Shown: piece by piece, positions 1-63,583 of the stretch
How the letters are laid out: each line of letters begins with the position of its first letter
Numbering within the stretch: position 1 is the stretch's first letter
Source: Candidatus Babeliales bacterium
Lineage (GTDB): Bacteria; Babelota; Babeliae; Babelales; Chromulinivoraceae
DNA: 63,583 nucleotides
Reading direction: 5' to 3'
Assembly: GCA_018062405.1 (NCBI GenBank)
Contig: JAGOSF010000008.1
Span: forward strand, 1 to 63,583
The notes under the pieces: model-generated
Told to the model about the DNA's origin: nothing
Database searches by the model: none
What the model saw: only the letters and a program-made list of their open reading frames with translations
Made by a program: the position numbers and the translations under genes

Positions 1-31
1 TTTCACTTTCCACTTCGATTAAAATATTCAT
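1..31 (-). CDS. possible 5' end of a gene running off the window
   Basis: On the minus strand an ATG at 31-29 opens a frame reading MNILIEVESE up to the window edge. Only ten codons are visible, so neither family nor reality can be judged. No strong Shine-Dalgarno is evident; a GAG lies roughly ten bases upstream. Confidence 0.25.
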   Translation of the reverse strand, partial: MNILIEVESE

Positions 32-48
32 TTTAATCTCGTTCTTTT

Positions 49-117
49 CTGAATGCTGTCGACGCATTCAGCCAACATTCATCCCCGGCCTTAAAAGGCA
101 ACGGGGTTTTCTGTTGG
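49..117. other. two adjacent hairpins, possible terminator or mobile-element end
   Basis: CTGAATGC (49-56) pairs with GCATTCAG (64-71). Directly after it, CCAAC (72-76) can pair with GTTGG (113-117), enclosing CCCCG (83-87)/CGGGG (102-106) and GCCT (88-91)/AGGC (96-99), followed by TTTT. A plus-strand terminator is possible. The stacked imperfect palindromes also resemble IS200/IS605-type ends, but no transposase is visible here. Confidence 0.4.
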
Positions 118-293
118 ATCTAATAAACAAAAAATATAGATCTTTACTTTCAAAAACTGTGTCACATTTCACTTCCTCAACCAACTATTTGCATATCGAC
201 TTTCAATTCAAAATATCATAATCTAAAGGACATAACAAATCTCTTTATTGCTCATAAAAATCAAGATTTGCCGTGAACGAAAGAAATCTACAT

Positions 294-821
294 ATGGCTG
301 ACAATCAAAAAATATTACATCAAACACAGATCGAAACTCAACTTGGCCCAATGGTTGCAATTGCAGATCAACAATTTTTATATCTTTTGGAATTTATCGA
401 TCGCCACGGGCTTGAAGATAGTATTAAAAAGCTGAAAAAAACAATAAATTCCACAATTATTCCCGGACGCACAACAATTATCAATTTGATCGAAAAAGAA
501 TTACACCAATATTTTGATGGAACTTTACAGACATTTATGACCCCCTTACATTTTTCAGGATCACCCTTTCAACAAAGCGTTTGGTCGCAATTACAAAAGA
601 TTCCTCATGGGCAAACACAATCCTACGCACAACTTGCAATCGCAGTTGGCAACCCTGCTGCATGCAGAGCTGTAGCACAGGCAAACGGCGCTAATAAATT
701 TTTAGTTATTATTCCATGCCATCGAATAATTAACTCCAGTGGAAAATTAGGCGGCTATAGTAGCGGTATAGATCGAAAAATATGGTTACTGAATCACGAA
801 AGAAATCAAGGAAACTTATGA
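294..821 (+). CDS. ogt: methylated-DNA-protein cysteine methyltransferase (Ogt/MGMT type)
   Basis: Suicide alkyltransferase that moves the methyl group from O6-methylguanine in DNA to its own cysteine. The C-terminal half carries the active-site signature IPCHRII, preceded by the helix-turn-helix region around PFQQSVWSQL and GQTQSYAQLA and followed by GKLGGYSSG. These are hallmarks of the family, and the length is normal. The frame also opens at a GTG at 273; I prefer the ATG at 294, though neither has a strong Shine-Dalgarno. The stop overlaps the start of the next gene (ATGA, 818-821), so this and the 3-methyladenine glycosylase form a translationally coupled alkylation-repair operon. The exact subfamily (Ogt or Ada C-terminal type) is not resolved. 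Confidence 0.93.
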   Translation: MADNQKILHQTQIETQLGPMVAIADQQFLYLLEFIDRHGLEDSIKKLKKTINSTIIPGRTTIINLIEKELHQYFDGTLQTFMTPLHFSGSPFQQSVWSQLQKIPHGQTQSYAQLAIAVGNPAACRAVAQANGANKFLVIIPCHRIINSSGKLGGYSSGIDRKIWLLNHERNQGNL

Positions 822-1381
822 AACAACGTTGTTTTGGAAATAAGCCAGGTCAAGAATTTTATGCTCAATATCATGACGAAGAATGGGGAATTGCAGTCCA
901 TGATGACCGACATCTTTTTGAGATGCTAATTTTAGAAGGTGCACAAGCCGGGCTCAGTTGGGAAACAATTTTAAAACGACGTGATGGCTATCGCCACGCA
1001 TTTCATAATTTCGATGTAACTCGCGTTGCTAACATGTCTGATGATGAATTAGAAGCTTTACGCAATGATGCAGGAATTATTCGTAACAAATTAAAAATTT
1101 ATAGCACGCGACAAAATGCACAAATTTTTTTACTCATTCAAAAAGAGTTTGGTTCTTTTGACGTATATCTTTGGAATTTTGTTCAAAACAAACCTGTAAA
1201 AAATAGATGGCCAAAACTTTCAGATGGACCAGTCACTAACAAAGAAAGCGATGCACTCTCCAAAGATTTAAAAAAACGCGGCATGAAATTTGTCGGATCT
1301 ACAATTATGTACGCATACATGCAAGCAGTTGGCTTAATCAATGATCACAGCCTTGAATGTTGGCAACACGAGATCCTGTAA
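818..1381 (+). CDS. tag: DNA-3-methyladenine glycosylase I
   Basis: Base-excision repair glycosylase removing 3-methyladenine. Family motifs include YHDEEWG near the N-terminus, LFEMLILEGAQAGLSW, a DAGIIRNKLKI segment, and ALSKDLKKRGMKFVGST. The N-terminal Cys (MKQRC), the His of YHDEEWG and the C-terminal NDHSLEC match the Tag zinc site. The frame is open from 782, but the ATG at 818 is preceded by AAGGAA at good spacing, overlaps the ogt stop as ATGA, and gives the family N-terminus. The protein is 187 aa, normal for Tag. With ogt it covers two main alkylation lesions. Confidence 0.96.
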   Translation: MKQRCFGNKPGQEFYAQYHDEEWGIAVHDDRHLFEMLILEGAQAGLSWETILKRRDGYRHAFHNFDVTRVANMSDDELEALRNDAGIIRNKLKIYSTRQNAQIFLLIQKEFGSFDVYLWNFVQNKPVKNRWPKLSDGPVTNKESDALSKDLKKRGMKFVGSTIMYAYMQAVGLINDHSLECWQHEIL

Positions 1382-1386
1382 ACAAG

Positions 1387-1432
1387 TTGATCTCACTGCG
1401 TGATTTCTGTTTGATCTCACTGCGTGATTTCT
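1387..1432 (-). repeat. mini-hairpin repeat pair (minus orientation)
   Basis: Two identical 22-bp units (1387-1408 and 1411-1432). Read on the minus strand each is AGAAA, then a 4-bp stem TCAC/GTGA around loop GCA, then GATCAA. They are the inverted counterparts of the units at 1544-1608. No gene covers them. They could act as a weak terminator for tag, but there is no U-tract. Confidence 0.75.
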
Positions 1433-1543
1433 ACTTCTTTTTCTGTTGATTTTTTTATGAGGTGATAATAAAGTTAATTTACTTTAACAAACCTCTGCTA
1501 GAGGGTCAATTCAAAATAAAAGATTGTCAATCAGAAAAAGAAA

Positions 1544-1608
1544 TGCCGAAGGCAGATCAAATAGAAGTAGAAACCACACAGTGGGATCAAATCACGAAGT
1601 GAGATCAA
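1544..1608 (+). repeat. mini-hairpin repeat trio (plus orientation)
   Basis: Three units of the same design: TGCC-GAA-GGCA-GATCAAA (from 1544), CCAC-ACA-GTGG-GATCAAA (from 1574) and TCAC-GAA-GTGA-GATCAA (from 1592). Stem bases change in pairs while the GATCAA tail stays constant, so the structure rather than the sequence appears to be kept. A 64-codon frame through here (TTG start) is an artefact of the array. The rest of the 1382-1749 gap is AT-rich with nothing else recognisable. Confidence 0.7.
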
Positions 1609-1749
1609 TCAAATCAGCAACCAAAGCCTGTAAGAAAACAACTTTTTCTTATAAAAAAACGCCTATGAGAAAAGTATCAACTTTTTGCCATTCCCTTTAT
1701 ACTTTGGTAAGAAAATAACTTTACCTGTGAATCGAAATAAAAAACTACG

Positions 1750-2355
1750 ATGACTCATCAAGCACCTTTTATATTCAACCTAGCTCCAGACAAAAAAATT
1801 ATTATTTTAATTGAAGAAAGTGACGAACCAATCAACGCTGACTTTGAATGTCAGATAGCTTTTGAAGATCAAGGCCAAAGAATTTTTATTACTCAAGATT
1901 CAACTTTGGATATTTTCATATCGACATTGCACAAATTGCTTCGTAAAGGCGTTCACCAAGAATTGCTGCTCCATAAATCTATGATAGAAAATCCAGGCTA
2001 TCTTTATAATCAATGGCTCAATGAAGCAGATACAAATCTTATATACCTAACCAATCAATATCATGAAACCTATTGGGTAGGCTTTAAATACCAATTAACA
2101 AGCCATGTTTACACATCATGGATCTACAACAACAAAAAAGGGGATATTATTTTTGAAATGACTCCAATCTACCCTGCAAGTTTAATAGATGAAAGCAACC
2201 CTATCGAAGTTGCAAATTACAAAAAATGGATGAAAAATTATCAGCCAGTCGTAACAGAAATAATACCCAAAGAAATTGCTCAGCAATGGCTTGCTCAGAC
2301 AACTGAAATTTCAGCTACGCTCGATAAAAATAGTGCAAAGCTTCATGCACAATAA
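1750..2355 (+). CDS. hypothetical cytoplasmic protein, 201 aa
   Basis: Not recognised. The product has no signal peptide or membrane segment. It opens with a beta-strand-like stretch (FIFNLAPDKKIIILIEE), is acidic overall, and has an aromatic-rich centre (NQYHETYWVGFKYQL, TSWIYNN). The start ATG at 1750 has only a weak A-rich upstream region, with no clear Shine-Dalgarno. It sits alone between the hairpin array and the FAD oxidoreductase on the same strand. Codon use looks like its neighbours and the long uninterrupted frame supports a real gene. Function is unknown. Confidence 0.75.
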   Translation: MTHQAPFIFNLAPDKKIIILIEESDEPINADFECQIAFEDQGQRIFITQDSTLDIFISTLHKLLRKGVHQELLLHKSMIENPGYLYNQWLNEADTNLIYLTNQYHETYWVGFKYQLTSHVYTSWIYNNKKGDIIFEMTPIYPASLIDESNPIEVANYKKWMKNYQPVVTEIIPKEIAQQWLAQTTEISATLDKNSAKLHAQ

Positions 2356-2557
2356 AATGATTTCCACTTTTTACATGCAACTGCCAATAATCCAATAGAA
2401 TCAGACCTATTTTTATAAAACCTTGACCTTCTTTATTCAATTATGGCTTACTCCATAAAACGAAAAAATAGGGTCTCATGATAAAAAACAATTTCATCTT
2501 CAAGATCAAGTATTTTGGTATACACAAAATAATAAAACAACTCCTTGCTCTCAAGAT

Positions 2558-3766
2558 ATGCAAGCTGACGTCGTCATTATTGGCGGCGGCATGGCAGGAC
2601 TTGCTGCAGCACAGGCTTGGCATCAACGAGGAAAAAAAGTTATTGTTGTAGAGCAATGGCATTGTGGAGCTGGAGCTACTGGAAAAAGCTCTGGCTTTGT
2701 TACTCCAAATGCTGAACTTTCTTTAACCGATTTTACTCATCGTTATAATGCCAAAGCAGCTTTTGAAATTTGGAATTTTATTAGCCAAGGCGTTGAAGAT
2801 ATTCGTTCAAATATTATCAATCATAAGTTTCAATGCGATTATCAACCACAAGATACGCTTATTGTAGCAAATAGCACACAAGCACTCAAAACCTTAGAAA
2901 TTGAACACCATAATTTAGAAAAATTTGGCTATCAAACAAAATTTTATACACAAAAAACCATAGATTCAGAAATTGGATCAAAAAATTATGTTGGTGGCGT
3001 TGCCTATCAAAATACTTTTGGCATCAACGGGTATCAATACTGTCAGGAGTTAAAAACCTATTTACAATCAGTTGGAGTTTTAATTTTTGAAGAAACAGCT
3101 GTTTTGCAAATTGATGAGCATACAGCAATAACTGCTCATGCAAAAATCACTGGTGATTATATTATAGTATGCACCGATCGTTTTACACCTGAACTTGATC
3201 TCCTCAAGCAAGACATTTACCATGCACAAACATTTTTAATGGCAAGCCAAGTTTTATCTAAAGAACAAATTAAAACTATATTTCCTCATAAAAATTTAAT
3301 GGTTTGGGATACTGATTTTATTTATCAATATTTTAGAGTAACTGGTGATAATAGATTATTAGTTGGTGGTGGCGATCTTATAACAACCTATGCATCAAAA
3401 GCAACTCACGAATATAAAGCTATAGTACAAAAACTTTCAAATTATATAAATTATAATTTTCCATCACTCGATATTACTTTTGAATATGAATGGTCAGGAT
3501 TAATGGGAATATCAAAAGACATTGGTCCAATAGCAGGACAAGACAAAAATAGACCATATCTCTATTATGCTACAGCTGCAACAGGATTACCAATTGCAAC
3601 AGCATTAGGACGTTACAGCGCTGAAAAATTATTAGATAACAATAATAAACTTGATAATTATTTTTCGCCTTACCGAAAATTTCCTATTTCAGGAATTACA
3701 CAGTCTCTATTAGGGAATAAAGTAACATTTGCATTATGTAATCTTATAAAAACAAACATCCCATAA
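2558..3766 (+). CDS. FAD-dependent oxidoreductase (DadA/PuuB-like), 5' end probably frameshifted
   Basis: Amino-acid or amine oxidase type flavoprotein. ADVVIIGGGMAGLAAAQAW is the Rossmann dinucleotide-binding motif, followed by the acidic strand end VIVVEQ and GAGATGKSSGFVTP typical of DAO-fold enzymes. A C-terminal GPIAGQD...YYATAATGLPIATALG forms the second half of the FAD site. Substrate cannot be read. The ATG at 2558 sits immediately before the Rossmann strand, but this family normally carries about 30 residues upstream. In-frame codons from 2459 encode such a leader (FWYTQNNKTTPCSQD) without a start codon. An ATG at 2443 in another frame would join it after one +1 shift in the A-run at 2463-2468. 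The gene may therefore be mutated, or the sequence may have a homopolymer error. Confidence 0.85.
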   Translation: MQADVVIIGGGMAGLAAAQAWHQRGKKVIVVEQWHCGAGATGKSSGFVTPNAELSLTDFTHRYNAKAAFEIWNFISQGVEDIRSNIINHKFQCDYQPQDTLIVANSTQALKTLEIEHHNLEKFGYQTKFYTQKTIDSEIGSKNYVGGVAYQNTFGINGYQYCQELKTYLQSVGVLIFEETAVLQIDEHTAITAHAKITGDYIIVCTDRFTPELDLLKQDIYHAQTFLMASQVLSKEQIKTIFPHKNLMVWDTDFIYQYFRVTGDNRLLVGGGDLITTYASKATHEYKAIVQKLSNYINYNFPSLDITFEYEWSGLMGISKDIGPIAGQDKNRPYLYYATAATGLPIATALGRYSAEKLLDNNNKLDNYFSPYRKFPISGITQSLLGNKVTFALCNLIKTNIP

Positions 3767-3769
3767 AAT

Positions 3770-3829
3770 TGAACGATGTAACAAAAGATTCTATGGTTGA
3801 TGATAAAATTTATAGAAAAGGCTTATAAA
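3770..3829 (+). pseudogene. remnant of the 3' end of a small exported-protein gene
   Basis: A frame here reads KLNDVTKDSMVDDKIYRKGL then stop. This closely matches the C-terminus of the 84-aa exported protein at 8589-8843 (PDITQDSMVDHDGIYGKGL, stop), including DNA-level identity through the DSMVD codons and the stop region. No signal peptide or start precedes it, so it looks like a duplicated fragment. A conserved C-terminal tag motif is an alternative reading. Confidence 0.6.
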
Positions 3830-3872
3830 TATTTAAGCTATTTCGGTTCTTTAGATGCAACTACCAAAATTA

Positions 3873-3905
3873 GATAATTAAAATTGATGAACTATTTTAA
3901 TTATC
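3873..3905. terminator. AT-rich hairpin at the sulfatase 3' end
   Basis: GATAATTAAAAT (3873-3884) and ATTTTAATTATC (3894-3905) form a perfect 12-bp inverted repeat with a 9-base loop. It overlaps the sulfatase stop codon and lies between two convergent genes. It may be a weak bidirectional terminator; there is no GC-rich core. Confidence 0.4.
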
Positions 3906-5681
3906 ATAATCTTGAGGATGCAATGCCTTTTCTGCCAGCTGTTGCTCTAACAATACCAATAAATATTCCTGAATAATGCTACTTTCTATCGTAGAATAGG
4001 CTGGATCTGCTAAATTGTACATTTCGTAAGGATCATCTGCCAAATTATACATCTCGTATTGAACTGCTGGATCAGCTGGAACAACAGGATCAGAACAAGT
4101 ACAAGTTAATGGAGTTGCAAAAGATTCATCTTCATAATACCTTGCAAGCTTCCAAATATTTCCATCCAATGTCGTAATAACAGCTTCTATAAAGGCTGGC
4201 TGAATTACGTAAGAAAAATGAGCTCCAATCGGCCCGACAGTACTTGCACCTGTAAAAACCTGATCATAGGTTTGAAACAAAAGAGGTTCTTTCAGCGCAT
4301 TTATTTCTGATATCGATGCTGTACCCAAAACAAGCTTAGACAAATCTCTTCCTACAAGAGTTCTTGAATTTGTATAAGTTGATGCAAATCCAGTTGTAAT
4401 TGCATCAACATTAATATCAGCTAAACCACATAAGGTTGGTAAAAAATCAACATGACTTGTAAGCAAATCAACCTCAACCCCTACAGATAAAAGAGTTGGA
4501 GCATAAAAAATTAATGGGATATGAACGGTTTCTTCATAAATATTAAAAAATTTTTGAAACAAACCATGAGCTCCAACCAAAGAACCATGATCAGACATGA
4601 AAACAACGATCGTATTATTTTTAAACTTACTTTGAAGTAATTGATCAAGAACCCGACCCATTTGCATATCAACATTTTTTTGTAATGAATAATAAAGCTG
4701 CCTATAATCTTGAGTATCTGTTGTTGGCTGAAATACCTTTGGATATTCATCTTTATACGATTGCTGCGCTAAAGGTTTTGTGCTTAAATCTTCATCCGCT
4801 GTAGGCGCTGGTGGAATAGAAGGCAACGAAGAATCGATTTCAAATTTATAATCAGGATCATCTTTTAAGACATTACCATACAAACAAATATCATGCGGAT
4901 TGGTAAAAGAACAGACCATGAACCATGGTTGCAAAGTAGAACTTTCTGTATTCCATTGGCTTAATAAACGAATAGCTTCATCTGCATAATAAATATCTCG
5001 ACCCGAAACTCCAACCCCTGCTGAGGAACCAGTTTCATGCGGTTCATTTCCCTCTGGCTCTGGGCCGACCCATCCATTATTAAAACCATAAGGACTGAGC
5101 ATATTTGCATTTTTATAGATATCAACTAATTGCTGATTTACAATACCAGTTACACTATCGTATGATAAAATAAATTTTTTAGTTCCAGGATTATACAAAT
5201 TAATATCTGCAACGTGCCATTTTCCAATATAATAATTTGCATACCCACCTTCTAAAAAAATATTTCCGGCTGTAGGAACTGTCCCTGGACTTAACCAATA
5301 CATCGTAGGATCAGTAGGAAGTTTTGCAGCTCCTGTTGTCTGAGAAACTCCATGCAATGATGGATATTGCCCTGTAAATATTGTTGCTCTTCCTGGATTG
5401 CAAGCTGTTGTACTGCAATAATAATTATTAAATTTCACACCATTTTCTTGTAAAAAAGTTACGGTTCTCAAATTATCACGTTGCCATTGAATCAAATCTT
5501 CATCTTCATATAAAACTGGATAACGCCATTCGTCAACCATCAAAATTAAAATATTAGGCCGACTTTGAATCGACTGATATCTTTTTGGAGCCTTACGATA
5601 ATTTAGATTCATAGCCTGAACTTGTAAGCAAAATAAACTCAAAAAAGCTATCGCTATCATTTTTTTTATACTGAGCATCAT
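3897..5681 (-). CDS. exported type I sulfatase family protein
   Basis: Predicted periplasmic sulfatase (alkaline-phosphatase superfamily). A signal peptide (KKMIAIAFLSLFCLQVQA) ends near residue 23. Catalytic landmarks: MVDEW with a metal-binding Asp near residue 50, CNPGR at 94-98 (Cys to be oxidised to formylglycine, pattern C-x-P-x-R) followed by ATIFTGQYP, GKWH near 153-156, NPHD near 261-264, and MSDHG near 362-366. The fourth motif residue is Gly instead of the usual Ser or Ala. The C-terminus contains a doubled YEMYNLAD segment. TAAGGA upstream supports the ATG at 5681 or the next one at 5678. It lies just downstream of a porin-like gene on the same strand, so the two were probably co-transcribed. 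No maturation enzyme is visible nearby. Confidence 0.9.
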   Translation of the reverse strand: MMLSIKKMIAIAFLSLFCLQVQAMNLNYRKAPKRYQSIQSRPNILILMVDEWRYPVLYEDEDLIQWQRDNLRTVTFLQENGVKFNNYYCSTTACNPGRATIFTGQYPSLHGVSQTTGAAKLPTDPTMYWLSPGTVPTAGNIFLEGGYANYYIGKWHVADINLYNPGTKKFILSYDSVTGIVNQQLVDIYKNANMLSPYGFNNGWVGPEPEGNEPHETGSSAGVGVSGRDIYYADEAIRLLSQWNTESSTLQPWFMVCSFTNPHDICLYGNVLKDDPDYKFEIDSSLPSIPPAPTADEDLSTKPLAQQSYKDEYPKVFQPTTDTQDYRQLYYSLQKNVDMQMGRVLDQLLQSKFKNNTIVVFMSDHGSLVGAHGLFQKFFNIYEETVHIPLIFYAPTLLSVGVEVDLLTSHVDFLPTLCGLADINVDAITTGFASTYTNSRTLVGRDLSKLVLGTASISEINALKEPLLFQTYDQVFTGASTVGPIGAHFSYVIQPAFIEAVITTLDGNIWKLARYYEDESFATPLTCTCSDPVVPADPAVQYEMYNLADDPYEMYNLADPAYSTIESSIIQEYLLVLLEQQLAEKALHPQDYDN

Positions 5682-5728
5682 GATTCCTTACCAAACTTAA
5701 ATTTTATTTTATTTCAATATTCAAAACT

Positions 5729-6870
5729 TTAGAAATAAAATGCTGCTCGGACAGCAAGCCCTTGTAAATACAAATCACCAGCTGTAGCTCCTGTTCCTGC
5801 AACAGCTTGATCGACAAGTTTGCGCATCATATTTTGCTGCCACAAAAGTAAAAAATCATACTGAACAGAAAAATCAATATAATAAGCATCTTCTTTTATA
5901 TACGTACCCCAACCTAAACCTAAACTAAGATCAAACTCTGGTCGTACAGTTTGTACATTTGGCAACCGCACACTCAATTGTCCATCAACTGATGAAGCTA
6001 CTTGTTCTGCATGTTGAACTGTTGAATATTGAGTAAATAATAAGTTTGCTCCAGCACTACCTTCTATGCGTAATCCATATTTAAAAAGCCATGAAACATC
6101 AAACCCTGTCCTTGGCCCAAAAGCCCAAGAATTTGCCGTATTATACGATGTTATCGGCGATGTTACCAAATCAAATTCTATGTAAGATGGCACATCAATC
6201 GTCACATCTAACTGCTGACGAATCCATAAACCTCGTACTCCAAAAAAAGGAACCATCGATAAATATCGACCTTCATAAATAGGATACCCCATCGTCAAAT
6301 CTGCAAAATCCATTCCTAAATCCCATTGCGAATCGATATTTGTTGCAGACATAATTTGCCCAAGAGAACTCAATTGCTCAAACCAATTATTCAAAACCCA
6401 AACTCCCATACCAACTAATGGTTCTGGATCTATCGCATCTTGATTGGTAAATGTTGATTGACGAATCCACGTGTACTGCGCATTCAATGTCCATTCATTA
6501 CAATAAACTCCCATGCCTGCCTTAAATCCTCTGGATTATAGGTAAAATCTTGTATCAAGCCAATACCGTTGCCAGTCGCAACAACATTTCCTGTAGAAGC
6601 TCCTGAGGTAATCACAGCAGCACTATTGCCAAGATCAAGACCATCTTGCGCTGCATAGTAATAAAGAAAAGAAACATCAAACGATACATCATGTATTCTA
6701 CCATCGCTGTCATCATGAGCCTGATGATACAATAAAGGAGGAACGTTGTAACCAACAACATACTGTTTTTTTTGGACTAGATTTTTTTGTTCTAAAAAAT
6801 CTGCTTGAATCATAACCCCTACAAAAAAACACAGCAATAAACTGTTTAGACTATTTTTCATACAACCCAT
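5729..6870 (-). pseudogene. Lpg1974-family-like outer-membrane pore protein, broken by a frameshift
   Basis: The first frame starts at 6870 with a signal peptide (SLNSLLLCFFVGVMIQA) and a typical early strand (FDVSFLYYYAAQDGLDL), reaching FTYNPE. The second frame continues from GFKAGMGVYCNEWTLNAQYTW with alternating aromatic strands and ends in LYLQGLAVRAAFYF, a C-terminal Phe as expected of a beta-barrel. Joining them gives FTYNP-GFKAG, the usual family pattern. The break lies at 6528-6534, where an extra AG in CCAGAGG (minus strand) would explain it. Frame two has a stop just upstream of the join, so the frames cannot simply overlap. The repaired product would be about 379 aa. The family name is inferred from overall pattern, not a search. 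Confidence 0.75.
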
Positions 6871-7152
6871 CTTTTTTTATTTTTTACCGATTTTATTGAC
6901 GAAAACACAATATGATTTTTTTAACAAAATCAAAAGATTTTCATACTATAATTTATTGATTGGCAATCTATGGAATTATTCAAGAATCGTCAAGCGATAG
7001 TTTTAAATGATTTTTTTTAAAAATTAAAATTATTCTATAAAAAGTAGCATAAATTTTGTTAGGGTATATCTTATTTACGAAATAATTCGATCTATAGCGA
7101 TTATTACAAGCTTCTACGTTTATACTTATTTTGAAATAAAGAAAGATTTATC

Positions 7153-7977
7153 ATGCAAAAAGGCTACGCTCTTTTCACGATCATTTTCATAGCATCATTA
7201 CACTCGGCATTGTGGTCCACAGATAAAAACCAGCCCGAAACCGCTACAACAAAGCGTCATTATTTTGGTCGACCAGGAAAATTGAACAATTGGTCATCAG
7301 ATGTATCACTTGCAGAAATAAAAGAACAATTTAAAATTGATGCTGCACAACTTGCACTATCAATCGATAAAAAATTTCCTCAAAAAATTTGTGATGTAAC
7401 CAAAGATTGCGTCTTTGAAAAAGATCCACATCCGTCTACCATGGAAGCTATGATTATCTGGACCTGCCGCAACTGGGGAAGACGAGCACAGGGAATGCCT
7501 GGCAAAGTCATTATCAAAGCTGCTCAGGATGAAGGAGCTGCAGCACGATGGACCTCTGGACTTACCTACATGATCGAAAGAGCAGAATATAGTCAATTAA
7601 AAAAATATTCTATTTTAGAAGGTGTACCAATCGTTGCATTAACATTAAAAAATCATCGCTATGATCCTTTAGTCCAAAGACTTGACCGAAATCTCTTAGC
7701 ACGACTTGCAGCATTTGAACCAAAACCATTAGAAAAAAAATCTAAAATTATTGCTCCCATTGATAATGGCATAAAAACTAATCCAGTTCTTCCGCAAGCT
7801 CAAAGAAACTCAAACGTTCAACAAGGAAAAACTTATGCTCAAGCTCTCTGCTGGAAGCGAGCACAAGCTCTCAATCACGCTCTTGATTGCACGCCAGGCC
7901 AGCTTGTTTTTGAAGACCCTGTGGCAAAACAACGAAAAAGAGAATCTAAAGAAAAGAGACGATCCTGGTGGAAGTAA
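7153..7977 (+). CDS. hypothetical exported protein, 274 aa
   Basis: Not recognised. The signal peptide covers about residues 1-22 (ALFTIIFIASLHSALWS). The mature protein has an N-terminal helical region, a central segment with several Trp (MIIWTCRNWGRRAQG, AARWTSGLTYM), and a strongly basic tail ending KRRSWWK. AAAGA sits upstream of the ATG. The 282-bp gap before it, shared with the divergent porin gene, is very AT-rich and should hold both promoters, although I see no clear consensus. It converges with the gene at 7984-8427, leaving only a few bases between stop codons. Confidence 0.75.
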   Translation: MQKGYALFTIIFIASLHSALWSTDKNQPETATTKRHYFGRPGKLNNWSSDVSLAEIKEQFKIDAAQLALSIDKKFPQKICDVTKDCVFEKDPHPSTMEAMIIWTCRNWGRRAQGMPGKVIIKAAQDEGAAARWTSGLTYMIERAEYSQLKKYSILEGVPIVALTLKNHRYDPLVQRLDRNLLARLAAFEPKPLEKKSKIIAPIDNGIKTNPVLPQAQRNSNVQQGKTYAQALCWKRAQALNHALDCTPGQLVFEDPVAKQRKRESKEKRRSWWK

Positions 7978-7983
7978 AAAAGA

Positions 7984-8427
7984 TTAAGCATCTTTTCGAA
8001 AATTTTGTTCCATTTGATCTTGTAACCTTTTTACCAAATCTTCAGTCTGACGCATAGAATCAACAGCTCGTGATATTTCTGGAGTCATTGTCTTAATTTC
8101 TAGATTATCTGAACTTAAAAGTGCCGTTTGGTTTCTCGATATCCTCAAAGATTCTTGTAAATGCATGTCGCTATTTTGTGGATCTAAAATTGCTTGTTGT
8201 CTATGATACACTGATCGCAAATACAAAAAATAATGTTTTCGAGCTGTAGAATCAGCTTTAGATTCTTCATATCGATCTTTTAAATTACTTTCCAAAATCT
8301 GTAATTGATGCAGATTTCTAATATTTTCTATCGACAAAGGAAAATGCAGTTTTTCACTTGCTTGTAAAGATACAATTAAAAAAGATCCGAGAAACATCAC
8401 CAATATATTCAATCTCATTTTTTGCAT
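7984..8427 (-). CDS. hypothetical exported helical protein, 147 aa
   Basis: Not recognised. The signal peptide ends near residue 23 (ILVMFLGSFLIVSLQA). The mature part is rich in charged and polar residues with heptad-like spacing (LHQLQILESNLKDRYEES, MRQTEDLVKRLQDQMEQ), suggesting alpha-helical or coiled-coil structure. AGGA eight bases upstream supports the ATG at 8427; the ATG at 8418 is an alternative. It belongs to the group of short exported proteins scattered through this window. Confidence 0.7.
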   Translation of the reverse strand: MQKMRLNILVMFLGSFLIVSLQASEKLHFPLSIENIRNLHQLQILESNLKDRYEESKADSTARKHYFLYLRSVYHRQQAILDPQNSDMHLQESLRISRNQTALLSSDNLEIKTMTPEISRAVDSMRQTEDLVKRLQDQMEQNFRKDA

Positions 8428-8588
8428 TATAAGTTCCTATTTTTTTATAAAATTTATATAAATATAATTATAATGTAGAATCAAAAAAAATTAATAAATT
8501 AATAACTTTTATCAAAATTTAAACTGCAATTTATAAAAAAGCTGCTAGGCTTTTACAAAATTTATTTGATACGAAAGAAAGGTTACGC

Positions 8589-8843
8589 ATGGTATACGTA
8601 TTTCTTATTTTCACTTTTTTTAGTTTTTTCAATTTATCATTATTATTTTGTAGTCATGCAAATCAAACAAGATTAACTCACAGAACAGAAAAAAAAGAAG
8701 TTCCAAAAGAAGTTCCAACTGATTTACACAACCTTCGCATAGGTGATACAAAAAGCCCTCAACCAAAAACTACTCCGACACAACCAGATATAACACAAGA
8801 TTCTATGGTTGATCATGATGGAATTTATGGAAAAGGTTTATAA
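8589..8843 (+). CDS. small exported proline/lysine-rich protein, 84 aa
   Basis: Not recognised. A hydrophobic N-terminus rich in Phe (VFLIFTFFSFFNLSLLF) precedes Cys-Ser-His-Ala, which could be a signal peptide or, less likely, a lipoprotein signal. The mature part is short and probably disordered (EKKEVPKEVPTDL, PQPKTTPTQPD) and ends DSMVDHDGIYGKGL. The start has AAAGG six bases upstream. The C-terminal segment recurs as a gene remnant at 3770-3829, so it may be a conserved tag or belong to a small multigene family. Confidence 0.65.
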   Translation: MVYVFLIFTFFSFFNLSLLFCSHANQTRLTHRTEKKEVPKEVPTDLHNLRIGDTKSPQPKTTPTQPDITQDSMVDHDGIYGKGL

Positions 8844-8858
8844 ATAGACCATAATTTA

Positions 8859-8909
8859 AACTATTTTTTTAATAATTAAAAAATAATAAAAAAAGATAGT
8901 TCTTTTTTA
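8859..8909 (+). terminator. AT-rich terminator-like hairpin
   Basis: AACTAT followed by a T-run pairs with an A-run followed by ATAGTT, then CTTTTTT. It lies just downstream of the 84-aa gene. It is weak because the stem is nearly all A/T. Confidence 0.4.
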
Positions 8910-9022
8910 TGAAAAAATACGAGTAAGCAATTACCAAAATTCTATAGCATTTTTATAAATAGCTCGATAAACTTATTCTTAAGATAAAACAAAAAAGGCT
9001 CGTTGACTTCTTAAGGATCACT

Positions 9023-9442
9023 ATGGAAAAACTTCTAGAAAAAGCCCTCGATATGCGTCAATTTTCTCATGCTCCTCATTCTAACTTTAGAGTTGGAGCT
9101 GCGCTTTTAACTGCTGATGGCACAATTTTTGGTGGTTGCAACATAGAATCTGATGTGTATGGTTTAACCATGTGCGCAGAAAGAAATGCTATTTTTACTG
9201 CTTTTTCACAAGGACATCGTAATTTTAAAGCGATTGCTGTTATAACAAGTAGCAAGGGAACTCCATGCGGTGCTTGCAGGCAAATTATTGCTGAATTATG
9301 TGGAAATATTACTATTATTACCGCAGATTTAAATAGAAATCAATCTATCTACACAGCATATGAACTTTTACCACACCATTTTACTTTAAACACATCTCTT
9401 AACATTCTTGGTGCAAAAAAAATTCATGAAGCCTCTATTTAA
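9023..9442 (+). CDS. cdd: cytidine deaminase
   Basis: Zinc enzyme converting cytidine and deoxycytidine to uridine and deoxyuridine in pyrimidine salvage. The signature is complete: CAERNAIF (zinc-binding Cys plus catalytic Glu) and PCGACRQ (two further zinc-binding Cys), with the substrate region NFRVGAALLTADG near the N-terminus. At 139 aa it is the short, homotetrameric type. AAGGA precedes the ATG. Its 3' end overlaps the next gene by 17 bp, implying an operon. It complements the NupC-type nucleoside importer encoded at 57.7-59.0 kb: import followed by deamination. Confidence 0.96.
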   Translation: MEKLLEKALDMRQFSHAPHSNFRVGAALLTADGTIFGGCNIESDVYGLTMCAERNAIFTAFSQGHRNFKAIAVITSSKGTPCGACRQIIAELCGNITIITADLNRNQSIYTAYELLPHHFTLNTSLNILGAKKIHEASI

Positions 9443-10274
9443 TATTTTGTTTTTACTGAGCTTTTTTAGTTTGAGCATAGCGCAACAACATAGCATTGAT
9501 TATCAAGATTTGATTCAACCTTATGTTGCGACGTGGCAAAATGAATCTATCGCGAAACTTTCAACACAAGAAATTATAACGATGGCTGACATGCTTTTAC
9601 TCAGTTATCAAGTTGTCGAAGCATCAGTTGTTATGTCGCAAGCTCGGCTTATTATTCAAACCGAACTTTTTAACATTATCACCCTATCGATTAATGATTC
9701 GATAGACGTTCGTTTGCAAGCTCAAAATAATGATTTAACAGCTATAAAAAAAGCTATTACCGTAATTGAACAAGCGCAAGATCGAATCAAATTTGCATGC
9801 AATACTTTAAAAAATTTTGGCCCATTGCTCATCCACATGGATCCAAGCACCATCCAACTTTTTATAGCAAACATCAAAACTATTATTTTACATTGGGCAA
9901 AAACTCAGGGTTCAATTATTGCTGGATTTGAAGAAATCGAACATAAAGTTGTAGCCGCTCCAAATTTTTTTCATGATGTAAAAAAAGTTTTTGAAGATGT
10001 TTGCCAGTCAGAAAAAGTTGAATCGTATCAATTAATACAAGGTACCAACAACCTTAATGACATGTATAAAAAAATAGAACTTATCTATGCCGACCTGACC
10101 ATCATTCGCCAAGAAAGTATTGGGAATTTTAATACGTTATTAACTTTATACTTTAAGCATCATTACCAACTGCTTTACGATTATTTACAAAATGTTGATC
10201 CAATAAGTTATAAAATAATGGCAACACCTGATCATAAACTTCCAAATCCAGAAACTGTATTTATTCTTGCATAA
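9426..10274 (+). CDS. hypothetical exported helical protein, 282 aa
   Basis: Not recognised. The ATG at 9426 gives a clean signal peptide (KPLFNILFLLSFFSLSIAQ); the frame is open from a TTG at 9408, which would only add six residues. The mature protein looks all-alpha, with long amphipathic stretches (IITMADMLLLSYQVVEASVVMSQ is one of them), and lacks Cys clusters or enzyme motifs. It overlaps the cdd 3' end, so translation may be coupled, but I see no functional link to deamination. Confidence 0.72.
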   Translation: MKPLFNILFLLSFFSLSIAQQHSIDYQDLIQPYVATWQNESIAKLSTQEIITMADMLLLSYQVVEASVVMSQARLIIQTELFNIITLSINDSIDVRLQAQNNDLTAIKKAITVIEQAQDRIKFACNTLKNFGPLLIHMDPSTIQLFIANIKTIILHWAKTQGSIIAGFEEIEHKVVAAPNFFHDVKKVFEDVCQSEKVESYQLIQGTNNLNDMYKKIELIYADLTIIRQESIGNFNTLLTLYFKHHYQLLYDYLQNVDPISYKIMATPDHKLPNPETVFILA

Positions 10275-10334
10275 AAGAACTGGTAAATTTCACCTCCAGA
10301 TGCAAGCAACTCATCATTTCAAAAACAATAAATA

Positions 10335-10877
10335 TCACCAAGAATCACTGCCTTCATCTCCTTCTGAAATTCTTGATAGCGTCAAAACAGTATTTTTTAT
10401 TGCGTTTATTTTAGCACTTTCTTCTTCTATACAATTTAAAATTCGATATTTCGCTCCATCAAAAGCTTGTTGATTTCTAAATTTAGATAGTGCTTTTTGC
10501 TGATTATGAACTCTCAATTCTTCTTTGTTTATATAATCAAGGTCATGATTTGGATCACACAATTTCTCATCTAAATCTTTTCTTTTTTCATGATCCATTT
10601 GAGAATTTATAGCATCGTTATCATTTCTCAATTGAGCGTCAGCTACAAAAATTAATATTCTTTCTTCACGAGCAATAGAATTTAGAATTTTTGATTCTGA
10701 GTTTAAAATATGCGCTCGCTCAAATTGCTTATGTACAACAAATGATTTCATCCAATTCTGAATTAATCGAGAAAAAGAATGTTTTCCACTTTCTGTAGAT
10801 TTTGTTTCTTCCATTGCATGACAAGCATTAGATGCCAACAAAAAAACAATCATAACGATTCGATAGCAATAACTCAT
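10335..10877 (-). CDS. hypothetical exported charged protein, 180 aa
   Basis: Not recognised. The ATG at 10877 is preceded by AAAAGGA at good spacing and begins a signal peptide (SYCYRIVMIVFLLASNACHA); the frame continues to 10928 but that part lacks a ribosome site. The mature protein is highly charged and helical, with Asn/Asp-rich pieces (NDNDAINSQMDHEKRKDLDEK), ending EGDEGSDSW. It is similar in style, not clearly in sequence, to the 147-aa protein at 7984-8427. It converges with the gene at 9426-10274. Confidence 0.7.
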   Translation of the reverse strand: MSYCYRIVMIVFLLASNACHAMEETKSTESGKHSFSRLIQNWMKSFVVHKQFERAHILNSESKILNSIAREERILIFVADAQLRNDNDAINSQMDHEKRKDLDEKLCDPNHDLDYINKEELRVHNQQKALSKFRNQQAFDGAKYRILNCIEEESAKINAIKNTVLTLSRISEGDEGSDSW

Positions 10878-11084
10878 CAGTTCATCCTTTTCATGCATAA
10901 AGCTTATATTTTTATAAAAAGAACTCAAAGCGACTGTATATTTTATTACTATCAGTCTAAATAAGCAATGGATTAAAAAATCAAATCATTAAAAAATGAT
11001 AGCTCGTGTACATTTATCATGATATGCGCTATTATTTTATTCTTAAAGAAGGAATACAATTTTCATTTAAAATTTTGGATAATT

Positions 11085-12251
11085 ATGATTAAAAAAATAT
11101 CATTACCAGTGCAACTATCTTTTGTACTCATCGGCGTTGCTTTATTTGGTAATTTAATAGATCCAACGGTGATCAATGTTTTATACAGCATAAGCCTTGT
11201 CTTTAAAGAATGTCTTGGGTTTTTACTACCGTTTATGGTGTTTTCTTTTATAGCAACAGGAATTTTATCTTTTAAAAAAAATGCTCCTCTTGTGCTTGGA
11301 ATTCTACTTGCATCTATTATTTGCTCAAATTCAATTGTTGCATTTTTTGCATATTTTGTCGGAAAAACATTGTTACCACTTCTTGCAGTGACAATCGATC
11401 CTACAGCATTAACCGAGTCTAAAAACCTCGTACCTTTATTTACGATAAAACTTCCATCATTGATTAAATCAGATATGGCAATGCTCTCTGCTGTTCTTAC
11501 TGGATTTTTTCTTTCTTTTGTATCAATTCCACGAGCAGAAAAAACTATCTTTTTTCTCAAACACAGCATCGAACTGATCGTCAATAAACTATTTATTCCT
11601 ATTTTACCTATCTATATTTTAGGATTTTTATTAGAAATCAATCATCAAGGTGTGTTTATACAACTGTTCCAAACCTATGGAAAAACATTTACACTCATTA
11701 TTATTTTACAAATGATTGTTTTATTTTTAATCTATTTTATTGCTGCAGGGTTCAGCATTCGACGAGCAATTTATTATATTAAAAACGCAATGCCATCATA
11801 TTTAACTGCGTTTGGCACCATGTCAAGCACAGCTACTATTCCTGTGACAGTACAATGTGCAGAAAAAAATACGGGCAATACAGCTTTATCTGCAATGGCA
11901 ACACCAATTCTTGCAAATATTCATCTACTTGGTGATGCTATTAGCACCCCAATTCTTGCACTTGTTACCTTGTTTATCTTTCAAGGCACATCGCCAGATC
12001 CTTTAATTTATTCAGCTTTTGTTGGTTATTTTTGCATCAACATGCTTGCAGTAGCTGGCATTCCTGGTGGTGGAATTATCGTCATGATCCCTATTTTAAA
12101 AACAATTCTTGGCTTTGACGATATGATGATCAGCATCATCACAACACTATATTTCTTACAAGATGGTCTTGGAACTGCTGGTAACGTCATGGGCGATGGA
12201 GCTCTCATGATTATTGTTAATAAAATTTTAAAACGTCTAAAAATTAGTTAA
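11085..12251 (+). CDS. dicarboxylate/amino acid:cation symporter (SLC1/DAACS family)
   Basis: Inner-membrane secondary transporter coupling dicarboxylate or acidic amino acid uptake to Na+ or H+. The family core is present: a serine-rich re-entrant hairpin (FGTMSSTATIPVTVQC), the GIPGGGIIVMIP segment, and the C-terminal substrate motif GTAGNVMGDGAL. At 388 aa it is slightly short, and multiple hydrophobic helices precede these motifs. The ATG at 11085 has GGA six bases upstream; the longer frame from 11019 adds an unlikely extension. The gap to rodA is five bases, so they share a transcript. The exact substrate (glutamate, aspartate, C4-dicarboxylate, serine/threonine) cannot be told. Confidence 0.92.
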   Translation: MIKKISLPVQLSFVLIGVALFGNLIDPTVINVLYSISLVFKECLGFLLPFMVFSFIATGILSFKKNAPLVLGILLASIICSNSIVAFFAYFVGKTLLPLLAVTIDPTALTESKNLVPLFTIKLPSLIKSDMAMLSAVLTGFFLSFVSIPRAEKTIFFLKHSIELIVNKLFIPILPIYILGFLLEINHQGVFIQLFQTYGKTFTLIIILQMIVLFLIYFIAAGFSIRRAIYYIKNAMPSYLTAFGTMSSTATIPVTVQCAEKNTGNTALSAMATPILANIHLLGDAISTPILALVTLFIFQGTSPDPLIYSAFVGYFCINMLAVAGIPGGGIIVMIPILKTILGFDDMMISIITTLYFLQDGLGTAGNVMGDGALMIIVNKILKRLKIS

Positions 12252-12256
12252 TTATA

Positions 12257-13366
12257 ATGTTTTTTATCAGCAGACGATTTATTCGATATTTCGACTGGGT
12301 AAGCTTTTTTCTTGTTCTTATCATTGCATTAATTGGTATAACATTTGTCTACAGTGCAACGTATAAAGTTTGCGCTGTAGATATTTCTATATTTTTTAAA
12401 AAACAGCTTTTCGGACTTCTCAGCGGTATTGTCATCTACTTTTTTTGTAGCATGCTTGATTATCGCACAGTTTGTCGAGTCGGATTTTTTTTATACTTTG
12501 CATCGATTGGAGTCTTAATTTTTACGATGCTCAAAGGATCAATCGGCATGGGCGCTCAACGCTGGATTGATGTTGGCCTTTTTAAATTTCAGCCATCAGA
12601 GCTCAGTAAACTATTTTTTCCCATGTTTATTACCTACTACTTTTTAAATGATCATGAAATTACACTCCCTCCACAGCGAGCTTTTATTCTTCCTTTTTTC
12701 ATCATGCTGATCAGTGCCATATTAATTTTAAAACAACCAGATCTTGGAACATCACTTATTCTACTATTTTCTGGATCAATCATGTTTTGGTACATCGGTT
12801 TATCACATAAATTTTTCATCACAGCAGGTATGATTCTTTTAATTACGACACCAATCTCATGGCAATTTTTAAAAACTTACCAAAAAAAACGAGTCCTGGT
12901 TTTTCTTGGCTATGGTGACAGCCAAAAAGAAAGATACCAAATCGAACAATCAAAAATAGCTGTTGGTTCTGGCGGATTTTTAGGAAAAGGATTTTTGCAA
13001 GGCACGCAAAACAAACTCTCCTTTTTACCAGAAAGCCGAACTGATTTCATATTTTCAGTCATTTGCGAAGAAATGGGACTTGCTGGTGCAACGCTGCTCC
13101 TGATTTTCTATTTAATGCTTTTTTTTAGACTATTTTTAATGATTAATAGTCTATCAACATTTTACCCCCAACTTTTATGCTTGGGACTGATCATGCATAT
13201 CGTATTTTCCACCATCATTAATATTGGCATGGTGCTCGATTTGCTGCCTGTCGTTGGAATCCCTCTTCCTTTTGCAAGTTATGGCATAACTCATCTTTGG
13301 ATTGGCTTTGCAAGCCTTGGTTGCATCAACAGCATTACCTCTCAGCGGTATGTCAACGATTTATAA
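12257..13366 (+). CDS. rodA: SEDS peptidoglycan glycosyltransferase, RodA type
   Basis: Integral membrane polymerase of lipid II in cell-wall elongation. Motifs of the SEDS family: GAQRWIDVGLFKFQPSELSK, LKQPDLGTSL, then GGFLGKGFLQGTQNKLSFLPE with DFIFSVICEEMG, and PLPFASYG near the C-terminus. About ten hydrophobic segments fit the family. RodA is favoured over FtsW because of the FQPSEL context and the LPE-TDFIF pattern, but the two are close. It follows the symporter by five bases. The organism therefore probably keeps peptidoglycan synthesis. Confidence 0.9.
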   Translation: MFFISRRFIRYFDWVSFFLVLIIALIGITFVYSATYKVCAVDISIFFKKQLFGLLSGIVIYFFCSMLDYRTVCRVGFFLYFASIGVLIFTMLKGSIGMGAQRWIDVGLFKFQPSELSKLFFPMFITYYFLNDHEITLPPQRAFILPFFIMLISAILILKQPDLGTSLILLFSGSIMFWYIGLSHKFFITAGMILLITTPISWQFLKTYQKKRVLVFLGYGDSQKERYQIEQSKIAVGSGGFLGKGFLQGTQNKLSFLPESRTDFIFSVICEEMGLAGATLLLIFYLMLFFRLFLMINSLSTFYPQLLCLGLIMHIVFSTIINIGMVLDLLPVVGIPLPFASYGITHLWIGFASLGCINSITSQRYVNDL

Positions 13367-13553
13367 TAAACTCATACCCAATTGATCCAATTCTCCTTTC
13401 TGATATACTTTTCTTATAGTAATTAAAAAGTTCCTTTCATAACGTATAAAAATCTAAAGATGCCTATAACTTCGCAAAAGGGATAGGTCTTAGCCTTTTT
13501 ATAAAAATTAAGGCTCATCAAAGTTTTGAAGAAAATCTAAAGAAGGATTACCA

Positions 13554-14528
13554 ATGAAAAATTCATCAAAAATAGCGCTTCATTTATTTATCATCCAATG
13601 TTTTTGGGCGTTGCAATCAGAACCTCAAAAACAAATTACAACCATTTATTGTCATGGTGTAGGCGATAAGGGTTCACAAATTAACGATTATCAAGGCCTT
13701 GTTATGCAGCCTTGCAAAGCAGTTGAATTTCCTGATGCACAAATTCCAAAAGGATTTAATAGCAATACTTTTGTTTACCATCTTTGTGAAAAAGTATGGA
13801 ATAAAAAGCATATCAATCGACAAAATATGTTCATGGGACAAGGTAAAGATATAGAAACAATCAAACAAGAAATTAATCCAGATCAAGATTATATTTTGTT
13901 TGGACTTTGCCGTGGTGGTGCTGCAATTATTAATTACATGGCCCTTTATAATCCAACAAACATTTGTGCTCTTGTCTTGGATGAAGTCCCTGCAAACATG
14001 TTTGATATTGTTGAAAAAATAATGTTTATGGATAAACAAGGACAAAAGATTCGTTCAAGTCCGATTCAACTTGAACGATGGTTTCGATGGTGTTTTCCGG
14101 TCTATCCAAAAGGATCTAAAAATACTATTGATACAATTCCAAATATGAAAAATAAAGATTTACCAATTTTCATGTCCTACGCGATGAAAGATACAACTTT
14201 CCATTTTCCATCTTCGGCATGGAAAAACTATATTGCGCTGAAAAAAGCTGGTTTTAAAAATGTCTATTTATGCCAACTACAAGATCATGGTCAAAATGCG
14301 CAAGGTCATGATAAAAAAGTTTACTTAGAAAGCTTGCACAGCTTTTATAAAAAATTTAATCTACCTTACAACCCAGAATATGCAATTTTATCTGATGAAG
14401 CTCTGCTGAAATTACAGCCAAGCTTAGCAGAAATTACAAAACTGCTTGATAATTACATAGAAAAAATTACCCCAACAAGAAAAGCTGTTGCAATAAAATA
14501 TGCAACTACAACAAGAAAACGTTCATAA
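13554..14528 (+). CDS. exported alpha/beta-hydrolase-fold protein with a Cys nucleophile motif
   Basis: The signal peptide is about residues 1-20 (IALHLFIIQCFWALQS). The first strand and oxyanion region read TTIYCHGVGDKG. The nucleophile elbow reads FGLCRGGAA, i.e. G-x-C-x-G, with Cys where most hydrolases have Ser. Later MSYAMKDTTFHF could hold the acid and LCQLQDHGQNAQGH the catalytic His. A thioesterase or dienelactone-hydrolase-like chemistry is possible; substrate is unknown. AAGGA precedes the ATG. The C-terminus is basic (ATTTRKRS). A strong terminator follows, so this appears to be a single-gene unit. Confidence 0.75.
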   Translation: MKNSSKIALHLFIIQCFWALQSEPQKQITTIYCHGVGDKGSQINDYQGLVMQPCKAVEFPDAQIPKGFNSNTFVYHLCEKVWNKKHINRQNMFMGQGKDIETIKQEINPDQDYILFGLCRGGAAIINYMALYNPTNICALVLDEVPANMFDIVEKIMFMDKQGQKIRSSPIQLERWFRWCFPVYPKGSKNTIDTIPNMKNKDLPIFMSYAMKDTTFHFPSSAWKNYIALKKAGFKNVYLCQLQDHGQNAQGHDKKVYLESLHSFYKKFNLPYNPEYAILSDEALLKLQPSLAEITKLLDNYIEKITPTRKAVAIKYATTTRKRS

Positions 14529-14552
14529 AAATAGTCATAAGTTGTGATAAAA

Positions 14553-14587
14553 AGAAGTTTTGCTGTCCAAGGCAAAACTTCTTTTTT
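14553..14587 (+). terminator. rho-independent terminator
   Basis: AGAAGTTTTGC (14553-14563) pairs perfectly with GCAAAACTTCT (14572-14582), followed by a run of T. It ends the alpha/beta-hydrolase transcript. Confidence 0.9.
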
Positions 14588-14703
14588 ATTTAAATTTTAT
14601 CGTTTACAAAAAACTCGATAAAATGCTTGGTTTTTTATAAAAAAAATGCTGAATTGAATGTACAGGATCTATAAAATGACGATATACTAAGAAATAGAGT
14701 TAC

Positions 14704-14727
14704 ATATTCTCACCACAACGAGAATAT
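14704..14727. promoter_or_regulatory. inverted repeat upstream of ruvB
   Basis: ATATTCTC (14704-14711) and GAGAATAT (14720-14727) form a perfect 8-bp inverted repeat with an 8-base spacer, 21 bases before the ruvB start. It could be an operator or an mRNA hairpin. It does not match the classic LexA box. Confidence 0.4.
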
Positions 14728-14748
14728 TCCCGATAATGAAAGTGAAAA

Positions 14749-15792
14749 ATGAACAATAATCCAGAAAATAAAGCAACGCCAATCTATCTTGTCATGCAAG
14801 ATCCAATTGACGAAAAACAGTATGAATTTATTCCAACGTCCTTTGATGATTATATTGGACAACATCAACTCAAAGAAAAATTAAAGGTGTATACGACCGC
14901 ATGCAAAATGCGTAACGACCCGCTTGATCACATGCTTCTATTTGGACCACCAGGGCTTGGTAAAACAACGTTATGCCAAATTATGGCTCATGTTATGGAT
15001 GTTGATATTAAAATCTGTAGCGGCCCTATGTTAGAGCGAACTGGTGACTTAGTTGCAATTTTATCGAACTTACAACCACATGATATTTTATTTATCGATG
15101 AAATTCACCGTACACCAACAAATATCGAAGAAGTTTTATATTCTGCAATGGAACAGTTTAAAATCGATGTCATTATCGGGCAAGGTGCAGGCGCAAAAAC
15201 GGTGACGCTACCTTTACAGCCTTTTACGTTAATTGGTGCTACAACAAAAATTGGGTCGATTTCTGCACCATTACGTAGTAGATTTGGAATTACCGAGCAT
15301 CTTGATTTTTACTCAAACGAAGAGCTGACCCAATTAATTATACAAAATGCTCAATTTTTAAAAGTTACGATTGATGAACAAGCAGCACAACTCATCGCAA
15401 AATGTTCACGAGGCACACCACGAATTGCAAAAAAACTATTACGCAGAATCAGAGACTTTGCTCAAGTTACCAATAACAACAGCGCATCAATGGAACTTGT
15501 TCAACAGGCTATGTCTGCACTTGGCATTGACCAAGATGGGCTAACAGCGCTTGATAATTTACTTTTAAGCAAAATTATTAATCACCACACTGGTGTTGTT
15601 GGTCTTGACACCCTTGCGTCATTGATTGGCGAAGATAAAGAAACTATAGAAACTGTGTACGAACCATACTTAATTCGACAAGGATTTTTAGAAAAAAGTT
15701 CCAAAGGTCGACAAATTCCCCACAAAAAGATACCATATTTAAAGAAAAAATATTTAGGTCAAAGCGATTTATTTTCGATTGAGGAGCTATAA
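14749..15792 (+). CDS. ruvB: Holliday junction branch migration ATPase RuvB
   Basis: AAA+ motor that drives branch migration together with RuvA. Family landmarks: FDDYIGQHQLKEKL, Walker A GPPGLGKTT, Walker B LFIDEIHR, and IGATTKIGSISAPLRSRFG containing sensor 1 and the arginine finger. The C-terminal winged helix follows, with GVVGLDTLASLIGEDKETIE and YEPYLIRQGFL. At 347 aa it is full length. It heads a tight run ruvB-yebC-yicC with gaps of 2 and 10 bp. ruvA and ruvC are not in the window. Confidence 0.98.
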   Translation: MNNNPENKATPIYLVMQDPIDEKQYEFIPTSFDDYIGQHQLKEKLKVYTTACKMRNDPLDHMLLFGPPGLGKTTLCQIMAHVMDVDIKICSGPMLERTGDLVAILSNLQPHDILFIDEIHRTPTNIEEVLYSAMEQFKIDVIIGQGAGAKTVTLPLQPFTLIGATTKIGSISAPLRSRFGITEHLDFYSNEELTQLIIQNAQFLKVTIDEQAAQLIAKCSRGTPRIAKKLLRRIRDFAQVTNNNSASMELVQQAMSALGIDQDGLTALDNLLLSKIINHHTGVVGLDTLASLIGEDKETIETVYEPYLIRQGFLEKSSKGRQIPHKKIPYLKKKYLGQSDLFSIEEL

Positions 15793-15794
15793 AC

Positions 15795-16508
15795 ATGTCT
15801 GGACATTCAAAGTGGGCCAATATAAAACACAAAAAAGCTAAAGAAGATGCTAAACGAGGCCAAACCTTTACGAAGATTATTAAAGAAATCACCGTCTGCG
15901 CAAAAGCTGGTGGCATTCCTGAAAATAATCCACAACTACGACAACTTATTGAAAAAGCTAAAGATGCTAACATGCCTGCAGAAAATATAACTCGTGCTGT
16001 TAAAAAAGGTACAGGCGAACTTCCTGGCGTTGCATACGAAGCTATTTCTTATGAAGGTTACGGCCCAGGCGGAACAGCTGTCATTATTGAAGCTTTAACT
16101 GATAATAAAAATCGTACCGTCGCTGACTTGCGTCACATTTTTGCACGACACAACGGAAACTTAGCAGAAACTGGTGCTGTTAACTGGATGTTCGAAAAAC
16201 TTGGCGTTATTCGAGGAACCATCAAAGATAAAACTGAAGATGATCTTTTAGAAGCGTTAATGGACTATGACATTCAAGATATTTCTATCGAAGATGGATT
16301 AGTAGCTATTACAACAGCGATGCAAGCATTGTTTCAGGTAAAAGATGCGCTGGTAAAATTGGGCATGAAAGTTGAACATGCAGAACTTGCGTGGGTTGCA
16401 AAAAACAATCTTGATGTTGATGCAGAAACTGAAGAAAAAGCTTTTGGGCTTTTCGAAGCACTTGAAGATAATGATGATGTGCAAAACGTTTATTCGAATT
16501 TAAATTAA
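15795..16508 (+). CDS. yebC: YebC/PmpR (TACO1) family protein
   Basis: The N-terminus MSGHSKWANIKHKKAKEDAKRG is diagnostic of the family (only its first residues are needed). The middle carries GGIPENNPQLR, NMPAENITRAVKKG and YEGYGPGGTAVIIEALTDNK. At 237 aa it is full length. The family acts as a transcriptional regulator in some bacteria and, as TACO1/YebC, helps ribosomes through difficult proline-rich stretches. A ribosome site GAGGAG precedes the ATG and overlaps the ruvB 3' end. Linkage of yebC to ruv genes is common. Confidence 0.97.
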   Translation: MSGHSKWANIKHKKAKEDAKRGQTFTKIIKEITVCAKAGGIPENNPQLRQLIEKAKDANMPAENITRAVKKGTGELPGVAYEAISYEGYGPGGTAVIIEALTDNKNRTVADLRHIFARHNGNLAETGAVNWMFEKLGVIRGTIKDKTEDDLLEALMDYDIQDISIEDGLVAITTAMQALFQVKDALVKLGMKVEHAELAWVAKNNLDVDAETEEKAFGLFEALEDNDDVQNVYSNLN

Positions 16509-16518
16509 GGTATTTTAT

Positions 16519-17469
16519 ATGATTTTAAGCATGACCGGATTTGCAACGTCGACTGTTGAAATTCCTTTGTCCAACACTGAGAAAATGAACTTGTCGATCA
16601 GCATAAAATCATTAAATTCACGTTTTTTCGAGATGAGTTGCAAGCTCCCTTCTTTGCTTTCTAATTTAGAAGTTCCGATGCAACGTATTTTACAAAAGCA
16701 GTTACATCGTGGTCATGTTTCACTTCATATAAAAATCATTAATTCAGAATCTTTGAACGAACCAATTAAACCGGCATTGCAAACAATTCAAAATTATCTT
16801 GATGCGATTGCTACAATCCGTACAAATTTTAAACTACAAGACCAAGTTACCCTTGCTCAGATTTTACAACTCCCCCATGCATTGCAATCACAAGAATTAG
16901 ATTTAAATGAACTGATGGAAAATTCTATTTTGCAAGCAATCCAAGAGCTTGGTGTTAAATTAATTGAAACGCAAGAAAAAGAAGGTTTGCAACTTGCTCA
17001 TGATATTCAAGCGCAGCTTGCAAGCATGACTATAAAAATTGAGCAAATTAAAATATTATCACAACAATTGATTAAAGAGAAAAAAGAAGCTTTAACCGAA
17101 ATTATGACACAGCTTGCAGCCATTGAATCTTCATCTGCACAAGATTTACATGGACAGACGATCAAAGAAGTAAAAACAACTGAACAATGTTTGCTCGAAG
17201 CAAAAAGAACAACATTGATGTATGAAGTTGAAAAAATCGATATTAATGAAGAAACTGTCCGCTTTAATTCTCACTTGCAAAATGTGATGGTACAAATGCA
17301 ATCAGCAGATCCAATCAAAGGCAAAAAAATAGATTTCATTGTCCAAGAATTGAATCGTGAAATTAATACGATTGCTGCAAAGTGTTCTCATATTGGTATC
17401 AGCTCCCTTGCAATTGATATCAAAGCTGAGTTAGAAAAAGCACGCGAACAAGCACAAAATATTATTTAA
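16519..17469 (+). CDS. yicC: YicC family endoribonuclease
   Basis: It starts with the family hallmark MILSMTGFA and ends IKAELEKAREQAQNI, which matches the conserved YicC C-terminus. A central HRGHVSLHIKI and FNSHLQNVMVQM with KGKKIDFIVQELNREINTI are also typical (DUF1732 region). YicC proteins have been characterised as endoribonucleases. AAGG precedes the ATG, ten bases after the yebC stop, so it is the third gene of the ruvB operon. A terminator follows at 17527. Confidence 0.94.
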   Translation: MILSMTGFATSTVEIPLSNTEKMNLSISIKSLNSRFFEMSCKLPSLLSNLEVPMQRILQKQLHRGHVSLHIKIINSESLNEPIKPALQTIQNYLDAIATIRTNFKLQDQVTLAQILQLPHALQSQELDLNELMENSILQAIQELGVKLIETQEKEGLQLAHDIQAQLASMTIKIEQIKILSQQLIKEKKEALTEIMTQLAAIESSSAQDLHGQTIKEVKTTEQCLLEAKRTTLMYEVEKIDINEETVRFNSHLQNVMVQMQSADPIKGKKIDFIVQELNREINTIAAKCSHIGISSLAIDIKAELEKAREQAQNII

Positions 17470-17526
17470 ACAAAATTCAATATGTTGCAATCTTAAGTAA
17501 CTCTTGAATTTGTAAGCTCAAATAAG

Positions 17527-17571
17527 CAAACATTACACAATCTAAAAATTCTGTAATGTTTGTATTTTTTT
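17527..17571 (+). terminator. rho-independent terminator
   Basis: CAAACATTACA (17527-17537) pairs perfectly with TGTAATGTTTG (17552-17562), followed by TATTTTTTT. It closes the ruvB-yebC-yicC operon. Confidence 0.88.
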
Positions 17572-17673
17572 GCAGTAAAATTATATAAATTTTAAGAATT
17601 TCAGCTCTCAATAAATAATTGCAAAATAAAAATCTTTTTTATAAAGTTGCTTTAAAATAAAAGGAAAGTTCTT

Positions 17674-19050
17674 ATGAAAAAATTTATACTTTGCATCCTC
17701 CTATCAACTTTTATGATCTGCCAATCTCATCAAAATTTTGATGAGTATAGAGATATCATAAAAACATATAGGCATTCAATAAAAAATAAAAATTTAGAGG
17801 AAGAAAAAAATCAAACAGAACAAGAAACAACTCGAGTCGAGAATCAAACAAAAACAATAAAAACCTGGACTGAACCATTAATTATTAATGCAAAAAATTA
17901 TATCAGTCGATTAACTTTTACCGAAAATATTTCATATAATCCCGGAAAATATTACAACTATCCTTCTTACTATCAAAACTATCCAGCTGCAATTATTATT
18001 GATGCAGATAACGTTGTTATAGATCTTGCAGGATTCAATCTCAGCTTAAATCCAAGCTCTGCAATAAGTTTTTTAGTCAACAATCCAACTTTTGGCATCG
18101 CTATTACCGCTGGTACAAAAAATGTTAAAATTATTTCTAGCAGCGCTACAAATTCAAAAGGATCTATAACCGACTTTACGGGTTATGCTATTTACATGCT
18201 TGGATCTACCTACACAAACAATAGCTACGATATTTATCAAAATTATATTAAAAATATCGTGATCGACAACCTATCAATTTCTTACAACACAGGCGGTATT
18301 TATTTATCCTACGGTATTTTAGCAGCTGTTACTAACTCAGAAGTTGTTTATAATTTTTCTTCACGACCAGTCTATGGAATCTCTTTTTCTAATGTTTTCG
18401 AAAGTTGTATTAAAAATAGTAAAATAGATGAAAACTACTCCTGGTCAGATATAGCAGGCATTTATTTAGAAGATACAATTGATATGACGGTTGATAGTTG
18501 TCAAATATCTCATCAAGAATCTATAAAAAAAGGTGATGCGATTGGCATACAAATTACTGCAACATCTCCTTTAAAATCCTACATGAATACTATTTCAAAA
18601 TGCATCGCTAACACCAATCTATCTTCATACACAGCAGGCAAAGAAAGTATCGGGTTTTCTATTACTGGCGGATCACACACCAACATAATCTCAGAATGCG
18701 AAACCTTTTATAACAGTCATGGACCAGCTTTTAACACCTTACCACCAGTTGTTGATCCAAAGGGTTACGGCATTAAATTAGGACGAACTTTTAATAATCA
18801 AATAACTAAAAATAAAATGGGTTATCATTCTGACTATGGAATTTTTGATATAGCAACAATCTCATCATCTTTTTATAGTAATAATATTGCAATGTTTAAT
18901 CCTGCAGGTAACTACTCAGTGACGATTCCAACAGGATCTGGATCTGAACCTTTACCTGTTGTGCTAATTTATCAAAACACTTTAGACACATTTACCTACA
19001 CAACATTGCCAATTTATGGAAATTTATCAATTTTAGCTGGTGGAACTTAA
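17674..19050 (+). CDS. exported right-handed beta-helix protein
   Basis: The signal peptide is about residues 1-18 (KKFILCILLSTFMICQS). After a charged, Gln/Glu-rich linker the protein runs as parallel-beta-helix coils. IIDADNVVIDLAGFNLSL is the usual entry motif, followed by repeating rungs such as GIAITAGTKNVKII, GIYLSYGILAAVTNSEV, GIYLEDTIDMTVDSCQI and GIKLGRTFNNQITKNKM. This fold occurs in polysaccharide lyases and surface adhesins; catalytic residues cannot be assigned. AAAGGA precedes the ATG. The stop lies ten bases before the duplicated dnaE promoter segment. Confidence 0.83.
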   Translation: MKKFILCILLSTFMICQSHQNFDEYRDIIKTYRHSIKNKNLEEEKNQTEQETTRVENQTKTIKTWTEPLIINAKNYISRLTFTENISYNPGKYYNYPSYYQNYPAAIIIDADNVVIDLAGFNLSLNPSSAISFLVNNPTFGIAITAGTKNVKIISSSATNSKGSITDFTGYAIYMLGSTYTNNSYDIYQNYIKNIVIDNLSISYNTGGIYLSYGILAAVTNSEVVYNFSSRPVYGISFSNVFESCIKNSKIDENYSWSDIAGIYLEDTIDMTVDSCQISHQESIKKGDAIGIQITATSPLKSYMNTISKCIANTNLSSYTAGKESIGFSITGGSHTNIISECETFYNSHGPAFNTLPPVVDPKGYGIKLGRTFNNQITKNKMGYHSDYGIFDIATISSSFYSNNIAMFNPAGNYSVTIPTGSGSEPLPVVLIYQNTLDTFTYTTLPIYGNLSILAGGT

Positions 19051-19059
19051 TAACGACAG

Positions 19060-19145
19060 CCCTTACATTTTTTTTGAAAGTTCGCGTAAAGTAAGTAAGT
19101 ATTAACCACTTTCTTAGCAAATAAAAAATTCATGGGCCAACACGA
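19060..19145 (+). repeat. duplicate of the dnaE promoter/leader (copy 1)
   Basis: From CCCTTACATTTTTT through TTCGCGTAAA, TAAGTAAGTAT, ACTTTCTTA and AAATTCATG this segment matches 21310-21393 at roughly four bases in five, including an ATG at the same place. It contains TTACAT (19063-19068), an 18-bp spacer and TAAAGT (19087-19092), a plausible sigma-70 promoter. Confidence 0.75.
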
Positions 19146-19266
19146 AACAAGAAATATAAAACTTTCATATCATTTCATTGATAAACTTTATGATATTATT
19201 TTATACTTACAACGATTCTGTGCTAAACTTAACATCAATGTTAAGTTTAGCACAGACCATCACTAA
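19132..19266 (+). CDS. possible 44-aa ORF behind the duplicated dnaE leader
   Basis: The ATG at 19132 occupies the position of the dnaE start in the duplicated leader and opens 44 codons (MGQHETRNIK...STDHH) ending at TAA 19264-19266. The product has a short hydrophobic stretch (LYDIILYLQRF). It shares no sequence with DnaE beyond the first codons. No Shine-Dalgarno is visible, but dnaE itself has none. The last third lies in the perfect hairpin at 19217-19256. It could be a real small gene or a chance frame. Confidence 0.35.
   Translation: MGQHETRNIKLSYHFIDKLYDIILYLQRFCAKLNINVKFSTDHH
19217..19256. repeat. perfect 18-bp hairpin with TCAA loop
   Basis: The arms 19217-19234 and 19239-19256 are exact reverse complements (TCTGTGCTAAACTTAACA and its complement) around TCAA. 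There is no following U-tract, so a standard terminator is unlikely. It stands 47 bp upstream of the DUF4143-type ATPase gene. Confidence 0.8.
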
Positions 19267-19302
19267 GCATTGATAAGATCGAATAATACGTAAGGACATA
19301 CA

Positions 19303-20481
19303 ATGTTTATTCATAGAATAATGGCTCAACATATTGCAAAATTTCAAAAATTTCCGGTAGTTGCTATCCTAGGACCACGACAATCTGGTAAAACGACATT
19401 TACTAAAAAGTATTTTACACAACATGCATTTGTCAGCTTTGAACAAGAATCAGTACGACAGGAAGCTCAACAGGATCCTGAAAAATTTTTTAAAAAATAC
19501 GAAAATCAGCATGGAATCATTATTGATGAATTTCAATATGTACCCGAAATACTTTCTTATCTTAAATATTTATCTGATGAACGAGGACTACCTGGATATT
19601 TTGTCTTAACTGGATCCTCTAATTTTTTAATGAATGAACAAATTACACAATCGCTTGCAGGACGTGTTGGAATTTTAACCATGTTGCCCCTATCAATAGG
19701 TGAACTTGAACTAGCTGGCCTGCTATCAAATCTTGATGATATTATTCTACAAGGAGGCTATCCACGAGTTTATCAAGAAAATTTTGCACCAGATGAATTC
19801 TATCCTTCTTATATTCATTCTTACATCGAACGAGACGTCCGACAATTAACCAATGTCGTTGACCTTCATCAATTTCAAAGATTTATGAAATTATGTGCTG
19901 CAAGAGTTGGTCAATTATTAAATGTTACTGATTTAGCGACAAATTGCGGTATATCTTTAAAAACAGCAGAACGTTGGCTTTCTATTTTACAAGCAAGTTA
20001 TGTTATTTTTTTACTACAACCATACCATGTTAATTTTAACAAACGAGTTATAAAGCAAACAAAATTATATTTTTATGATACCGGAATAGCTGCTTCATTA
20101 CTGGAACTAAAAGATACTCATAGCCTATCTCATAGTTATATGTATGGACATTTATTCGAAAATTTTATCATCACAGATTTAATGAAACAGTACCATTTTC
20201 GTGGCACTCAGCCACCATTATATTTTTGGCGAGATAAAAATGGTAGAATCGAAGTCGATTGTTTAATTAATCAAGGCTATCAACTCATCCCCATCGAAAT
20301 TAAATCCAGCATGACCATGCGCAATGAATATTTTGACGGATTAATACAATTTCAAGAAATGAGTCAACAAACTGCTGTAAAAAACTATGTTATCTATGCA
20401 GGCGATACAAGCGAAGAACGCAATCCTGGCATGATGCTCAGCTGGAAAAGCTTCGGATCCTTTGTTGATAAAATTTTATAA
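19303..20481 (+). CDS. AAA-type ATPase with DUF4143 C-terminal domain
   Basis: The Walker A motif GPRQSGKTT lies near residue 25-33, Walker B IIIDEFQYVPE near 71-81, and a sensor-like LTGSSNFLM near 103. It has the GRVGILTMLPLSIGEL and GGYPRVYQE motifs usual for this family, then ERDVRQLTNV and an HTH-like segment (VTDLATNCGISLKTAERWLSIL). The C-terminal DUF4143 part contains LFENFI and FWRDKNGRIEVDCLI...PIEIKSS, resembling a PD-(D/E)XK nuclease core (E-V-D, E-I-K). The family is widespread with scattered distribution and unclear function. AAGGA supports the start. It sits in the segment bounded by the duplicated dnaE leaders, suggesting acquisition as a unit. Confidence 0.88.
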   Translation: MFIHRIMAQHIAKFQKFPVVAILGPRQSGKTTFTKKYFTQHAFVSFEQESVRQEAQQDPEKFFKKYENQHGIIIDEFQYVPEILSYLKYLSDERGLPGYFVLTGSSNFLMNEQITQSLAGRVGILTMLPLSIGELELAGLLSNLDDIILQGGYPRVYQENFAPDEFYPSYIHSYIERDVRQLTNVVDLHQFQRFMKLCAARVGQLLNVTDLATNCGISLKTAERWLSILQASYVIFLLQPYHVNFNKRVIKQTKLYFYDTGIAASLLELKDTHSLSHSYMYGHLFENFIITDLMKQYHFRGTQPPLYFWRDKNGRIEVDCLINQGYQLIPIEIKSSMTMRNEYFDGLIQFQEMSQQTAVKNYVIYAGDTSEERNPGMMLSWKSFGSFVDKIL

Positions 20482-20512
20482 CTTCTAAACTATTTTTTCG
20501 GCAAACCAAATA

Positions 20513-20564
20513 TTTCTCCATGTAATCTCGGAACATGAATCCGAATTTGCATGGAGAAAAAATA
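20513..20564. terminator. hairpin downstream of the ATPase gene
   Basis: TTTCTCCATG (20513-20522) pairs with CATGGAGAAA (20550-20559), followed by AAAATAAAA. The loop is 27 bases. On the minus strand the stem would be followed by T-poor sequence; on the plus strand by A-rich sequence. Terminator function is only possible. The remaining 20565-20757 stretch is AT-rich with a GCCTAGGC palindrome and no gene. Confidence 0.4.
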
Positions 20565-20757
20565 AAAAGTCATACGATTTTAAACTTTTTCGTCATAATT
20601 TCACAAAAACCTGAGGCGCCAAACCAATCAATTAATCAATCAGAAATTTTTATGTTAAACTATTCCCTTGCCTAGGCGTTTTTTGATAAAATAGTTTCAA
20701 ATAAAAAACCTCAGAGACTTTATAAAAATTTTTCTAAAAAAGGAAAAGATATAGATT

Positions 20758-21234
20758 ATGAAAAAAATATTTATCTTATTCTTATTAATAAATTTAACTG
20801 GAATTACCATTTCAATGATGAACCCATCTCATCCATTACTATCTCTAAATCCAACGCCAGCACAAGGAATTTATCCAACTCGTTATTTTAGCTATAATTA
20901 TATTTTTACTAATACTACAAAAAAGAAAATTTATATTAGAATAGAAACTTGGTTACTTCCTGTAAATGGATCTCCTGGTTTTAATTATAACTCTCAAATA
21001 ATTGAGATTGATCCAAATCAATCTTCAGCTATAAATCAAGAAAACATACCTTCAGCTGATGCTATTTTAACAGGAAGATACGCGTTATCAACCTCTCAAT
21101 CTACTAAATTCGATAACAATAAAAACATTCAATGGTCTTACCTCAAAATTAATAATCAAAGAACAGAAACTTCTATTAATCCACAAACATCTGTTAAAAT
21201 CGTTCAAAAAAAAGGTAAACTCCGCTTTCAATAA
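20758..21234 (+). CDS. small exported beta-rich protein, 158 aa
   Basis: Not recognised. The signal peptide spans about residues 1-20 (KKIFILFLLINLTGITIS). The mature part begins with prolines, then FSYNYIFTNTTKKKIYIRIETWL and alternating polar/hydrophobic strands, ending in a basic tail (KIVQKKGKLRF). The FTN-T opening followed by short strands resembles the small exported protein at 57186 and, loosely, the N-terminal domain of the giant proteins (FTNNTGYSCNF). An AAGGA lies rather far upstream of the ATG. A strong terminator follows at 21252. Confidence 0.72.
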   Translation: MKKIFILFLLINLTGITISMMNPSHPLLSLNPTPAQGIYPTRYFSYNYIFTNTTKKKIYIRIETWLLPVNGSPGFNYNSQIIEIDPNQSSAINQENIPSADAILTGRYALSTSQSTKFDNNKNIQWSYLKINNQRTETSINPQTSVKIVQKKGKLRFQ

Positions 21235-21251
21235 ATTCTAATGATTTATCA

Positions 21252-21288
21252 AGAGCAGAGAGCTTTAACAACTTTCTGCTCTTTTTTT
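21252..21288 (+). terminator. rho-independent terminator
   Basis: AGAGCAGA (21252-21259) pairs with TCTGCTCT (21275-21282), followed by TTTTTTT. It separates the small exported gene from the dnaE promoter. Confidence 0.85.
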
Positions 21289-21309
21289 GTCAAAAACCTC
21301 AATTTCATA

Positions 21310-21393
21310 CCCCTTACATTTTTTCGAATTTTCGCGTAAAATAAGTAAGTATCAACAACTTTCTTAACCAACGCTACAAAATTCATGACCAAA
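21310..21393 (+). promoter_or_regulatory. dnaE promoter and leader (copy 2 of the duplicated segment)
   Basis: TTACAT (21314-21319), a 17-bp spacer and TAAAAT (21337-21342) form a good sigma-70 promoter. About 40 bases later comes the dnaE ATG with no recognisable Shine-Dalgarno. The same block occurs at 19060-19145, with conserved ACTTTCTTA and AAATTCATG. Confidence 0.65.
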
Positions 21394-24300
21394 CACTTTA
21401 CCCATCTTCACGTCCATACCGAATATTCACTGCTTGATGGTGCTATCGACCTTCAAGAGTTGGTTGATCATGCAAAAAAACAAGGACTCAAAGCCCTTGC
21501 CATGACCGATCATGGTAATATTTTTGGTGCCGTCAAATTTTTTCAGCTCTGCAAAAAAGCTGGAATCAAGCCTATTTTGGGTATGGAAGCCTACATCACG
21601 GATAATGTTGACAATAGATCAGTCGATAATAAATATTATCACACGATTTTGTTGGTACAAAATGAAATTGGTTATAAAAATCTTTGTAAACTTATCTCTT
21701 TTTCTTATCAAGAAGGTTTTTATTTTAAACCTCGTATCGATTATAAACAGCTGGAAAAATACCATGAAGGGCTAATTGTCACCTCAGCATGCCTTGGCGG
21801 ACACATTAATCGATTATTACAAGCTGATCAAAAAGATGAAGCGATAAAACTTATTCAATGGCACCAAAATCTACTAGGTAAAGATCGTTATTACCTTGAA
21901 GTTCAACCAGAAGATCAACAAGAACAGGCTGATTATAATCAAAAATTATATGAACTTTCTGCAATTACTGGGGCTCCTTTAGTTGCAGCAACCGATTGCC
22001 ACTATCTTTCGCTTGAAGATCATGAAGCTCATGAAATTATGCTTGCCCTACAAACAGGCAAAAAATGGGACGATCCAACGCGCTTTACATTTGGTGAATG
22101 CAGAGCTTACATGCGATCAGAACAAGAAATGCTCGAGATTTTTACCGAACATCCGCAAGCTGTTTATAATACCGGTGTCATTGCCGACATGTGCAACTTT
22201 GAATTTACAACCGACAAACTATTCTTCCCCGAATTTAAAATTCCTGATGAAAAAACAGATACCCAATACTTTAGAGAATTATGCCTTGCAGGGCTTGATC
22301 TATTAATTGAAAATAAACGAATCGATACAGAAAAAAAAGCTCTCTACCTTGAACGGCTAAATATCGAGATGGATTTAATCGTCAACATGGGATTTGTTGG
22401 CTATTTTCTTATCGTAAGTGATTTTATTATGTGGGCACGCGCTCAAAACATCCCTGTAGGACCTGGCCGTGGTTCTGCTGCTGGAGCTTTAGTTGCATGG
22501 TGCTTACAAATTACCAATATTGATCCTTTAGAATATAATCTACTTTTTGAACGATTCTTAAATCCAGAACGAGTCTCGATGCCTGATATCGATATCGATT
22601 TTTGCATTGAAGGCCGCGAGACGGTTATCAATCATATAAAAAATCAGTATGGCCATGATCGAGTTTGCCAAATTATCACCTTTGGAACCATGATGGCAAA
22701 AGGCGTCGTAAAAGACGTTGCTCGAGTTTTAGGCATGTCATTTGAAGATTCAAATATGATCACGTCGCTCATCCCTGAACAACTTAAAATTTCGCTTAAA
22801 GAAGCTCTAGAACAAGAGCCTCGCTTACAAGAAATGATCAACAGCAATCCTCAAATCAAACATTTATTTGATATTGCATTTCGCCTTGAAGGTAAAACTC
22901 GTCATGCATCAAAGCATGCTGCAGGAATCGTTATTACACCACTGCCTGTCGATGAAATGCTTCCAATTTACATTCCACCAAAAACCGATGAACTTGTTGC
23001 TCAATATGCAATGACCGAACTTGAATCGATTGGTTTTTTAAAAATCGATCTTTTAGGCCTTAAAAACTTAACGTTAATTAAAAAAGCTGTTGATCTCATT
23101 AAAAAAAATCACAACGTCGAAATCAACATCGATTTATTACCACTGCAAGATCCTGCGACCTTTCAATTACTCCAAGAAGGAAAAACCTCTGGTGTATTCC
23201 AACTTGAATCAAGCGGATTAAAAGATGTTTTAAGAAAATTAAAACCAACAAAATTCGAAGATATTATCGCGGTTAACGCATTGTACCGACCGGGACCGCT
23301 TGGCTCTGGCATGGTCGAAGATTTTATTTTACGAAAAAATGGTAAACAAAAAATTGAATACATTTTCCCTGAACTTGAACCAGTTCTTGCAGAAACGTAT
23401 GGAGTCATTGTTTATCAAGAGCAGGTTATGAAAATTGCTTCAACAATTGCTGGTTATTCACTTGGCGAATCTGATATTTTACGCCGCGCTATGGGTAAGA
23501 AAAAAGCTGACGTCATGGCAGAGCAAAAGTTATTATTTGTAGAGCGAGCAAAAGAACGAAAATTTAATGTTACGAAAGCTGAAAAACTTTTTGATCTGAT
23601 GGCCTACTTTGCTGGATATGGTTTTAACAAATCTCACTCTGCAGCCTATGCCATGATCGCGTTTCAGACAGCCTATTTAAAAGCAAATTACCCAGCAGAA
23701 TTTGCGGCAGCCCTCATTTCACTGGAATCAACCAATGCTGAAAAAATGAGCTTTTATTTAAAAGAAGCTCATGATATGAAATTAGATATTTTACCGCCCA
23801 GCGTCAACGAATCTCATATCGACTTTAACGTCGTCAATGGTAAAATTTTATTTGGATTACAAGGTATTAAAAACATCGGGCATGTTTCGTTGGATAATAT
23901 TATTGCTGAGCGAGAAAAAAATGGACCTTTTACGGATCTATTTAACTTCTGTACCAGAATTGACTTACGAACATCAAACAAACGTGTACTTGAAAATTTA
24001 ATCTGTGCTGGTGCCTTTGATCAACTTCCAGGAACTCGTTCTCAAAAGATTAATGAACTATCCCAAATTATTGATCTTGCCGTTGAGTCTAAAAAGCGCA
24101 AAGAAACAGGTCAACTTTCGATGTTTGCACAAGAACAGGATAATGATAACCAAGGACCCTACCAGTACCAACCTTGCACTGCCTGGACAGAAAAAGAAAA
24201 ATTAGAAAAAGAAAAAGAAGTTTTAGGCTTTTATATTAGCTCTCACCCACTCCATGGATATACTCAATTTTTTAATTGGGCAAAAATACAAGAAATCAAT

Positions 24301-24831
24301 GCTATTCAAGAACAATATCTTAACGTTTCAGGGCAAACAGAAGCGATTGTCACGATATGCGGACTTGTTACGAGTAAAAAAATAATTTCCACAAAAAAAG
24401 GCGATCGCATGGCCTTTTTACAAGTAGAAGATTTAACGCATAGCGCTGAAATCATTGTATTTCCAAAACTGTTTGCAAAAATAGAAAATCAACTTCAAGA
24501 ACATTCTATGTTTGTTATGAGAGGAACATTAGATACGCTCAGCACACCTGTATGCAAAATTTTAGCTAATGAAATAAGCCCCGTTGATCTATTTTTTACT
24601 AACTGGCCACAAGTTGAAGGCGTAACGCTAACTTTACCAATAACAGCAGAACCTTCTATTGCAGAAATTATAAAAGAAAAACTCTCACCTGGTAAAACAT
24701 CTTTAAATATTATTTTTAAAGAACATGAAAAAACAATTCTTTTAAAATCTCACAAAAAATTTGCAATCACGATTGATATTTTACAGGACCTTGCAACAGA
24801 TTATAATATTAAAGTTAAAATTATTCTTTAA
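21385..24831 (+). CDS. dnaE: DNA polymerase III alpha subunit
   Basis: Replicative polymerase of the C family. An N-terminal PHP domain (FTHLHVHTEYSLLDGAI, AMTDHGNIFG) is followed by the polymerase core, with PGRGSAAGALVAWCL and the catalytic PDIDIDF. Later come GKTRHASKHAAGIV, ALYRPGPLGSGM and GYGFNKSHSAAYA. A helix-hairpin-helix region (FGLQGIKNIGHVS) and a C-terminal OB-fold region (VTICGLVTSKKIISTKKGDRMAFLQVED) complete the DnaE1 architecture. At 1148 aa it is full length. The ATG at 21385 follows the promoter described separately; there is no clear Shine-Dalgarno. Its stop overlaps the 3' end of the convergent TPR-like gene by 11 bp. Confidence 0.98.
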   Translation: MTKHFTHLHVHTEYSLLDGAIDLQELVDHAKKQGLKALAMTDHGNIFGAVKFFQLCKKAGIKPILGMEAYITDNVDNRSVDNKYYHTILLVQNEIGYKNLCKLISFSYQEGFYFKPRIDYKQLEKYHEGLIVTSACLGGHINRLLQADQKDEAIKLIQWHQNLLGKDRYYLEVQPEDQQEQADYNQKLYELSAITGAPLVAATDCHYLSLEDHEAHEIMLALQTGKKWDDPTRFTFGECRAYMRSEQEMLEIFTEHPQAVYNTGVIADMCNFEFTTDKLFFPEFKIPDEKTDTQYFRELCLAGLDLLIENKRIDTEKKALYLERLNIEMDLIVNMGFVGYFLIVSDFIMWARAQNIPVGPGRGSAAGALVAWCLQITNIDPLEYNLLFERFLNPERVSMPDIDIDFCIEGRETVINHIKNQYGHDRVCQIITFGTMMAKGVVKDVARVLGMSFEDSNMITSLIPEQLKISLKEALEQEPRLQEMINSNPQIKHLFDIAFRLEGKTRHASKHAAGIVITPLPVDEMLPIYIPPKTDELVAQYAMTELESIGFLKIDLLGLKNLTLIKKAVDLIKKNHNVEINIDLLPLQDPATFQLLQEGKTSGVFQLESSGLKDVLRKLKPTKFEDIIAVNALYRPGPLGSGMVEDFILRKNGKQKIEYIFPELEPVLAETYGVIVYQEQVMKIASTIAGYSLGESDILRRAMGKKKADVMAEQKLLFVERAKERKFNVTKAEKLFDLMAYFAGYGFNKSHSAAYAMIAFQTAYLKANYPAEFAAALISLESTNAEKMSFYLKEAHDMKLDILPPSVNESHIDFNVVNGKILFGLQGIKNIGHVSLDNIIAEREKNGPFTDLFNFCTRIDLRTSNKRVLENLICAGAFDQLPGTRSQKINELSQIIDLAVESKKRKETGQLSMFAQEQDNDNQGPYQYQPCTAWTEKEKLEKEKEVLGFYISSHPLHGYTQFFNWAKIQEINAIQEQYLNVSGQTEAIVTICGLVTSKKIISTKKGDRMAFLQVEDLTHSAEIIVFPKLFAKIENQLQEHSMFVMRGTLDTLSTPVCKILANEISPVDLFFTNWPQVEGVTLTLPITAEPSIAEIIKEKLSPGKTSLNIIFKEHEKTILLKSHKKFAITIDILQDLATDYNIKVKIIL

Positions 24832-25477
24832 CGTCTAATAAAACTTTTTCAGCTATATTATAAAAATAATCATCAGAAACTCTCAATTTTGCCATAAATC
24901 TTGTCAAAGCATAAGAATCTTCAATTTTTGCATATAAATCTAATGCCTGAAAAAGATACATCTCAATTTGAGGATTTTGCGAATCATGAAAAAGCAAGGC
25001 TAAAAAAGTATACCCATACAATTCGGCTTTTAAAATACTATTTCGTGTCATTAAATAGACATGCAATCGATTAATCAACAGCCCAAAATTTTTCATCTGA
25101 ACTGCTAAAATCGCAAACCGAGCAAAGCTATTAATAATACCAACCTGATCTTGCAAAATATCATAAACATCTAATAAAGCTTCTAATATTTTTAAATCGT
25201 TTTTAAATAAAGCAACATGCTCATAGACAGCAATTGCTTTTCGATAATCACCATTTTTTTTATAAATATTTGCAGCCTGATGATAACTATCAAGTGCTGC
25301 ATCATCATCAAAAGCTAAAAAAATATCGCCTTCTAACTGATAGGCAAAAGCTTGATCGGTAATTGAATGCATCAAAAGCTTATAAACACTCAATGCCCGT
25401 TCTTTTTCGCCACGAGAAATAAAATCAGCTAATTTAAACCAAGCAATATTATGCGACCCTGATGACAGTAATTTCAT
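24821..25477 (-). CDS. TPR-like helical repeat protein, 218 aa
   Basis: A soluble helical protein without signal peptide. Segments such as AYQLEGDIFLAFDDDAALDSYHQAANIYKKNGDYRKAIAVYEHVA follow the tetratricopeptide pattern (paired helices of about 34 residues with Gly/Ala and Tyr at fixed positions); only its key spacing is evident. Such proteins serve as protein-protein scaffolds. AAAAGGG eight bases upstream of the ATG at 25477 supports the start. It converges on dnaE with an 11-bp overlap of the 3' ends, with no room for a terminator. Partner unknown. Confidence 0.72.
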   Translation of the reverse strand: MKLLSSGSHNIAWFKLADFISRGEKERALSVYKLLMHSITDQAFAYQLEGDIFLAFDDDAALDSYHQAANIYKKNGDYRKAIAVYEHVALFKNDLKILEALLDVYDILQDQVGIINSFARFAILAVQMKNFGLLINRLHVYLMTRNSILKAELYGYTFLALLFHDSQNPQIEMYLFQALDLYAKIEDSYALTRFMAKLRVSDDYFYNIAEKVLLDVKE

Positions 25478-25669
25478 CTACTCTACCCTTTTTATTGCGT
25501 CCATAAAGTTTTTCAACACTATAATGTATATCATCTATTTTAAAAAAAATAATTTTTTATTTTAACAAAAAAAATAAATTGATGAAATAAGAAAAAAAAT
25601 GGGAAGAAATAAAAAAACAGAAAGTATAAAATGTGATGAAAAATGAAATTTTAGATAGAAGATTATAGC

Positions 25670-25777
25670 CCATCGCCGCCTTCGGCTAATTCGGGTAGTC
25701 TTCGTATTTTGCTTATAATATTAATTTATTATCATTCTTCATTATGGCGTTAGCCAAACGAAGCCTTGGCGAAGACT
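25670..25777. repeat. cluster of short palindromes downstream of tRNA-Phe
   Basis: AGTCTTCG (25697-25704) is the inverse of CGAAGACT (25770-25777), the latter overlapping the tRNA CCA end. GGCTAA (25684-25689) is the inverse of TTAGCC (25750-25755). GCCGCCTTCGGC and GAAGCCTTGGCGAAG form local hairpins. It could be a tRNA 3' processing/termination structure or an intergenic repeat element. The rest of 25478-25669 is A-rich with no gene. Confidence 0.55.
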
Positions 25778-25851
25778 GGTGCCCAGAGATGGAATCGAAC
25801 CACCGACACTCTGCTCTTCAGGCAGATGCTCTACCACTGAGCTACCTGGGC
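25777..25851 (-). tRNA. tRNA-Phe (GAA)
   Basis: On the minus strand the 75-nt sequence folds as a standard cloverleaf. The 7-bp acceptor GCCCAGG/TCTGGGC has one G-T pair. The D-arm has GCTC...GAGC. The anticodon stem TCTGC/GCAGA encloses loop CTGAAGA with anticodon GAA, and the T-loop is TTCGATT. The CCA end is encoded. A near-consensus promoter lies about 58 bp upstream. Confidence 0.97.
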
Positions 25852-25908
25852 TTATACACGAAATGAAAATTTCGAAAATATTGATCAAAACAGATCAAAG
25901 ATAGATAT

Positions 25909-25937
25909 AGAATACCCTGCCTTATGATCTTTGTCAA
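25909..25937 (-). promoter_or_regulatory. sigma-70 promoter for tRNA-Phe
   Basis: On the minus strand TTGACA (25937-25932), a 17-bp spacer and TATTCT (25914-25909) precede the tRNA by about 58 bp. It is one of the best consensus promoters in the window. Confidence 0.8.
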
Positions 25938-25968
25938 CCATGATATTGCGTAAATAAATAGAATATAC

Positions 25969-26009
25969 AAAGAAGGCAAAGAAATTTCGAATATCTCTCT
26001 GCCTTCTTT
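25969..26009. terminator. hairpin between tRNA promoter and 26030 gene
   Basis: AAAGAAGGCA (25969-25978) pairs with TGCCTTCTTT (26000-26009) with a 21-base loop. It lies just downstream of the minus-strand gene at 26030 and may terminate it, although the tract after the stem on that strand is not T-rich. Confidence 0.5.
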
Positions 26010-26029
26010 TGGATTTAAAAAAATATCAA

Positions 26030-26437
26030 CTATTTTTTAGATTTTATATTATTTAAAAAGCCTTTTTTAAAACCAGAGCCAAAAGAAGCTTCTTCTTTAG
26101 CTTTTTCTTTAGCTTTTTCTTTAGCTTTTTCTTCAAGATCCGGTAGAACAACTTCTCTAACCATTTCAAGCATCAGTTTTTCCACGCGTAATAGATGTAT
26201 CATCGCTGCGATTTCAGGATTATGCCTTGTTATCACAACTGGTTTTGAACCTGACTCTGTTATCAGCATAAGAGAATCTCCTAAAACTTTCATTGTTTCT
26301 ACAACTGTATTTGAATCTGATCCTGTTGTTTTTATAGCAAAAGTTTCTGAATCTGGAAAAAAAAGATATCTTTCTTCCTCCATAGCCTGCAATAATCCAA
26401 AAGAACTCAATAAAACCAACAATCCCAACTTTTTCAT
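26030..26437 (-). CDS. small exported protein with Lys/Glu/Ala repeat, 135 aa
   Basis: Not recognised. The signal peptide ends near residue 18 (KKLGLLVLLSSFGLLQA). The mature part has a short beta-like region (TFAIKTTGSDSNTVVETM), then a helix (EIAAMIHLLRVEKLMLEMVRE). A low-complexity EKAKEKAKEKAKEE segment encoded by a 12-bp DNA repeat (26099-26133) precedes a basic C-terminus (FKKGFLNNIKSKK). AGGG six bases upstream of the ATG supports the start. It is divergent from the Rpn-type nuclease, whose flanking direct repeat lies in the shared upstream region. Confidence 0.72.
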   Translation of the reverse strand: MKKLGLLVLLSSFGLLQAMEEERYLFFPDSETFAIKTTGSDSNTVVETMKVLGDSLMLITESGSKPVVITRHNPEIAAMIHLLRVEKLMLEMVREVVLPDLEEKAKEKAKEKAKEEASFGSGFKKGFLNNIKSKK

Positions 26438-26494
26438 GATAAACCCTAACGCTACTTATCCTAACTGTATTTATTTCGACAATTAGAATATCAG

Positions 26495-26515
26495 CTCCAA
26501 GCGAAGATTGCAAAC
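26495..26515 (+). repeat. 21-bp direct repeat, left copy
   Basis: This 21-bp sequence (CTCCAAGCGAAGATTGCAAA followed by C) is identical to 27583-27603, and similarity continues weakly for about 16 more bases (a shared TGGTA). The two copies bracket the Rpn-family gene. Confidence 0.85.
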
Positions 26516-26613
26516 CGCATAGCAGCCTGGTACTATTTTTCAAATAATTGAATTTTCTAAAAACAGCTTCATACTTAAAAATATAAAGCAAACTCATAAA
26601 AAGGATTAAATTT

Positions 26614-27570
26614 ATGAAATATTTATCACCTCGCAGTGACATCGGTTTTAAAAAATTATTTGGTAATCCTCATCATAAAAACCTAACCATCAGCTTTTTA
26701 AACAGTATTCTTGATAGAAAAGAAGGTAATTTAATCACTAAAATTGAATTTGCTGAAACTGAACAACTTCCAGAAGTAGAAGATGGTAGAAAATCTTTTT
26801 TTGATATTTATTGCACAGATCAAGAAGACAATAAATTTATTATTGAGATGCAACGGAAATATCAAGCTCATTTTATAGTTCGAGCACAATATTACATGTC
26901 ATTGGCTTTTTATCGTCAAATGCATTCTCCATTTAAATATGAAAAACTTGTTCCTGTTATTTTCATCGGGGTTTTAGATCATATACTTTTTGATACTATT
27001 GACGATGTTATTACACGTCACACCTTAATGGATATTAAAAATCATACGATATCATCATCACATCAAACATTTCATTTCATTGAACTTAAAAAATTTAAAA
27101 AAACTATCGATCAATTAAACTCTAACATTGACCAATGGCTATTTTTCATGACTAACGCTGATGAATTTGAAAAAATTCCAGAACAAATGAAATCATCTAA
27201 ACAATTCAAAGAAGCTTTCGAAATACTTGAAAGAATCAGGTGGACAGAAAAAGAATTAGATGAATATTTAGCAGAGGCTGATTTAGCTGGACGAGAAGAT
27301 AGAATCGAACAAGGCGCTATACAAAGAGGTCTTAAACTTGGCTTACAGCAAGGTCTCGAGCTAGGCTTAGAACAAGGCTTAGAACAAGGCTTAGAACAAG
27401 GCTTAGAACAAGGCTTAGAACAAGGCTTAGAGCAGGGAGCCCAAAAAAAAGCTGAAACAATGACTATCAACAGCTTAAAAAAAGGATTAGATATTAATTT
27501 AATTCAAGAGCTTACTGGACTTACTATTGATGAAATTCAAAAAATAGATAAAAAATTAAAAAATAATTAA
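26614..27570 (+). CDS. Rpn family PD-(D/E)XK nuclease / transposase-like protein
   Basis: Recombination-promoting nuclease family (PDDEXK_2 type). It starts with the family hallmark YLSPRSDIGFKKLFGNP and continues NLTISFLNSIL. The nuclease core is visible as FFDIYCTDQEDNKFIIEMQ (Asp of DIYC and E-x-Q), followed by YYMSLAFYRQ. The C-terminal third includes WTEKELDEYLAEADLAGRED and a stretch of tandem LEQG units, common in this family. AAAGGA precedes the ATG. At 318 aa it is full length. It is bracketed by exact 21-bp direct repeats at 26495 and 27583, consistent with insertion as a unit upstream of pheS. Members have been linked to RecA-independent recombination. Confidence 0.92.
   Translation: MKYLSPRSDIGFKKLFGNPHHKNLTISFLNSILDRKEGNLITKIEFAETEQLPEVEDGRKSFFDIYCTDQEDNKFIIEMQRKYQAHFIVRAQYYMSLAFYRQMHSPFKYEKLVPVIFIGVLDHILFDTIDDVITRHTLMDIKNHTISSSHQTFHFIELKKFKKTIDQLNSNIDQWLFFMTNADEFEKIPEQMKSSKQFKEAFEILERIRWTEKELDEYLAEADLAGREDRIEQGAIQRGLKLGLQQGLELGLEQGLEQGLEQGLEQGLEQGLEQGAQKKAETMTINSLKKGLDINLIQELTGLTIDEIQKIDKKLKNN
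27364..27435 (+). repeat. 12-bp in-frame tandem repeat inside the Rpn gene
   Basis: GGCTTAGAACAA is repeated five times exactly (27364-27423) and once imperfectly (27424-27435), encoding GLEQ units. Slippage would change protein length in steps of four residues without a frameshift. Confidence 0.95.
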
Positions 27571-27582
27571 TTGAAATACCTA

Positions 27583-27603
27583 CTCCAAGCGAAGATTGCA
27601 AAC
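27583..27603 (+). repeat. 21-bp direct repeat, right copy
   Basis: Identical to 26495-26515; it lies 13 bp after the Rpn stop and 69 bp before the pheS start. The following bases form a small hairpin (CAAAC...GTTTG). Confidence 0.85.
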
Positions 27604-27672
27604 AGTACTACAGTTTGGTATCCTCTATGAATAGAGCAAAGCGATATCGACTTTTTGATTCATGGAAAATCA

Positions 27673-28695
27673 ATGCATAATAAAATAAAAAATATTCAGC
27701 AAAATTTCACCTCAGACCTCATCAATGTTGCAACACAACAAGACCTTGAAGCAATTCGAGTAAAATATTTAGGACGGCAAGGCATCCTTGCAGACTTAAT
27801 GACAGAATTAAAAGATTTACCTGCTGAAGATAAAAAAACATTTGGTCCACTATGCAATCAACTTAAAACTGAATTCCAAAATCTGCACCAACAAACTTTC
27901 GATATTTTATACAAAAAAGAACAACAAGCAATTGCTGCAAAAGCTGCGGCATTTGATGTTACCATCAGCAAACCAAATCAACAACGTGGAAGCTTACACC
28001 CTTATACACAAATCACTCAAGAAATCGAAGACATCTTTATTTCTATGGGTTTTTCTGTTGCTGATGGCCCAGAACTAGAAAGCGATTATCACAACTTTGG
28101 AGCTTTAAATATTCCATCAGATCACCCGGCTCGCGCAGAATCAGATACCTTTTGGCTGCCCGACATGAAAAGACTTTTACGCACACACACATCAACTGTA
28201 CAAATTCGCACCATGGAAAAGCAAACGCCACCGATAGCAATTATTTGTCCTGGCAGAGCTTTACGCAACGAAGCAACCGATGCATCACATGATTTTATGT
28301 TCATGCAAATCGAGGGCATGTTGATTGACAAAGATATTTCTGTTGCAAATTTACTGGCAACGCTCAAAGAATTTTTAGAAAAACTATTTGGCAAAAGTAT
28401 GAAGCTGCGTGTTCGTCCAGGATTTTTCCCATTTGTTGAACCTGGTTTAGAAATTGATGCAACATGCCCATTTTGCACTAAAGGTTGTTCGACATGCAAA
28501 GGAACTGGTTGGATAGAACTGCTTGGTTCAGGATTAATTCATCCCAACGTGCTGAAACAAAATGGAATTGATCCAACAATTTATTCTGGATTTGCATTTG
28601 GTTCAGGACTAACACGACTTGCTATGTTAAAATATCACATTACCGATATTCGCTTAATTCATAGCGGTAAAATTGAATTTTTAGAGCAGTTTTAA
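27673..28695 (+). CDS. pheS: phenylalanyl-tRNA synthetase alpha subunit
   Basis: Class II synthetase catalytic subunit charging tRNA-Phe. An N-terminal helical arm (IRVKYLGRQGILADLM) is followed by HPYTQITQEIEDIFISMGF and DGPELESDYHNFGALNIP (motif 1 region). PARAESDTFW and LRTHTSTVQIRTM, then RNEATDASHDFMFMQIEG (motif 2), and GSGLTRLAMLKYHITDIR (motif 3) complete the fold. At 340 aa it is full length. I start at ATG 27673, which has GGA upstream; the frame also opens at a TTG at 27655. pheT does not follow; galU does, two bases later. The cognate tRNA gene lies 1.8 kb upstream on the other strand. Confidence 0.97.
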   Translation: MHNKIKNIQQNFTSDLINVATQQDLEAIRVKYLGRQGILADLMTELKDLPAEDKKTFGPLCNQLKTEFQNLHQQTFDILYKKEQQAIAAKAAAFDVTISKPNQQRGSLHPYTQITQEIEDIFISMGFSVADGPELESDYHNFGALNIPSDHPARAESDTFWLPDMKRLLRTHTSTVQIRTMEKQTPPIAIICPGRALRNEATDASHDFMFMQIEGMLIDKDISVANLLATLKEFLEKLFGKSMKLRVRPGFFPFVEPGLEIDATCPFCTKGCSTCKGTGWIELLGSGLIHPNVLKQNGIDPTIYSGFAFGSGLTRLAMLKYHITDIRLIHSGKIEFLEQF

Positions 28696-28697
28696 TC

Positions 28698-29537
28698 ATG
28701 AATATTACAAAAATTATTATCCCTGCTGCTGGAATTGGAAGCCGTTTTTTACCAATTACCAAATCAATTCCAAAAGAAATGCTTCCCCTTTCTAACAAAC
28801 CTGCAATCGAACATATTGTACAAGAAGCTTTCGATGCTAATCTTATCAATGTTGGTATTATTTTATCACCAGAAAAAAATGTGATCAAAGAATATTTTGA
28901 AGAAAATACTCATCTTGATAAAATTTTAGCTGAAAAAAATCAACAGTTTCGAGTTGAAACCGTTAATAATTTAATTAAAAATATAGATTTTTCTTATTAT
29001 TATCAGTACAAACCTGCTGGCGTTGCCGATGCTTTAATGCAAGCAAAACAACTAATTAACCCAAATGAATTCTTTGCCGTTTCATACCCTGATGATATTA
29101 TTTTTGGCAAAAACCCAGAAATTTTAAATTTAATGCACATTGCACGATCAATGAAAGGCATGGTCATTGGCGTACAGGAAGTTCCAGTCGAACAAATTTC
29201 ATCGTACGGCGTAATTTCCATAGAAAAGCAAATTAATGATACCTGCTACAAAATTGCAAGTTTAGTAGAAAAACCAAAAGTTCAAGACGCTCCATCAAAC
29301 CTTGCAATCGTTGGACGATATGTTTATCATTATGATCTTTTTAATTTTATTCCTCAAACTCCACTTGGCAACTCCCAAGAAATTGTTTTACCCGAAACGA
29401 TCAACTTAATGATACAACATGGCTATCCTGTTTTTGCTGTTAAAATTCAAGGCCAAAGATTTGATACAGGAACACCTCAGGGATGGCTCAATTACATCAT
29501 TCATCATAATAATCTTGAGCAACACCGCCAACTTTAA
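28698..29537 (+). CDS. galU: UTP-glucose-1-phosphate uridylyltransferase
   Basis: Makes UDP-glucose from UTP and glucose-1-phosphate for envelope polysaccharides and glycolipids. The nucleotide-binding start IIPAAGIGSRFLPITKSIPKE is diagnostic (key residues G-x-G-S-R and K-P-E-M-L), with KPAIEHIVQEA next. Later YKPAGVADALMQAK, SYPDDIIFG and LVEKPK match the GalU family, and the C-terminus has GQRFDTGTPQGWLNY. At 279 aa it is full length. It starts two bases after pheS, so it is probably co-transcribed although functionally unrelated. Confidence 0.95.
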   Translation: MNITKIIIPAAGIGSRFLPITKSIPKEMLPLSNKPAIEHIVQEAFDANLINVGIILSPEKNVIKEYFEENTHLDKILAEKNQQFRVETVNNLIKNIDFSYYYQYKPAGVADALMQAKQLINPNEFFAVSYPDDIIFGKNPEILNLMHIARSMKGMVIGVQEVPVEQISSYGVISIEKQINDTCYKIASLVEKPKVQDAPSNLAIVGRYVYHYDLFNFIPQTPLGNSQEIVLPETINLMIQHGYPVFAVKIQGQRFDTGTPQGWLNYIIHHNNLEQHRQL

Positions 29538-29555
29538 TTTGTTTTTATGAAATTA

Positions 29556-29585
29556 TTGCAATCTGAAATGATATTTTTCTATTAT
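29556..29585 (+). promoter_or_regulatory. sigma-70 promoter for the Cys-rich exported peptide gene
   Basis: TTGCAA (29556-29561), an 18-bp spacer and TATTAT (29580-29585) lie 49 bp before the ATG at 29635. A strong AGGGGGA ribosome site follows. Confidence 0.55.
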
Positions 29586-29634
29586 ATTCGTGTAGTTTTT
29601 CGACAAATCATCACGACTAAGGGGGAAAATAGTC

Positions 29635-29856
29635 ATGAAAAAAATAATTTTTTTGCTGTTACTAGCTCAAGCAATATCAATTCTTTATGCTGACACTGGT
29701 TGTAAAGCGTATCCATGGCGTTGGGGAAGAAAACCAATTGAATCAGTTCAATGTTATTGCAATTGCGAACAATATCCACAAGCTCATGGCAAATGTCTTC
29801 AATGTGGGCATGTAAGAGTCCCAAGCAATATAAAAACAACGATAAGTACAACATAA
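29635..29856 (+). CDS. small Cys-rich exported protein, 73 aa
   Basis: Not recognised. The signal peptide is about residues 1-19 (KKIIFLLLLAQAISILYA). The mature peptide of about 54 residues has six Cys and several aromatics: GCKAYPWRWGRK, then CYCNCEQYPQAHGKCLQCGH. The CxC and CxxCxH spacing suggests a zinc- or disulfide-stabilised mini-domain. A strong ribosome site (AGGGGGA) precedes the ATG, a promoter lies upstream and a terminator follows, so it appears to be an independent, well-expressed gene. A frame on the opposite strand is its shadow. Confidence 0.78.
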   Translation: MKKIIFLLLLAQAISILYADTGCKAYPWRWGRKPIESVQCYCNCEQYPQAHGKCLQCGHVRVPSNIKTTISTT

Positions 29857-29873
29857 AGTTTCAATCTACAATA

Positions 29874-29916
29874 AAGGCGGAGTAGAAGATATTTCTAACT
29901 CCGCCTTATTTTTTCT
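29874..29916 (+). terminator. rho-independent terminator
   Basis: AAGGCGGAGT (29874-29883) pairs with ACTCCGCCTT (29898-29907), followed by ATTTTTT. It closes the Cys-rich peptide gene. Confidence 0.9.
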
Positions 29917-30010
29917 ATTCATTTATTTTTCTTATGTAATCAATTAAATTTTGCTCTTTTTTTTTATAAAAAAAAATGGTTAAATCTAAAGCATTAAAAA
30001 GGAAAAGCAA

Positions 30011-33000
30011 ATGAACTTCATTCAAAAAAAAATTATATTTATAGTATCTCTCATCATAGCAACACAACAAATTAATGCTGGGCAAAACTTAACTTCGATT
30101 TTTACCAATAATACTGGTTATTCTTGTAACTTTGTTGATGGTGTAAAATCTCCTATTGTCGTTCCAAGCGGAAAATCATTAACTTACACCTTTACATCAA
30201 GCCCTCTATCTTACACATTTGGACCAAATCCAACACCGCTTGGAGGCAGTCCTAATGGAACAATTGGATACACAAGCTCAAATAATAAACTTACGAGAAC
30301 AACTTTGTCCGGATCTCGCTTCTTAAATGACACGAACGTTTTCCAAATTTATATTGCTTATCGAACCTCCACAGGATCTTCACTCAAAACAATTTTAAAT
30401 ATGGGGTCTGGTACAACTTTAAATAACGTAACGATAACCCAAATTGGCGCTAACCCATTTAGTTCTGGCTCTATTTCAAGCGCGCCAAAAGCAGCTTCTT
30501 TTACTATCAATTCCAGTGGTGCTACAATTCAAACCATTCAAGGAAACATAACCAATAATTCTTCTGCCAACAGCACAAACGTCACCTTTTATGGATCTTC
30601 AATAATAAAAAATGCTGATATTAATGCTGGAGCATCAGCTCTTATTCCTCTAGGTTCTACCTTCATGAATTGCATAAATACTATTATGCAAACACCTCCA
30701 AATTATTATATCTCCGTTCCTGTATCTGTAACAACTTCATCAAATATATTTGCTGCCGGATCAGTCACTAATACAAGCAACTCAACAGTTTATTGTGTAT
30801 TTATCGGAACAATTAATGGGGATCCTAATTATGCATTAGCTTATGGATCTTCTCTTGCAGGTAAAGGAAGTTTGCCAATTATAACAGGCACTACAAGACT
30901 TGAAATTTATGGTAGTCGCAATCAAAATTATACCGTCAGTAACCTTTTAGCGTCTAAAACAATTGACGCAAATTCATCATGGTACGTTAATCATAATAAT
31001 GGAACATGGACGATAGATGCAACCGCGTTGCAAGGAACATTACTCAATAACTACTACACAGCAACATCAACTATTTATTTCAACAGTCCTTCAACACAAT
31101 CAAGCATTTCATCTTTAAGCGGATGGGGAACAACTCCAATTGCATCTGATGTTATCAATCTTTCTTGCAGAGGGCTTGTTAATGGAGGATCTTTTGATAT
31201 TACAACAAATAATAGTGATCTGAATATCTATACAGATTCAGTTATAACCAATAGTAGTGATGCAAATATATATCTACGATATTACGCTCCTACTGATATT
31301 GGAGGATACACGATATATCCTGGCCAATCTCTTCCATTAATTACAACAAAAAACTCTTTAAATATCAGCGCAGAAATTAATGGTACTGTTGTTGCGACAG
31401 CTACAATTAATAAAAACACATCATATCGAATCGTCTACACAGGTTCTGCCTACAATATAAATGCTTACACTCCGCTGCTATCAAATAACAATAGCTTGGC
31501 GATCAATTCTCTTATTTTTTACAGATCAAATAACACCGTCATCGATAACTCACAGACGACGCTTAGTCCCTATGCAACTTATGCAACTCCTACAGCATCT
31601 TCATTTATGACTTTTTCTTACCTAGGCTCTCTCATCTACATGCCTATAACATTTCCAACCATGCTGAATGTCTTTACAGGCAATTATATTACCAATAGCT
31701 CTGGGCAAAATGTATCAATAGATTATTATGGGGATTATAATTTTGGAACAAACAGACAACTTACCTATCCTGCAATTGCAACCGCAAGCAATCAAACGAT
31801 TCCTATTTCAACAGGCGCTTTAAACGGTATCGTGTACGACTCTTCTGGACAACGAGTAATTTCTTCAACAGCCTTGACTCAAGGAGTCTCTTACAGAATT
31901 AATTATATCGATGGCATTTGGTCTTTGATACCGACCAATGCTCCATCAAGTTTTACACTGACCAATAATTTTAGCTCACCAACTTCGACTATAATTTTTT
32001 ATGACAGCTCTGCAAAAGTCATCGATACTATAAGCTCGATAGCAGCTCGTAGCTCTGTCAATATCCCAACAAACACTGCCAGAATCTATTGCACAGGATT
32101 AGTCAATGGAAGTAGCTGCACAATTTATGCAACAGATACTCAATCAATTAATATTTATACAAATTATGCTCTGACTAACAATGCAAGCAGCTCTATAACA
32201 GCAACCTATTATGGTTCAAATAGCTCATCAGTTATTAATGGATCAGTTACAATTCCTGCTGGGCAATCGGTTTATATGATTACAGGAACTACAGGTATTT
32301 CTACCTCATCAATTGATTACACTCAAATTAGTCAAAGCTCATCATATTATATCTATAACATCAATAGTAATTGGTATTTAACCGACTATCTTGCTTCAAA
32401 TTATGTCATTACCAACAACTATGATCTACCAACTTCGACCATAACTTTTTATAATAGTTCATCAGCGATTATTACAACGATTGAATCAATAGCTGCACAA
32501 AGTTCTCTGCTCATTCCAGCAGGAACAACAAAAATATATGGAACTGGCTTAATTAATGACAGCAGCTGCTACATCAACAAAAATAGCTCTGCATCTTTTA
32601 ACATTTACACAAATTTTACACTTGATAACCTATCAACAGAAACAGTCAAAGCTCTTTATTATGACACAACCAGCACATCAACACCCATAACTACAATTTC
32701 GATTCCTTCAGAAGAAGATATTCCCTTTATTACCGGCACAACCGCTGTCGCAATTAAATCTGCCTCTGATACAATCCTCATTCCTTACACAATGCTAATT
32801 CCTAATGATTCATATTTTATTTCCAACACAACTGATGGATGGCATTTGACTGCTTACGATCCATCAGAGCATCATCTATTTAATAACTCAGCAACTAACA
32901 CTTCGACCATCAGTTTTTACGATATAAACTTACAACTCATTGCATCGATCTCATCAATTCCCGCAAATGATTCTGTATTAATTCCTGATGGCACACGATC

Positions 33001-36000
33001 AATTGTGGCAACTGGATTAGTCAATGGCAGTAGTTGCACCATCCAAACAACGGGAACAGAATCGTTAAATATATATTCAAATTACAAACTTACCAACAAC
33101 TCAACTTCAACGGTTGTTGTCACCTATTACGGATCAAACAGCCAATTTCAGATTAATGGAACTGTCACCATTCCTGCTGGTCAATTTGTGCATCTTGTCA
33201 CCAGCACCACTGGAATATCTACACCTTCGATTGCCTACACACCAATCAGTAAGAATAGTTCTTATTATATTTATCATGTCGGCGGCTCTTGGTCTTTAAC
33301 AAACTATCTTGCATCTATCTATTCGATCACGAATAATTACAGCTCACCAACTTCGACCATGACTTTTTACAATAGTTCAGCTGCAATTTTAGCAACAGTT
33401 TCATCAATTCCAGCACAAGGTTCTGTGCTCATTCCAACTGGAACGACCAAAGTAAACGGTACAGGGTTAGTAAACAACAGTAGTTGTAATATTAATAAAA
33501 ACGATACCGCTTCTTACAATATTTATACGAATTTCACCTTGACTAATTTATCGACAGAAACCGTCTCTACTGTCTATTACGGCCTGAATAGTTCATCAAC
33601 CGTCAATGGATCAGTAGCGATCCCAGCATCAGGATCTGTGCCAATGATCACAACTATCACTGGAATTTCTATACAAACATCTGCTGGAGTAGAACTTGTT
33701 CCTTATCAAGCAACGAGTAACAATTCTTCATATTTTATTAATGATATTAATGGAACATGGTCACTGACAACCTACGATGCTTCTGCATATACACTCACGA
33801 ACAATGCTGCAACTGCTACATCGACCATCACCTTTTATAACAGCACAAACAAAGTTATTGGTTCTGTTGCATCTCTTGGGGCAAATAAATCTGTGCTCAT
33901 GCCAGAAGGCACCATAAAAATTTATTGCACAGGATTAGTCAATGAAAGTAGTTATACGATTCATACAACAGGAAATGAATCGATCAATATTTATACAAAT
34001 TACAGTTTAACCAACCATGCAGCAACGCCAATTCTTGTAACCTATTATGGCTCACAAAGTTCATCAGTTATTAATGGTTCTATTACGATTGCAGCGGGCC
34101 AATCGGTTGCAATCGTCACTGGAACAACAGGTATTTCTACTCCATCGATTGCCTACACGCAAATTAGTCAAAGCTCGTCATATCAGATTTACAACATCAA
34201 TAGTACTTGGTATTTAACTGACTATCTTGCTTCAAATTATGTCATTACCAACAACTATGATCTGCCAACTTCGACCATGACTTTTTACAATAGTTCAGCT
34301 GTAATTTTAGCAACAGTTTCATCAATTCCAGCACAAAGTTCTGTGCTCATCCCAGCTGGCACAACCAATGTTTATGGAACTGGTTTAATTAATGATAGTA
34401 GCTGCTATATCAACAAAAACAGCTCTGCATCTTTTAACATTTACACAAATTTTACACTTGATAACCTATCAACAGAAACAGTCAAAGCTCTTTATTATGA
34501 TACGACCAGCACATCAACACCGACTGGCATAATTACCATTCCTTCAGAAGAAGATATTCCCTTTATTACCGGCACAACCGCTGTCGCAATTAAATCTGCC
34601 TCTGATACAATCCTCATTCCTTACACAACGCTAATTCCTAATGATTCATATTTTATTTCCAACACAACTGATGGATGGCATTTAACTGCCTACGATCCAT
34701 CAGAGCATCATCTATTTAATAACTCAGCAACTGACACTTCGACGATCAGTTTTTACGATATAAACCTACAACTCATTGCATCGATCTCATCAATTCCCGC
34801 AAATGATTCTGTATTAATTCCTGATGGCACACGATCAATTGTGGCAACTGGATTAGTCAATGGCAGTAGTTGCACCATCCAAGCAACAGGAACAGAATCA
34901 TTAAATATTTACTCAAATTACAAACTTACCAACAACTCAACTTCAACGGTTGTTGTCACCTATTACGGATCAAACAGCCAATTTCAGATTAATGGAACTG
35001 TCACCATTCCTGCTGGTCAATTTGTGCATCTTGTCACCAGCACCACTGGAATATCTACACCTTCGATTGCCTACACACCAATCAGTAAGAATAGTTCTTA
35101 TTATATTTATCATGTCGGCGGCTCTTGGTCTTTAACAAACTATCTTGCATCTATCTATTCGATCACGAATAATTACAGCTCACCAACTTCGACCATGACT
35201 TTTTACAATAGTTCAGCTGCAATTTTAGCAACAGTTTCATCAATTCCAGCACAAGGTTCTGTGCTCATTCCAACTGGAACGACCAAAGTAAACGGTACAG
35301 GGTTAGTAAACAACAGTAGTTGTAATATTAATAAAAACGATACCGCTTCTTACAATATTTATACGAATTTCACCTTGACTAATTTATCGACAGAAACCGT
35401 CTCTACTGTCTATTACGGCCTGAATAGTTCATCAACCGTCAATGGATCAGTAGCGATCCCAGCATCAGGATCTGTGCCAATGATCACAACTATCACTGGA
35501 ATTTCTATACAAACATCTGCTGGAGTAGAACTTGTTCCTTATCAAGCAACGAGTAACAATTCTTCATATTTTATTAATGATATTAATGGAACATGGTCAC
35601 TGACAACCTACGATGCTTCTGCATATACACTCACGAACAATGCTGCAACTGCTACATCGACCATCACCTTTTATAACAGCACAAACAAAGTTATTGGTTC
35701 TGTTGCATCTCTTGGGGCAAATAAATCTGTGCTCATGCCAGAAGGCACCATAAAAATTTATTGCACAGGATTAGTCAATGAAAGTAGTTATACGATTCAT
35801 ACAACAGGAAATGAATCGATCAATATTTATACAAATTACAGTTTAACCAACCATGCAGCAACGCCAATTCTTGTAACCTATTATGGCTCACAAAGTTCAT
35901 CAGTTATTAATGGTTCTATTACGATTGCAGCGGGCCAATCGGTTGCAATCGTCACTGGAACAACAGGTATTTCTACTCCATCGATTGCCTACACGCAAAT

Positions 36001-39000
36001 TAGTCAAAGCTCGTCATATCAGATTTACAACATCAATAGTACTTGGTATTTAACTGACTATCTTGCTTCAAATTATGTCATTACCAACAACTATGATCTG
36101 CCAACTTCGACCATGACTTTTTACAATAGTTCAGCTGTAATTTTAGCAACAGTTTCATCAATTCCAGCACAAAGTTCTGTGCTCATCCCAGCTGGCACAA
36201 CCAATGTTTATGGAACTGGTTTAATTAATGATAGTAGCTGCTATATCAACAAAAACAGCTCTGCATCTTTTAACATTTACACAAATTTTACACTTGATAA
36301 CCTATCAACAGAAACAGTCAAAGCTCTTTATTATGATACGACCAGCACATCAACACCGACTGGCATAATTACCATTCCTTCAGAAGAAGATATTCCCTTT
36401 ATTACCGGCACAACCGCTGTCGCAATTAAATCTGCCTCTGATACAATCCTCATTCCTTACACAACGCTAATTCCTAATGATTCATATTTTATTTCCAACA
36501 CAACTGATGGATGGCATTTGACTGCCTACGATCCATCAGAGCATCATCTATTTAATAACTCAGCAACTGACACTTCGACGATCAGTTTTTACGATATAAA
36601 CTTACAACTTATTGCATCGATCTCATCAATTCCCGCAAATGATTCTGTATTAATTCCTGATGGCACTCGATCAATTCTGGCAACTGGATTAGTCAATGGC
36701 AGTAGTTGCACCATCCAAACAACGGGAACAGAATCGTTAAATATATATTCAAATTACAAACTTACCAACAACTCAAGTTCTGCCGTTGTCGCAACCTATT
36801 ATGGTTCAAATAGTCAGTCTCAAATTAATGGAACTGTCACGATTCCCGCTGGTCAATTTGTTCACATTATTACAAGCACAACTGGAATATCTACACCTTC
36901 GATTGATTATACTCCAATCAGTAAAAATAGTTCTTATTATATTTATCATGTCGGCGGCTCTTGGTCTTTAACAAACTATCTTGCATCTATCTATTCGATC
37001 ACGAATAATTATAGCTCACCAACTTCGACCATGACTTTTTACAATAATTCATCACAGATCATTGGGACGGCCAATAGTATACCTGCTACAAGTTCTGTGC
37101 TCATCCCAACTGGAACAACCAAAGTAAACGGTACAGGATTAGTCAACAACAGTAGTTGCGACATTCATAAAAACGATGCTGCTTCTTACAATATTTATAC
37201 GAATTTTACGTTAACTAATTCATCGACAGAAATCGTCAATGCAATTTATTATGGACTTGATGATCCATTAATCGTGAATGGTTCTATATCGATTCCAGCT
37301 TCAAGCTCTGTAGCTATAATAAACAGTTCTACGGGCATTTCAGTTGAATCGACAGTTCACGAAGAACTTGTTTCTTACACTGCAATCATTAATAATGCTT
37401 CATATTTTATTAATAATATTGATGGAACCTGGTCATTAATAACCTATGGACCAACAGCATACACCCTCACAAATAATTCATCTGCTGATACTTCAACGGT
37501 AACTTTTTATGATGAAAGATTAACACCAATAAGCCAAACAAATCTCATAGCTGCAGGAAATTTTGAATTAATTCCACTTGGAACAAGTCAAATTCATGCA
37601 ACTGGATTAGTCAATGATAGTAGTTGCATACTTTATTCAACAGGAACAGAATCTTTAAATATTTACTCAAATTATACACTTACCAACAACTCGACATCTG
37701 GAATTACTGCAACCTATTATGGCTTAGACAGTCAAAATATCATCAACGGTTTTGTGACGATTGCAGCTGGGCAAAATGTTCCTTTTATAACCGGAACAAC
37801 TGGCGTTTCTACAGGATCGATTCCTTATACACCAATTACAGAAAACTCATCCTATTTTGCAAATCATATCGGCAGTAGTTGGTTTTTAACCAATTATGAA
37901 GCATCAGACTTTGCAATTACTAACAACTATGATCTGCCAACTTCAACAATAACTTTCTATGATTCAACAGCGCAAACGATTGCAACTATTTCATCAATTC
38001 CAGCACAAGGTTCTGTGCTCATCCCAACTGGAACAACTAGCGTTTACGCAACTGGATTAATCAATAATAGCAGCAGTTATCTACAAATCGATGATAGCGT
38101 CGCTTCAAATATTTACACAAATTTTACGCTCACAAATTTATCAACTGACAATATCTCTGCTGTTTTGTATGGCCTTAACAGTTCATCGGTTATCAATGGT
38201 TTAGTTTCGATTCCGTCAGAAGAATCGATTCCATTTATTACCAGCACAACGGGGATTGCAATTCAATCCCCAACTGGCACGACCGTTATTCCTTACACAT
38301 CATTAATTGCAAATGATTCTTATTTTGTTACGTACAACACAACTGATGGATGGCATTTAACTGCTTACGATCCATCGGAGCATCATCTATTTAATAACTC
38401 TCAAGCTGATACTTCTACCATCAGTTTTTACGATATAAACTTACAACTCATTGCATCGGTCTCATCAATTGCTGCAAATGATGATGTATTAATTCCTGAT
38501 GGAACTCGATCAATTGTGGCAACTGGATTAGTTAATGGTAGTAGCTGCACGATTCAAGCAACGGGAACAGAATCATTAAATATTTACTCAAATTACAAAC
38601 TTACCAACAACTCAACTTCAACGGTTGTTGCAACTTATTACGGATCAAATAGTTCTGCAATTGTGAATGGAACTGTCAGTATACCTGCTGGCCAATTTGT
38701 ACATTTTGTCACAAGCACCACCGGAATTTCTACACCTACAATTGCTTACACGCCAATCAGCCAAAATTCTTCTTATTATATTAACCAGGTCAATTCTGTA
38801 TGGTCATTGACAACTTATCTAGCTTCAGATTTTACCATCACCAATAACTTTGGAAACCCAACAAAAATTATTCAATTTTATAATAGCTCTGCTCAAATTA
38901 TTGGTACAATCCCAACCATACCAGCACAAGGCTCTGTATTAATCCCAGAAAATACAACCAAAATATTAGGTGCCGGTCTTGTAAACGATAGTAACAGTTA

Positions 39001-42000
39001 CCTGCAAATTGATGACACCATTTCATCGACAATCTACACCAATCAAACGATCAGCAACTTATCAACCGATACGGTTAAAATAGTTTTGTATGGGCTTGAT
39101 AGTTCTTCGACAGTCAATGGATCAGTACTAACCCTTTCTGAGCAATCGATTCCATTCATAACTTCTACCACAGGAATTTCTGTACAATCAACATCTGGCA
39201 TTCCATTAATTGCCTTTACTGCAATCGAAGACAGCGCATCCTATTTTATCAATCATGTCGATGGCGTTTGGTCTTTAACTACCTATGGGCCATCAATTCA
39301 TACTTTAACCAACAACTCAACTTCCGCTACCTCTGCAATTAATTTTTATAATGAATCTTTAGAATTACTTGGATCTGTTGACACAGTTGCAGCTGAAGCT
39401 TCGATCTTATTACCTGCTGGCACCGTAGAAATTCATGCAACTGGATTAGTCAATGATAGTAGTTGCATACTTTATTCAACAGGAACAGAATCTTTAAATA
39501 TTTACTCAAATTATACACTTACCAACAACTCGACATCTGGAATTACTGCAACCTATTATGGCTTAGACAGTCAAAATATCATCAACGGTTTTGTGACGAT
39601 TGCAGCTGGGCAAAATGTTCCTTTTATAACCGGAACAACTGGCGTTTCTACAGGATCGATTCCTTATACACCAATTACAGAAAACTCATCCTATTTTGCA
39701 AATCATATCGGCAGTAGTTGGTTTTTAACCAATTATGAAGCATCAGACTTTGCAATTACTAACAACTATGATCTGCCAACTTCAACAATAACTTTCTATG
39801 ATTCAACAGCGCAAACGATTGCAACTATTTCATCAATTCCAGCACAAGGTTCTGTGCTCATCCCAACTGGAACAACTAGCGTTTACGCAACTGGATTAAT
39901 CAATAATAGCAGCAGTTATCTACAAATCGATGATAGCGTCGCTTCAAATATTTACACAAATTTTACGCTCACAAATTTATCAACTGACGATATCTCTGCT
40001 GTTTTGTATGGCCTTAACAGTTCATCGGTTATCAATGGTTTAGTTTCGATTCCTTCAGAAGAATCGATTCCATTTATTACCAGCACAACGGGGATTGCAA
40101 TTCAATCCCCAACTGGCACGACCGTTATTCCTTACACATCATTAATTACAAATGATTCATATTTTGTTACGTACAACACAACTGATGGATGGCATTTGAC
40201 TGCTTACGATCCATCAGAGCATCATCTATTTAACAACTCTCAAGCTGATACTTCAACGATCAATTTTTACGATATAAACTTACAACTCATTGCATCGATC
40301 TCATCAATTGCTGCAAATGATGATGTATTAATTCCTGATGGCACACGATCAATTGTTGCAACTGGATTAGTCAATGGTAGTAGTTGTACGATTCAAACAA
40401 CGGGAACAGAATCATTAAATATTTACTCAAATTACAAACTTACCAACAACTCAACTTCAACGGTTGTTGCCACCTATTACGGATCAAATAGTTCTGCAAT
40501 TGTGAATGGAACTGTCAGTATCCCTGCTGGCCAATTTGTACATTTTGTCACAAGCACCACTGGAATTTCTACACCTACAATTGCTTACACGCCAATCAGC
40601 CAAAATTCTTCTTATTATATTAACCAGGTCAATTCTGTATGGTCATTGACAACTTATCTAGCTTCAGATTTTACCATCACCAATAACTTTGGAAACCCAA
40701 CAAAAATTATTCAATTTTATAATAGCTCTGCTCAAATTATTGGTACAATCCCAACCATACCAGCACAAGGCTCTGTATTAATCCCAGAAAATACAACCAA
40801 AATATTAGGTGCCGGTCTTGTAAACGATAGTAACAGTTACCTGCAAATTGATGACACCATTTCATCGACAATCTACACCAATCAAACGATCAGCAACTTA
40901 TCAACCGATACGGTTAAAATAGTTTTGTATGGGCTTGATAGTTCTTCGACAGTCAATGGATCAGTACTAACCCTTTCTGAGCAATCGATTCCATTCATAA
41001 CTTCTACCACAGGAATTTCTGTACAATCAACATCTGGCATTCCATTAATTGCCTTTACTGCAATCGAAGACAGCGCATCCTATTTTATCAATCATGTCGA
41101 TGGCGTTTGGTCTTTAACTACCTATGGGCCATCAATTCATACTTTAACCAACAACTCAACTTCCGCTACCTCTGCAATTAATTTTTATAATGAATCTTTA
41201 GAATTACTTGGATCTGTTGACACAGTTGCAGCTGAAGCTTCGATCTTATTACCTGCTGGCACCGTAGAAATTCATGCAACTGGATTAGTCAATGATAGTA
41301 GTTGCATACTTTATTCAACAGGAACAGAATCTTTAAATATTTACTCAAATTATACACTTACCAACAACTCGACATCTGGAATTACTGCAACCTATTATGG
41401 CTTAGACAGTCAAAATATCATCAACGGTTTTGTGACGATTGCAGCTGGGCAAAATGTTCCTTTTATAACCGGAACAACTGGCGTTTCTACAGGATCGATT
41501 CCTTATACACCAATTACAGAAAACTCATCCTATTTTGCAAATCATATCGGCAGTAGTTGGTTTTTAACCAATTATGAAGCATCAGACTTTGCAATTACTA
41601 ACAACTATGATCTGCCAACTTCAACAATAACTTTCTATGATTCAACAGCGCAAACGATTGCAACTATTTCATCAATTCCAGCACAAGGTTCTGTGCTCAT
41701 CCCAACTGGAACAACTAGCGTTTACGCAACTGGATTAATCAATAATAGCAGCAGTTATCTACAAATCGATGATAGCGTCGCTTCAAATATTTACACAAAT
41801 TTTACGCTCACAAATTTATCAACTGACAATATCTCTGCTGTTTTGTATGGCCTTAACAGTTCATCGGTTATCAATGGTTTAGTTTCGATTCCGTCAGAAG
41901 AATCGATTCCATTTATTACCAGCACAACGGGGATTGCAATTCAATCCCCAACTGGCACGACCGTTATTCCTTACACATCATTAATTGCAAATGATTCTTA

Positions 42001-45000
42001 TTTTGTTACGTACAACACAACTGATGGATGGCATTTAACTGCTTACGATCCATCGGAGCATCATCTATTTAATAACTCTCAAGCTGATACTTCTACCATC
42101 AGTTTTTACGATATAAACTTACAACTCATTGCATCGGTCTCATCAATTGCTGCAAATGATGATGTATTAATTCCTGATGGAACTCGATCAATTATGGCGA
42201 CTGGATTAGTTAATGGTAGTAGCTGCACGATTCAAACAACGGGAACAGAATCATTAAATATTTACTCAAATTACAAACTTACCAACAACTCAACTTCAAC
42301 GGTTGTTGCAACTTATTACGGATCAAATAGTTCTGCAATTGTGAATGGAACTGTCAGTATCCCTGCTGGGCAATTTGTACATTTTGTCACAAGCACCACT
42401 GGAATTTCTACACCTACAATTGCTTACACGCCAATCAACCAAAATTCTTCTTATTATATTAACCAGGTCAATTCTGTATGGTCATTGACAACTTATCTAG
42501 CTTCAGATTTTACCATCACCAATAACTACAGCAGTGCGACAACTGCTATAACTTTCTACAATCAAAATGCTCAAACTATTGCAACGATACCTTCAATTGG
42601 AGCTCAAGCTTCCATACTTATTCCAACTGGAACTCAAAGAGTATATGCTACAGGGTTAGTTAACCATAGTAACAGCTATTTGAATATCGACGATACAGCT
42701 TCATGCACAATTTATACTGATAATACAATCTCAAATTTATCGACTGAAAGTGTAAAAATAATTTATTATGGCCTTGATAGTTCTTCTGTTATCAATGGAT
42801 CTGTCGTCACTACTTCTGAAGATTTAACCCCTCTCATAACATCTGCTACAGGGATTTCTATTCAATCAATAACAACTGGATTTTCTTTAATTGCTTATAC
42901 TCCATTAGTTCAAAATTCAACCTACTTTATTTCAAACCTTAATGGTATATGGTCTTTAACTACGTATGGACCATCTGCGCATACCTTAACCAATAACTCG
43001 ATCCAAGCAACCTCAACAATTAATTTTTATAATAGCTCTGCAGAACTTATAACATCAGTTGATTCCATCGCTGCTGAAGGCTCTGTACTCATTCCAGATA
43101 ATACTGCAACTATCGAAGCTACAGGACTTGTTAATAATAGTAGTTATATTATACGCACCAACGGAACCGAATCCTTCAACATTTATACCAATTATACACT
43201 GGCAAATAATTCTTCTGATGATATCGTTGCAATCTATTATGGCTTAGATAGTTCATCAACCATCAATGGATCTGTTACTATTCCAGCTGGTCAATATGTG
43301 TATATTATCACGACCACAACAGGCATTTCTATTGAATCTTTAGATGCAGAAGTTTTAGTTGAATATACATCTATCCAAGATGATAGATCCTACTTTATTA
43401 ATCATATCGATGACGTATGGTCACTGAGTTCATACACCCCAAAAATTCATAACAATAGCTCAGAAAACGGAACAAATCTAACTTTCTTTAATCTTGCTGG
43501 TGGTGTTGTTCTTTATGTTGGTGATATCGCAACAGGAGGTACAATAACAACACCAATCAATGCAACATCTCTTTCTATTGATATGTATAATTCAACCCTG
43601 ACGATAGCAACAAGCTTTGCAGCTGATGCATATCTTTTTACGAATAACACGGTAACAAATTACTCATCAGAAACGATTGATATTAATTTCTATAGCCCAA
43701 CAAATAATGGCATAACTCCATTATTAAATAGCCCTAGCATCACAGTTGCTGCAGGACAAAGCATACCAAGAATTTCTACGAGCACATCGCTTGCTGTCGC
43801 TTCTGGAAATTCATCAGTTATTCCTCAAACTTCACTCCTTGATGCTACCTCATATTTTGTTAACTATTACCCTGACGTCAATCAATGGACTTTATCAGAT
43901 TCTATTCCAGTATCAAATGCACGCTTAATTAACAACTACAATCAAACGCTGACCGATCTAAAATTTTACACCGATGACGATGACACAACTCCTGTTCAAA
44001 TCGGCACAACAATACCAACTTTTGAAGCGTATGAATCTACATCGATTCCAACCAATAGCATCGCAACAGAATTTGTTCAAGATTTTAATAGCGTAGATTC
44101 TACGATAAAGTTTTCTATAGAAGAAACTTCAACGGATATTTTTACTGGATTTATTATTCATAATAATACAACAGAAAATGTCGATATTTGGTTCTATACT
44201 CAAGAGCAAGCAACTTTATTAAACAACCCTGCGATACGAACCGTGCCTGGGCAATCAATACCAATCATCACAACAACTGGTAAAGTCATGATCACCAACA
44301 CAACCTATATTAATGCATCTCCAACTGAAACCTATATCCCAATCACCGAAATTACAGAAAATAGATCGTATTATATAATTTATGATGCAACAGCAGAACC
44401 TACATGGCAACTTGTTCCATCACTGCCAGAAAATGCATCCTATTTTACCAATAACTACAATGATCTTGGAATAAATCTTGCTTTCTATGACACAAACAAT
44501 CAACAACAGGGAACAACTTTACCAGAATTTGTTGCGTATAGTTCGACAACAATTCCTCTCTCATCGGTCTATGCAACATTAACATATTTTAACTCGAATA
44601 TTACCGTCCCTGTTTCGAGCTTTGTATCATCGGGAATATTTAGTAATTATGACATTTTAAATAATACAGGCCAAACAATCGAAATAGAATTTTTTGGAAC
44701 AGTTAATGGCCAAACCAATCAACCTTTGAACACCAGTCGAATTATCAATAACATAGCATCAAATAATATAACCCCAATTATTACTGGCGCTACAAAATTC
44801 AATATTTATGATACAAACGGTATTTTACAAGCGACACAAAATGTTATAACACCAAGTACCGATTATACCATCACTAATCCATGGATTATTACACCAACAG
44901 CTCCAGCTAAACTCACCAACAATGCAGGGCAAGATACAACAAATCTTATTTTCTATGATATTACAACACCCATTGGCGATCCTGTTGCTGTTTTTCATAA

Positions 45001-47194
45001 TCAAACAGCTATCGATATTCCAAGCACTGCAACAGTAGCTTCGACACAAGCAATTTTTAATCAGATTGCTTCAACAGTAAAAGTTGCTGTTTCAACTGCT
45101 TTCTCTTCAGAACTTTTCACTGACTATACGATCTATAACAATTCTGTAGAAACAGTCACTCTTACATTTCATGGAACACTCAATAGCATCAGTGGACAAA
45201 ATCTTAACACACCAGAAATTTCAATCGCTCCATTTCATGCAGTTGCAATTTTGACGGGAGCTACAACCGTGTCTGTTACATTTAACCATTCAGTTGTTAT
45301 TTCAAATGCAACGATAGAACCAAGTACAAATTCCTATATCAACTATATTGATGGAGATTGGAGTTTTGACACTTTTGCTTCGATTGCAACTCTAACAAAC
45401 AATTCAACAAGTAGTGCAATAGATCTTATATTTTATGATAGTGAAAATACAGTTATCACAACAAATGCAACGATGACTGCTTATGAATCAAAACCTACGC
45501 CAACCAATGCAACTGTAGCCTCTGCCCATTATCTGACTCCTTTTAACTCAGTATTATCAACGCCTATTTCAGGCGCTGCTTTTTCAACATTTTTTAACAC
45601 AACAAACTCTATTCTTACGAATTCATCGACAACAGAAATTCAAGTTATTTTTTACGGGACGCTCAATGATGTTACAGCGTCACCATTAAATAACCCTGAT
45701 ATTACCATCGAAGCAGGCGGATCTATTCCAATTATGAATGGAGCAGAAAGTTTTACGATACTCATCGATGGCAATAATCCGGTTATTGTTACCTATCCTA
45801 TTGAAATTAATGAATCATACACCATCATAAAAAATGTTGAAGCTGATAATGATGCTTGGACTGTTCAAGAATCTGTTTATGCAGCAACCCTACATAATAA
45901 TCATAATGAAGATGGATCTTCTCTTATGTTCTTTGATCTCAATGATAACCAAATTAATACAACTCAAACAACATTTCCAGCATTTGCTTCTGCAGGTATT
46001 CCTAACAATGTGGTAAAAGCATCATATAACAATTTAAATGCAACTTTAACATTCCCTGTCTCTTCAACTGCCTCATCAAATGTTTTCACGAGCAAGCTTT
46101 ATAATAGAACAGCTTCCACCATCAGTATTAATTATTATGGGACCAACGATACGTTATTAAATAACCCTGCTATCACCTGTTCTTCTGCGAAATCAGTTCC
46201 TATACTTTCTGCAACAGAATATATGATTATCTATGATGAAAGCTCTTCTGTTATTGATTCAAGAATAGATTATGGCCCGATACTTCCTTTAAATATAGCT
46301 TATGACATCGTCAAAAATCCAAATTGGAATATCATTCCTCATCAACTTAATTTCACTAATAATTTTTATCAGGCTGCAAGTTCAGTTCAATTTTATGATA
46401 TCTATAACAGATTAATTTCAACAACAACAATACACCCTTTTGGAACAGTCTTTATTCCATCAAGCCCACAAGCAATTATTGCAATTATTGAATATGAAAA
46501 CTATTCAATAATTGTTCCATTATCAACAACAAATTCTTCAAATGTCTTCACCAATAATCTTCTAACTAATGGATCCAATGATGACCTTTTCATTATTTTT
46601 TACGATGCATCAAATAATGCTTTAAATAATGAGCCAATTCTCTTGCAAGCTGGTACAGCTATCCCTTTTATTAACGGAACTATGTTTATAACTGTTATTG
46701 ATAATGATACAGCGATTATTGCAAATAACCTGATTATACCAACAGAATCATATAAAATCATAGAAACGAGAATGAGAAGTCTTGAGCTGAGAACAACCCA
46801 AGATGTCAGCATTCAACCTCATTCATCAGCCTTAAATGTTATTCGATTACTTGGAGGATCAACTGCCCCAACAACGACAACACCTGGTGTACAAACATAT
46901 GGTAATAATCAAGACCTCTTTAAAGAATTTTTATATGTCAGCCTTTACGCAAAAATCATTACTGATCTTACAGCTCGAACCGCATCAATAAGCGCTGTTA
47001 ATGCAATCATCAATGACTTTGCGATAACTTATGAAAATCAATCTGATTTTAATTATATTGCCTATTTATACCTCATGAATCCTCAACTCAAAACAGCTCA
47101 AGCAACCATGAAAAGTCTCTTCCCAAGCTCAGCACAACAAATTAATATATTCTTCAACTACTTACAAAAACGAAATAATAGTTTATTACAATGA
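30011..47194 (+). CDS. giant exported tandem-repeat surface protein, 5727 aa
   Basis: A single frame of 17.2 kb, roughly 600 kDa. The signal peptide is IIFIVSLIIATQQINA. The N-terminal domain begins TSIFTNNTGYSCNFVDG and runs to about residue 713. Then about 25 modules of about 153 residues follow to about residue 4390. Each has two beta-rich halves: one with TNN-S-T-STITFYNSS...IPAQGSVLIP-GT and TGLVNDSSC, the other NIYTNYTLTNNST...YYG-NSS-INGSVTIPAGQ...TSTTGIST...SYYI...WSLT. About 1340 diverged residues end in a helical domain (EFLYVSLYAK, YLMNPQLK, YLQKRNN). Composition is Ser/Thr/Asn/Ile/Tyr-rich with few charges. The ribosome site is AAAAAGGA. It leads an operon with the delta-60 protein and a shorter paralogue. 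Function is probably surface or adhesive; no catalytic motif or LPxTG/autotransporter domain is visible. Confidence 0.93.
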   Translation: MNFIQKKIIFIVSLIIATQQINAGQNLTSIFTNNTGYSCNFVDGVKSPIVVPSGKSLTYTFTSSPLSYTFGPNPTPLGGSPNGTIGYTSSNNKLTRTTLSGSRFLNDTNVFQIYIAYRTSTGSSLKTILNMGSGTTLNNVTITQIGANPFSSGSISSAPKAASFTINSSGATIQTIQGNITNNSSANSTNVTFYGSSIIKNADINAGASALIPLGSTFMNCINTIMQTPPNYYISVPVSVTTSSNIFAAGSVTNTSNSTVYCVFIGTINGDPNYALAYGSSLAGKGSLPIITGTTRLEIYGSRNQNYTVSNLLASKTIDANSSWYVNHNNGTWTIDATALQGTLLNNYYTATSTIYFNSPSTQSSISSLSGWGTTPIASDVINLSCRGLVNGGSFDITTNNSDLNIYTDSVITNSSDANIYLRYYAPTDIGGYTIYPGQSLPLITTKNSLNISAEINGTVVATATINKNTSYRIVYTGSAYNINAYTPLLSNNNSLAINSLIFYRSNNTVIDNSQTTLSPYATYATPTASSFMTFSYLGSLIYMPITFPTMLNVFTGNYITNSSGQNVSIDYYGDYNFGTNRQLTYPAIATASNQTIPISTGALNGIVYDSSGQRVISSTALTQGVSYRINYIDGIWSLIPTNAPSSFTLTNNFSSPTSTIIFYDSSAKVIDTISSIAARSSVNIPTNTARIYCTGLVNGSSCTIYATDTQSINIYTNYALTNNASSSITATYYGSNSSSVINGSVTIPAGQSVYMITGTTGISTSSIDYTQISQSSSYYIYNINSNWYLTDYLASNYVITNNYDLPTSTITFYNSSSAIITTIESIAAQSSLLIPAGTTKIYGTGLINDSSCYINKNSSASFNIYTNFTLDNLSTETVKALYYDTTSTSTPITTISIPSEEDIPFITGTTAVAIKSASDTILIPYTMLIPNDSYFISNTTDGWHLTAYDPSEHHLFNNSATNTSTISFYDINLQLIASISSIPANDSVLIPDGTRSIVATGLVNGSSCTIQTTGTESLNIYSNYKLTNNSTSTVVVTYYGSNSQFQINGTVTIPAGQFVHLVTSTTGISTPSIAYTPISKNSSYYIYHVGGSWSLTNYLASIYSITNNYSSPTSTMTFYNSSAAILATVSSIPAQGSVLIPTGTTKVNGTGLVNNSSCNINKNDTASYNIYTNFTLTNLSTETVSTVYYGLNSSSTVNGSVAIPASGSVPMITTITGISIQTSAGVELVPYQATSNNSSYFINDINGTWSLTTYDASAYTLTNNAATATSTITFYNSTNKVIGSVASLGANKSVLMPEGTIKIYCTGLVNESSYTIHTTGNESINIYTNYSLTNHAATPILVTYYGSQSSSVINGSITIAAGQSVAIVTGTTGISTPSIAYTQISQSSSYQIYNINSTWYLTDYLASNYVITNNYDLPTSTMTFYNSSAVILATVSSIPAQSSVLIPAGTTNVYGTGLINDSSCYINKNSSASFNIYTNFTLDNLSTETVKALYYDTTSTSTPTGIITIPSEEDIPFITGTTAVAIKSASDTILIPYTTLIPNDSYFISNTTDGWHLTAYDPSEHHLFNNSATDTSTISFYDINLQLIASISSIPANDSVLIPDGTRSIVATGLVNGSSCTIQATGTESLNIYSNYKLTNNSTSTVVVTYYGSNSQFQINGTVTIPAGQFVHLVTSTTGISTPSIAYTPISKNSSYYIYHVGGSWSLTNYLASIYSITNNYSSPTSTMTFYNSSAAILATVSSIPAQGSVLIPTGTTKVNGTGLVNNSSCNINKNDTASYNIYTNFTLTNLSTETVSTVYYGLNSSSTVNGSVAIPASGSVPMITTITGISIQTSAGVELVPYQATSNNSSYFINDINGTWSLTTYDASAYTLTNNAATATSTITFYNSTNKVIGSVASLGANKSVLMPEGTIKIYCTGLVNESSYTIHTTGNESINIYTNYSLTNHAATPILVTYYGSQSSSVINGSITIAAGQSVAIVTGTTGISTPSIAYTQISQSSSYQIYNINSTWYLTDYLASNYVITNNYDLPTSTMTFYNSSAVILATVSSIPAQSSVLIPAGTTNVYGTGLINDSSCYINKNSSASFNIYTNFTLDNLSTETVKALYYDTTSTSTPTGIITIPSEEDIPFITGTTAVAIKSASDTILIPYTTLIPNDSYFISNTTDGWHLTAYDPSEHHLFNNSATDTSTISFYDINLQLIASISSIPANDSVLIPDGTRSILATGLVNGSSCTIQTTGTESLNIYSNYKLTNNSSSAVVATYYGSNSQSQINGTVTIPAGQFVHIITSTTGISTPSIDYTPISKNSSYYIYHVGGSWSLTNYLASIYSITNNYSSPTSTMTFYNNSSQIIGTANSIPATSSVLIPTGTTKVNGTGLVNNSSCDIHKNDAASYNIYTNFTLTNSSTEIVNAIYYGLDDPLIVNGSISIPASSSVAIINSSTGISVESTVHEELVSYTAIINNASYFINNIDGTWSLITYGPTAYTLTNNSSADTSTVTFYDERLTPISQTNLIAAGNFELIPLGTSQIHATGLVNDSSCILYSTGTESLNIYSNYTLTNNSTSGITATYYGLDSQNIINGFVTIAAGQNVPFITGTTGVSTGSIPYTPITENSSYFANHIGSSWFLTNYEASDFAITNNYDLPTSTITFYDSTAQTIATISSIPAQGSVLIPTGTTSVYATGLINNSSSYLQIDDSVASNIYTNFTLTNLSTDNISAVLYGLNSSSVINGLVSIPSEESIPFITSTTGIAIQSPTGTTVIPYTSLIANDSYFVTYNTTDGWHLTAYDPSEHHLFNNSQADTSTISFYDINLQLIASVSSIAANDDVLIPDGTRSIVATGLVNGSSCTIQATGTESLNIYSNYKLTNNSTSTVVATYYGSNSSAIVNGTVSIPAGQFVHFVTSTTGISTPTIAYTPISQNSSYYINQVNSVWSLTTYLASDFTITNNFGNPTKIIQFYNSSAQIIGTIPTIPAQGSVLIPENTTKILGAGLVNDSNSYLQIDDTISSTIYTNQTISNLSTDTVKIVLYGLDSSSTVNGSVLTLSEQSIPFITSTTGISVQSTSGIPLIAFTAIEDSASYFINHVDGVWSLTTYGPSIHTLTNNSTSATSAINFYNESLELLGSVDTVAAEASILLPAGTVEIHATGLVNDSSCILYSTGTESLNIYSNYTLTNNSTSGITATYYGLDSQNIINGFVTIAAGQNVPFITGTTGVSTGSIPYTPITENSSYFANHIGSSWFLTNYEASDFAITNNYDLPTSTITFYDSTAQTIATISSIPAQGSVLIPTGTTSVYATGLINNSSSYLQIDDSVASNIYTNFTLTNLSTDDISAVLYGLNSSSVINGLVSIPSEESIPFITSTTGIAIQSPTGTTVIPYTSLITNDSYFVTYNTTDGWHLTAYDPSEHHLFNNSQADTSTINFYDINLQLIASISSIAANDDVLIPDGTRSIVATGLVNGSSCTIQTTGTESLNIYSNYKLTNNSTSTVVATYYGSNSSAIVNGTVSIPAGQFVHFVTSTTGISTPTIAYTPISQNSSYYINQVNSVWSLTTYLASDFTITNNFGNPTKIIQFYNSSAQIIGTIPTIPAQGSVLIPENTTKILGAGLVNDSNSYLQIDDTISSTIYTNQTISNLSTDTVKIVLYGLDSSSTVNGSVLTLSEQSIPFITSTTGISVQSTSGIPLIAFTAIEDSASYFINHVDGVWSLTTYGPSIHTLTNNSTSATSAINFYNESLELLGSVDTVAAEASILLPAGTVEIHATGLVNDSSCILYSTGTESLNIYSNYTLTNNSTSGITATYYGLDSQNIINGFVTIAAGQNVPFITGTTGVSTGSIPYTPITENSSYFANHIGSSWFLTNYEASDFAITNNYDLPTSTITFYDSTAQTIATISSIPAQGSVLIPTGTTSVYATGLINNSSSYLQIDDSVASNIYTNFTLTNLSTDNISAVLYGLNSSSVINGLVSIPSEESIPFITSTTGIAIQSPTGTTVIPYTSLIANDSYFVTYNTTDGWHLTAYDPSEHHLFNNSQADTSTISFYDINLQLIASVSSIAANDDVLIPDGTRSIMATGLVNGSSCTIQTTGTESLNIYSNYKLTNNSTSTVVATYYGSNSSAIVNGTVSIPAGQFVHFVTSTTGISTPTIAYTPINQNSSYYINQVNSVWSLTTYLASDFTITNNYSSATTAITFYNQNAQTIATIPSIGAQASILIPTGTQRVYATGLVNHSNSYLNIDDTASCTIYTDNTISNLSTESVKIIYYGLDSSSVINGSVVTTSEDLTPLITSATGISIQSITTGFSLIAYTPLVQNSTYFISNLNGIWSLTTYGPSAHTLTNNSIQATSTINFYNSSAELITSVDSIAAEGSVLIPDNTATIEATGLVNNSSYIIRTNGTESFNIYTNYTLANNSSDDIVAIYYGLDSSSTINGSVTIPAGQYVYIITTTTGISIESLDAEVLVEYTSIQDDRSYFINHIDDVWSLSSYTPKIHNNSSENGTNLTFFNLAGGVVLYVGDIATGGTITTPINATSLSIDMYNSTLTIATSFAADAYLFTNNTVTNYSSETIDINFYSPTNNGITPLLNSPSITVAAGQSIPRISTSTSLAVASGNSSVIPQTSLLDATSYFVNYYPDVNQWTLSDSIPVSNARLINNYNQTLTDLKFYTDDDDTTPVQIGTTIPTFEAYESTSIPTNSIATEFVQDFNSVDSTIKFSIEETSTDIFTGFIIHNNTTENVDIWFYTQEQATLLNNPAIRTVPGQSIPIITTTGKVMITNTTYINASPTETYIPITEITENRSYYIIYDATAEPTWQLVPSLPENASYFTNNYNDLGINLAFYDTNNQQQGTTLPEFVAYSSTTIPLSSVYATLTYFNSNITVPVSSFVSSGIFSNYDILNNTGQTIEIEFFGTVNGQTNQPLNTSRIINNIASNNITPIITGATKFNIYDTNGILQATQNVITPSTDYTITNPWIITPTAPAKLTNNAGQDTTNLIFYDITTPIGDPVAVFHNQTAIDIPSTATVASTQAIFNQIASTVKVAVSTAFSSELFTDYTIYNNSVETVTLTFHGTLNSISGQNLNTPEISIAPFHAVAILTGATTVSVTFNHSVVISNATIEPSTNSYINYIDGDWSFDTFASIATLTNNSTSSAIDLIFYDSENTVITTNATMTAYESKPTPTNATVASAHYLTPFNSVLSTPISGAAFSTFFNTTNSILTNSSTTEIQVIFYGTLNDVTASPLNNPDITIEAGGSIPIMNGAESFTILIDGNNPVIVTYPIEINESYTIIKNVEADNDAWTVQESVYAATLHNNHNEDGSSLMFFDLNDNQINTTQTTFPAFASAGIPNNVVKASYNNLNATLTFPVSSTASSNVFTSKLYNRTASTISINYYGTNDTLLNNPAITCSSAKSVPILSATEYMIIYDESSSVIDSRIDYGPILPLNIAYDIVKNPNWNIIPHQLNFTNNFYQAASSVQFYDIYNRLISTTTIHPFGTVFIPSSPQAIIAIIEYENYSIIVPLSTTNSSNVFTNNLLTNGSNDDLFIIFYDASNNALNNEPILLQAGTAIPFINGTMFITVIDNDTAIIANNLIIPTESYKIIETRMRSLELRTTQDVSIQPHSSALNVIRLLGGSTAPTTTTPGVQTYGNNQDLFKEFLYVSLYAKIITDLTARTASISAVNAIINDFAITYENQSDFNYIAYLYLMNPQLKTAQATMKSLFPSSAQQINIFFNYLQKRNNSLLQ
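32690..36780 (+). repeat. near-identical tandem DNA repeat, period 1836 bp
   Basis: Sequence from about 32690 recurs almost unchanged 1836 bp later and again to about 36780 (about 2.2 copies). For example 33114-33299 equals 34950-35135 at the protein level in two frames. One period is 612 codons, i.e. four modules of 153 residues. Flanking modules are more diverged. Boundaries are approximate. Confidence 0.88.
37592..42524 (+). repeat. near-identical tandem DNA repeat, period 1839 bp
   Basis: Copies start at 37592, 39431 and 41270; the third ends near 42524 (about 2.7 copies). Identity is very high, with only scattered substitutions. One period is 613 codons, again four modules. It is a second amplification, distinct from the 1836-bp block upstream. 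Confidence 0.92.
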
Positions 47195-47214
47195 AAATTT
47201 AAAAGGAGTTTTTC

Positions 47215-48459
47215 ATGAAAATATGTATCAAATTAAGCTGTTTATACTATCTATTTTTTCTGAACATCATCGTTGCAAACCCTTCTAGCTATGATTCATC
47301 TTTTAGTAATAATGGGTCTACAACAAACTTATACATTGCTTCAACAGTCAATCAGGCCCAAGATATTATTGCACAACCAGATGGAAAAATAGTGACAGTC
47401 GGAAGCGCTGGAGAAAATGGAATTATTGTTCGTTATAATAATGATGGCAGTACAGATTTAACATTCAACAGCCTAAAAACGCCTGGTTACATTGATATAC
47501 AGCTTGGAACGCAAACCGCTCTTTTTAGCGTTATTCTAGAACCAACTAATGGAAAAATTATTGCTGTAGGATATGCAACAATAGCTGGTGTTTATAATAC
47601 TTTTATAGCTCGATACAACCGCAATGGAACTATCGACACAACCTTTAATGGAACTGGCTACATCCTTTCTTTATTCCAAACTCAAAGCCAACTTTATGGC
47701 GTTGCATTACAAACAAACGGCTCAATTGTTGTCGCTGGATGGGCAACAGAAAATGGCCTATCGCAAGCACTTGTTGCAAGGTACACAAATAATGGGGTTC
47801 TTGATACAACATTCAATGGTATTGGCTATGTAACAACTTTAATTGGTGGTGTCTTTACAAAAGCTCAAGATTTAGTTATTCAAGCTGACGGAAAAATTGT
47901 TATCACAGGCCAAGCTCAAGTTGATGGCAACCAAGGACTTATTGTAATTCGATATAATACCGATGGAAGCTTAGACGAAACATTTAATAGTACAGGAGAC
48001 AACCCTGGATCAATATCACCACTTCAAGACTTTGTAACCTCACAAGGTAATTCTCTAACAATGCAACTGAATGGAAAAGTAGTTATAGTCGGTTACATAA
48101 ATGCAGACGATTTTACGACAGCAAATCGATCTTACACAGTTCTTCGATTAAACAGCGATGGAACAGTTGACGACACTTTTAATGGAATTGGTTACGTAAT
48201 CAATGAACAAGCTTTACAAGCACAAGGTGTTGTCATGCAATTAAATGGGCAAATTATAACATGTGGTTTTAATTATACGACGCTCTATGTTCCTGTTATT
48301 ATTCGATACAATAATGATGGAACTGTCGATCCAACATTTAATTTTACTATCAATCAAAATACAGCAAACAGCCTTGGCAATGCTGTTGCTCTACAAATAG
48401 ATGGCAAAATAATCATGACAGGAACTATTCAAGTCCCTTACCAACAATCTGCACAATAA
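47215..48459 (+). CDS. exported delta-60 repeat (beta-propeller-like) protein, 414 aa
   Basis: The signal peptide is about residues 1-22 (YLFFLNIIVA). It is followed by seven delta-60 repeats, each with DGKI-VTG...ARYN-DGT-D-TFNG-GY. Examples are DGKIVTVG...VRYNNDGSTDLTFN, NGKIIAVG...ARYNRNGTIDTTFN and DGKIVITG...IRYNTDGSLDETFN. The seventh stops after DGKIIMTGTIQV. The missing last strands appear at the mature N-terminus (SYDSSFSNNG), which would close a seven-bladed ring. AAAAGGAG precedes the ATG, 20 bp after the giant gene, and the 2069-aa paralogue begins ten bases after its stop, so the three form an operon. It may be a surface lectin-like or scaffold partner of the large proteins; that is inference. 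Confidence 0.88.
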   Translation: MKICIKLSCLYYLFFLNIIVANPSSYDSSFSNNGSTTNLYIASTVNQAQDIIAQPDGKIVTVGSAGENGIIVRYNNDGSTDLTFNSLKTPGYIDIQLGTQTALFSVILEPTNGKIIAVGYATIAGVYNTFIARYNRNGTIDTTFNGTGYILSLFQTQSQLYGVALQTNGSIVVAGWATENGLSQALVARYTNNGVLDTTFNGIGYVTTLIGGVFTKAQDLVIQADGKIVITGQAQVDGNQGLIVIRYNTDGSLDETFNSTGDNPGSISPLQDFVTSQGNSLTMQLNGKVVIVGYINADDFTTANRSYTVLRLNSDGTVDDTFNGIGYVINEQALQAQGVVMQLNGQIITCGFNYTTLYVPVIIRYNNDGTVDPTFNFTINQNTANSLGNAVALQIDGKIIMTGTIQVPYQQSAQ

Positions 48460-48469
48460 GGCTTGTACT

Positions 48470-51400
48470 ATGAAATTCATAAAAAATCTCATCTTTTTTT
48501 CATTAATTTTTATAACAGAAAATATTTTTGCAAATAATTTAACGATGACCATCACAAATAACACTGGTTATAGTTGTAACTTTATTGATGGAACTAAAAC
48601 ACCAATCGCTGTTGAAAATGGAGCGTCATTAACCTATACCTTTACATCAAGTCCTCTTTCTTATTCTTTTGGTCCAAACGGCATACCAATAACAACAAGC
48701 GCAACAAGCGGTACGATTGGCTACGATAGCATTTCAAATAGTTTCAGCCTTTCATCTGTTTTTACCCCAGGATGGTACAATTCCAGCACATCACCTTTTC
48801 AAATTTATCTAACAGGGTATCAGTCTAGTGGGAACACTAAAATTTTAAATAAAAATAGTTCTCTTGAAGGATCTGCAGTAGTTTCTGGGCCTATTGGAGC
48901 TTATCCCTTGTATTCAGGTTCATTATCAAGCGCGCCAGCTTCTGCAACATTTACACTCAATAGCTCAACTGGGGCTATTATTCAAACTATTCAAGGTAAT
49001 CTAACTAATAATTCCAACACCATAGCTTATGGTTTACAATTTTATGATTCAAATGGCCAAAGCAGCTATGTATCAAGCCTTGCAGCAAATGCAACAACCC
49101 TAAAACCAAACAGTTCAACATCGGTCAAGCTCAATAATCAAGCATTATCCAATGACAGTTCTCAAACTTTTTTTGTTACTGTAGATCCAAGCACTGCTTC
49201 ATCAAATATATTTGGATCTGGCTCTGTTATCAATACAAGCTCTCAAACAGTCTATATAAATTATACAACAACTCTTGGAGCGCAAGGACGATTTAATCTT
49301 AACGGCTCGTATGCAAGCAAACCTATTATTACCGGCACAAGTTATCTCAACGTTTATCCTTCTTCGTCATCAAATACCGTCCTTGTAGGCAAAACTATTG
49401 ATGCAAATTCAACATGGTACATTAACAGCACCAACGGAGTCTGGACGATTGACTTAGCGCCCATAACAACAACTCAAACAATGCTCAATAATTATAATCA
49501 AGCAACAGGACAAATAACTTTTTATAATAGCTCAACAGGAGTATCATCCTACCTCAACTCACTCAATAGTTGGGCTCAAACATCAATTCCAACAGGAACA
49601 ACAAAAATTACATGCACTGGATTAGCAAATAATGGTACTTTTTATTTTATACCCGCTGATAAATTTAATATGTATACAAATTCTGTTATCACCAATAGTA
49701 GTTCGTCAAGCAATAATATTATACTTTATGCCAGTGGAGTTGCTCCTATAAATAATCCTTCAGGCTCATATACGATCAATAAAAATCAATCGCTTCCGTT
49801 AGTCACTGGAGAAACGCACATACACCTTTATGAAGGCTCTACTATTTTTGCTGAATTCGATGCTCAACCAAACACATCCTACAATATTACGGGAATAACA
49901 GGGAGTTTAATGGTACAACCCTATACTCCCCGACTTCAAAATAACTCAAGTCAACAGATCACCAATCTTGATTTTTATAATTCAAATAATCAGAAAACAA
50001 CTTATGAATCATCACTTGCAGCTGGCGGCTATTATACAACTCCAACAACAACCTCATTTTTAAAATTTGATTTTATAGCAAATTCAAGAAGTTCAAATAT
50101 TACCGTACCCATAACTTTTCCTTTAGAACTTGACCTGCTGACTGACAATACGATCACCAACAGCTCTGGGGAAATTGTCCAGATTAACTATTATGGCAAC
50201 TATAACCTTGCAACCAATAGCTTACTGACAACACCTGCACTTTCGATGGCTGCAGCTCAAATTCTTCCAATTTTTACAGGAGCTTTAAACATTCAAGTTC
50301 TTGATGTTGATGGTAACGAAATTATTCCATTAACAGCTTTAGCCCCTGGGGTATCCTACTTCATTCTTTATAATTCTGGGGTCTGGAGACTTTCAACAAC
50401 AAACGACTCTGGTTTTTATCTAACGAATAATTCAAGCCAAGCAACGTCGACAATTACCTTTAAAGATTCTTTTGATACCTTGCTTGGATCAACTCCAGAA
50501 ATTTTAGGAGGAGGTTCATATCCAATTCCTTTTGACACAGCAAAAATTGAATGCACAGGCTTAATCAACGATAATAGTTGTAATATTCAAGCAACAGACA
50601 GTGCAAGTATCAATATTTACAATGGTTATGTGCTCACCAATAATACCGATTATGAAATTGTTGCAACCTACTATGGTTTAGAAAATAGTGTAACCGTCGT
50701 CAATGGAACTATTGCAATTCCTGCTCGAAGATCTGTCGACGTTCGATCCCTCTTCCCAATCGTCACGAGTACCACAAAGATATCAGTCACGCAAAATTCA
50801 ACAATTGTTATACCACAACAATCTATCGTAAACACCGCTTCTTACATTATTAATTTTGATGGCGTCATGACGTGGAGTATGGATACTTATACCCCAACGC
50901 TTCAGAACAACAGTTCACAAAATGGTACCAACCTTACCTTTTTTACCCCAACTGGTGGAGTCATTTCATCTGGAACAGATTTTCCTGCTGGAACAACCAT
51001 AACAAATCCATCCAATGGAGCATCAGCATCAGTTTATATCTATGGAACAACGCTTACAATTCCAATAGATTTAGGTAATGATTCATATCTTTTTACCGAT
51101 TACACCGTGACCAACCTTGCAACAGAAACCGTTGATGTTACCTTCTATGGGCCATCAGTTGATGAAAAAACTCCCCCATTAAATAACCCTGGCTTTGCTG
51201 TGTTTGCTGGTCAAAATATTCCTATCATCACTGGCAGTACCTCGATTTCTGTCCTTGCTGGAGGAACTTCTGCAATCCCTCAAACATCTATAGTTGCAGA
51301 CTCTCCATATTTTATAAACTCTACCGCTGCAGCATCCCCATCTTGGTATCTATCAACATCAATACCTTTATCAAATGCACTCTTTATTAATAATTATAAT

Positions 51401-54400
51401 CAGACGATCACTGATCTTACTTTTTATAATGGAAGCGGAATAGATCTTTATCAAACTATAATGATTCCAACTTTTGAGGCTTGGCAATCGACATCTATTC
51501 CTGCAAATACCACCTTAATTTCATTCTATTACACCAACAATGCTGGTAGTTATAGAATTGAACTCTCTTACGATAGTACCAATCCAGTATCTATCAATGC
51601 ATTTACTGGCTACGCGATCCACAATAACACAGAAAATAATGAACTTGCTCTTTGGTTGAATGGCTCTCAGATTCTTAACAATCCTGGCATCATAACAGCT
51701 TCAAATGAATCAACACCGATTGTAACCTACACACAAGGCTTAACGGTTACCAGCCCTGGCCAAAACCCAACAACAACCTATATTCCATTCACTGAAATTA
51801 ACCCGTATGCTTCGTACTACATTATTTACGACATAGGAACCGATACCTATAGTTTGGTTCAAACAGTTCCAACTCAAGCTGTAACCTTTACCAACAACTA
51901 TAACGGGACTGCAAGCAATCTATATTTCTATAACGCTTCAAATCAAAAAATAGATAATCTAGGAACTAGCCTTGGGGCTTATAATTCTTTAAATATTCCA
52001 ACTTCATCGACCTACACTATTTTTAATTACCAAAGCGATGATGTAAATCCATCTCCTGATGGAAATACATTCACCGTACCTCTTGTAGATACAAACTCAT
52101 CTGCTCTGTTTACAAACTATTATGTTATCAACGAAATGGCTCAACCGATCTACATTCTTTATTATGGCACCGTTAACGAAACTCCACATCAACCTTTAAC
52201 TGTTACTAAAATTTTAAATAACAATGGCTCTGGTGGAATGACACCTATTATAAGCGGCGCTACAAATTTTGAAATTTATGATGAAGCTGGCACGCTGCAA
52301 GCAACACAAGATCCTATTACAGCAATGACAGATTATACGGTGCATGGTTCATGGAGTGTCACACCAACAACTCCAGCTCGGCTCACTAATAACTCCTATC
52401 AAGATGCAACCGATCTTATTTTTTATAATGTGACAACCCCAATTAGCGATCCTATTGATAATTTCTATGATCAAACAGCTGCTGATGTCCCTACAGGCGC
52501 TACCGTAGCGACAACTGATCAAATATTTAATAGCATACCTTCAACGATTAAAGTTGCTGTCAGCGATGTTACAAATTCAAACCTCGTAACAAATTATAAT
52601 CTTTATAATAATTCTGACCAAACTGTTACTATCACGTTTTATGGAACCATTAACAGTACCAGTGGCCAAAATCTCAATAGCCCTGGAATATCGATCGCTC
52701 CATTTACCTCAATTGCAATTACTACTGGTGCAGTCACAGCATCAGTTACCTTTGGCAGCACCGTTGTTATTTCAAATGCAACAATCGAGCCAAATACAAC
52801 CTATTATATCAACTACATTGAAGGAGATTGGAGTTTTGTGCCTTATGCTTCAATTGTCACGCTCACCAATAACTCAACGACAGATGCATCTCATCTTGCT
52901 TTTTATGACGCAACTGATGCTATCATTACGACAGAAAGTAACTTTGAACCTTATACCTCACAATCAACACCAACCAATGCAATCTATGCATCTGCAAATT
53001 TCATAGCACCTTTTAATGCAACATTAACAATCCCGGTATCTGGTGCTAGTTTCTCTAATTTTTTTACGGCAACAAATTCAATTGTTACCAACAATACAAG
53101 CGCCCTGCCACAAAATATCGGATTAATTTTTTATGGCACAATTAATGGAGTATCAAACATTGCTCTCAATAGCCCAACAATTGATATGGCATTGAACGAA
53201 TCGATCTCCATACTGACAGGGGCAGATAGTTTTACGATTTTTGATAGTAACAGCAATCCAGTTATCGTCAATTACCCAATTGATGCAACAGAATCATATT
53301 CGATTACAAACTCTTACGATACAGATGGGACGTTACTATGGAGTATCAATACATATTTGTATGGGGCAACGCTCAATAACAACTATAATCAAGATGCAAC
53401 CTCCCTGAAATTCTTTGATATCAACAGTCTTCAAATTGGTGCAACTCAAACAACATTTCCAGCTTTTAGCTCAGCTGGCATTCCAACAAATTCGATACAA
53501 TCTACATTTAATGTTTTTGAAAGTTCCTTAACAATCCCTGTTTCTGCAACAACGTCTTCTACCGTTTATGCAAATGTTTTGTATAATAAAACAGGAACTT
53601 CTATCACTGCAACCTATTATGGAATAGCTGATGCGTTACTCAACACACCTGCTATCAGCTGCCCTGATGAAGCAAATATTCCTTTCTTACTTGCAACAGA
53701 ATATGCAATTATAACTGCAGGGTCAGACGTGCTTGATACTCGTGATACTAGTTACAATCCGCTACCTTTAACCTGCGCCTATGATATTGTTTATAATCCA
53801 AGTTTAAATATTGTACCTCACGCACTTAACCTAACCAATAATTTCTATCAAGTTGCATCAAACATTGATTTTTATGATCTTGATGGTGATTACATTTCAT
53901 CGGTCACGTTATTACAACCTTTTGCAACGGTAGCTATTCCAACAAATCCACAAGCAACATCTGCCGTGATTGAATACCAAGATTTTACCATCACAGTTCC
54001 GTTATCAACAACAAATTCATCAAACGTACTTACCAATAATTTATTATCAAATAGTACGGCAGATGATCTTTTCGTCATCTTTTTTGATGTACAAAATAAT
54101 GCTTTGAACAATGACCCGCTTCTTTTACAAGCAGGAACTGCTATTCCTTTTATTACCGGAACGCAATTTGTTAGTATTATGAATAATGACAGCGTCATTA
54201 TTACAAATAAAGAAATTATCTCGACAGAATCATACAATATTGTCGAAACCAATTTTCAAAATCGTTCAATAAAAGCGACATCTATAGAGTCTGACATGAT
54301 CCCAACATCATCTGCTTTAGGCGTTATTCAACTTATTGGTGGCCAAATTCCAGTAGAACCTGTTGTCCTACCAGTTCGAGTTTATGGAGATAGCCAAAAT

Positions 54401-54679
54401 CTATTTGAAGAATTTTTATATGTTAATGCTTATGCAAAAGTGATTATCAATCAAACTGCTCGTGCAGCTGCCATCATCGCAGTTAATAGGATTGTCAATC
54501 AGTATGCTGATGCTTATATCAATCAACCTAATTTTAATTATATTTCATATATTTATTTAATTAACCCTCAATTAAAAGCAGCTCAAGCTGTCATTGCGAG
54601 TCAATACCCAAATTCTGCTCAACAGATCAATCTATTCTTTAGCTACTTACAAAAGCGTAACAATGCACTTTTAAATTAA
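48470..54679 (+). CDS. large exported surface protein, 2069 aa, paralogue of the giant
   Basis: The signal peptide (KNLIFFSLIFITENIFA) is followed by TMTITNNTGYSCNFIDG, the same N-terminal domain as the giant, with TYTFTSSPLSYSFGPNG in common. The protein is colinear with the giant: the first NIY-TN module motif falls at residue 715 here and 714 there. About 1355 residues follow it, against about 1340 after the last module of the giant. It has one copy of the 153-aa module where the giant has about 25. The C-terminus (EEFLYVNAYAKVI, YLINPQLKAAQAV, FFSYLQKRNNALL) is the shared helical domain. It overlaps nothing and starts ten bases after the delta-60 gene. This is probably the ancestral, unexpanded form. 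Confidence 0.93.
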   Translation: MKFIKNLIFFSLIFITENIFANNLTMTITNNTGYSCNFIDGTKTPIAVENGASLTYTFTSSPLSYSFGPNGIPITTSATSGTIGYDSISNSFSLSSVFTPGWYNSSTSPFQIYLTGYQSSGNTKILNKNSSLEGSAVVSGPIGAYPLYSGSLSSAPASATFTLNSSTGAIIQTIQGNLTNNSNTIAYGLQFYDSNGQSSYVSSLAANATTLKPNSSTSVKLNNQALSNDSSQTFFVTVDPSTASSNIFGSGSVINTSSQTVYINYTTTLGAQGRFNLNGSYASKPIITGTSYLNVYPSSSSNTVLVGKTIDANSTWYINSTNGVWTIDLAPITTTQTMLNNYNQATGQITFYNSSTGVSSYLNSLNSWAQTSIPTGTTKITCTGLANNGTFYFIPADKFNMYTNSVITNSSSSSNNIILYASGVAPINNPSGSYTINKNQSLPLVTGETHIHLYEGSTIFAEFDAQPNTSYNITGITGSLMVQPYTPRLQNNSSQQITNLDFYNSNNQKTTYESSLAAGGYYTTPTTTSFLKFDFIANSRSSNITVPITFPLELDLLTDNTITNSSGEIVQINYYGNYNLATNSLLTTPALSMAAAQILPIFTGALNIQVLDVDGNEIIPLTALAPGVSYFILYNSGVWRLSTTNDSGFYLTNNSSQATSTITFKDSFDTLLGSTPEILGGGSYPIPFDTAKIECTGLINDNSCNIQATDSASINIYNGYVLTNNTDYEIVATYYGLENSVTVVNGTIAIPARRSVDVRSLFPIVTSTTKISVTQNSTIVIPQQSIVNTASYIINFDGVMTWSMDTYTPTLQNNSSQNGTNLTFFTPTGGVISSGTDFPAGTTITNPSNGASASVYIYGTTLTIPIDLGNDSYLFTDYTVTNLATETVDVTFYGPSVDEKTPPLNNPGFAVFAGQNIPIITGSTSISVLAGGTSAIPQTSIVADSPYFINSTAAASPSWYLSTSIPLSNALFINNYNQTITDLTFYNGSGIDLYQTIMIPTFEAWQSTSIPANTTLISFYYTNNAGSYRIELSYDSTNPVSINAFTGYAIHNNTENNELALWLNGSQILNNPGIITASNESTPIVTYTQGLTVTSPGQNPTTTYIPFTEINPYASYYIIYDIGTDTYSLVQTVPTQAVTFTNNYNGTASNLYFYNASNQKIDNLGTSLGAYNSLNIPTSSTYTIFNYQSDDVNPSPDGNTFTVPLVDTNSSALFTNYYVINEMAQPIYILYYGTVNETPHQPLTVTKILNNNGSGGMTPIISGATNFEIYDEAGTLQATQDPITAMTDYTVHGSWSVTPTTPARLTNNSYQDATDLIFYNVTTPISDPIDNFYDQTAADVPTGATVATTDQIFNSIPSTIKVAVSDVTNSNLVTNYNLYNNSDQTVTITFYGTINSTSGQNLNSPGISIAPFTSIAITTGAVTASVTFGSTVVISNATIEPNTTYYINYIEGDWSFVPYASIVTLTNNSTTDASHLAFYDATDAIITTESNFEPYTSQSTPTNAIYASANFIAPFNATLTIPVSGASFSNFFTATNSIVTNNTSALPQNIGLIFYGTINGVSNIALNSPTIDMALNESISILTGADSFTIFDSNSNPVIVNYPIDATESYSITNSYDTDGTLLWSINTYLYGATLNNNYNQDATSLKFFDINSLQIGATQTTFPAFSSAGIPTNSIQSTFNVFESSLTIPVSATTSSTVYANVLYNKTGTSITATYYGIADALLNTPAISCPDEANIPFLLATEYAIITAGSDVLDTRDTSYNPLPLTCAYDIVYNPSLNIVPHALNLTNNFYQVASNIDFYDLDGDYISSVTLLQPFATVAIPTNPQATSAVIEYQDFTITVPLSTTNSSNVLTNNLLSNSTADDLFVIFFDVQNNALNNDPLLLQAGTAIPFITGTQFVSIMNNDSVIITNKEIISTESYNIVETNFQNRSIKATSIESDMIPTSSALGVIQLIGGQIPVEPVVLPVRVYGDSQNLFEEFLYVNAYAKVIINQTARAAAIIAVNRIVNQYADAYINQPNFNYISYIYLINPQLKAAQAVIASQYPNSAQQINLFFSYLQKRNNALLN

Positions 54680-54690
54680 AAAAGATAAAC

Positions 54691-54740
54691 AAAATCTTGA
54701 GGTCCGAATTATTCTAGAATGATTCGGACCTCAAGATTTT
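54691..54740. terminator. strong terminator of the giant-protein operon
   Basis: A perfect 19-bp stem (54691-54709 with 54722-54740, core GAGGTCCGAAT) with a 12-base loop that itself contains the palindrome ATTCTAGAAT. The stem ends in AAAA/TTTT. It lies 12 bp after the 2069-aa gene. Confidence 0.85.
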
Positions 54741-54868
54741 GACTCAAATTGCCTTTTTCGTAAAAAATCTGTAAATTAATAATATTTACATCCAAATCTT
54801 GCAAATTATTTGGAATGATCTATCTTCACATTTAAAAATAGATAGTTCTATAAACTCAAAGGATACCC

Positions 54869-55006
54869 ATGACACAGCATCAGAAAATGAATTTGACGAC
54901 AATATCAATGTTTAACATTCGTTGTACTTCATCTATTATTTCAGTCTCCTCTGCCGTCTTCTCTGGCTCCTTAATCTTATCGATTATTACCTGCTTATCA
55001 TTATAA
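54869..55006 (+). CDS. putative 45-aa small hydrophobic peptide / leader upstream of brnQ
   Basis: The ATG at 54869 is preceded by AAAGGA at ideal spacing. The peptide starts MTQHQKMNLTTISMF and ends in a hydrophobic segment (SAVFSGSLILSIITCLSL) before TAA at 55004. About a third of residues are Ile, Leu or Val. The next gene, 80 bp on, is a branched-chain amino acid transporter, so an attenuation leader peptide is an attractive idea, though I see no clear terminator/antiterminator pair. A single-span membrane microprotein is the alternative. The rest of the 54741-54868 gap is AT-rich with nothing evident. Confidence 0.5.
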   Translation: MTQHQKMNLTTISMFNIRCTSSIISVSSAVFSGSLILSIITCLSL

Positions 55007-55086
55007 TTGTCACTCAATTACGACTTTTATTTTGAAACAACATGCTCTCAATTTTAACACATTTATTTTTTATATAAGGTTTTCTC

Positions 55087-56250
55087 ATGAAAGATTCTAA
55101 CCAATCTGGAATATGGACAATTGGTCTTGCTATTTTTTCTATGCTTTTTGGTGCTGGTAACATTATGTACCCTATCAAATGTGGCGTCGTTACCGGAACC
55201 CAAAATTATATTGGCATTATGGGATTTATATTAACTGGCGTCGTTTTACCAATTATTGGTTTAATCGCTATGATTTTATTCGATGGAAATTATAAAAAGT
55301 TTTTCAACAGAATCGGAACAATTCCTGGAGCTACGGCTATTTTATATTGCATGTTAATTATCGGGCCATTGATCGCAATGCCTCGTTGCATAACCGTTCC
55401 ATTCGAAATGCTTGCGCCATTTATGTCAGGTATATCACTTCCGTTATTCAGCGTTCTTTTTGCCATGACAGCTTTTTTAATGACCTATAAAGAATCGAAA
55501 ATTCTATCTTTGCTTGGGAACATTGTCAGCCCATTACTTTTGGGCTCGTTAGCAATTATCTCAATTAAAGGACTTTGGCAAGCTGACCACATGGCGGAAC
55601 AAAGTGCACCAGTTGCAGCTGTTTTCTTTAAACAATTAAGTCATGGATTTCAGACTTTAGATTTGATTGGAGCGCTCTTTTTTGCTTACATCGTGTTGCG
55701 TATTTTAAAATCAAATCGCAATTCAGAGCAAACTAAAGCAAAAGATTTAGCTATCATCAGCTTAAAAAGTGGGTTGATTGCAGGAATTCTTTTGATGACC
55801 GTCTATTTAGCATTCAGTTATCTTGGTGCTTTTTATGGTAATTTAGTAACAGCAGATATGAATGGTGCCGAAATGTTTAGAATTATTTCTCTTCACATTT
55901 TAAACAAACATAGCATCCTGATTATTATGATGGCTGTTTTAATGGCGTGTCTTTCTACAATTACTGCGCTTGCAGCTGTATTTGCAGAATATATGCATCA
56001 TGAACTTTGCAATAAAAAAATTAATTATGCTACCTGCCTTGCAATCACCATGATGGTAACAACATTCATTTCTAACTTTGGGCTTGATAAAATATTATAT
56101 TACAGCGCATTGCCGATAGACATTGGTTATCCAATCATTATAGCAATCACGTTATGTAATCTTGCCTACAGCCTATTTGGAATCGAATACATTAAAGTGC
56201 CGGTTGCAATTACAGCAATTATCACGACAAGCATGGTTTTGTATTGCTAA
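55087..56250 (+). CDS. brnQ: branched-chain amino acid:cation symporter (BrnQ/LIVCS)
   Basis: Inner-membrane importer of Leu, Ile and Val. The N-terminal signature IWTIGLAIFSMLFGAGNIMYPIKCG is close to the BrnQ family start (key residues F-G-A-G-N). Next are TGVVLPIIGLIAM and IGPLIAMPRCITVPFEM, both characteristic. About eleven to twelve hydrophobic segments fit the family; 387 aa is slightly short. AAGG precedes the ATG. A perfect terminator follows immediately. A 45-codon ORF with a strong ribosome site lies upstream. Confidence 0.93.
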   Translation: MKDSNQSGIWTIGLAIFSMLFGAGNIMYPIKCGVVTGTQNYIGIMGFILTGVVLPIIGLIAMILFDGNYKKFFNRIGTIPGATAILYCMLIIGPLIAMPRCITVPFEMLAPFMSGISLPLFSVLFAMTAFLMTYKESKILSLLGNIVSPLLLGSLAIISIKGLWQADHMAEQSAPVAAVFFKQLSHGFQTLDLIGALFFAYIVLRILKSNRNSEQTKAKDLAIISLKSGLIAGILLMTVYLAFSYLGAFYGNLVTADMNGAEMFRIISLHILNKHSILIIMMAVLMACLSTITALAAVFAEYMHHELCNKKINYATCLAITMMVTTFISNFGLDKILYYSALPIDIGYPIIIAITLCNLAYSLFGIEYIKVPVAITAIITTSMVLYC

Positions 56251-56273
56251 ATAATAGATAAAAAACAAAAGAA

Positions 56274-56304
56274 AAGAGCTGCATGATCAATGCAGCTCTT
56301 TTTA
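56274..56304 (+). terminator. rho-independent terminator after brnQ
   Basis: GAGCTGCAT (56276-56284) pairs perfectly with ATGCAGCTC (56290-56298), extended by A/T pairs and followed by TTTTT. An ATG inside the stem (56290) is in frame with the next gene but is unlikely to be its start. Confidence 0.9.
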
Positions 56305-56343
56305 CAAATATCAAAACATTATTACTCGAATTTTTTTATTGCT

Positions 56344-57006
56344 ATGAATCATCTTATTTTTATAACTCACATCACCGTCATCAGCGCTTTCACCCTACTA
56401 TTTGGTTCTTATGGTAAATCCGCGCTCGTCAGTTATGTATCGCTTCTATTTGTTCTAGCTAACATGTTTGTGATCAAAGAAATCAACATGTTAAATTTTG
56501 TCGTCACAACAACCGATGCTTATATTATCGGGATCAGCTTTGGTATTAATATTATCCAAGAAATTTGGGGAAAACGAAGTGCACAAAAAACTATATTTAT
56601 CAGTTTTGGATGTTCGCTACTTTATTTGATTATGGGATACTTCCAGATTTGGTATATTCCTGCTGCTCATGATATAAGCCATGTTCATTTCGACTATCTC
56701 ATGAACCACTCTTTAAGAATTATCACAGCTTCGTTTATATCATATCTGACAGTTCAATATGCCGATACAATTATGTACGGGTATCTTAAACAAAAAACTG
56801 ATGGAAAATATTTCATCATCAGAAATTATATTTCGATGTTAAGCTCACAACTTTTTGATACGATTTTATTTAGCTTTCTTGGTTTGTATGGGATCGTTCA
56901 TAATATTGGTCATATTATTTTGGTGAGCTATTGCGTCAAAATTATGGGCATTGCTCTTACCACCCCTTTTATGCTCGTCGCAAAGAAGTTTATCAAAAAA
57001 TCATAA
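56344..57006 (+). CDS. yhhQ: queuosine precursor transporter (YhhQ/VUT family, DUF165)
   Basis: Integral membrane protein of the YhhQ family, which imports 7-deazaguanine precursors for queuosine in tRNA. Family features: FVIKEINMLNFVVTTTDAYIIGISFGINIIQE (key residues D-A-Y, N-I-I-Q-E), WGKRSAQKTIFIS, and a C-terminal ISMLSSQLFDTILFSFLGLYG matching the conserved S-Q-x-x-D-T motif. About six hydrophobic segments are present. I start at ATG 56344 because the longer frame begins inside the brnQ terminator; the ribosome site is weak. It suggests reliance on scavenged queuosine precursors. Confidence 0.88.
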   Translation: MNHLIFITHITVISAFTLLFGSYGKSALVSYVSLLFVLANMFVIKEINMLNFVVTTTDAYIIGISFGINIIQEIWGKRSAQKTIFISFGCSLLYLIMGYFQIWYIPAAHDISHVHFDYLMNHSLRIITASFISYLTVQYADTIMYGYLKQKTDGKYFIIRNYISMLSSQLFDTILFSFLGLYGIVHNIGHIILVSYCVKIMGIALTTPFMLVAKKFIKKS

Positions 57007-57185
57007 ACAAAAACCTGAGGTTTTTTAACAAACAAAAAAGAAACACTTTCAAGCTCAAAATAAATACAGGCTGACAAAGCTCAGCCTGCAAACTATTGAT
57101 AAATCATTGAGTTACCTGTTACGATATATTCAAATAGAATCGATTGCGCATCGCAACGATATTTCAATATACAAGGGGAACTTCT

Positions 57186-57650
57186 ATGAAAAAATTAATC
57201 ATAATTTTATTAAGCGTACTTTGTCTCATAAATTTAAGCTCATTTTTAACAGCAAAAAATCCTGCTTATCAAGCTTTTACACTGACAAATCATACAAAAG
57301 AACCTTTAAAAATAACAATTGCATCATCATATCCAGATGCTGCAACTGGTAAAATGGTTATAGATCAAGGGAACTTTTCATTACAACCAGAAGCTCAAAT
57401 AGTATTTACCTACCGTTACAATAAAATTGTAGCCAAGAATAAAATCAATTACCAAGGCGGGCTTGATTCTATGACTATAACAACTCCTACAAAAACCATG
57501 ACCTACACCACAAGAAAAAATAGTAATGGTTTACAATATTTCCCTTGCTCAAAGTCACCTCAATTTAGTTACAACAATGTCGGTTTTTATGAATCTGGAA
57601 AATCTTTTTATATTAATTATGATACAATCAATTTAACTATGCGTTCATAA
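57186..57650 (+). CDS. small exported beta-rich protein, 154 aa
   Basis: Not recognised. The ATG at 57186 has a clear GGGGA upstream and begins a signal peptide (KKLIIILLSVLCLINLSSFLTA); the frame also opens at 57144 without a ribosome site. The mature protein starts YQAFTLTNHTKEPLKITIASS and continues as alternating strands (SMTITTPTKTMTYTTRK), ending INLTMRS. The TLTN-T opening resembles the 158-aa protein at 20758 and the module style of the giant proteins, suggesting a distant common domain (inference). A strong terminator follows. Confidence 0.75.
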   Translation: MKKLIIILLSVLCLINLSSFLTAKNPAYQAFTLTNHTKEPLKITIASSYPDAATGKMVIDQGNFSLQPEAQIVFTYRYNKIVAKNKINYQGGLDSMTITTPTKTMTYTTRKNSNGLQYFPCSKSPQFSYNNVGFYESGKSFYINYDTINLTMRS

Positions 57651-57653
57651 AAC

Positions 57654-57686
57654 AAAAAGTGGGCTTGAAATAAGCCCACTTTTTTA
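57654..57686. terminator. bidirectional rho-independent terminator
   Basis: AAAAAGTGGGCTT (57654-57666) pairs with AAGCCCACTTTTT (57672-57684). T-runs on either strand let it serve both the plus-strand exported gene and the minus-strand nupC. Confidence 0.92.
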
Positions 57687-57705
57687 TTTAAATCTATAAA
57701 GATTC

Positions 57706-58974
57706 TTAGATCAGTAATCCAGCTATCATTGCTGATGTTAAATTAGCAAGTGTCGCTGCAAAAACAGCTCGCACACCAAGTTCACTTAACCAGACACGTT
57801 TTTCTGGAACCAAAACACCAATCCCACCAATCTGAATCCCAATGCATGAAAAGTTAGCAAAACTACATAACGCATAAGCTAAAATAGCTTGTGTACGGAC
57901 TGTTAATGCTAAACCAAGCATACTACTTAAAGCAATAAACTCATTTGCTGTAATTTTAACTCCAAGCAAATTTCCAACAGTTAATGCTTCTTGCCCCATA
58001 AAGCCCATAAAAAAAGCTATCGGTGCAAAAAGATACGAAAATATCAGATTTAAACTTAATGTTGGTATTATAAAAGGACAACCAACCAATGATAACATCC
58101 ATGTTGTAGAAGATGAAACACAGCCTAACAATGAATTAACCAAAGCAATAAGCCCTAAGAACGAAATCAACATAGCTCCAACATTTAAAGCTAAATAGAG
58201 CCCATCAGTTGTTCCCATTGAAATTGCATCTAAAACGTTTGCTGCATTTGAAGTTACTTGCATTTCTGATTTTTCACCAAATTGCGACTGCTCTGTTTCT
58301 GGATATAAAATCTTAGACATAACAATACTTCCTGGAATTGCCATCACACTTGCTGCAAGCATGTGTAACGAAGGAACACCCATTGAAGCATACACAGCAA
58401 GCAATGAACCACTAATTGTTGCAAAACCACTTGCCATAACGACCATCATCTCTGAACGAGTCAAATATTTTAAATAATGTTTAATTAACAAAGGAGCTTC
58501 AGTTTGCCCTAAGAAACTATTTGCGACAGCACACAATGTTTCTGCCCCAGAAGTCCCAAGAATCGGACGAATCATAAAGGTCATAGCCCATACAATTTTT
58601 TGAATTATCCCAAGATAAAACAACAAAGAAGTAAATGCACCAAAAAATACAATAATTGGTAAAACTTTAATTGCAAAAATAACGCCCCACGCACCTGCTG
58701 ATGGATTTGCTAAATTTCCAAAAACAAAATCGATACCAGTTCCTGCAAACAGATATAAATTCGAAATCCCTGTCGTGATCGAATTAAAAATCGTAAATCC
58801 AAGAGTTGTTTTTAAAATAAAAACTGCAAGAGCTGCTTGTAAAAGCAATCCATTGATGACAAGTTTATAATTGATTTTGCTACGATTGTCAGAAAAAATA
58901 TACGCGAAAAGGACCATAACCGCAATCCCAATGAGATTCATATAACGGTTATATTCCATTAAATAAGTTATCAT
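57706..58974 (-). CDS. nupC: concentrative nucleoside transporter (NupC/CNT family)
   Basis: Inner-membrane nucleoside:cation symporter. Family motifs: SLLFYLGIIQKIVWAM, GTSGAETLCAVANSFLGQTEAPLLIKHYL (key residues G-Q-T-E-A-P), MASGFATISGSLLAVYASMG, and a C-terminal FALCSFANFSCIGIQIGGIG-like segment. It has 422 aa and about ten membrane segments. AAAAGG eight bases upstream supports the ATG at 58974. It pairs functionally with cytidine deaminase at 9023 for pyrimidine salvage. Confidence 0.95.
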   Translation of the reverse strand: MITYLMEYNRYMNLIGIAVMVLFAYIFSDNRSKINYKLVINGLLLQAALAVFILKTTLGFTIFNSITTGISNLYLFAGTGIDFVFGNLANPSAGAWGVIFAIKVLPIIVFFGAFTSLLFYLGIIQKIVWAMTFMIRPILGTSGAETLCAVANSFLGQTEAPLLIKHYLKYLTRSEMMVVMASGFATISGSLLAVYASMGVPSLHMLAASVMAIPGSIVMSKILYPETEQSQFGEKSEMQVTSNAANVLDAISMGTTDGLYLALNVGAMLISFLGLIALVNSLLGCVSSSTTWMLSLVGCPFIIPTLSLNLIFSYLFAPIAFFMGFMGQEALTVGNLLGVKITANEFIALSSMLGLALTVRTQAILAYALCSFANFSCIGIQIGGIGVLVPEKRVWLSELGVRAVFAATLANLTSAMIAGLLI

Positions 58975-59034
58975 AAAGAATACCTTTTCTTGGAAAATAT
59001 CAATTTAAAAATAATGATGTAAGATAAAAACCTG

Positions 59035-60111
59035 TTAAATAGGCTCTAATAAAGAAGATTGCGCTTGACGATTTTGTCGATCAAGCATCTGTAAAGCCTC
59101 TATAATTTCATCAAGCTCACCAAGCATGACCATATCAAGTTTTTTTAAGGTAATTTCAACCTGATGATCGGTGACTCTATTTTGAGGATAGTTATAAGTT
59201 CTAATTTTTTCAGAACGATCGCCTGAACCAATCAAACTTTTTCTATTTTTACTATCTTCTTGCTGCTGCTTTTCTTGTTGAGCTGCAAGAATACGTGATC
59301 GTAAAACTTTCATCCCTGTTGCTTTATTTTTATGCTGAGAACGTTCATCCTGACATGAAACTACAGTTCCAGTCGGAATATGGGTAATACGAACAGCAGA
59401 ATCTGTTGTATTAACGTGCTGACCACCAGCACCACTTGAGCGGAAATAATCGATACGTAAATCAGCATCATTAATCACAAGGTCAACTTCTTTTGCTTCT
59501 GGCAATGCGACAACCGTTGCAGTCGATGTATGAACTCGTCCTTGCGTTTCTGTTGCCGGAACACGCTGCACACGATGCACTCCAGACTCACGACGCAAAG
59601 CGCCAAAAACATTTTTGCCCGTAATATTAACGATAACCTCTTTAAATCCACCTAAATCGGTATGACTTTCGGTAATCATTTCAATACGCCATCCACGATG
59701 AGCTGCGTAATGGGTATACATTTTTAGCAAATCTGCTGCAAACAAAGCTGCCTCTTGGCCACCTGTTCCAGCACGAATCTCCAAAAATACTGAACGATCT
59801 GCCAATTCTTCCGCAGGATAGAGCAAATAATCAAGCTCACTTTCTAAAGATACTAAAGTGAGCCCTAATTCTTTAACTTCATCAGCAAACATTGACGCTA
59901 GTTCAGCATCAGCTGACTGTTTTTCCTGATCTTGAGCCTCTTGAATCATCTTTTGAGTACGATCTATTTCTGCTTTTTTTTCCAAAACTGCTGAAATAAC
60001 CGATAACTTTTTTTGTACTTTTACACGACGAGAACTCTCAAGATTTTCCGAAGAAAGTTCTTGATTTAACTGTTCATGTAATTGTGAAAGCTCACCCCAT
60101 TGATCAAACAT
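59035..60111 (-). CDS. prfA: peptide chain release factor 1
   Basis: Class I release factor for UAA and UAG stops. The GGQ peptidyl-hydrolysis motif lies in [20 protein letters not shown], and the stop-recognition tripeptide is P-A-T in [16 protein letters not shown], which marks RF1 rather than RF2. The C-terminal [20 protein letters not shown] motif is present. At 358 aa it is full length, with no frameshift. AAAGGG precedes the ATG at 60111. It lies 42 bp downstream of rpmE, the usual rpmE-prfA arrangement. Confidence 0.98.
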
Positions 60112-60153
60112 TGATGCCCTTTAATCGAAGAAAAGATCTTAATCGTCAAAAAT

Positions 60154-60357
60154 TTATTTTTTTGAACCATATTTTTTATTGAATTTGTCGATTCTTCCAG
60201 CTGTATCAACAAATTTTTGTTGGCCAGTAAAGAATGGATGACATTGTGAACATAGTGTGCTTGAAATATCAGCCATTGTTGACTTCGTTACAAAGCTGCT
60301 ACCGCATGTGCAATGTGCATTAACGGTATAAACTTGAGGATGAATGCCTTTTTTCAT
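60154..60357 (-). CDS. rpmE: 50S ribosomal protein L31 (zinc-binding type)
   Basis: 67-aa ribosomal protein. The start MKKGIHPQVY is typical of L31. The zinc ligands are present: CTCGSSF (two Cys) and LCSQCHPFFTGQQKF (two Cys), then DTAGRIDKFNKKYG. This is the C+ type, which needs zinc. AAAGGG precedes the ATG. A consensus-like promoter lies about 50 bp upstream, and prfA follows, presumably on the same transcript. Confidence 0.98.
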   Translation of the reverse strand: MKKGIHPQVYTVNAHCTCGSSFVTKSTMADISSTLCSQCHPFFTGQQKFVDTAGRIDKFNKKYGSKK

Positions 60358-60406
60358 GAAAAACCCTTTATAGAACTGTCATAATCATAATTATCTTTAT
60401 ATAGTA

Positions 60407-60435
60407 AGTATCAGGTAAAATCACAAATTTGTCAA
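60407..60435 (-). promoter_or_regulatory. sigma-70 promoter for rpmE-prfA
   Basis: On the minus strand TTGACA (60435-60430), a 17-bp spacer and GATACT (60412-60407), about 50 bp before the rpmE start. Confidence 0.7.
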
Positions 60436-60458
60436 AATGAAAAGGAAACAGATCGCAC

Positions 60459-62321
60459 CTACGCATTCTTCTTCATTTTTTTTCTGAAAATACCTGCATC
60501 AATTGCTCGCTCAAGAGCAACGTTAACACTGTTAGCACCAGGACTTAATTTGTACGGATAGATAAACTCACCTTTATCATCACGAATAAATTCACCTTTA
60601 TTATTCGACAATGGTGGTTCAATCTTATAATTTGCGCATGCAGGGTTTGCAGCACCAATCTCTTTTAACTTATTAAAGTGGGTTGCGTAAATAAACTGAA
60701 TTCCTGGAAATGATGCAATGTTATCAATAAATCGATAAGCCGCTTCTGCGCCATCTTCGCCATTCGTCCCGGTAAACAGTTCATCCAACACAAAAAAGAA
60801 GTTGCTATCTACTGATAATGATTCAATTTGATCTAAAATATTTTTAGCCTGAGCAAGCTCAAAAGCATAACGAGATTTACCCGATAAAATATCATCAGAA
60901 ACATTCAAATAAGAATGAATCATAGCGTAGGGAGCAATTTTAAATTCTGTTGCAGCGGCGATTCCAAATGTCTGAGCTAAAACAATGTTTTGTAAAATTG
61001 CTCGAATTGTTGTTGTTTTACCACCTTCATTAGCGCCAGTTAAAATAATATTACGATCCTCTGAAAGATCATTGGTAACAACTGAACCTTTTGAAACTAA
61101 AATATTCCAGAATCCTTTTGTTTCAATTTTTGGCTTTGAATTATCTAAAAATTCTGCAAAACAGAACTTATTGTCTGCAGTTTGTTGTGAACTGATTTTT
61201 CTAGCAAGCGCAAGATAAGCATCCATCTCTGCAATCGATGCATAAACCGGAGCTAGAGCTGCATCATTTTCATACACATCATATTTAAAACTATTCACAG
61301 CAATACTATAAATAAAATTACTGTCTTTATCTTTATAACGATCCTGATTCAACTCTTCTAATAAATCTAAACCAGCTCTTGATCGAATAGAGCTTACTTT
61401 AAACTGATGCTCAATATCATGCGCAGAACACAAACTCTCGATTTCTTTTGCAATATCAACGAGTCTATATAAAGAATGTAAAGCATTTCGCGATTCCAAC
61501 GCGCCTGCATAGTGCGTATACATACTATATCCAGCTACCGCCGCCATATACGCATTCATCAAATATAAATTATCTTCTGTTACTGTTTTATCATCTCTTA
61601 ACCAAATCGGCAAAAGACTTGTTATCGATCCTACTGCAACATTTTTCAACCCTGTAACAAGCCCAGATGCAAACAAGACTATTCTTTCGGTTGCAGACAA
61701 ATCACTGATCGTAAAATTCCATAGATTTACACCTTGATTTACAACAGGTTTTAAAACTTTGCCTGCTCCATCAACAAGATAGTTAGCTTCGATCGTTTTT
61801 ACATAAGATTGCACATACTTATTCCTGTCTTTCCATCGAAGAAAGCTTACCAAGGGATTTTCTGAAGAAGTTTGCACTGATCGCTCTTTCATAAACTCCA
61901 TAAATGTTTTTTCATGCTCAGCAACCTGACCAATCAAAGCATCCATTTTTTCTTGCAAATCTGGATTATCAACAAAAAATCGAATCAATTTTTGGCGATG
62001 CTCAACGGTAGAACTTCGATCAAATGGACTAATCGGTTTTTCTAAATGAAATTTCAAAAAAGCTTTACCCAATTCAGTTTTACAACCAAATCGATGGCTC
62101 ATTTCTTGTAGATTTAAATCTTGAGATAAATTTTTAGTTTCTGCAAAAAGAATTTTCTTATTAACAGCATCAATCCCTCCAGGACCTTGGTACATCACTT
62201 CAAAAACACGTGCATTACCGCGATCATAGACTTGAGGACTATAAGCTGCATCAAGATGCCCAACAGCAAAAAGCAGCCCAAATAAAAACAGTTGTTGTAA
62301 TCTATCTATCATTTTTTTCAT
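60459..62321 (-). CDS. MutS-core/domain V ATPase with N-terminal signal or membrane anchor
   Basis: The ATG at 62321 has AAAAAGGA at ideal spacing; the frame extends to 62357 but without a ribosome site. The product (620 aa) starts with a signal-like segment (RLQQLFLFGLLFAVGHLDAAYS). It then has a MutS domain III-like region (GCKTELGKAFLKFHLEKPIS, HRQKLIRFFVDNPDLQEKM). Two mildly hydrophobic stretches follow (ASGLVTGLKNVAVGSI, AYMAAVAGYSMYTHYAGAL). The C-terminal ABC-type ATPase of MutS has Walker A TGANEGGKTTT, SDDILSGKSRYAFELAQAKNIL, Walker B FFVLDELFTGTN, and ATHFNKLKEIG. Mismatch-binding domain I is absent, so mismatch repair is unlikely. Whether it is truly exported or membrane-anchored with the ATPase inside is unknown. 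Confidence 0.85.
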   Translation of the reverse strand: MKKMIDRLQQLFLFGLLFAVGHLDAAYSPQVYDRGNARVFEVMYQGPGGIDAVNKKILFAETKNLSQDLNLQEMSHRFGCKTELGKAFLKFHLEKPISPFDRSSTVEHRQKLIRFFVDNPDLQEKMDALIGQVAEHEKTFMEFMKERSVQTSSENPLVSFLRWKDRNKYVQSYVKTIEANYLVDGAGKVLKPVVNQGVNLWNFTISDLSATERIVLFASGLVTGLKNVAVGSITSLLPIWLRDDKTVTEDNLYLMNAYMAAVAGYSMYTHYAGALESRNALHSLYRLVDIAKEIESLCSAHDIEHQFKVSSIRSRAGLDLLEELNQDRYKDKDSNFIYSIAVNSFKYDVYENDAALAPVYASIAEMDAYLALARKISSQQTADNKFCFAEFLDNSKPKIETKGFWNILVSKGSVVTNDLSEDRNIILTGANEGGKTTTIRAILQNIVLAQTFGIAAATEFKIAPYAMIHSYLNVSDDILSGKSRYAFELAQAKNILDQIESLSVDSNFFFVLDELFTGTNGEDGAEAAYRFIDNIASFPGIQFIYATHFNKLKEIGAANPACANYKIEPPLSNNKGEFIRDDKGEFIYPYKLSPGANSVNVALERAIDAGIFRKKMKKNA

Positions 62322-62466
62322 TATGTTTCCTTTTTGCAACTTCAAAATCATGATCAAAGTTATAAATCTCTGCTATTTTTAAAGCAAAGTTTCTTATTGT
62401 AATAATTTTAGCAATTTCAGCCCATAAAAGTATATAAATTTTAAAAAACTTTACGACTCAGTGAAA

Positions 62467-62512
62467 AGATGCATTAACTCAATTATTATAAAAACAAGCG
62501 AGCAATGCATCT
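62467..62512 (-). terminator. probable terminator of the MscS-like gene
   Basis: AGATGCATT (62467-62475) and AATGCATCT (62504-62512) form a 9-bp inverted repeat with a 28-base loop. On the minus strand it is followed by TTTTC. It lies about 90 bp beyond the MscS-like stop. The rest of the 62322-62601 gap is AT-rich with no gene. Confidence 0.5.
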
Positions 62513-62601
62513 ATAAATTAAAATCTCATCTTAATACAATTATAACAGCATCAAAGCAAAGAACAAATGGGTTAAAGCAAAAAATAGGCACGAAAAATTC
62601 T

Positions 62602-63399
62602 TTAAGGAGTTACCTCGTGGTCATGAGAGGTATGAACGAAATGAAGTGGAATTGCTATTTTTGCACCATAATTTTCAACAACACGAACAACTTTAATACA
62701 AATATCCTGTTGAATTTTACGGAAAAGAACTCGATTGGTCGTTTTGGTAAAAGCATAAATTTCGATGTGTAAAGCATGTGATCCAAATTCAATCCAATCG
62801 GCCATAATCGACTGATCTTGATCAATCCCACAATGAGACCGCAACATCCGTTCAATATCATGAGTGATTTTATCAATTTTATCAACATCTTGATAACGAA
62901 TACAGACGATCTGTTTAATGTGCCGATTGTACATCAAGCTTGAATTCATAATAACAATATGAGTAAAAATAGAATTTGGAACATATAAAGGCCTACGCTC
63001 TAAAGTCCTTATTCTCGTAGAAGTCCAGCCAATTTCCTCAATAATTCCTTCAACTTTTTTATCAGGTGAACTTATCCAGTCACCTACGCGAAAAGGCCGA
63101 TTCACCAGAATCATTAAACTTCCAAAAAAATTACTTAATAAACTTTGAGCCCCAAAGCCAACAGCAATTGAAATTGCTCCGCGAAAAATCAAAAGCGTTT
63201 CGAAAGGAATTCCCATAATTTGAAAAATAATCCCGGCAATAAAAAACAAAAGAATAACCGTCATTATTTTTGAAAAAATCGATATTAAAACAGGATCAAT
63301 CGTAGAACAACTTTTTTGAGACTCTTCGATAAATTCTTTTTCGATTAAAAATTTTAACCGAAATAAAAACCAAGAAAACAAAAGAAAAAGACTGAGCAA
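62602..63399 (-). CDS. MscS-like small-conductance mechanosensitive channel, 5' truncated
   Basis: Membrane channel of the MscS superfamily. The pore-lining TM3 region reads FRGAISIAVGFGAQSLLSNFFGSLMI, followed by the beta domain start NRPFRVGDWI and then EGIIEEIGWTSTRIRTLERRPLYVPNS, a strong MscS signature; only key residues are cited. Two hydrophobic segments precede. The nominal start is a TTG at 63399, but the frame stays open and protein-like up to 63459 (HESFDLVIKNIEQLQLL) without any ATG, GTG or TTG, until a stop at 63460-63462. This stop lies beside the palindromic element at 63463. The natural 5' end therefore appears to have been cut off, probably by insertion or rearrangement. It may now be a pseudogene. 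Confidence 0.85.
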   Translation of the reverse strand: MLSLFLLFSWFLFRLKFLIEKEFIEESQKSCSTIDPVLISIFSKIMTVILLFFIAGIIFQIMGIPFETLLIFRGAISIAVGFGAQSLLSNFFGSLMILVNRPFRVGDWISSPDKKVEGIIEEIGWTSTRIRTLERRPLYVPNSIFTHIVIMNSSLMYNRHIKQIVCIRYQDVDKIDKITHDIERMLRSHCGIDQDQSIMADWIEFGSHALHIEIYAFTKTTNRVLFRKIQQDICIKVVRVVENYGAKIAIPLHFVHTSHDHEVTP

Positions 63400-63462
63400 T
63401 TGAAGCTGTTCAATGTTTTTAATAACTAAATCGAATGATTCATGAAGACTTAACTGAAATTA

Positions 63463-63518
63463 AAAGACACACGGCTTAAAAGCCGTGGATTTCACTTGAG
63501 GAACGGCTTTTAAGCCGT
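63463..63518. mobile_element. IS200/IS605-like palindromic end (remnant)
   Basis: CACGGCTT/AAGCCGTG (63470-63487) is a perfect hairpin, followed by GATTTCAC. ACGGCTT/AAGCCGT (63503-63518) repeats the same palindrome with inverted centre. A GGCTTAAAAGCC hairpin closely followed by TTCAC is typical of right ends of IS200/IS605 (TnpB) elements. No transposase is in the window, so it may be a remnant or the edge of an element continuing outside. Confidence 0.5.
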
Positions 63519-63583
63519 AAACTTTATTGATTTCGAACGTAATTCAAAATAGTTTCTTCAGAACAAGATCCAATGGTCTCACT

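Follow-up and report, generated by a model that had tools for sequence, protein, structure and literature searches.

Four-module periodicity in a giant repeat protein of a Candidatus Babeliales bacterium: a likely recombination-tuned stalk in which near-identical modules never adjoin

The locus analyzed here raises the question of how a single reading frame of more than 17 kb can be assembled from near-identical stretches of DNA while the protein it encodes keeps near-identical modules apart from one another. The window, by which we mean the whole stretch of DNA analyzed, comprises 63,583 nucleotides of contig JAGOSF010000008.1 (GenBank assembly GCA_018062405.1) from a Candidatus Babeliales bacterium, and its source genus is likely Candidatus Chromulinivorax, the name borne by P0010, a relative of the giant protein. 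The frame in question runs for 5,727 codons with no internal stops (Table 1). An earlier note on this DNA had presented it as one of the largest bacterial frames to be expected in a small genome; its length of 5,727 aa over 17 kb stands, and its claim to exceptional size does not, since comparable giants, of 3,000-8,000 aa, have already been published for a 1.5 Mb genome (PMC12863079, in the passages available).

The explanation we favor, with somewhat more confidence than doubt, is that the gene encodes a secreted, surface-displayed fibre in which one slot holds 25 modules, has grown by recombination between four-module units and provides a length-adjustable stalk. Under this explanation, slot 4 of an 11-module plan would most likely have grown through recombination between copies of a four-module unit, and the product would take the Sec route for export, its predicted helical C-terminal domain serving to retain it. 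Each recombination event would make the array four modules (1.84 kb, ~612 aa) longer or shorter, and the fibre with it, while leaving every neighboring pair of modules less than 50% identical, and the stalk would contact the protist host or other cells. What we infer in this scheme, from the analyses that follow, is the location at the surface, the shape of a fibre and ongoing variation in length.

A profile of the repeat module identified 35 homologous modules of ~153 aa in the 5,727-aa giant, arranged in a 3 + 25 + 7 plan. The 25 modules of the central array, each 150-157 aa long and together spanning residues ~647-4475, all matched the profile strongly (199-227 bits each); the earlier placement of about 25 modules of ~153 aa at residues 714-4390 refers to this same array, read in a shifted phase. 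The neighboring paralogue presents 11 matched modules in a 3 + 1 + 7 plan and ends in the same C-terminal domain as the giant. Because the two proteins differ in length by 3,658 aa, or 23.9 times 153 aa, the gap between them arises almost wholly from the number of modules in slot 4 (25 versus one). Three relatives from other assemblies (P0003, P0004 and P0006; 2,203-2,240 aa) contain 11, 10 and 11 matched modules, respectively, and each shows one strong match in slot 4 (148, 95 and 117 bits). The paralogue (174 bits) and the three relatives (95-148 bits) thus match the profile better in slot 4 than in their other matched slots (2-66 bits), and since all four proteins have a single strong module at this position, the ancestral slot 4 likely held one module. 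At only ~49% identity to the short paralogue, P0003, P0004 and P0006 do not qualify as strains.

Table 1. Coordinates of the giant gene, its repeats and the neighboring genes in the 63,583-nucleotide window
Feature	Position	Strand	Remarks
Nucleotidyltransferase (GalU-like)	28698..29537	+	Conserved left flank
Small ORF, 73 aa	29635..29856	+	Borders the cassette on its left; G001 and G002 have similar-looking ORFs (by eye) in the corresponding position
Giant module protein	30011..47194	+	35 modules between a start resembling a signal peptide (by eye) and a helical C-terminal domain
Scaffold modules 1-3	30539..31948	+	Common to giant and paralogue; profile matches
Array 1, m01-m12	31949..37456	+	Four-module unit in three copies; period 1836 bp
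1,607-bp exact direct repeat	33077..34683	+	Second copy 34913-36519; offset 1836
Array 2, m13-m24	37457..42976	+	Four-module unit in three copies; period 1839 bp
926-bp exact direct repeat	37590..38515	+	Second copy 41268-42193; offset 3678; array 2 units 1 and 3
1,266-bp exact direct repeat	38723..39988	+	Second copy 40562-41827; offset 1839
Capping module m25	42977..43435	+	DNA 56-63% identical to that of every other array module (24)
Seven C-terminal scaffold modules	43436..46771	+	Slots 5-11 of the 11-module plan; profile matches
C-terminal helical domain, ~100 aa	46898..47191	+	In the genus, also terminates secreted-type proteins of a different kind
DUF5122 / delta-60-repeat propeller protein, 414 aa	47215..48459	+	Between giant and paralogue
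Paralogue, 2,069 aa	48470..54679	+	11 modules, same scaffold as giant, slot 4 unamplified
Lone slot-4 module of the paralogue	50411..50890	+	Module alignment and profile
Branched-chain amino-acid transporter	55087..56250	+	Conserved right flank

Within slot 4 of the giant, two classes of module alternate along the 25-module alignment, with odd-numbered modules of 150 aa, even-numbered modules of 156-157 aa and a last module, m25, of 153 aa. The earlier note had described two recent copying events of four-module blocks, with periods of 1836 and 1839 bp and distinct templates. Both periods are borne out by exact runs of 1,607 and 1,266 bp at those offsets, and recent four-module amplification from different template blocks holds as well, but the two isolated duplications give way to two arrays of three units each, with divergent edge units, plus m25. 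Inner copies reach 100% DNA identity. At the edges of array 1, the identity is 72% for m01 against m05 and m09 and 75% for m12 against m04 and m08; the corresponding figures for array 2 are 85% for m13 against m17 and m21, and 66% for m24 against m16 and m20.

The near-identity of modules follows a strict register. Among the 300 module pairs, 27 share at least 80% of their amino acids, and all 27 lie at separations of 4, 8, 12, 16 or 20 modules; adjacent modules are 40.7-49.3% identical in all 24 pairs. At the DNA level, no shared run exceeds 18 bp at odd separations or 37 bp at separations of 2, 6, 10, 14, 18 and 22; the longest runs measure 43-67 bp at separations of 12, 16 and 20, and at separations of 4 and 8 they cover whole modules, extending up to 1,607 bp at the four-module separation. 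Among the offsets listed for the giant gene, no exact match of at least 25 bp falls at an odd-module offset. Homologous recombination requires shared runs longer than 18 bp and, because odd-register copies share no more than that, it would act in four-module steps, so that changes are likely restricted to plus or minus four modules (612-613 aa). An even register is also apparent in P0008 and P0009, the two further members of the family in which duplications are visible: the maximum identity is 42% for adjacent modules and 73% at a separation of two in P0008, and 36% and 64%, respectively, in P0009. Strong duplication is absent from P0007 and P0010, where the best identities over 150 aa are 33% and 41%. 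Selection need not have shaped the four-module register, which may have followed passively from the early divergence of the two module classes. Its higher-order pattern resembles, as a pattern only, the super-repeats of titin and nebulin, eukaryotic muscle proteins whose equivalent positions resemble each other more closely than neighbors do.

The distribution of differences among units bears on how the arrays arose. In array 2, 22 of 1,839 sites distinguish U1 from U2, and every one falls inside unit positions 561-1133; between the first two units of array 1 (from 33077), 10 of 1,836 positions vary, confined to the last two bins. Taking evenly spread differences as the null model, with 20,000 random placements per comparison, the longest identical run exceeded random expectation in all three unit comparisons (p <= 5e-5). 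Since its 10 differences all fall in the last two bins, array 1 taken by itself could be accounted for by plain copying. Synonymous divergence between the arrays depends on position in the unit, with dS values of 1.43 (m01/m13), 0.77 (m02/m14), 0.49 (m03/m15) and 1.95 (m04/m16), those above 1 being near saturation, and a single block duplication would not give such a profile. Unequal crossing-over in tandem arrays leaves a homogenized center and divergent edges, and the clustered differences and divergent array edges observed here are the signature of unequal crossing-over or conversion. The earlier suggestion that homologous recombination is the likely driver is in keeping with both observations.

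Neighboring homologous domains in long proteins are usually less than 50% identical, which is read as protection from misfolding, and Periscope Proteins are described as an exception to this rule (PMC8201768, PMC9704523 and PMC4660218, in the passages available). Like the Periscope Proteins SasG, Rib, Sgo_0707 and CdrA, as portrayed in parts of PMC8201768, the giant combines in a single chain tandem domains, which by prediction may fold singly, with high DNA identity among copies, and its copy number is expected to shift by intragenic recombination. The Periscope trait of highly identical neighboring repeats is lacking: adjacent domains are 82-100% identical in Sgo_0707 according to the same source, whereas those of the giant are 41-49% identical in 24 of 24 pairs, with identity coming back at every fourth module. 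The giant also resembles Giant1-5 of Apilactobacillus kunkeei, as described in sections of PMC12863079, in being a huge, Asn-rich, presumably secreted repeat protein encoded next to another in a small genome and in sharing its C-terminal domain with other proteins. Giant1-5 differ from it in their highly imperfect repeats, and Giant1-3 in being mainly alpha-helical, against the near-identical units and all-beta model reported here; the passages available mention no recent amplification of four modules in Giant1-5. Keyword searches of one open-access library listed no report of a Periscope-like, recombination-tuned stalk in this lineage. The giant is likely such a stalk, governed by an unusual rule under which near-identical modules never adjoin. 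Variable-length surface proteins are thought to accept the folding risk posed by near-identical neighbors, and this array would represent apparently recent homologous repeat turnover free of that risk. The rule predicts length steps of 612-613 residues, never of one or two modules.

An AlphaFold2 model of two modules (pLDDT 91.5) is all beta, and its best Foldseek match is the VAB domain of Vps13 (7u8t chain A; E 5e-9, probability 1.00). Asparagine is invariant at N8, N79, N165 and N236 in 39 of 39 rows, which overlap and are not independent, and it lies at or just past the first strand of each half-module. In the Vps13 VAB domain, every module conserves an Asn at the end of strand beta-1 (7u8t; PMC8978259, in the part available); both proteins thus end the first strand with a conserved Asn, and the giant does so in each half-module. 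Each module is predicted to consist of two beta-sandwich domains, so that the giant would form a string of ~70 small domains. A bolder version of our explanation, in which the protein founds a new class of bacterial surface fibre, with VAB-like beta modules and a four-step lock that avoids near-identical neighbors and misfolding, strikes us as possible and rather doubtful.

The N-terminus of the giant, with its basic start, long hydrophobic stretch and Ala-Gly near residue 24, resembles a signal peptide by eye. No known domain scored above its curated cut-off in the module proteins and pieces scanned, and no known anchor or adhesive domain was found among them; of the surface protein proposed in the earlier note, the secreted character is retained on the strength of the N-terminus, while display at the surface is presumed. 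Giant adhesins of the SiiE/LapA kind, secreted by type I systems, use a TolC-family outer-membrane exporter. Such an exporter (PF02321) was found in none of the three genus genomes, with the control matching 7 of 14 known genomes, whereas secretin (PF00263) yielded two matches above cut-off in each of the three, its presence in a genome being no demonstration that it exports the giant. Since the search for TolC-family exporters found none and secretins are present in all three, a Sec plus secretin route appears more likely for the giant than type I secretion.

The C-terminal domain, for which the structural model is poor (pLDDT 54.8), has eight matches in 3 of the 101 phylum genomes. Five of these eight proteins (three in G000, two in G001) are of secreted type and free of modules, and the domain is therefore portable and likely serves for sorting or anchoring. 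All three of the five that were scanned match the DUF5122 propeller. The five proteins measure 572-2,236 aa (loci L046:4264-11041, L047:5043-12178, L048:2188-6322 and L045:678-12227, in G000 and G001), and each adjoins a gene of an outer-membrane-protein-like family matched in all 101 phylum genomes. For the little-known phylum Dependentiae, the locus supplies a candidate fibre for host contact, as well as a portable C-terminal domain with a possible role in sorting.

Ordinary short reads are too short to bridge exact repeats of 1,607 bp, and the near-identical units might have been wrongly multiplied during assembly, the true gene having fewer (or more) of them. In a second assembly, P0005 comprises 3,559 aa on a 40,688-bp contig and matches the giant except at two residues, both in m16; it keeps the module order m01-m19 and ends 7 residues into m20, inside the array, which by arithmetic fits a contig starting at the window start and ending at that point. 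Two assemblies hence cover array 1 together with the larger part of units 1 and 2 of array 2, and unit 3 of array 2 is present in one, the only assembly to span the whole array; the second perhaps derives from the same reads. Because P0005 stops inside the array and differs at two m16 residues, assembly may have contributed to the exact identity and to the total number of copies, and in the fragmented relative G002, contigs C120 and C85 likewise terminate within module proteins, perhaps of the same gene. On the other hand, P0005 repeats the order m01-m19 with two differences in 3,559 residues, 15-34% of bases separate the outermost modules of each array from those inside, a divergence that no looping of the assembly would create, and a search of its own genome with the paralogue placed all module matches on the contig of the giant, with three matches elsewhere corresponding to the C-terminal domain. 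The suspicion of an artefact voiced in the earlier note is answered in part; overall, we deem wrong multiplication unlikely and ongoing length variation plausible.

Among 26 module pairs, dN/dS ranges from 0.07 to 0.49 in 20, five pairs have no differences and one has a dN of zero; these are whole-module averages, from which positive selection at a few exposed sites would escape. Selection on the modules looks purifying, and the modules constrained. This constraint weighs on the idea of a neutral expansion, by which the array would have grown through unequal crossing-over in the manner of satellite DNA, gaining length without benefit. Unequal crossing-over alone yields higher-order structure, a homogenized center and divergent edges, and the even register is automatic once two module classes have lost their long shared runs; yet the maintenance of a 17.2-kb open frame in a 1.23-Mb genome, the low dN/dS and the presence of visible repeat duplication in P0008 and P0009 as well argue against it, and we give this idea little credence, less than we give to misassembly. 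The recombination-tuned stalk is still further removed from an antigenic or phase-variable decoy, the most improbable of the alternatives and the one closest to the antigenic variation of the earlier note, in which recombination is selected for the novelty of exposed modules: recombination is clear and the N-terminus is of secretion type by eye, but antigenic diversification is unsupported because every one of the 20 pairs with a defined, non-zero dN/dS stays below 0.5, recent copies are identical, the repeats homogenize instead of diversifying, and protist hosts, to our knowledge, lack antibody-type immunity. The isolate described for the genus Candidatus Chromulinivorax infects a flagellate, according to the abstract of its description (PMC6561590).

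A profile of two modules matched 2 of the 101 phylum genomes (G000 and G002). The single contig of G001, of the same genus, carries pheS, the GalU-like gene, the small ORF and the branched-chain amino-acid transporter in this order, with no further ORF of at least 100 aa between these genes, and represents an empty site. In G002, the left flank of the giant runs into a DUF5122 gene on contig C63; on C120, a DUF5122 gene precedes the opening 631 residues of a module protein; and on C85, the last 602 residues of a module protein are followed by the transporter. The module proteins of C120 and C85 may be one gene. The DUF5122 genes of C63 (L054:1-566) and C120 (L011:1-1173), both at contig ends, are 93.4% identical over 473 bp, as would be expected of a recent duplication or of strain mixture in this relative. 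Since a relative of the DUF5122/delta-60 gene that separates giant and paralogue also lies just upstream of the module-protein start in G002, the propeller protein and the module protein may act together.

Three further features of the window deserve mention. A 632-aa protein encoded at 60459-62357 on the reverse strand has a MutS ATPase domain (PF00488) and a hydrophobic, signal-peptide-like N-terminus, with NCBIfam MutS matches far under cut-off, and is possibly a secreted MutS-like ATPase. At 27340-27431, a 12-bp tandem repeat (5.8 copies at 27363-27431) lies inside a PD-(D/E)XK transposase-family gene and is a possible site of copy-number variation. Finally, two overlapping ORFs of 261 and 128 aa at 5729-6870, also on the reverse strand, resemble by eye a single outer-membrane protein split by a frameshift.
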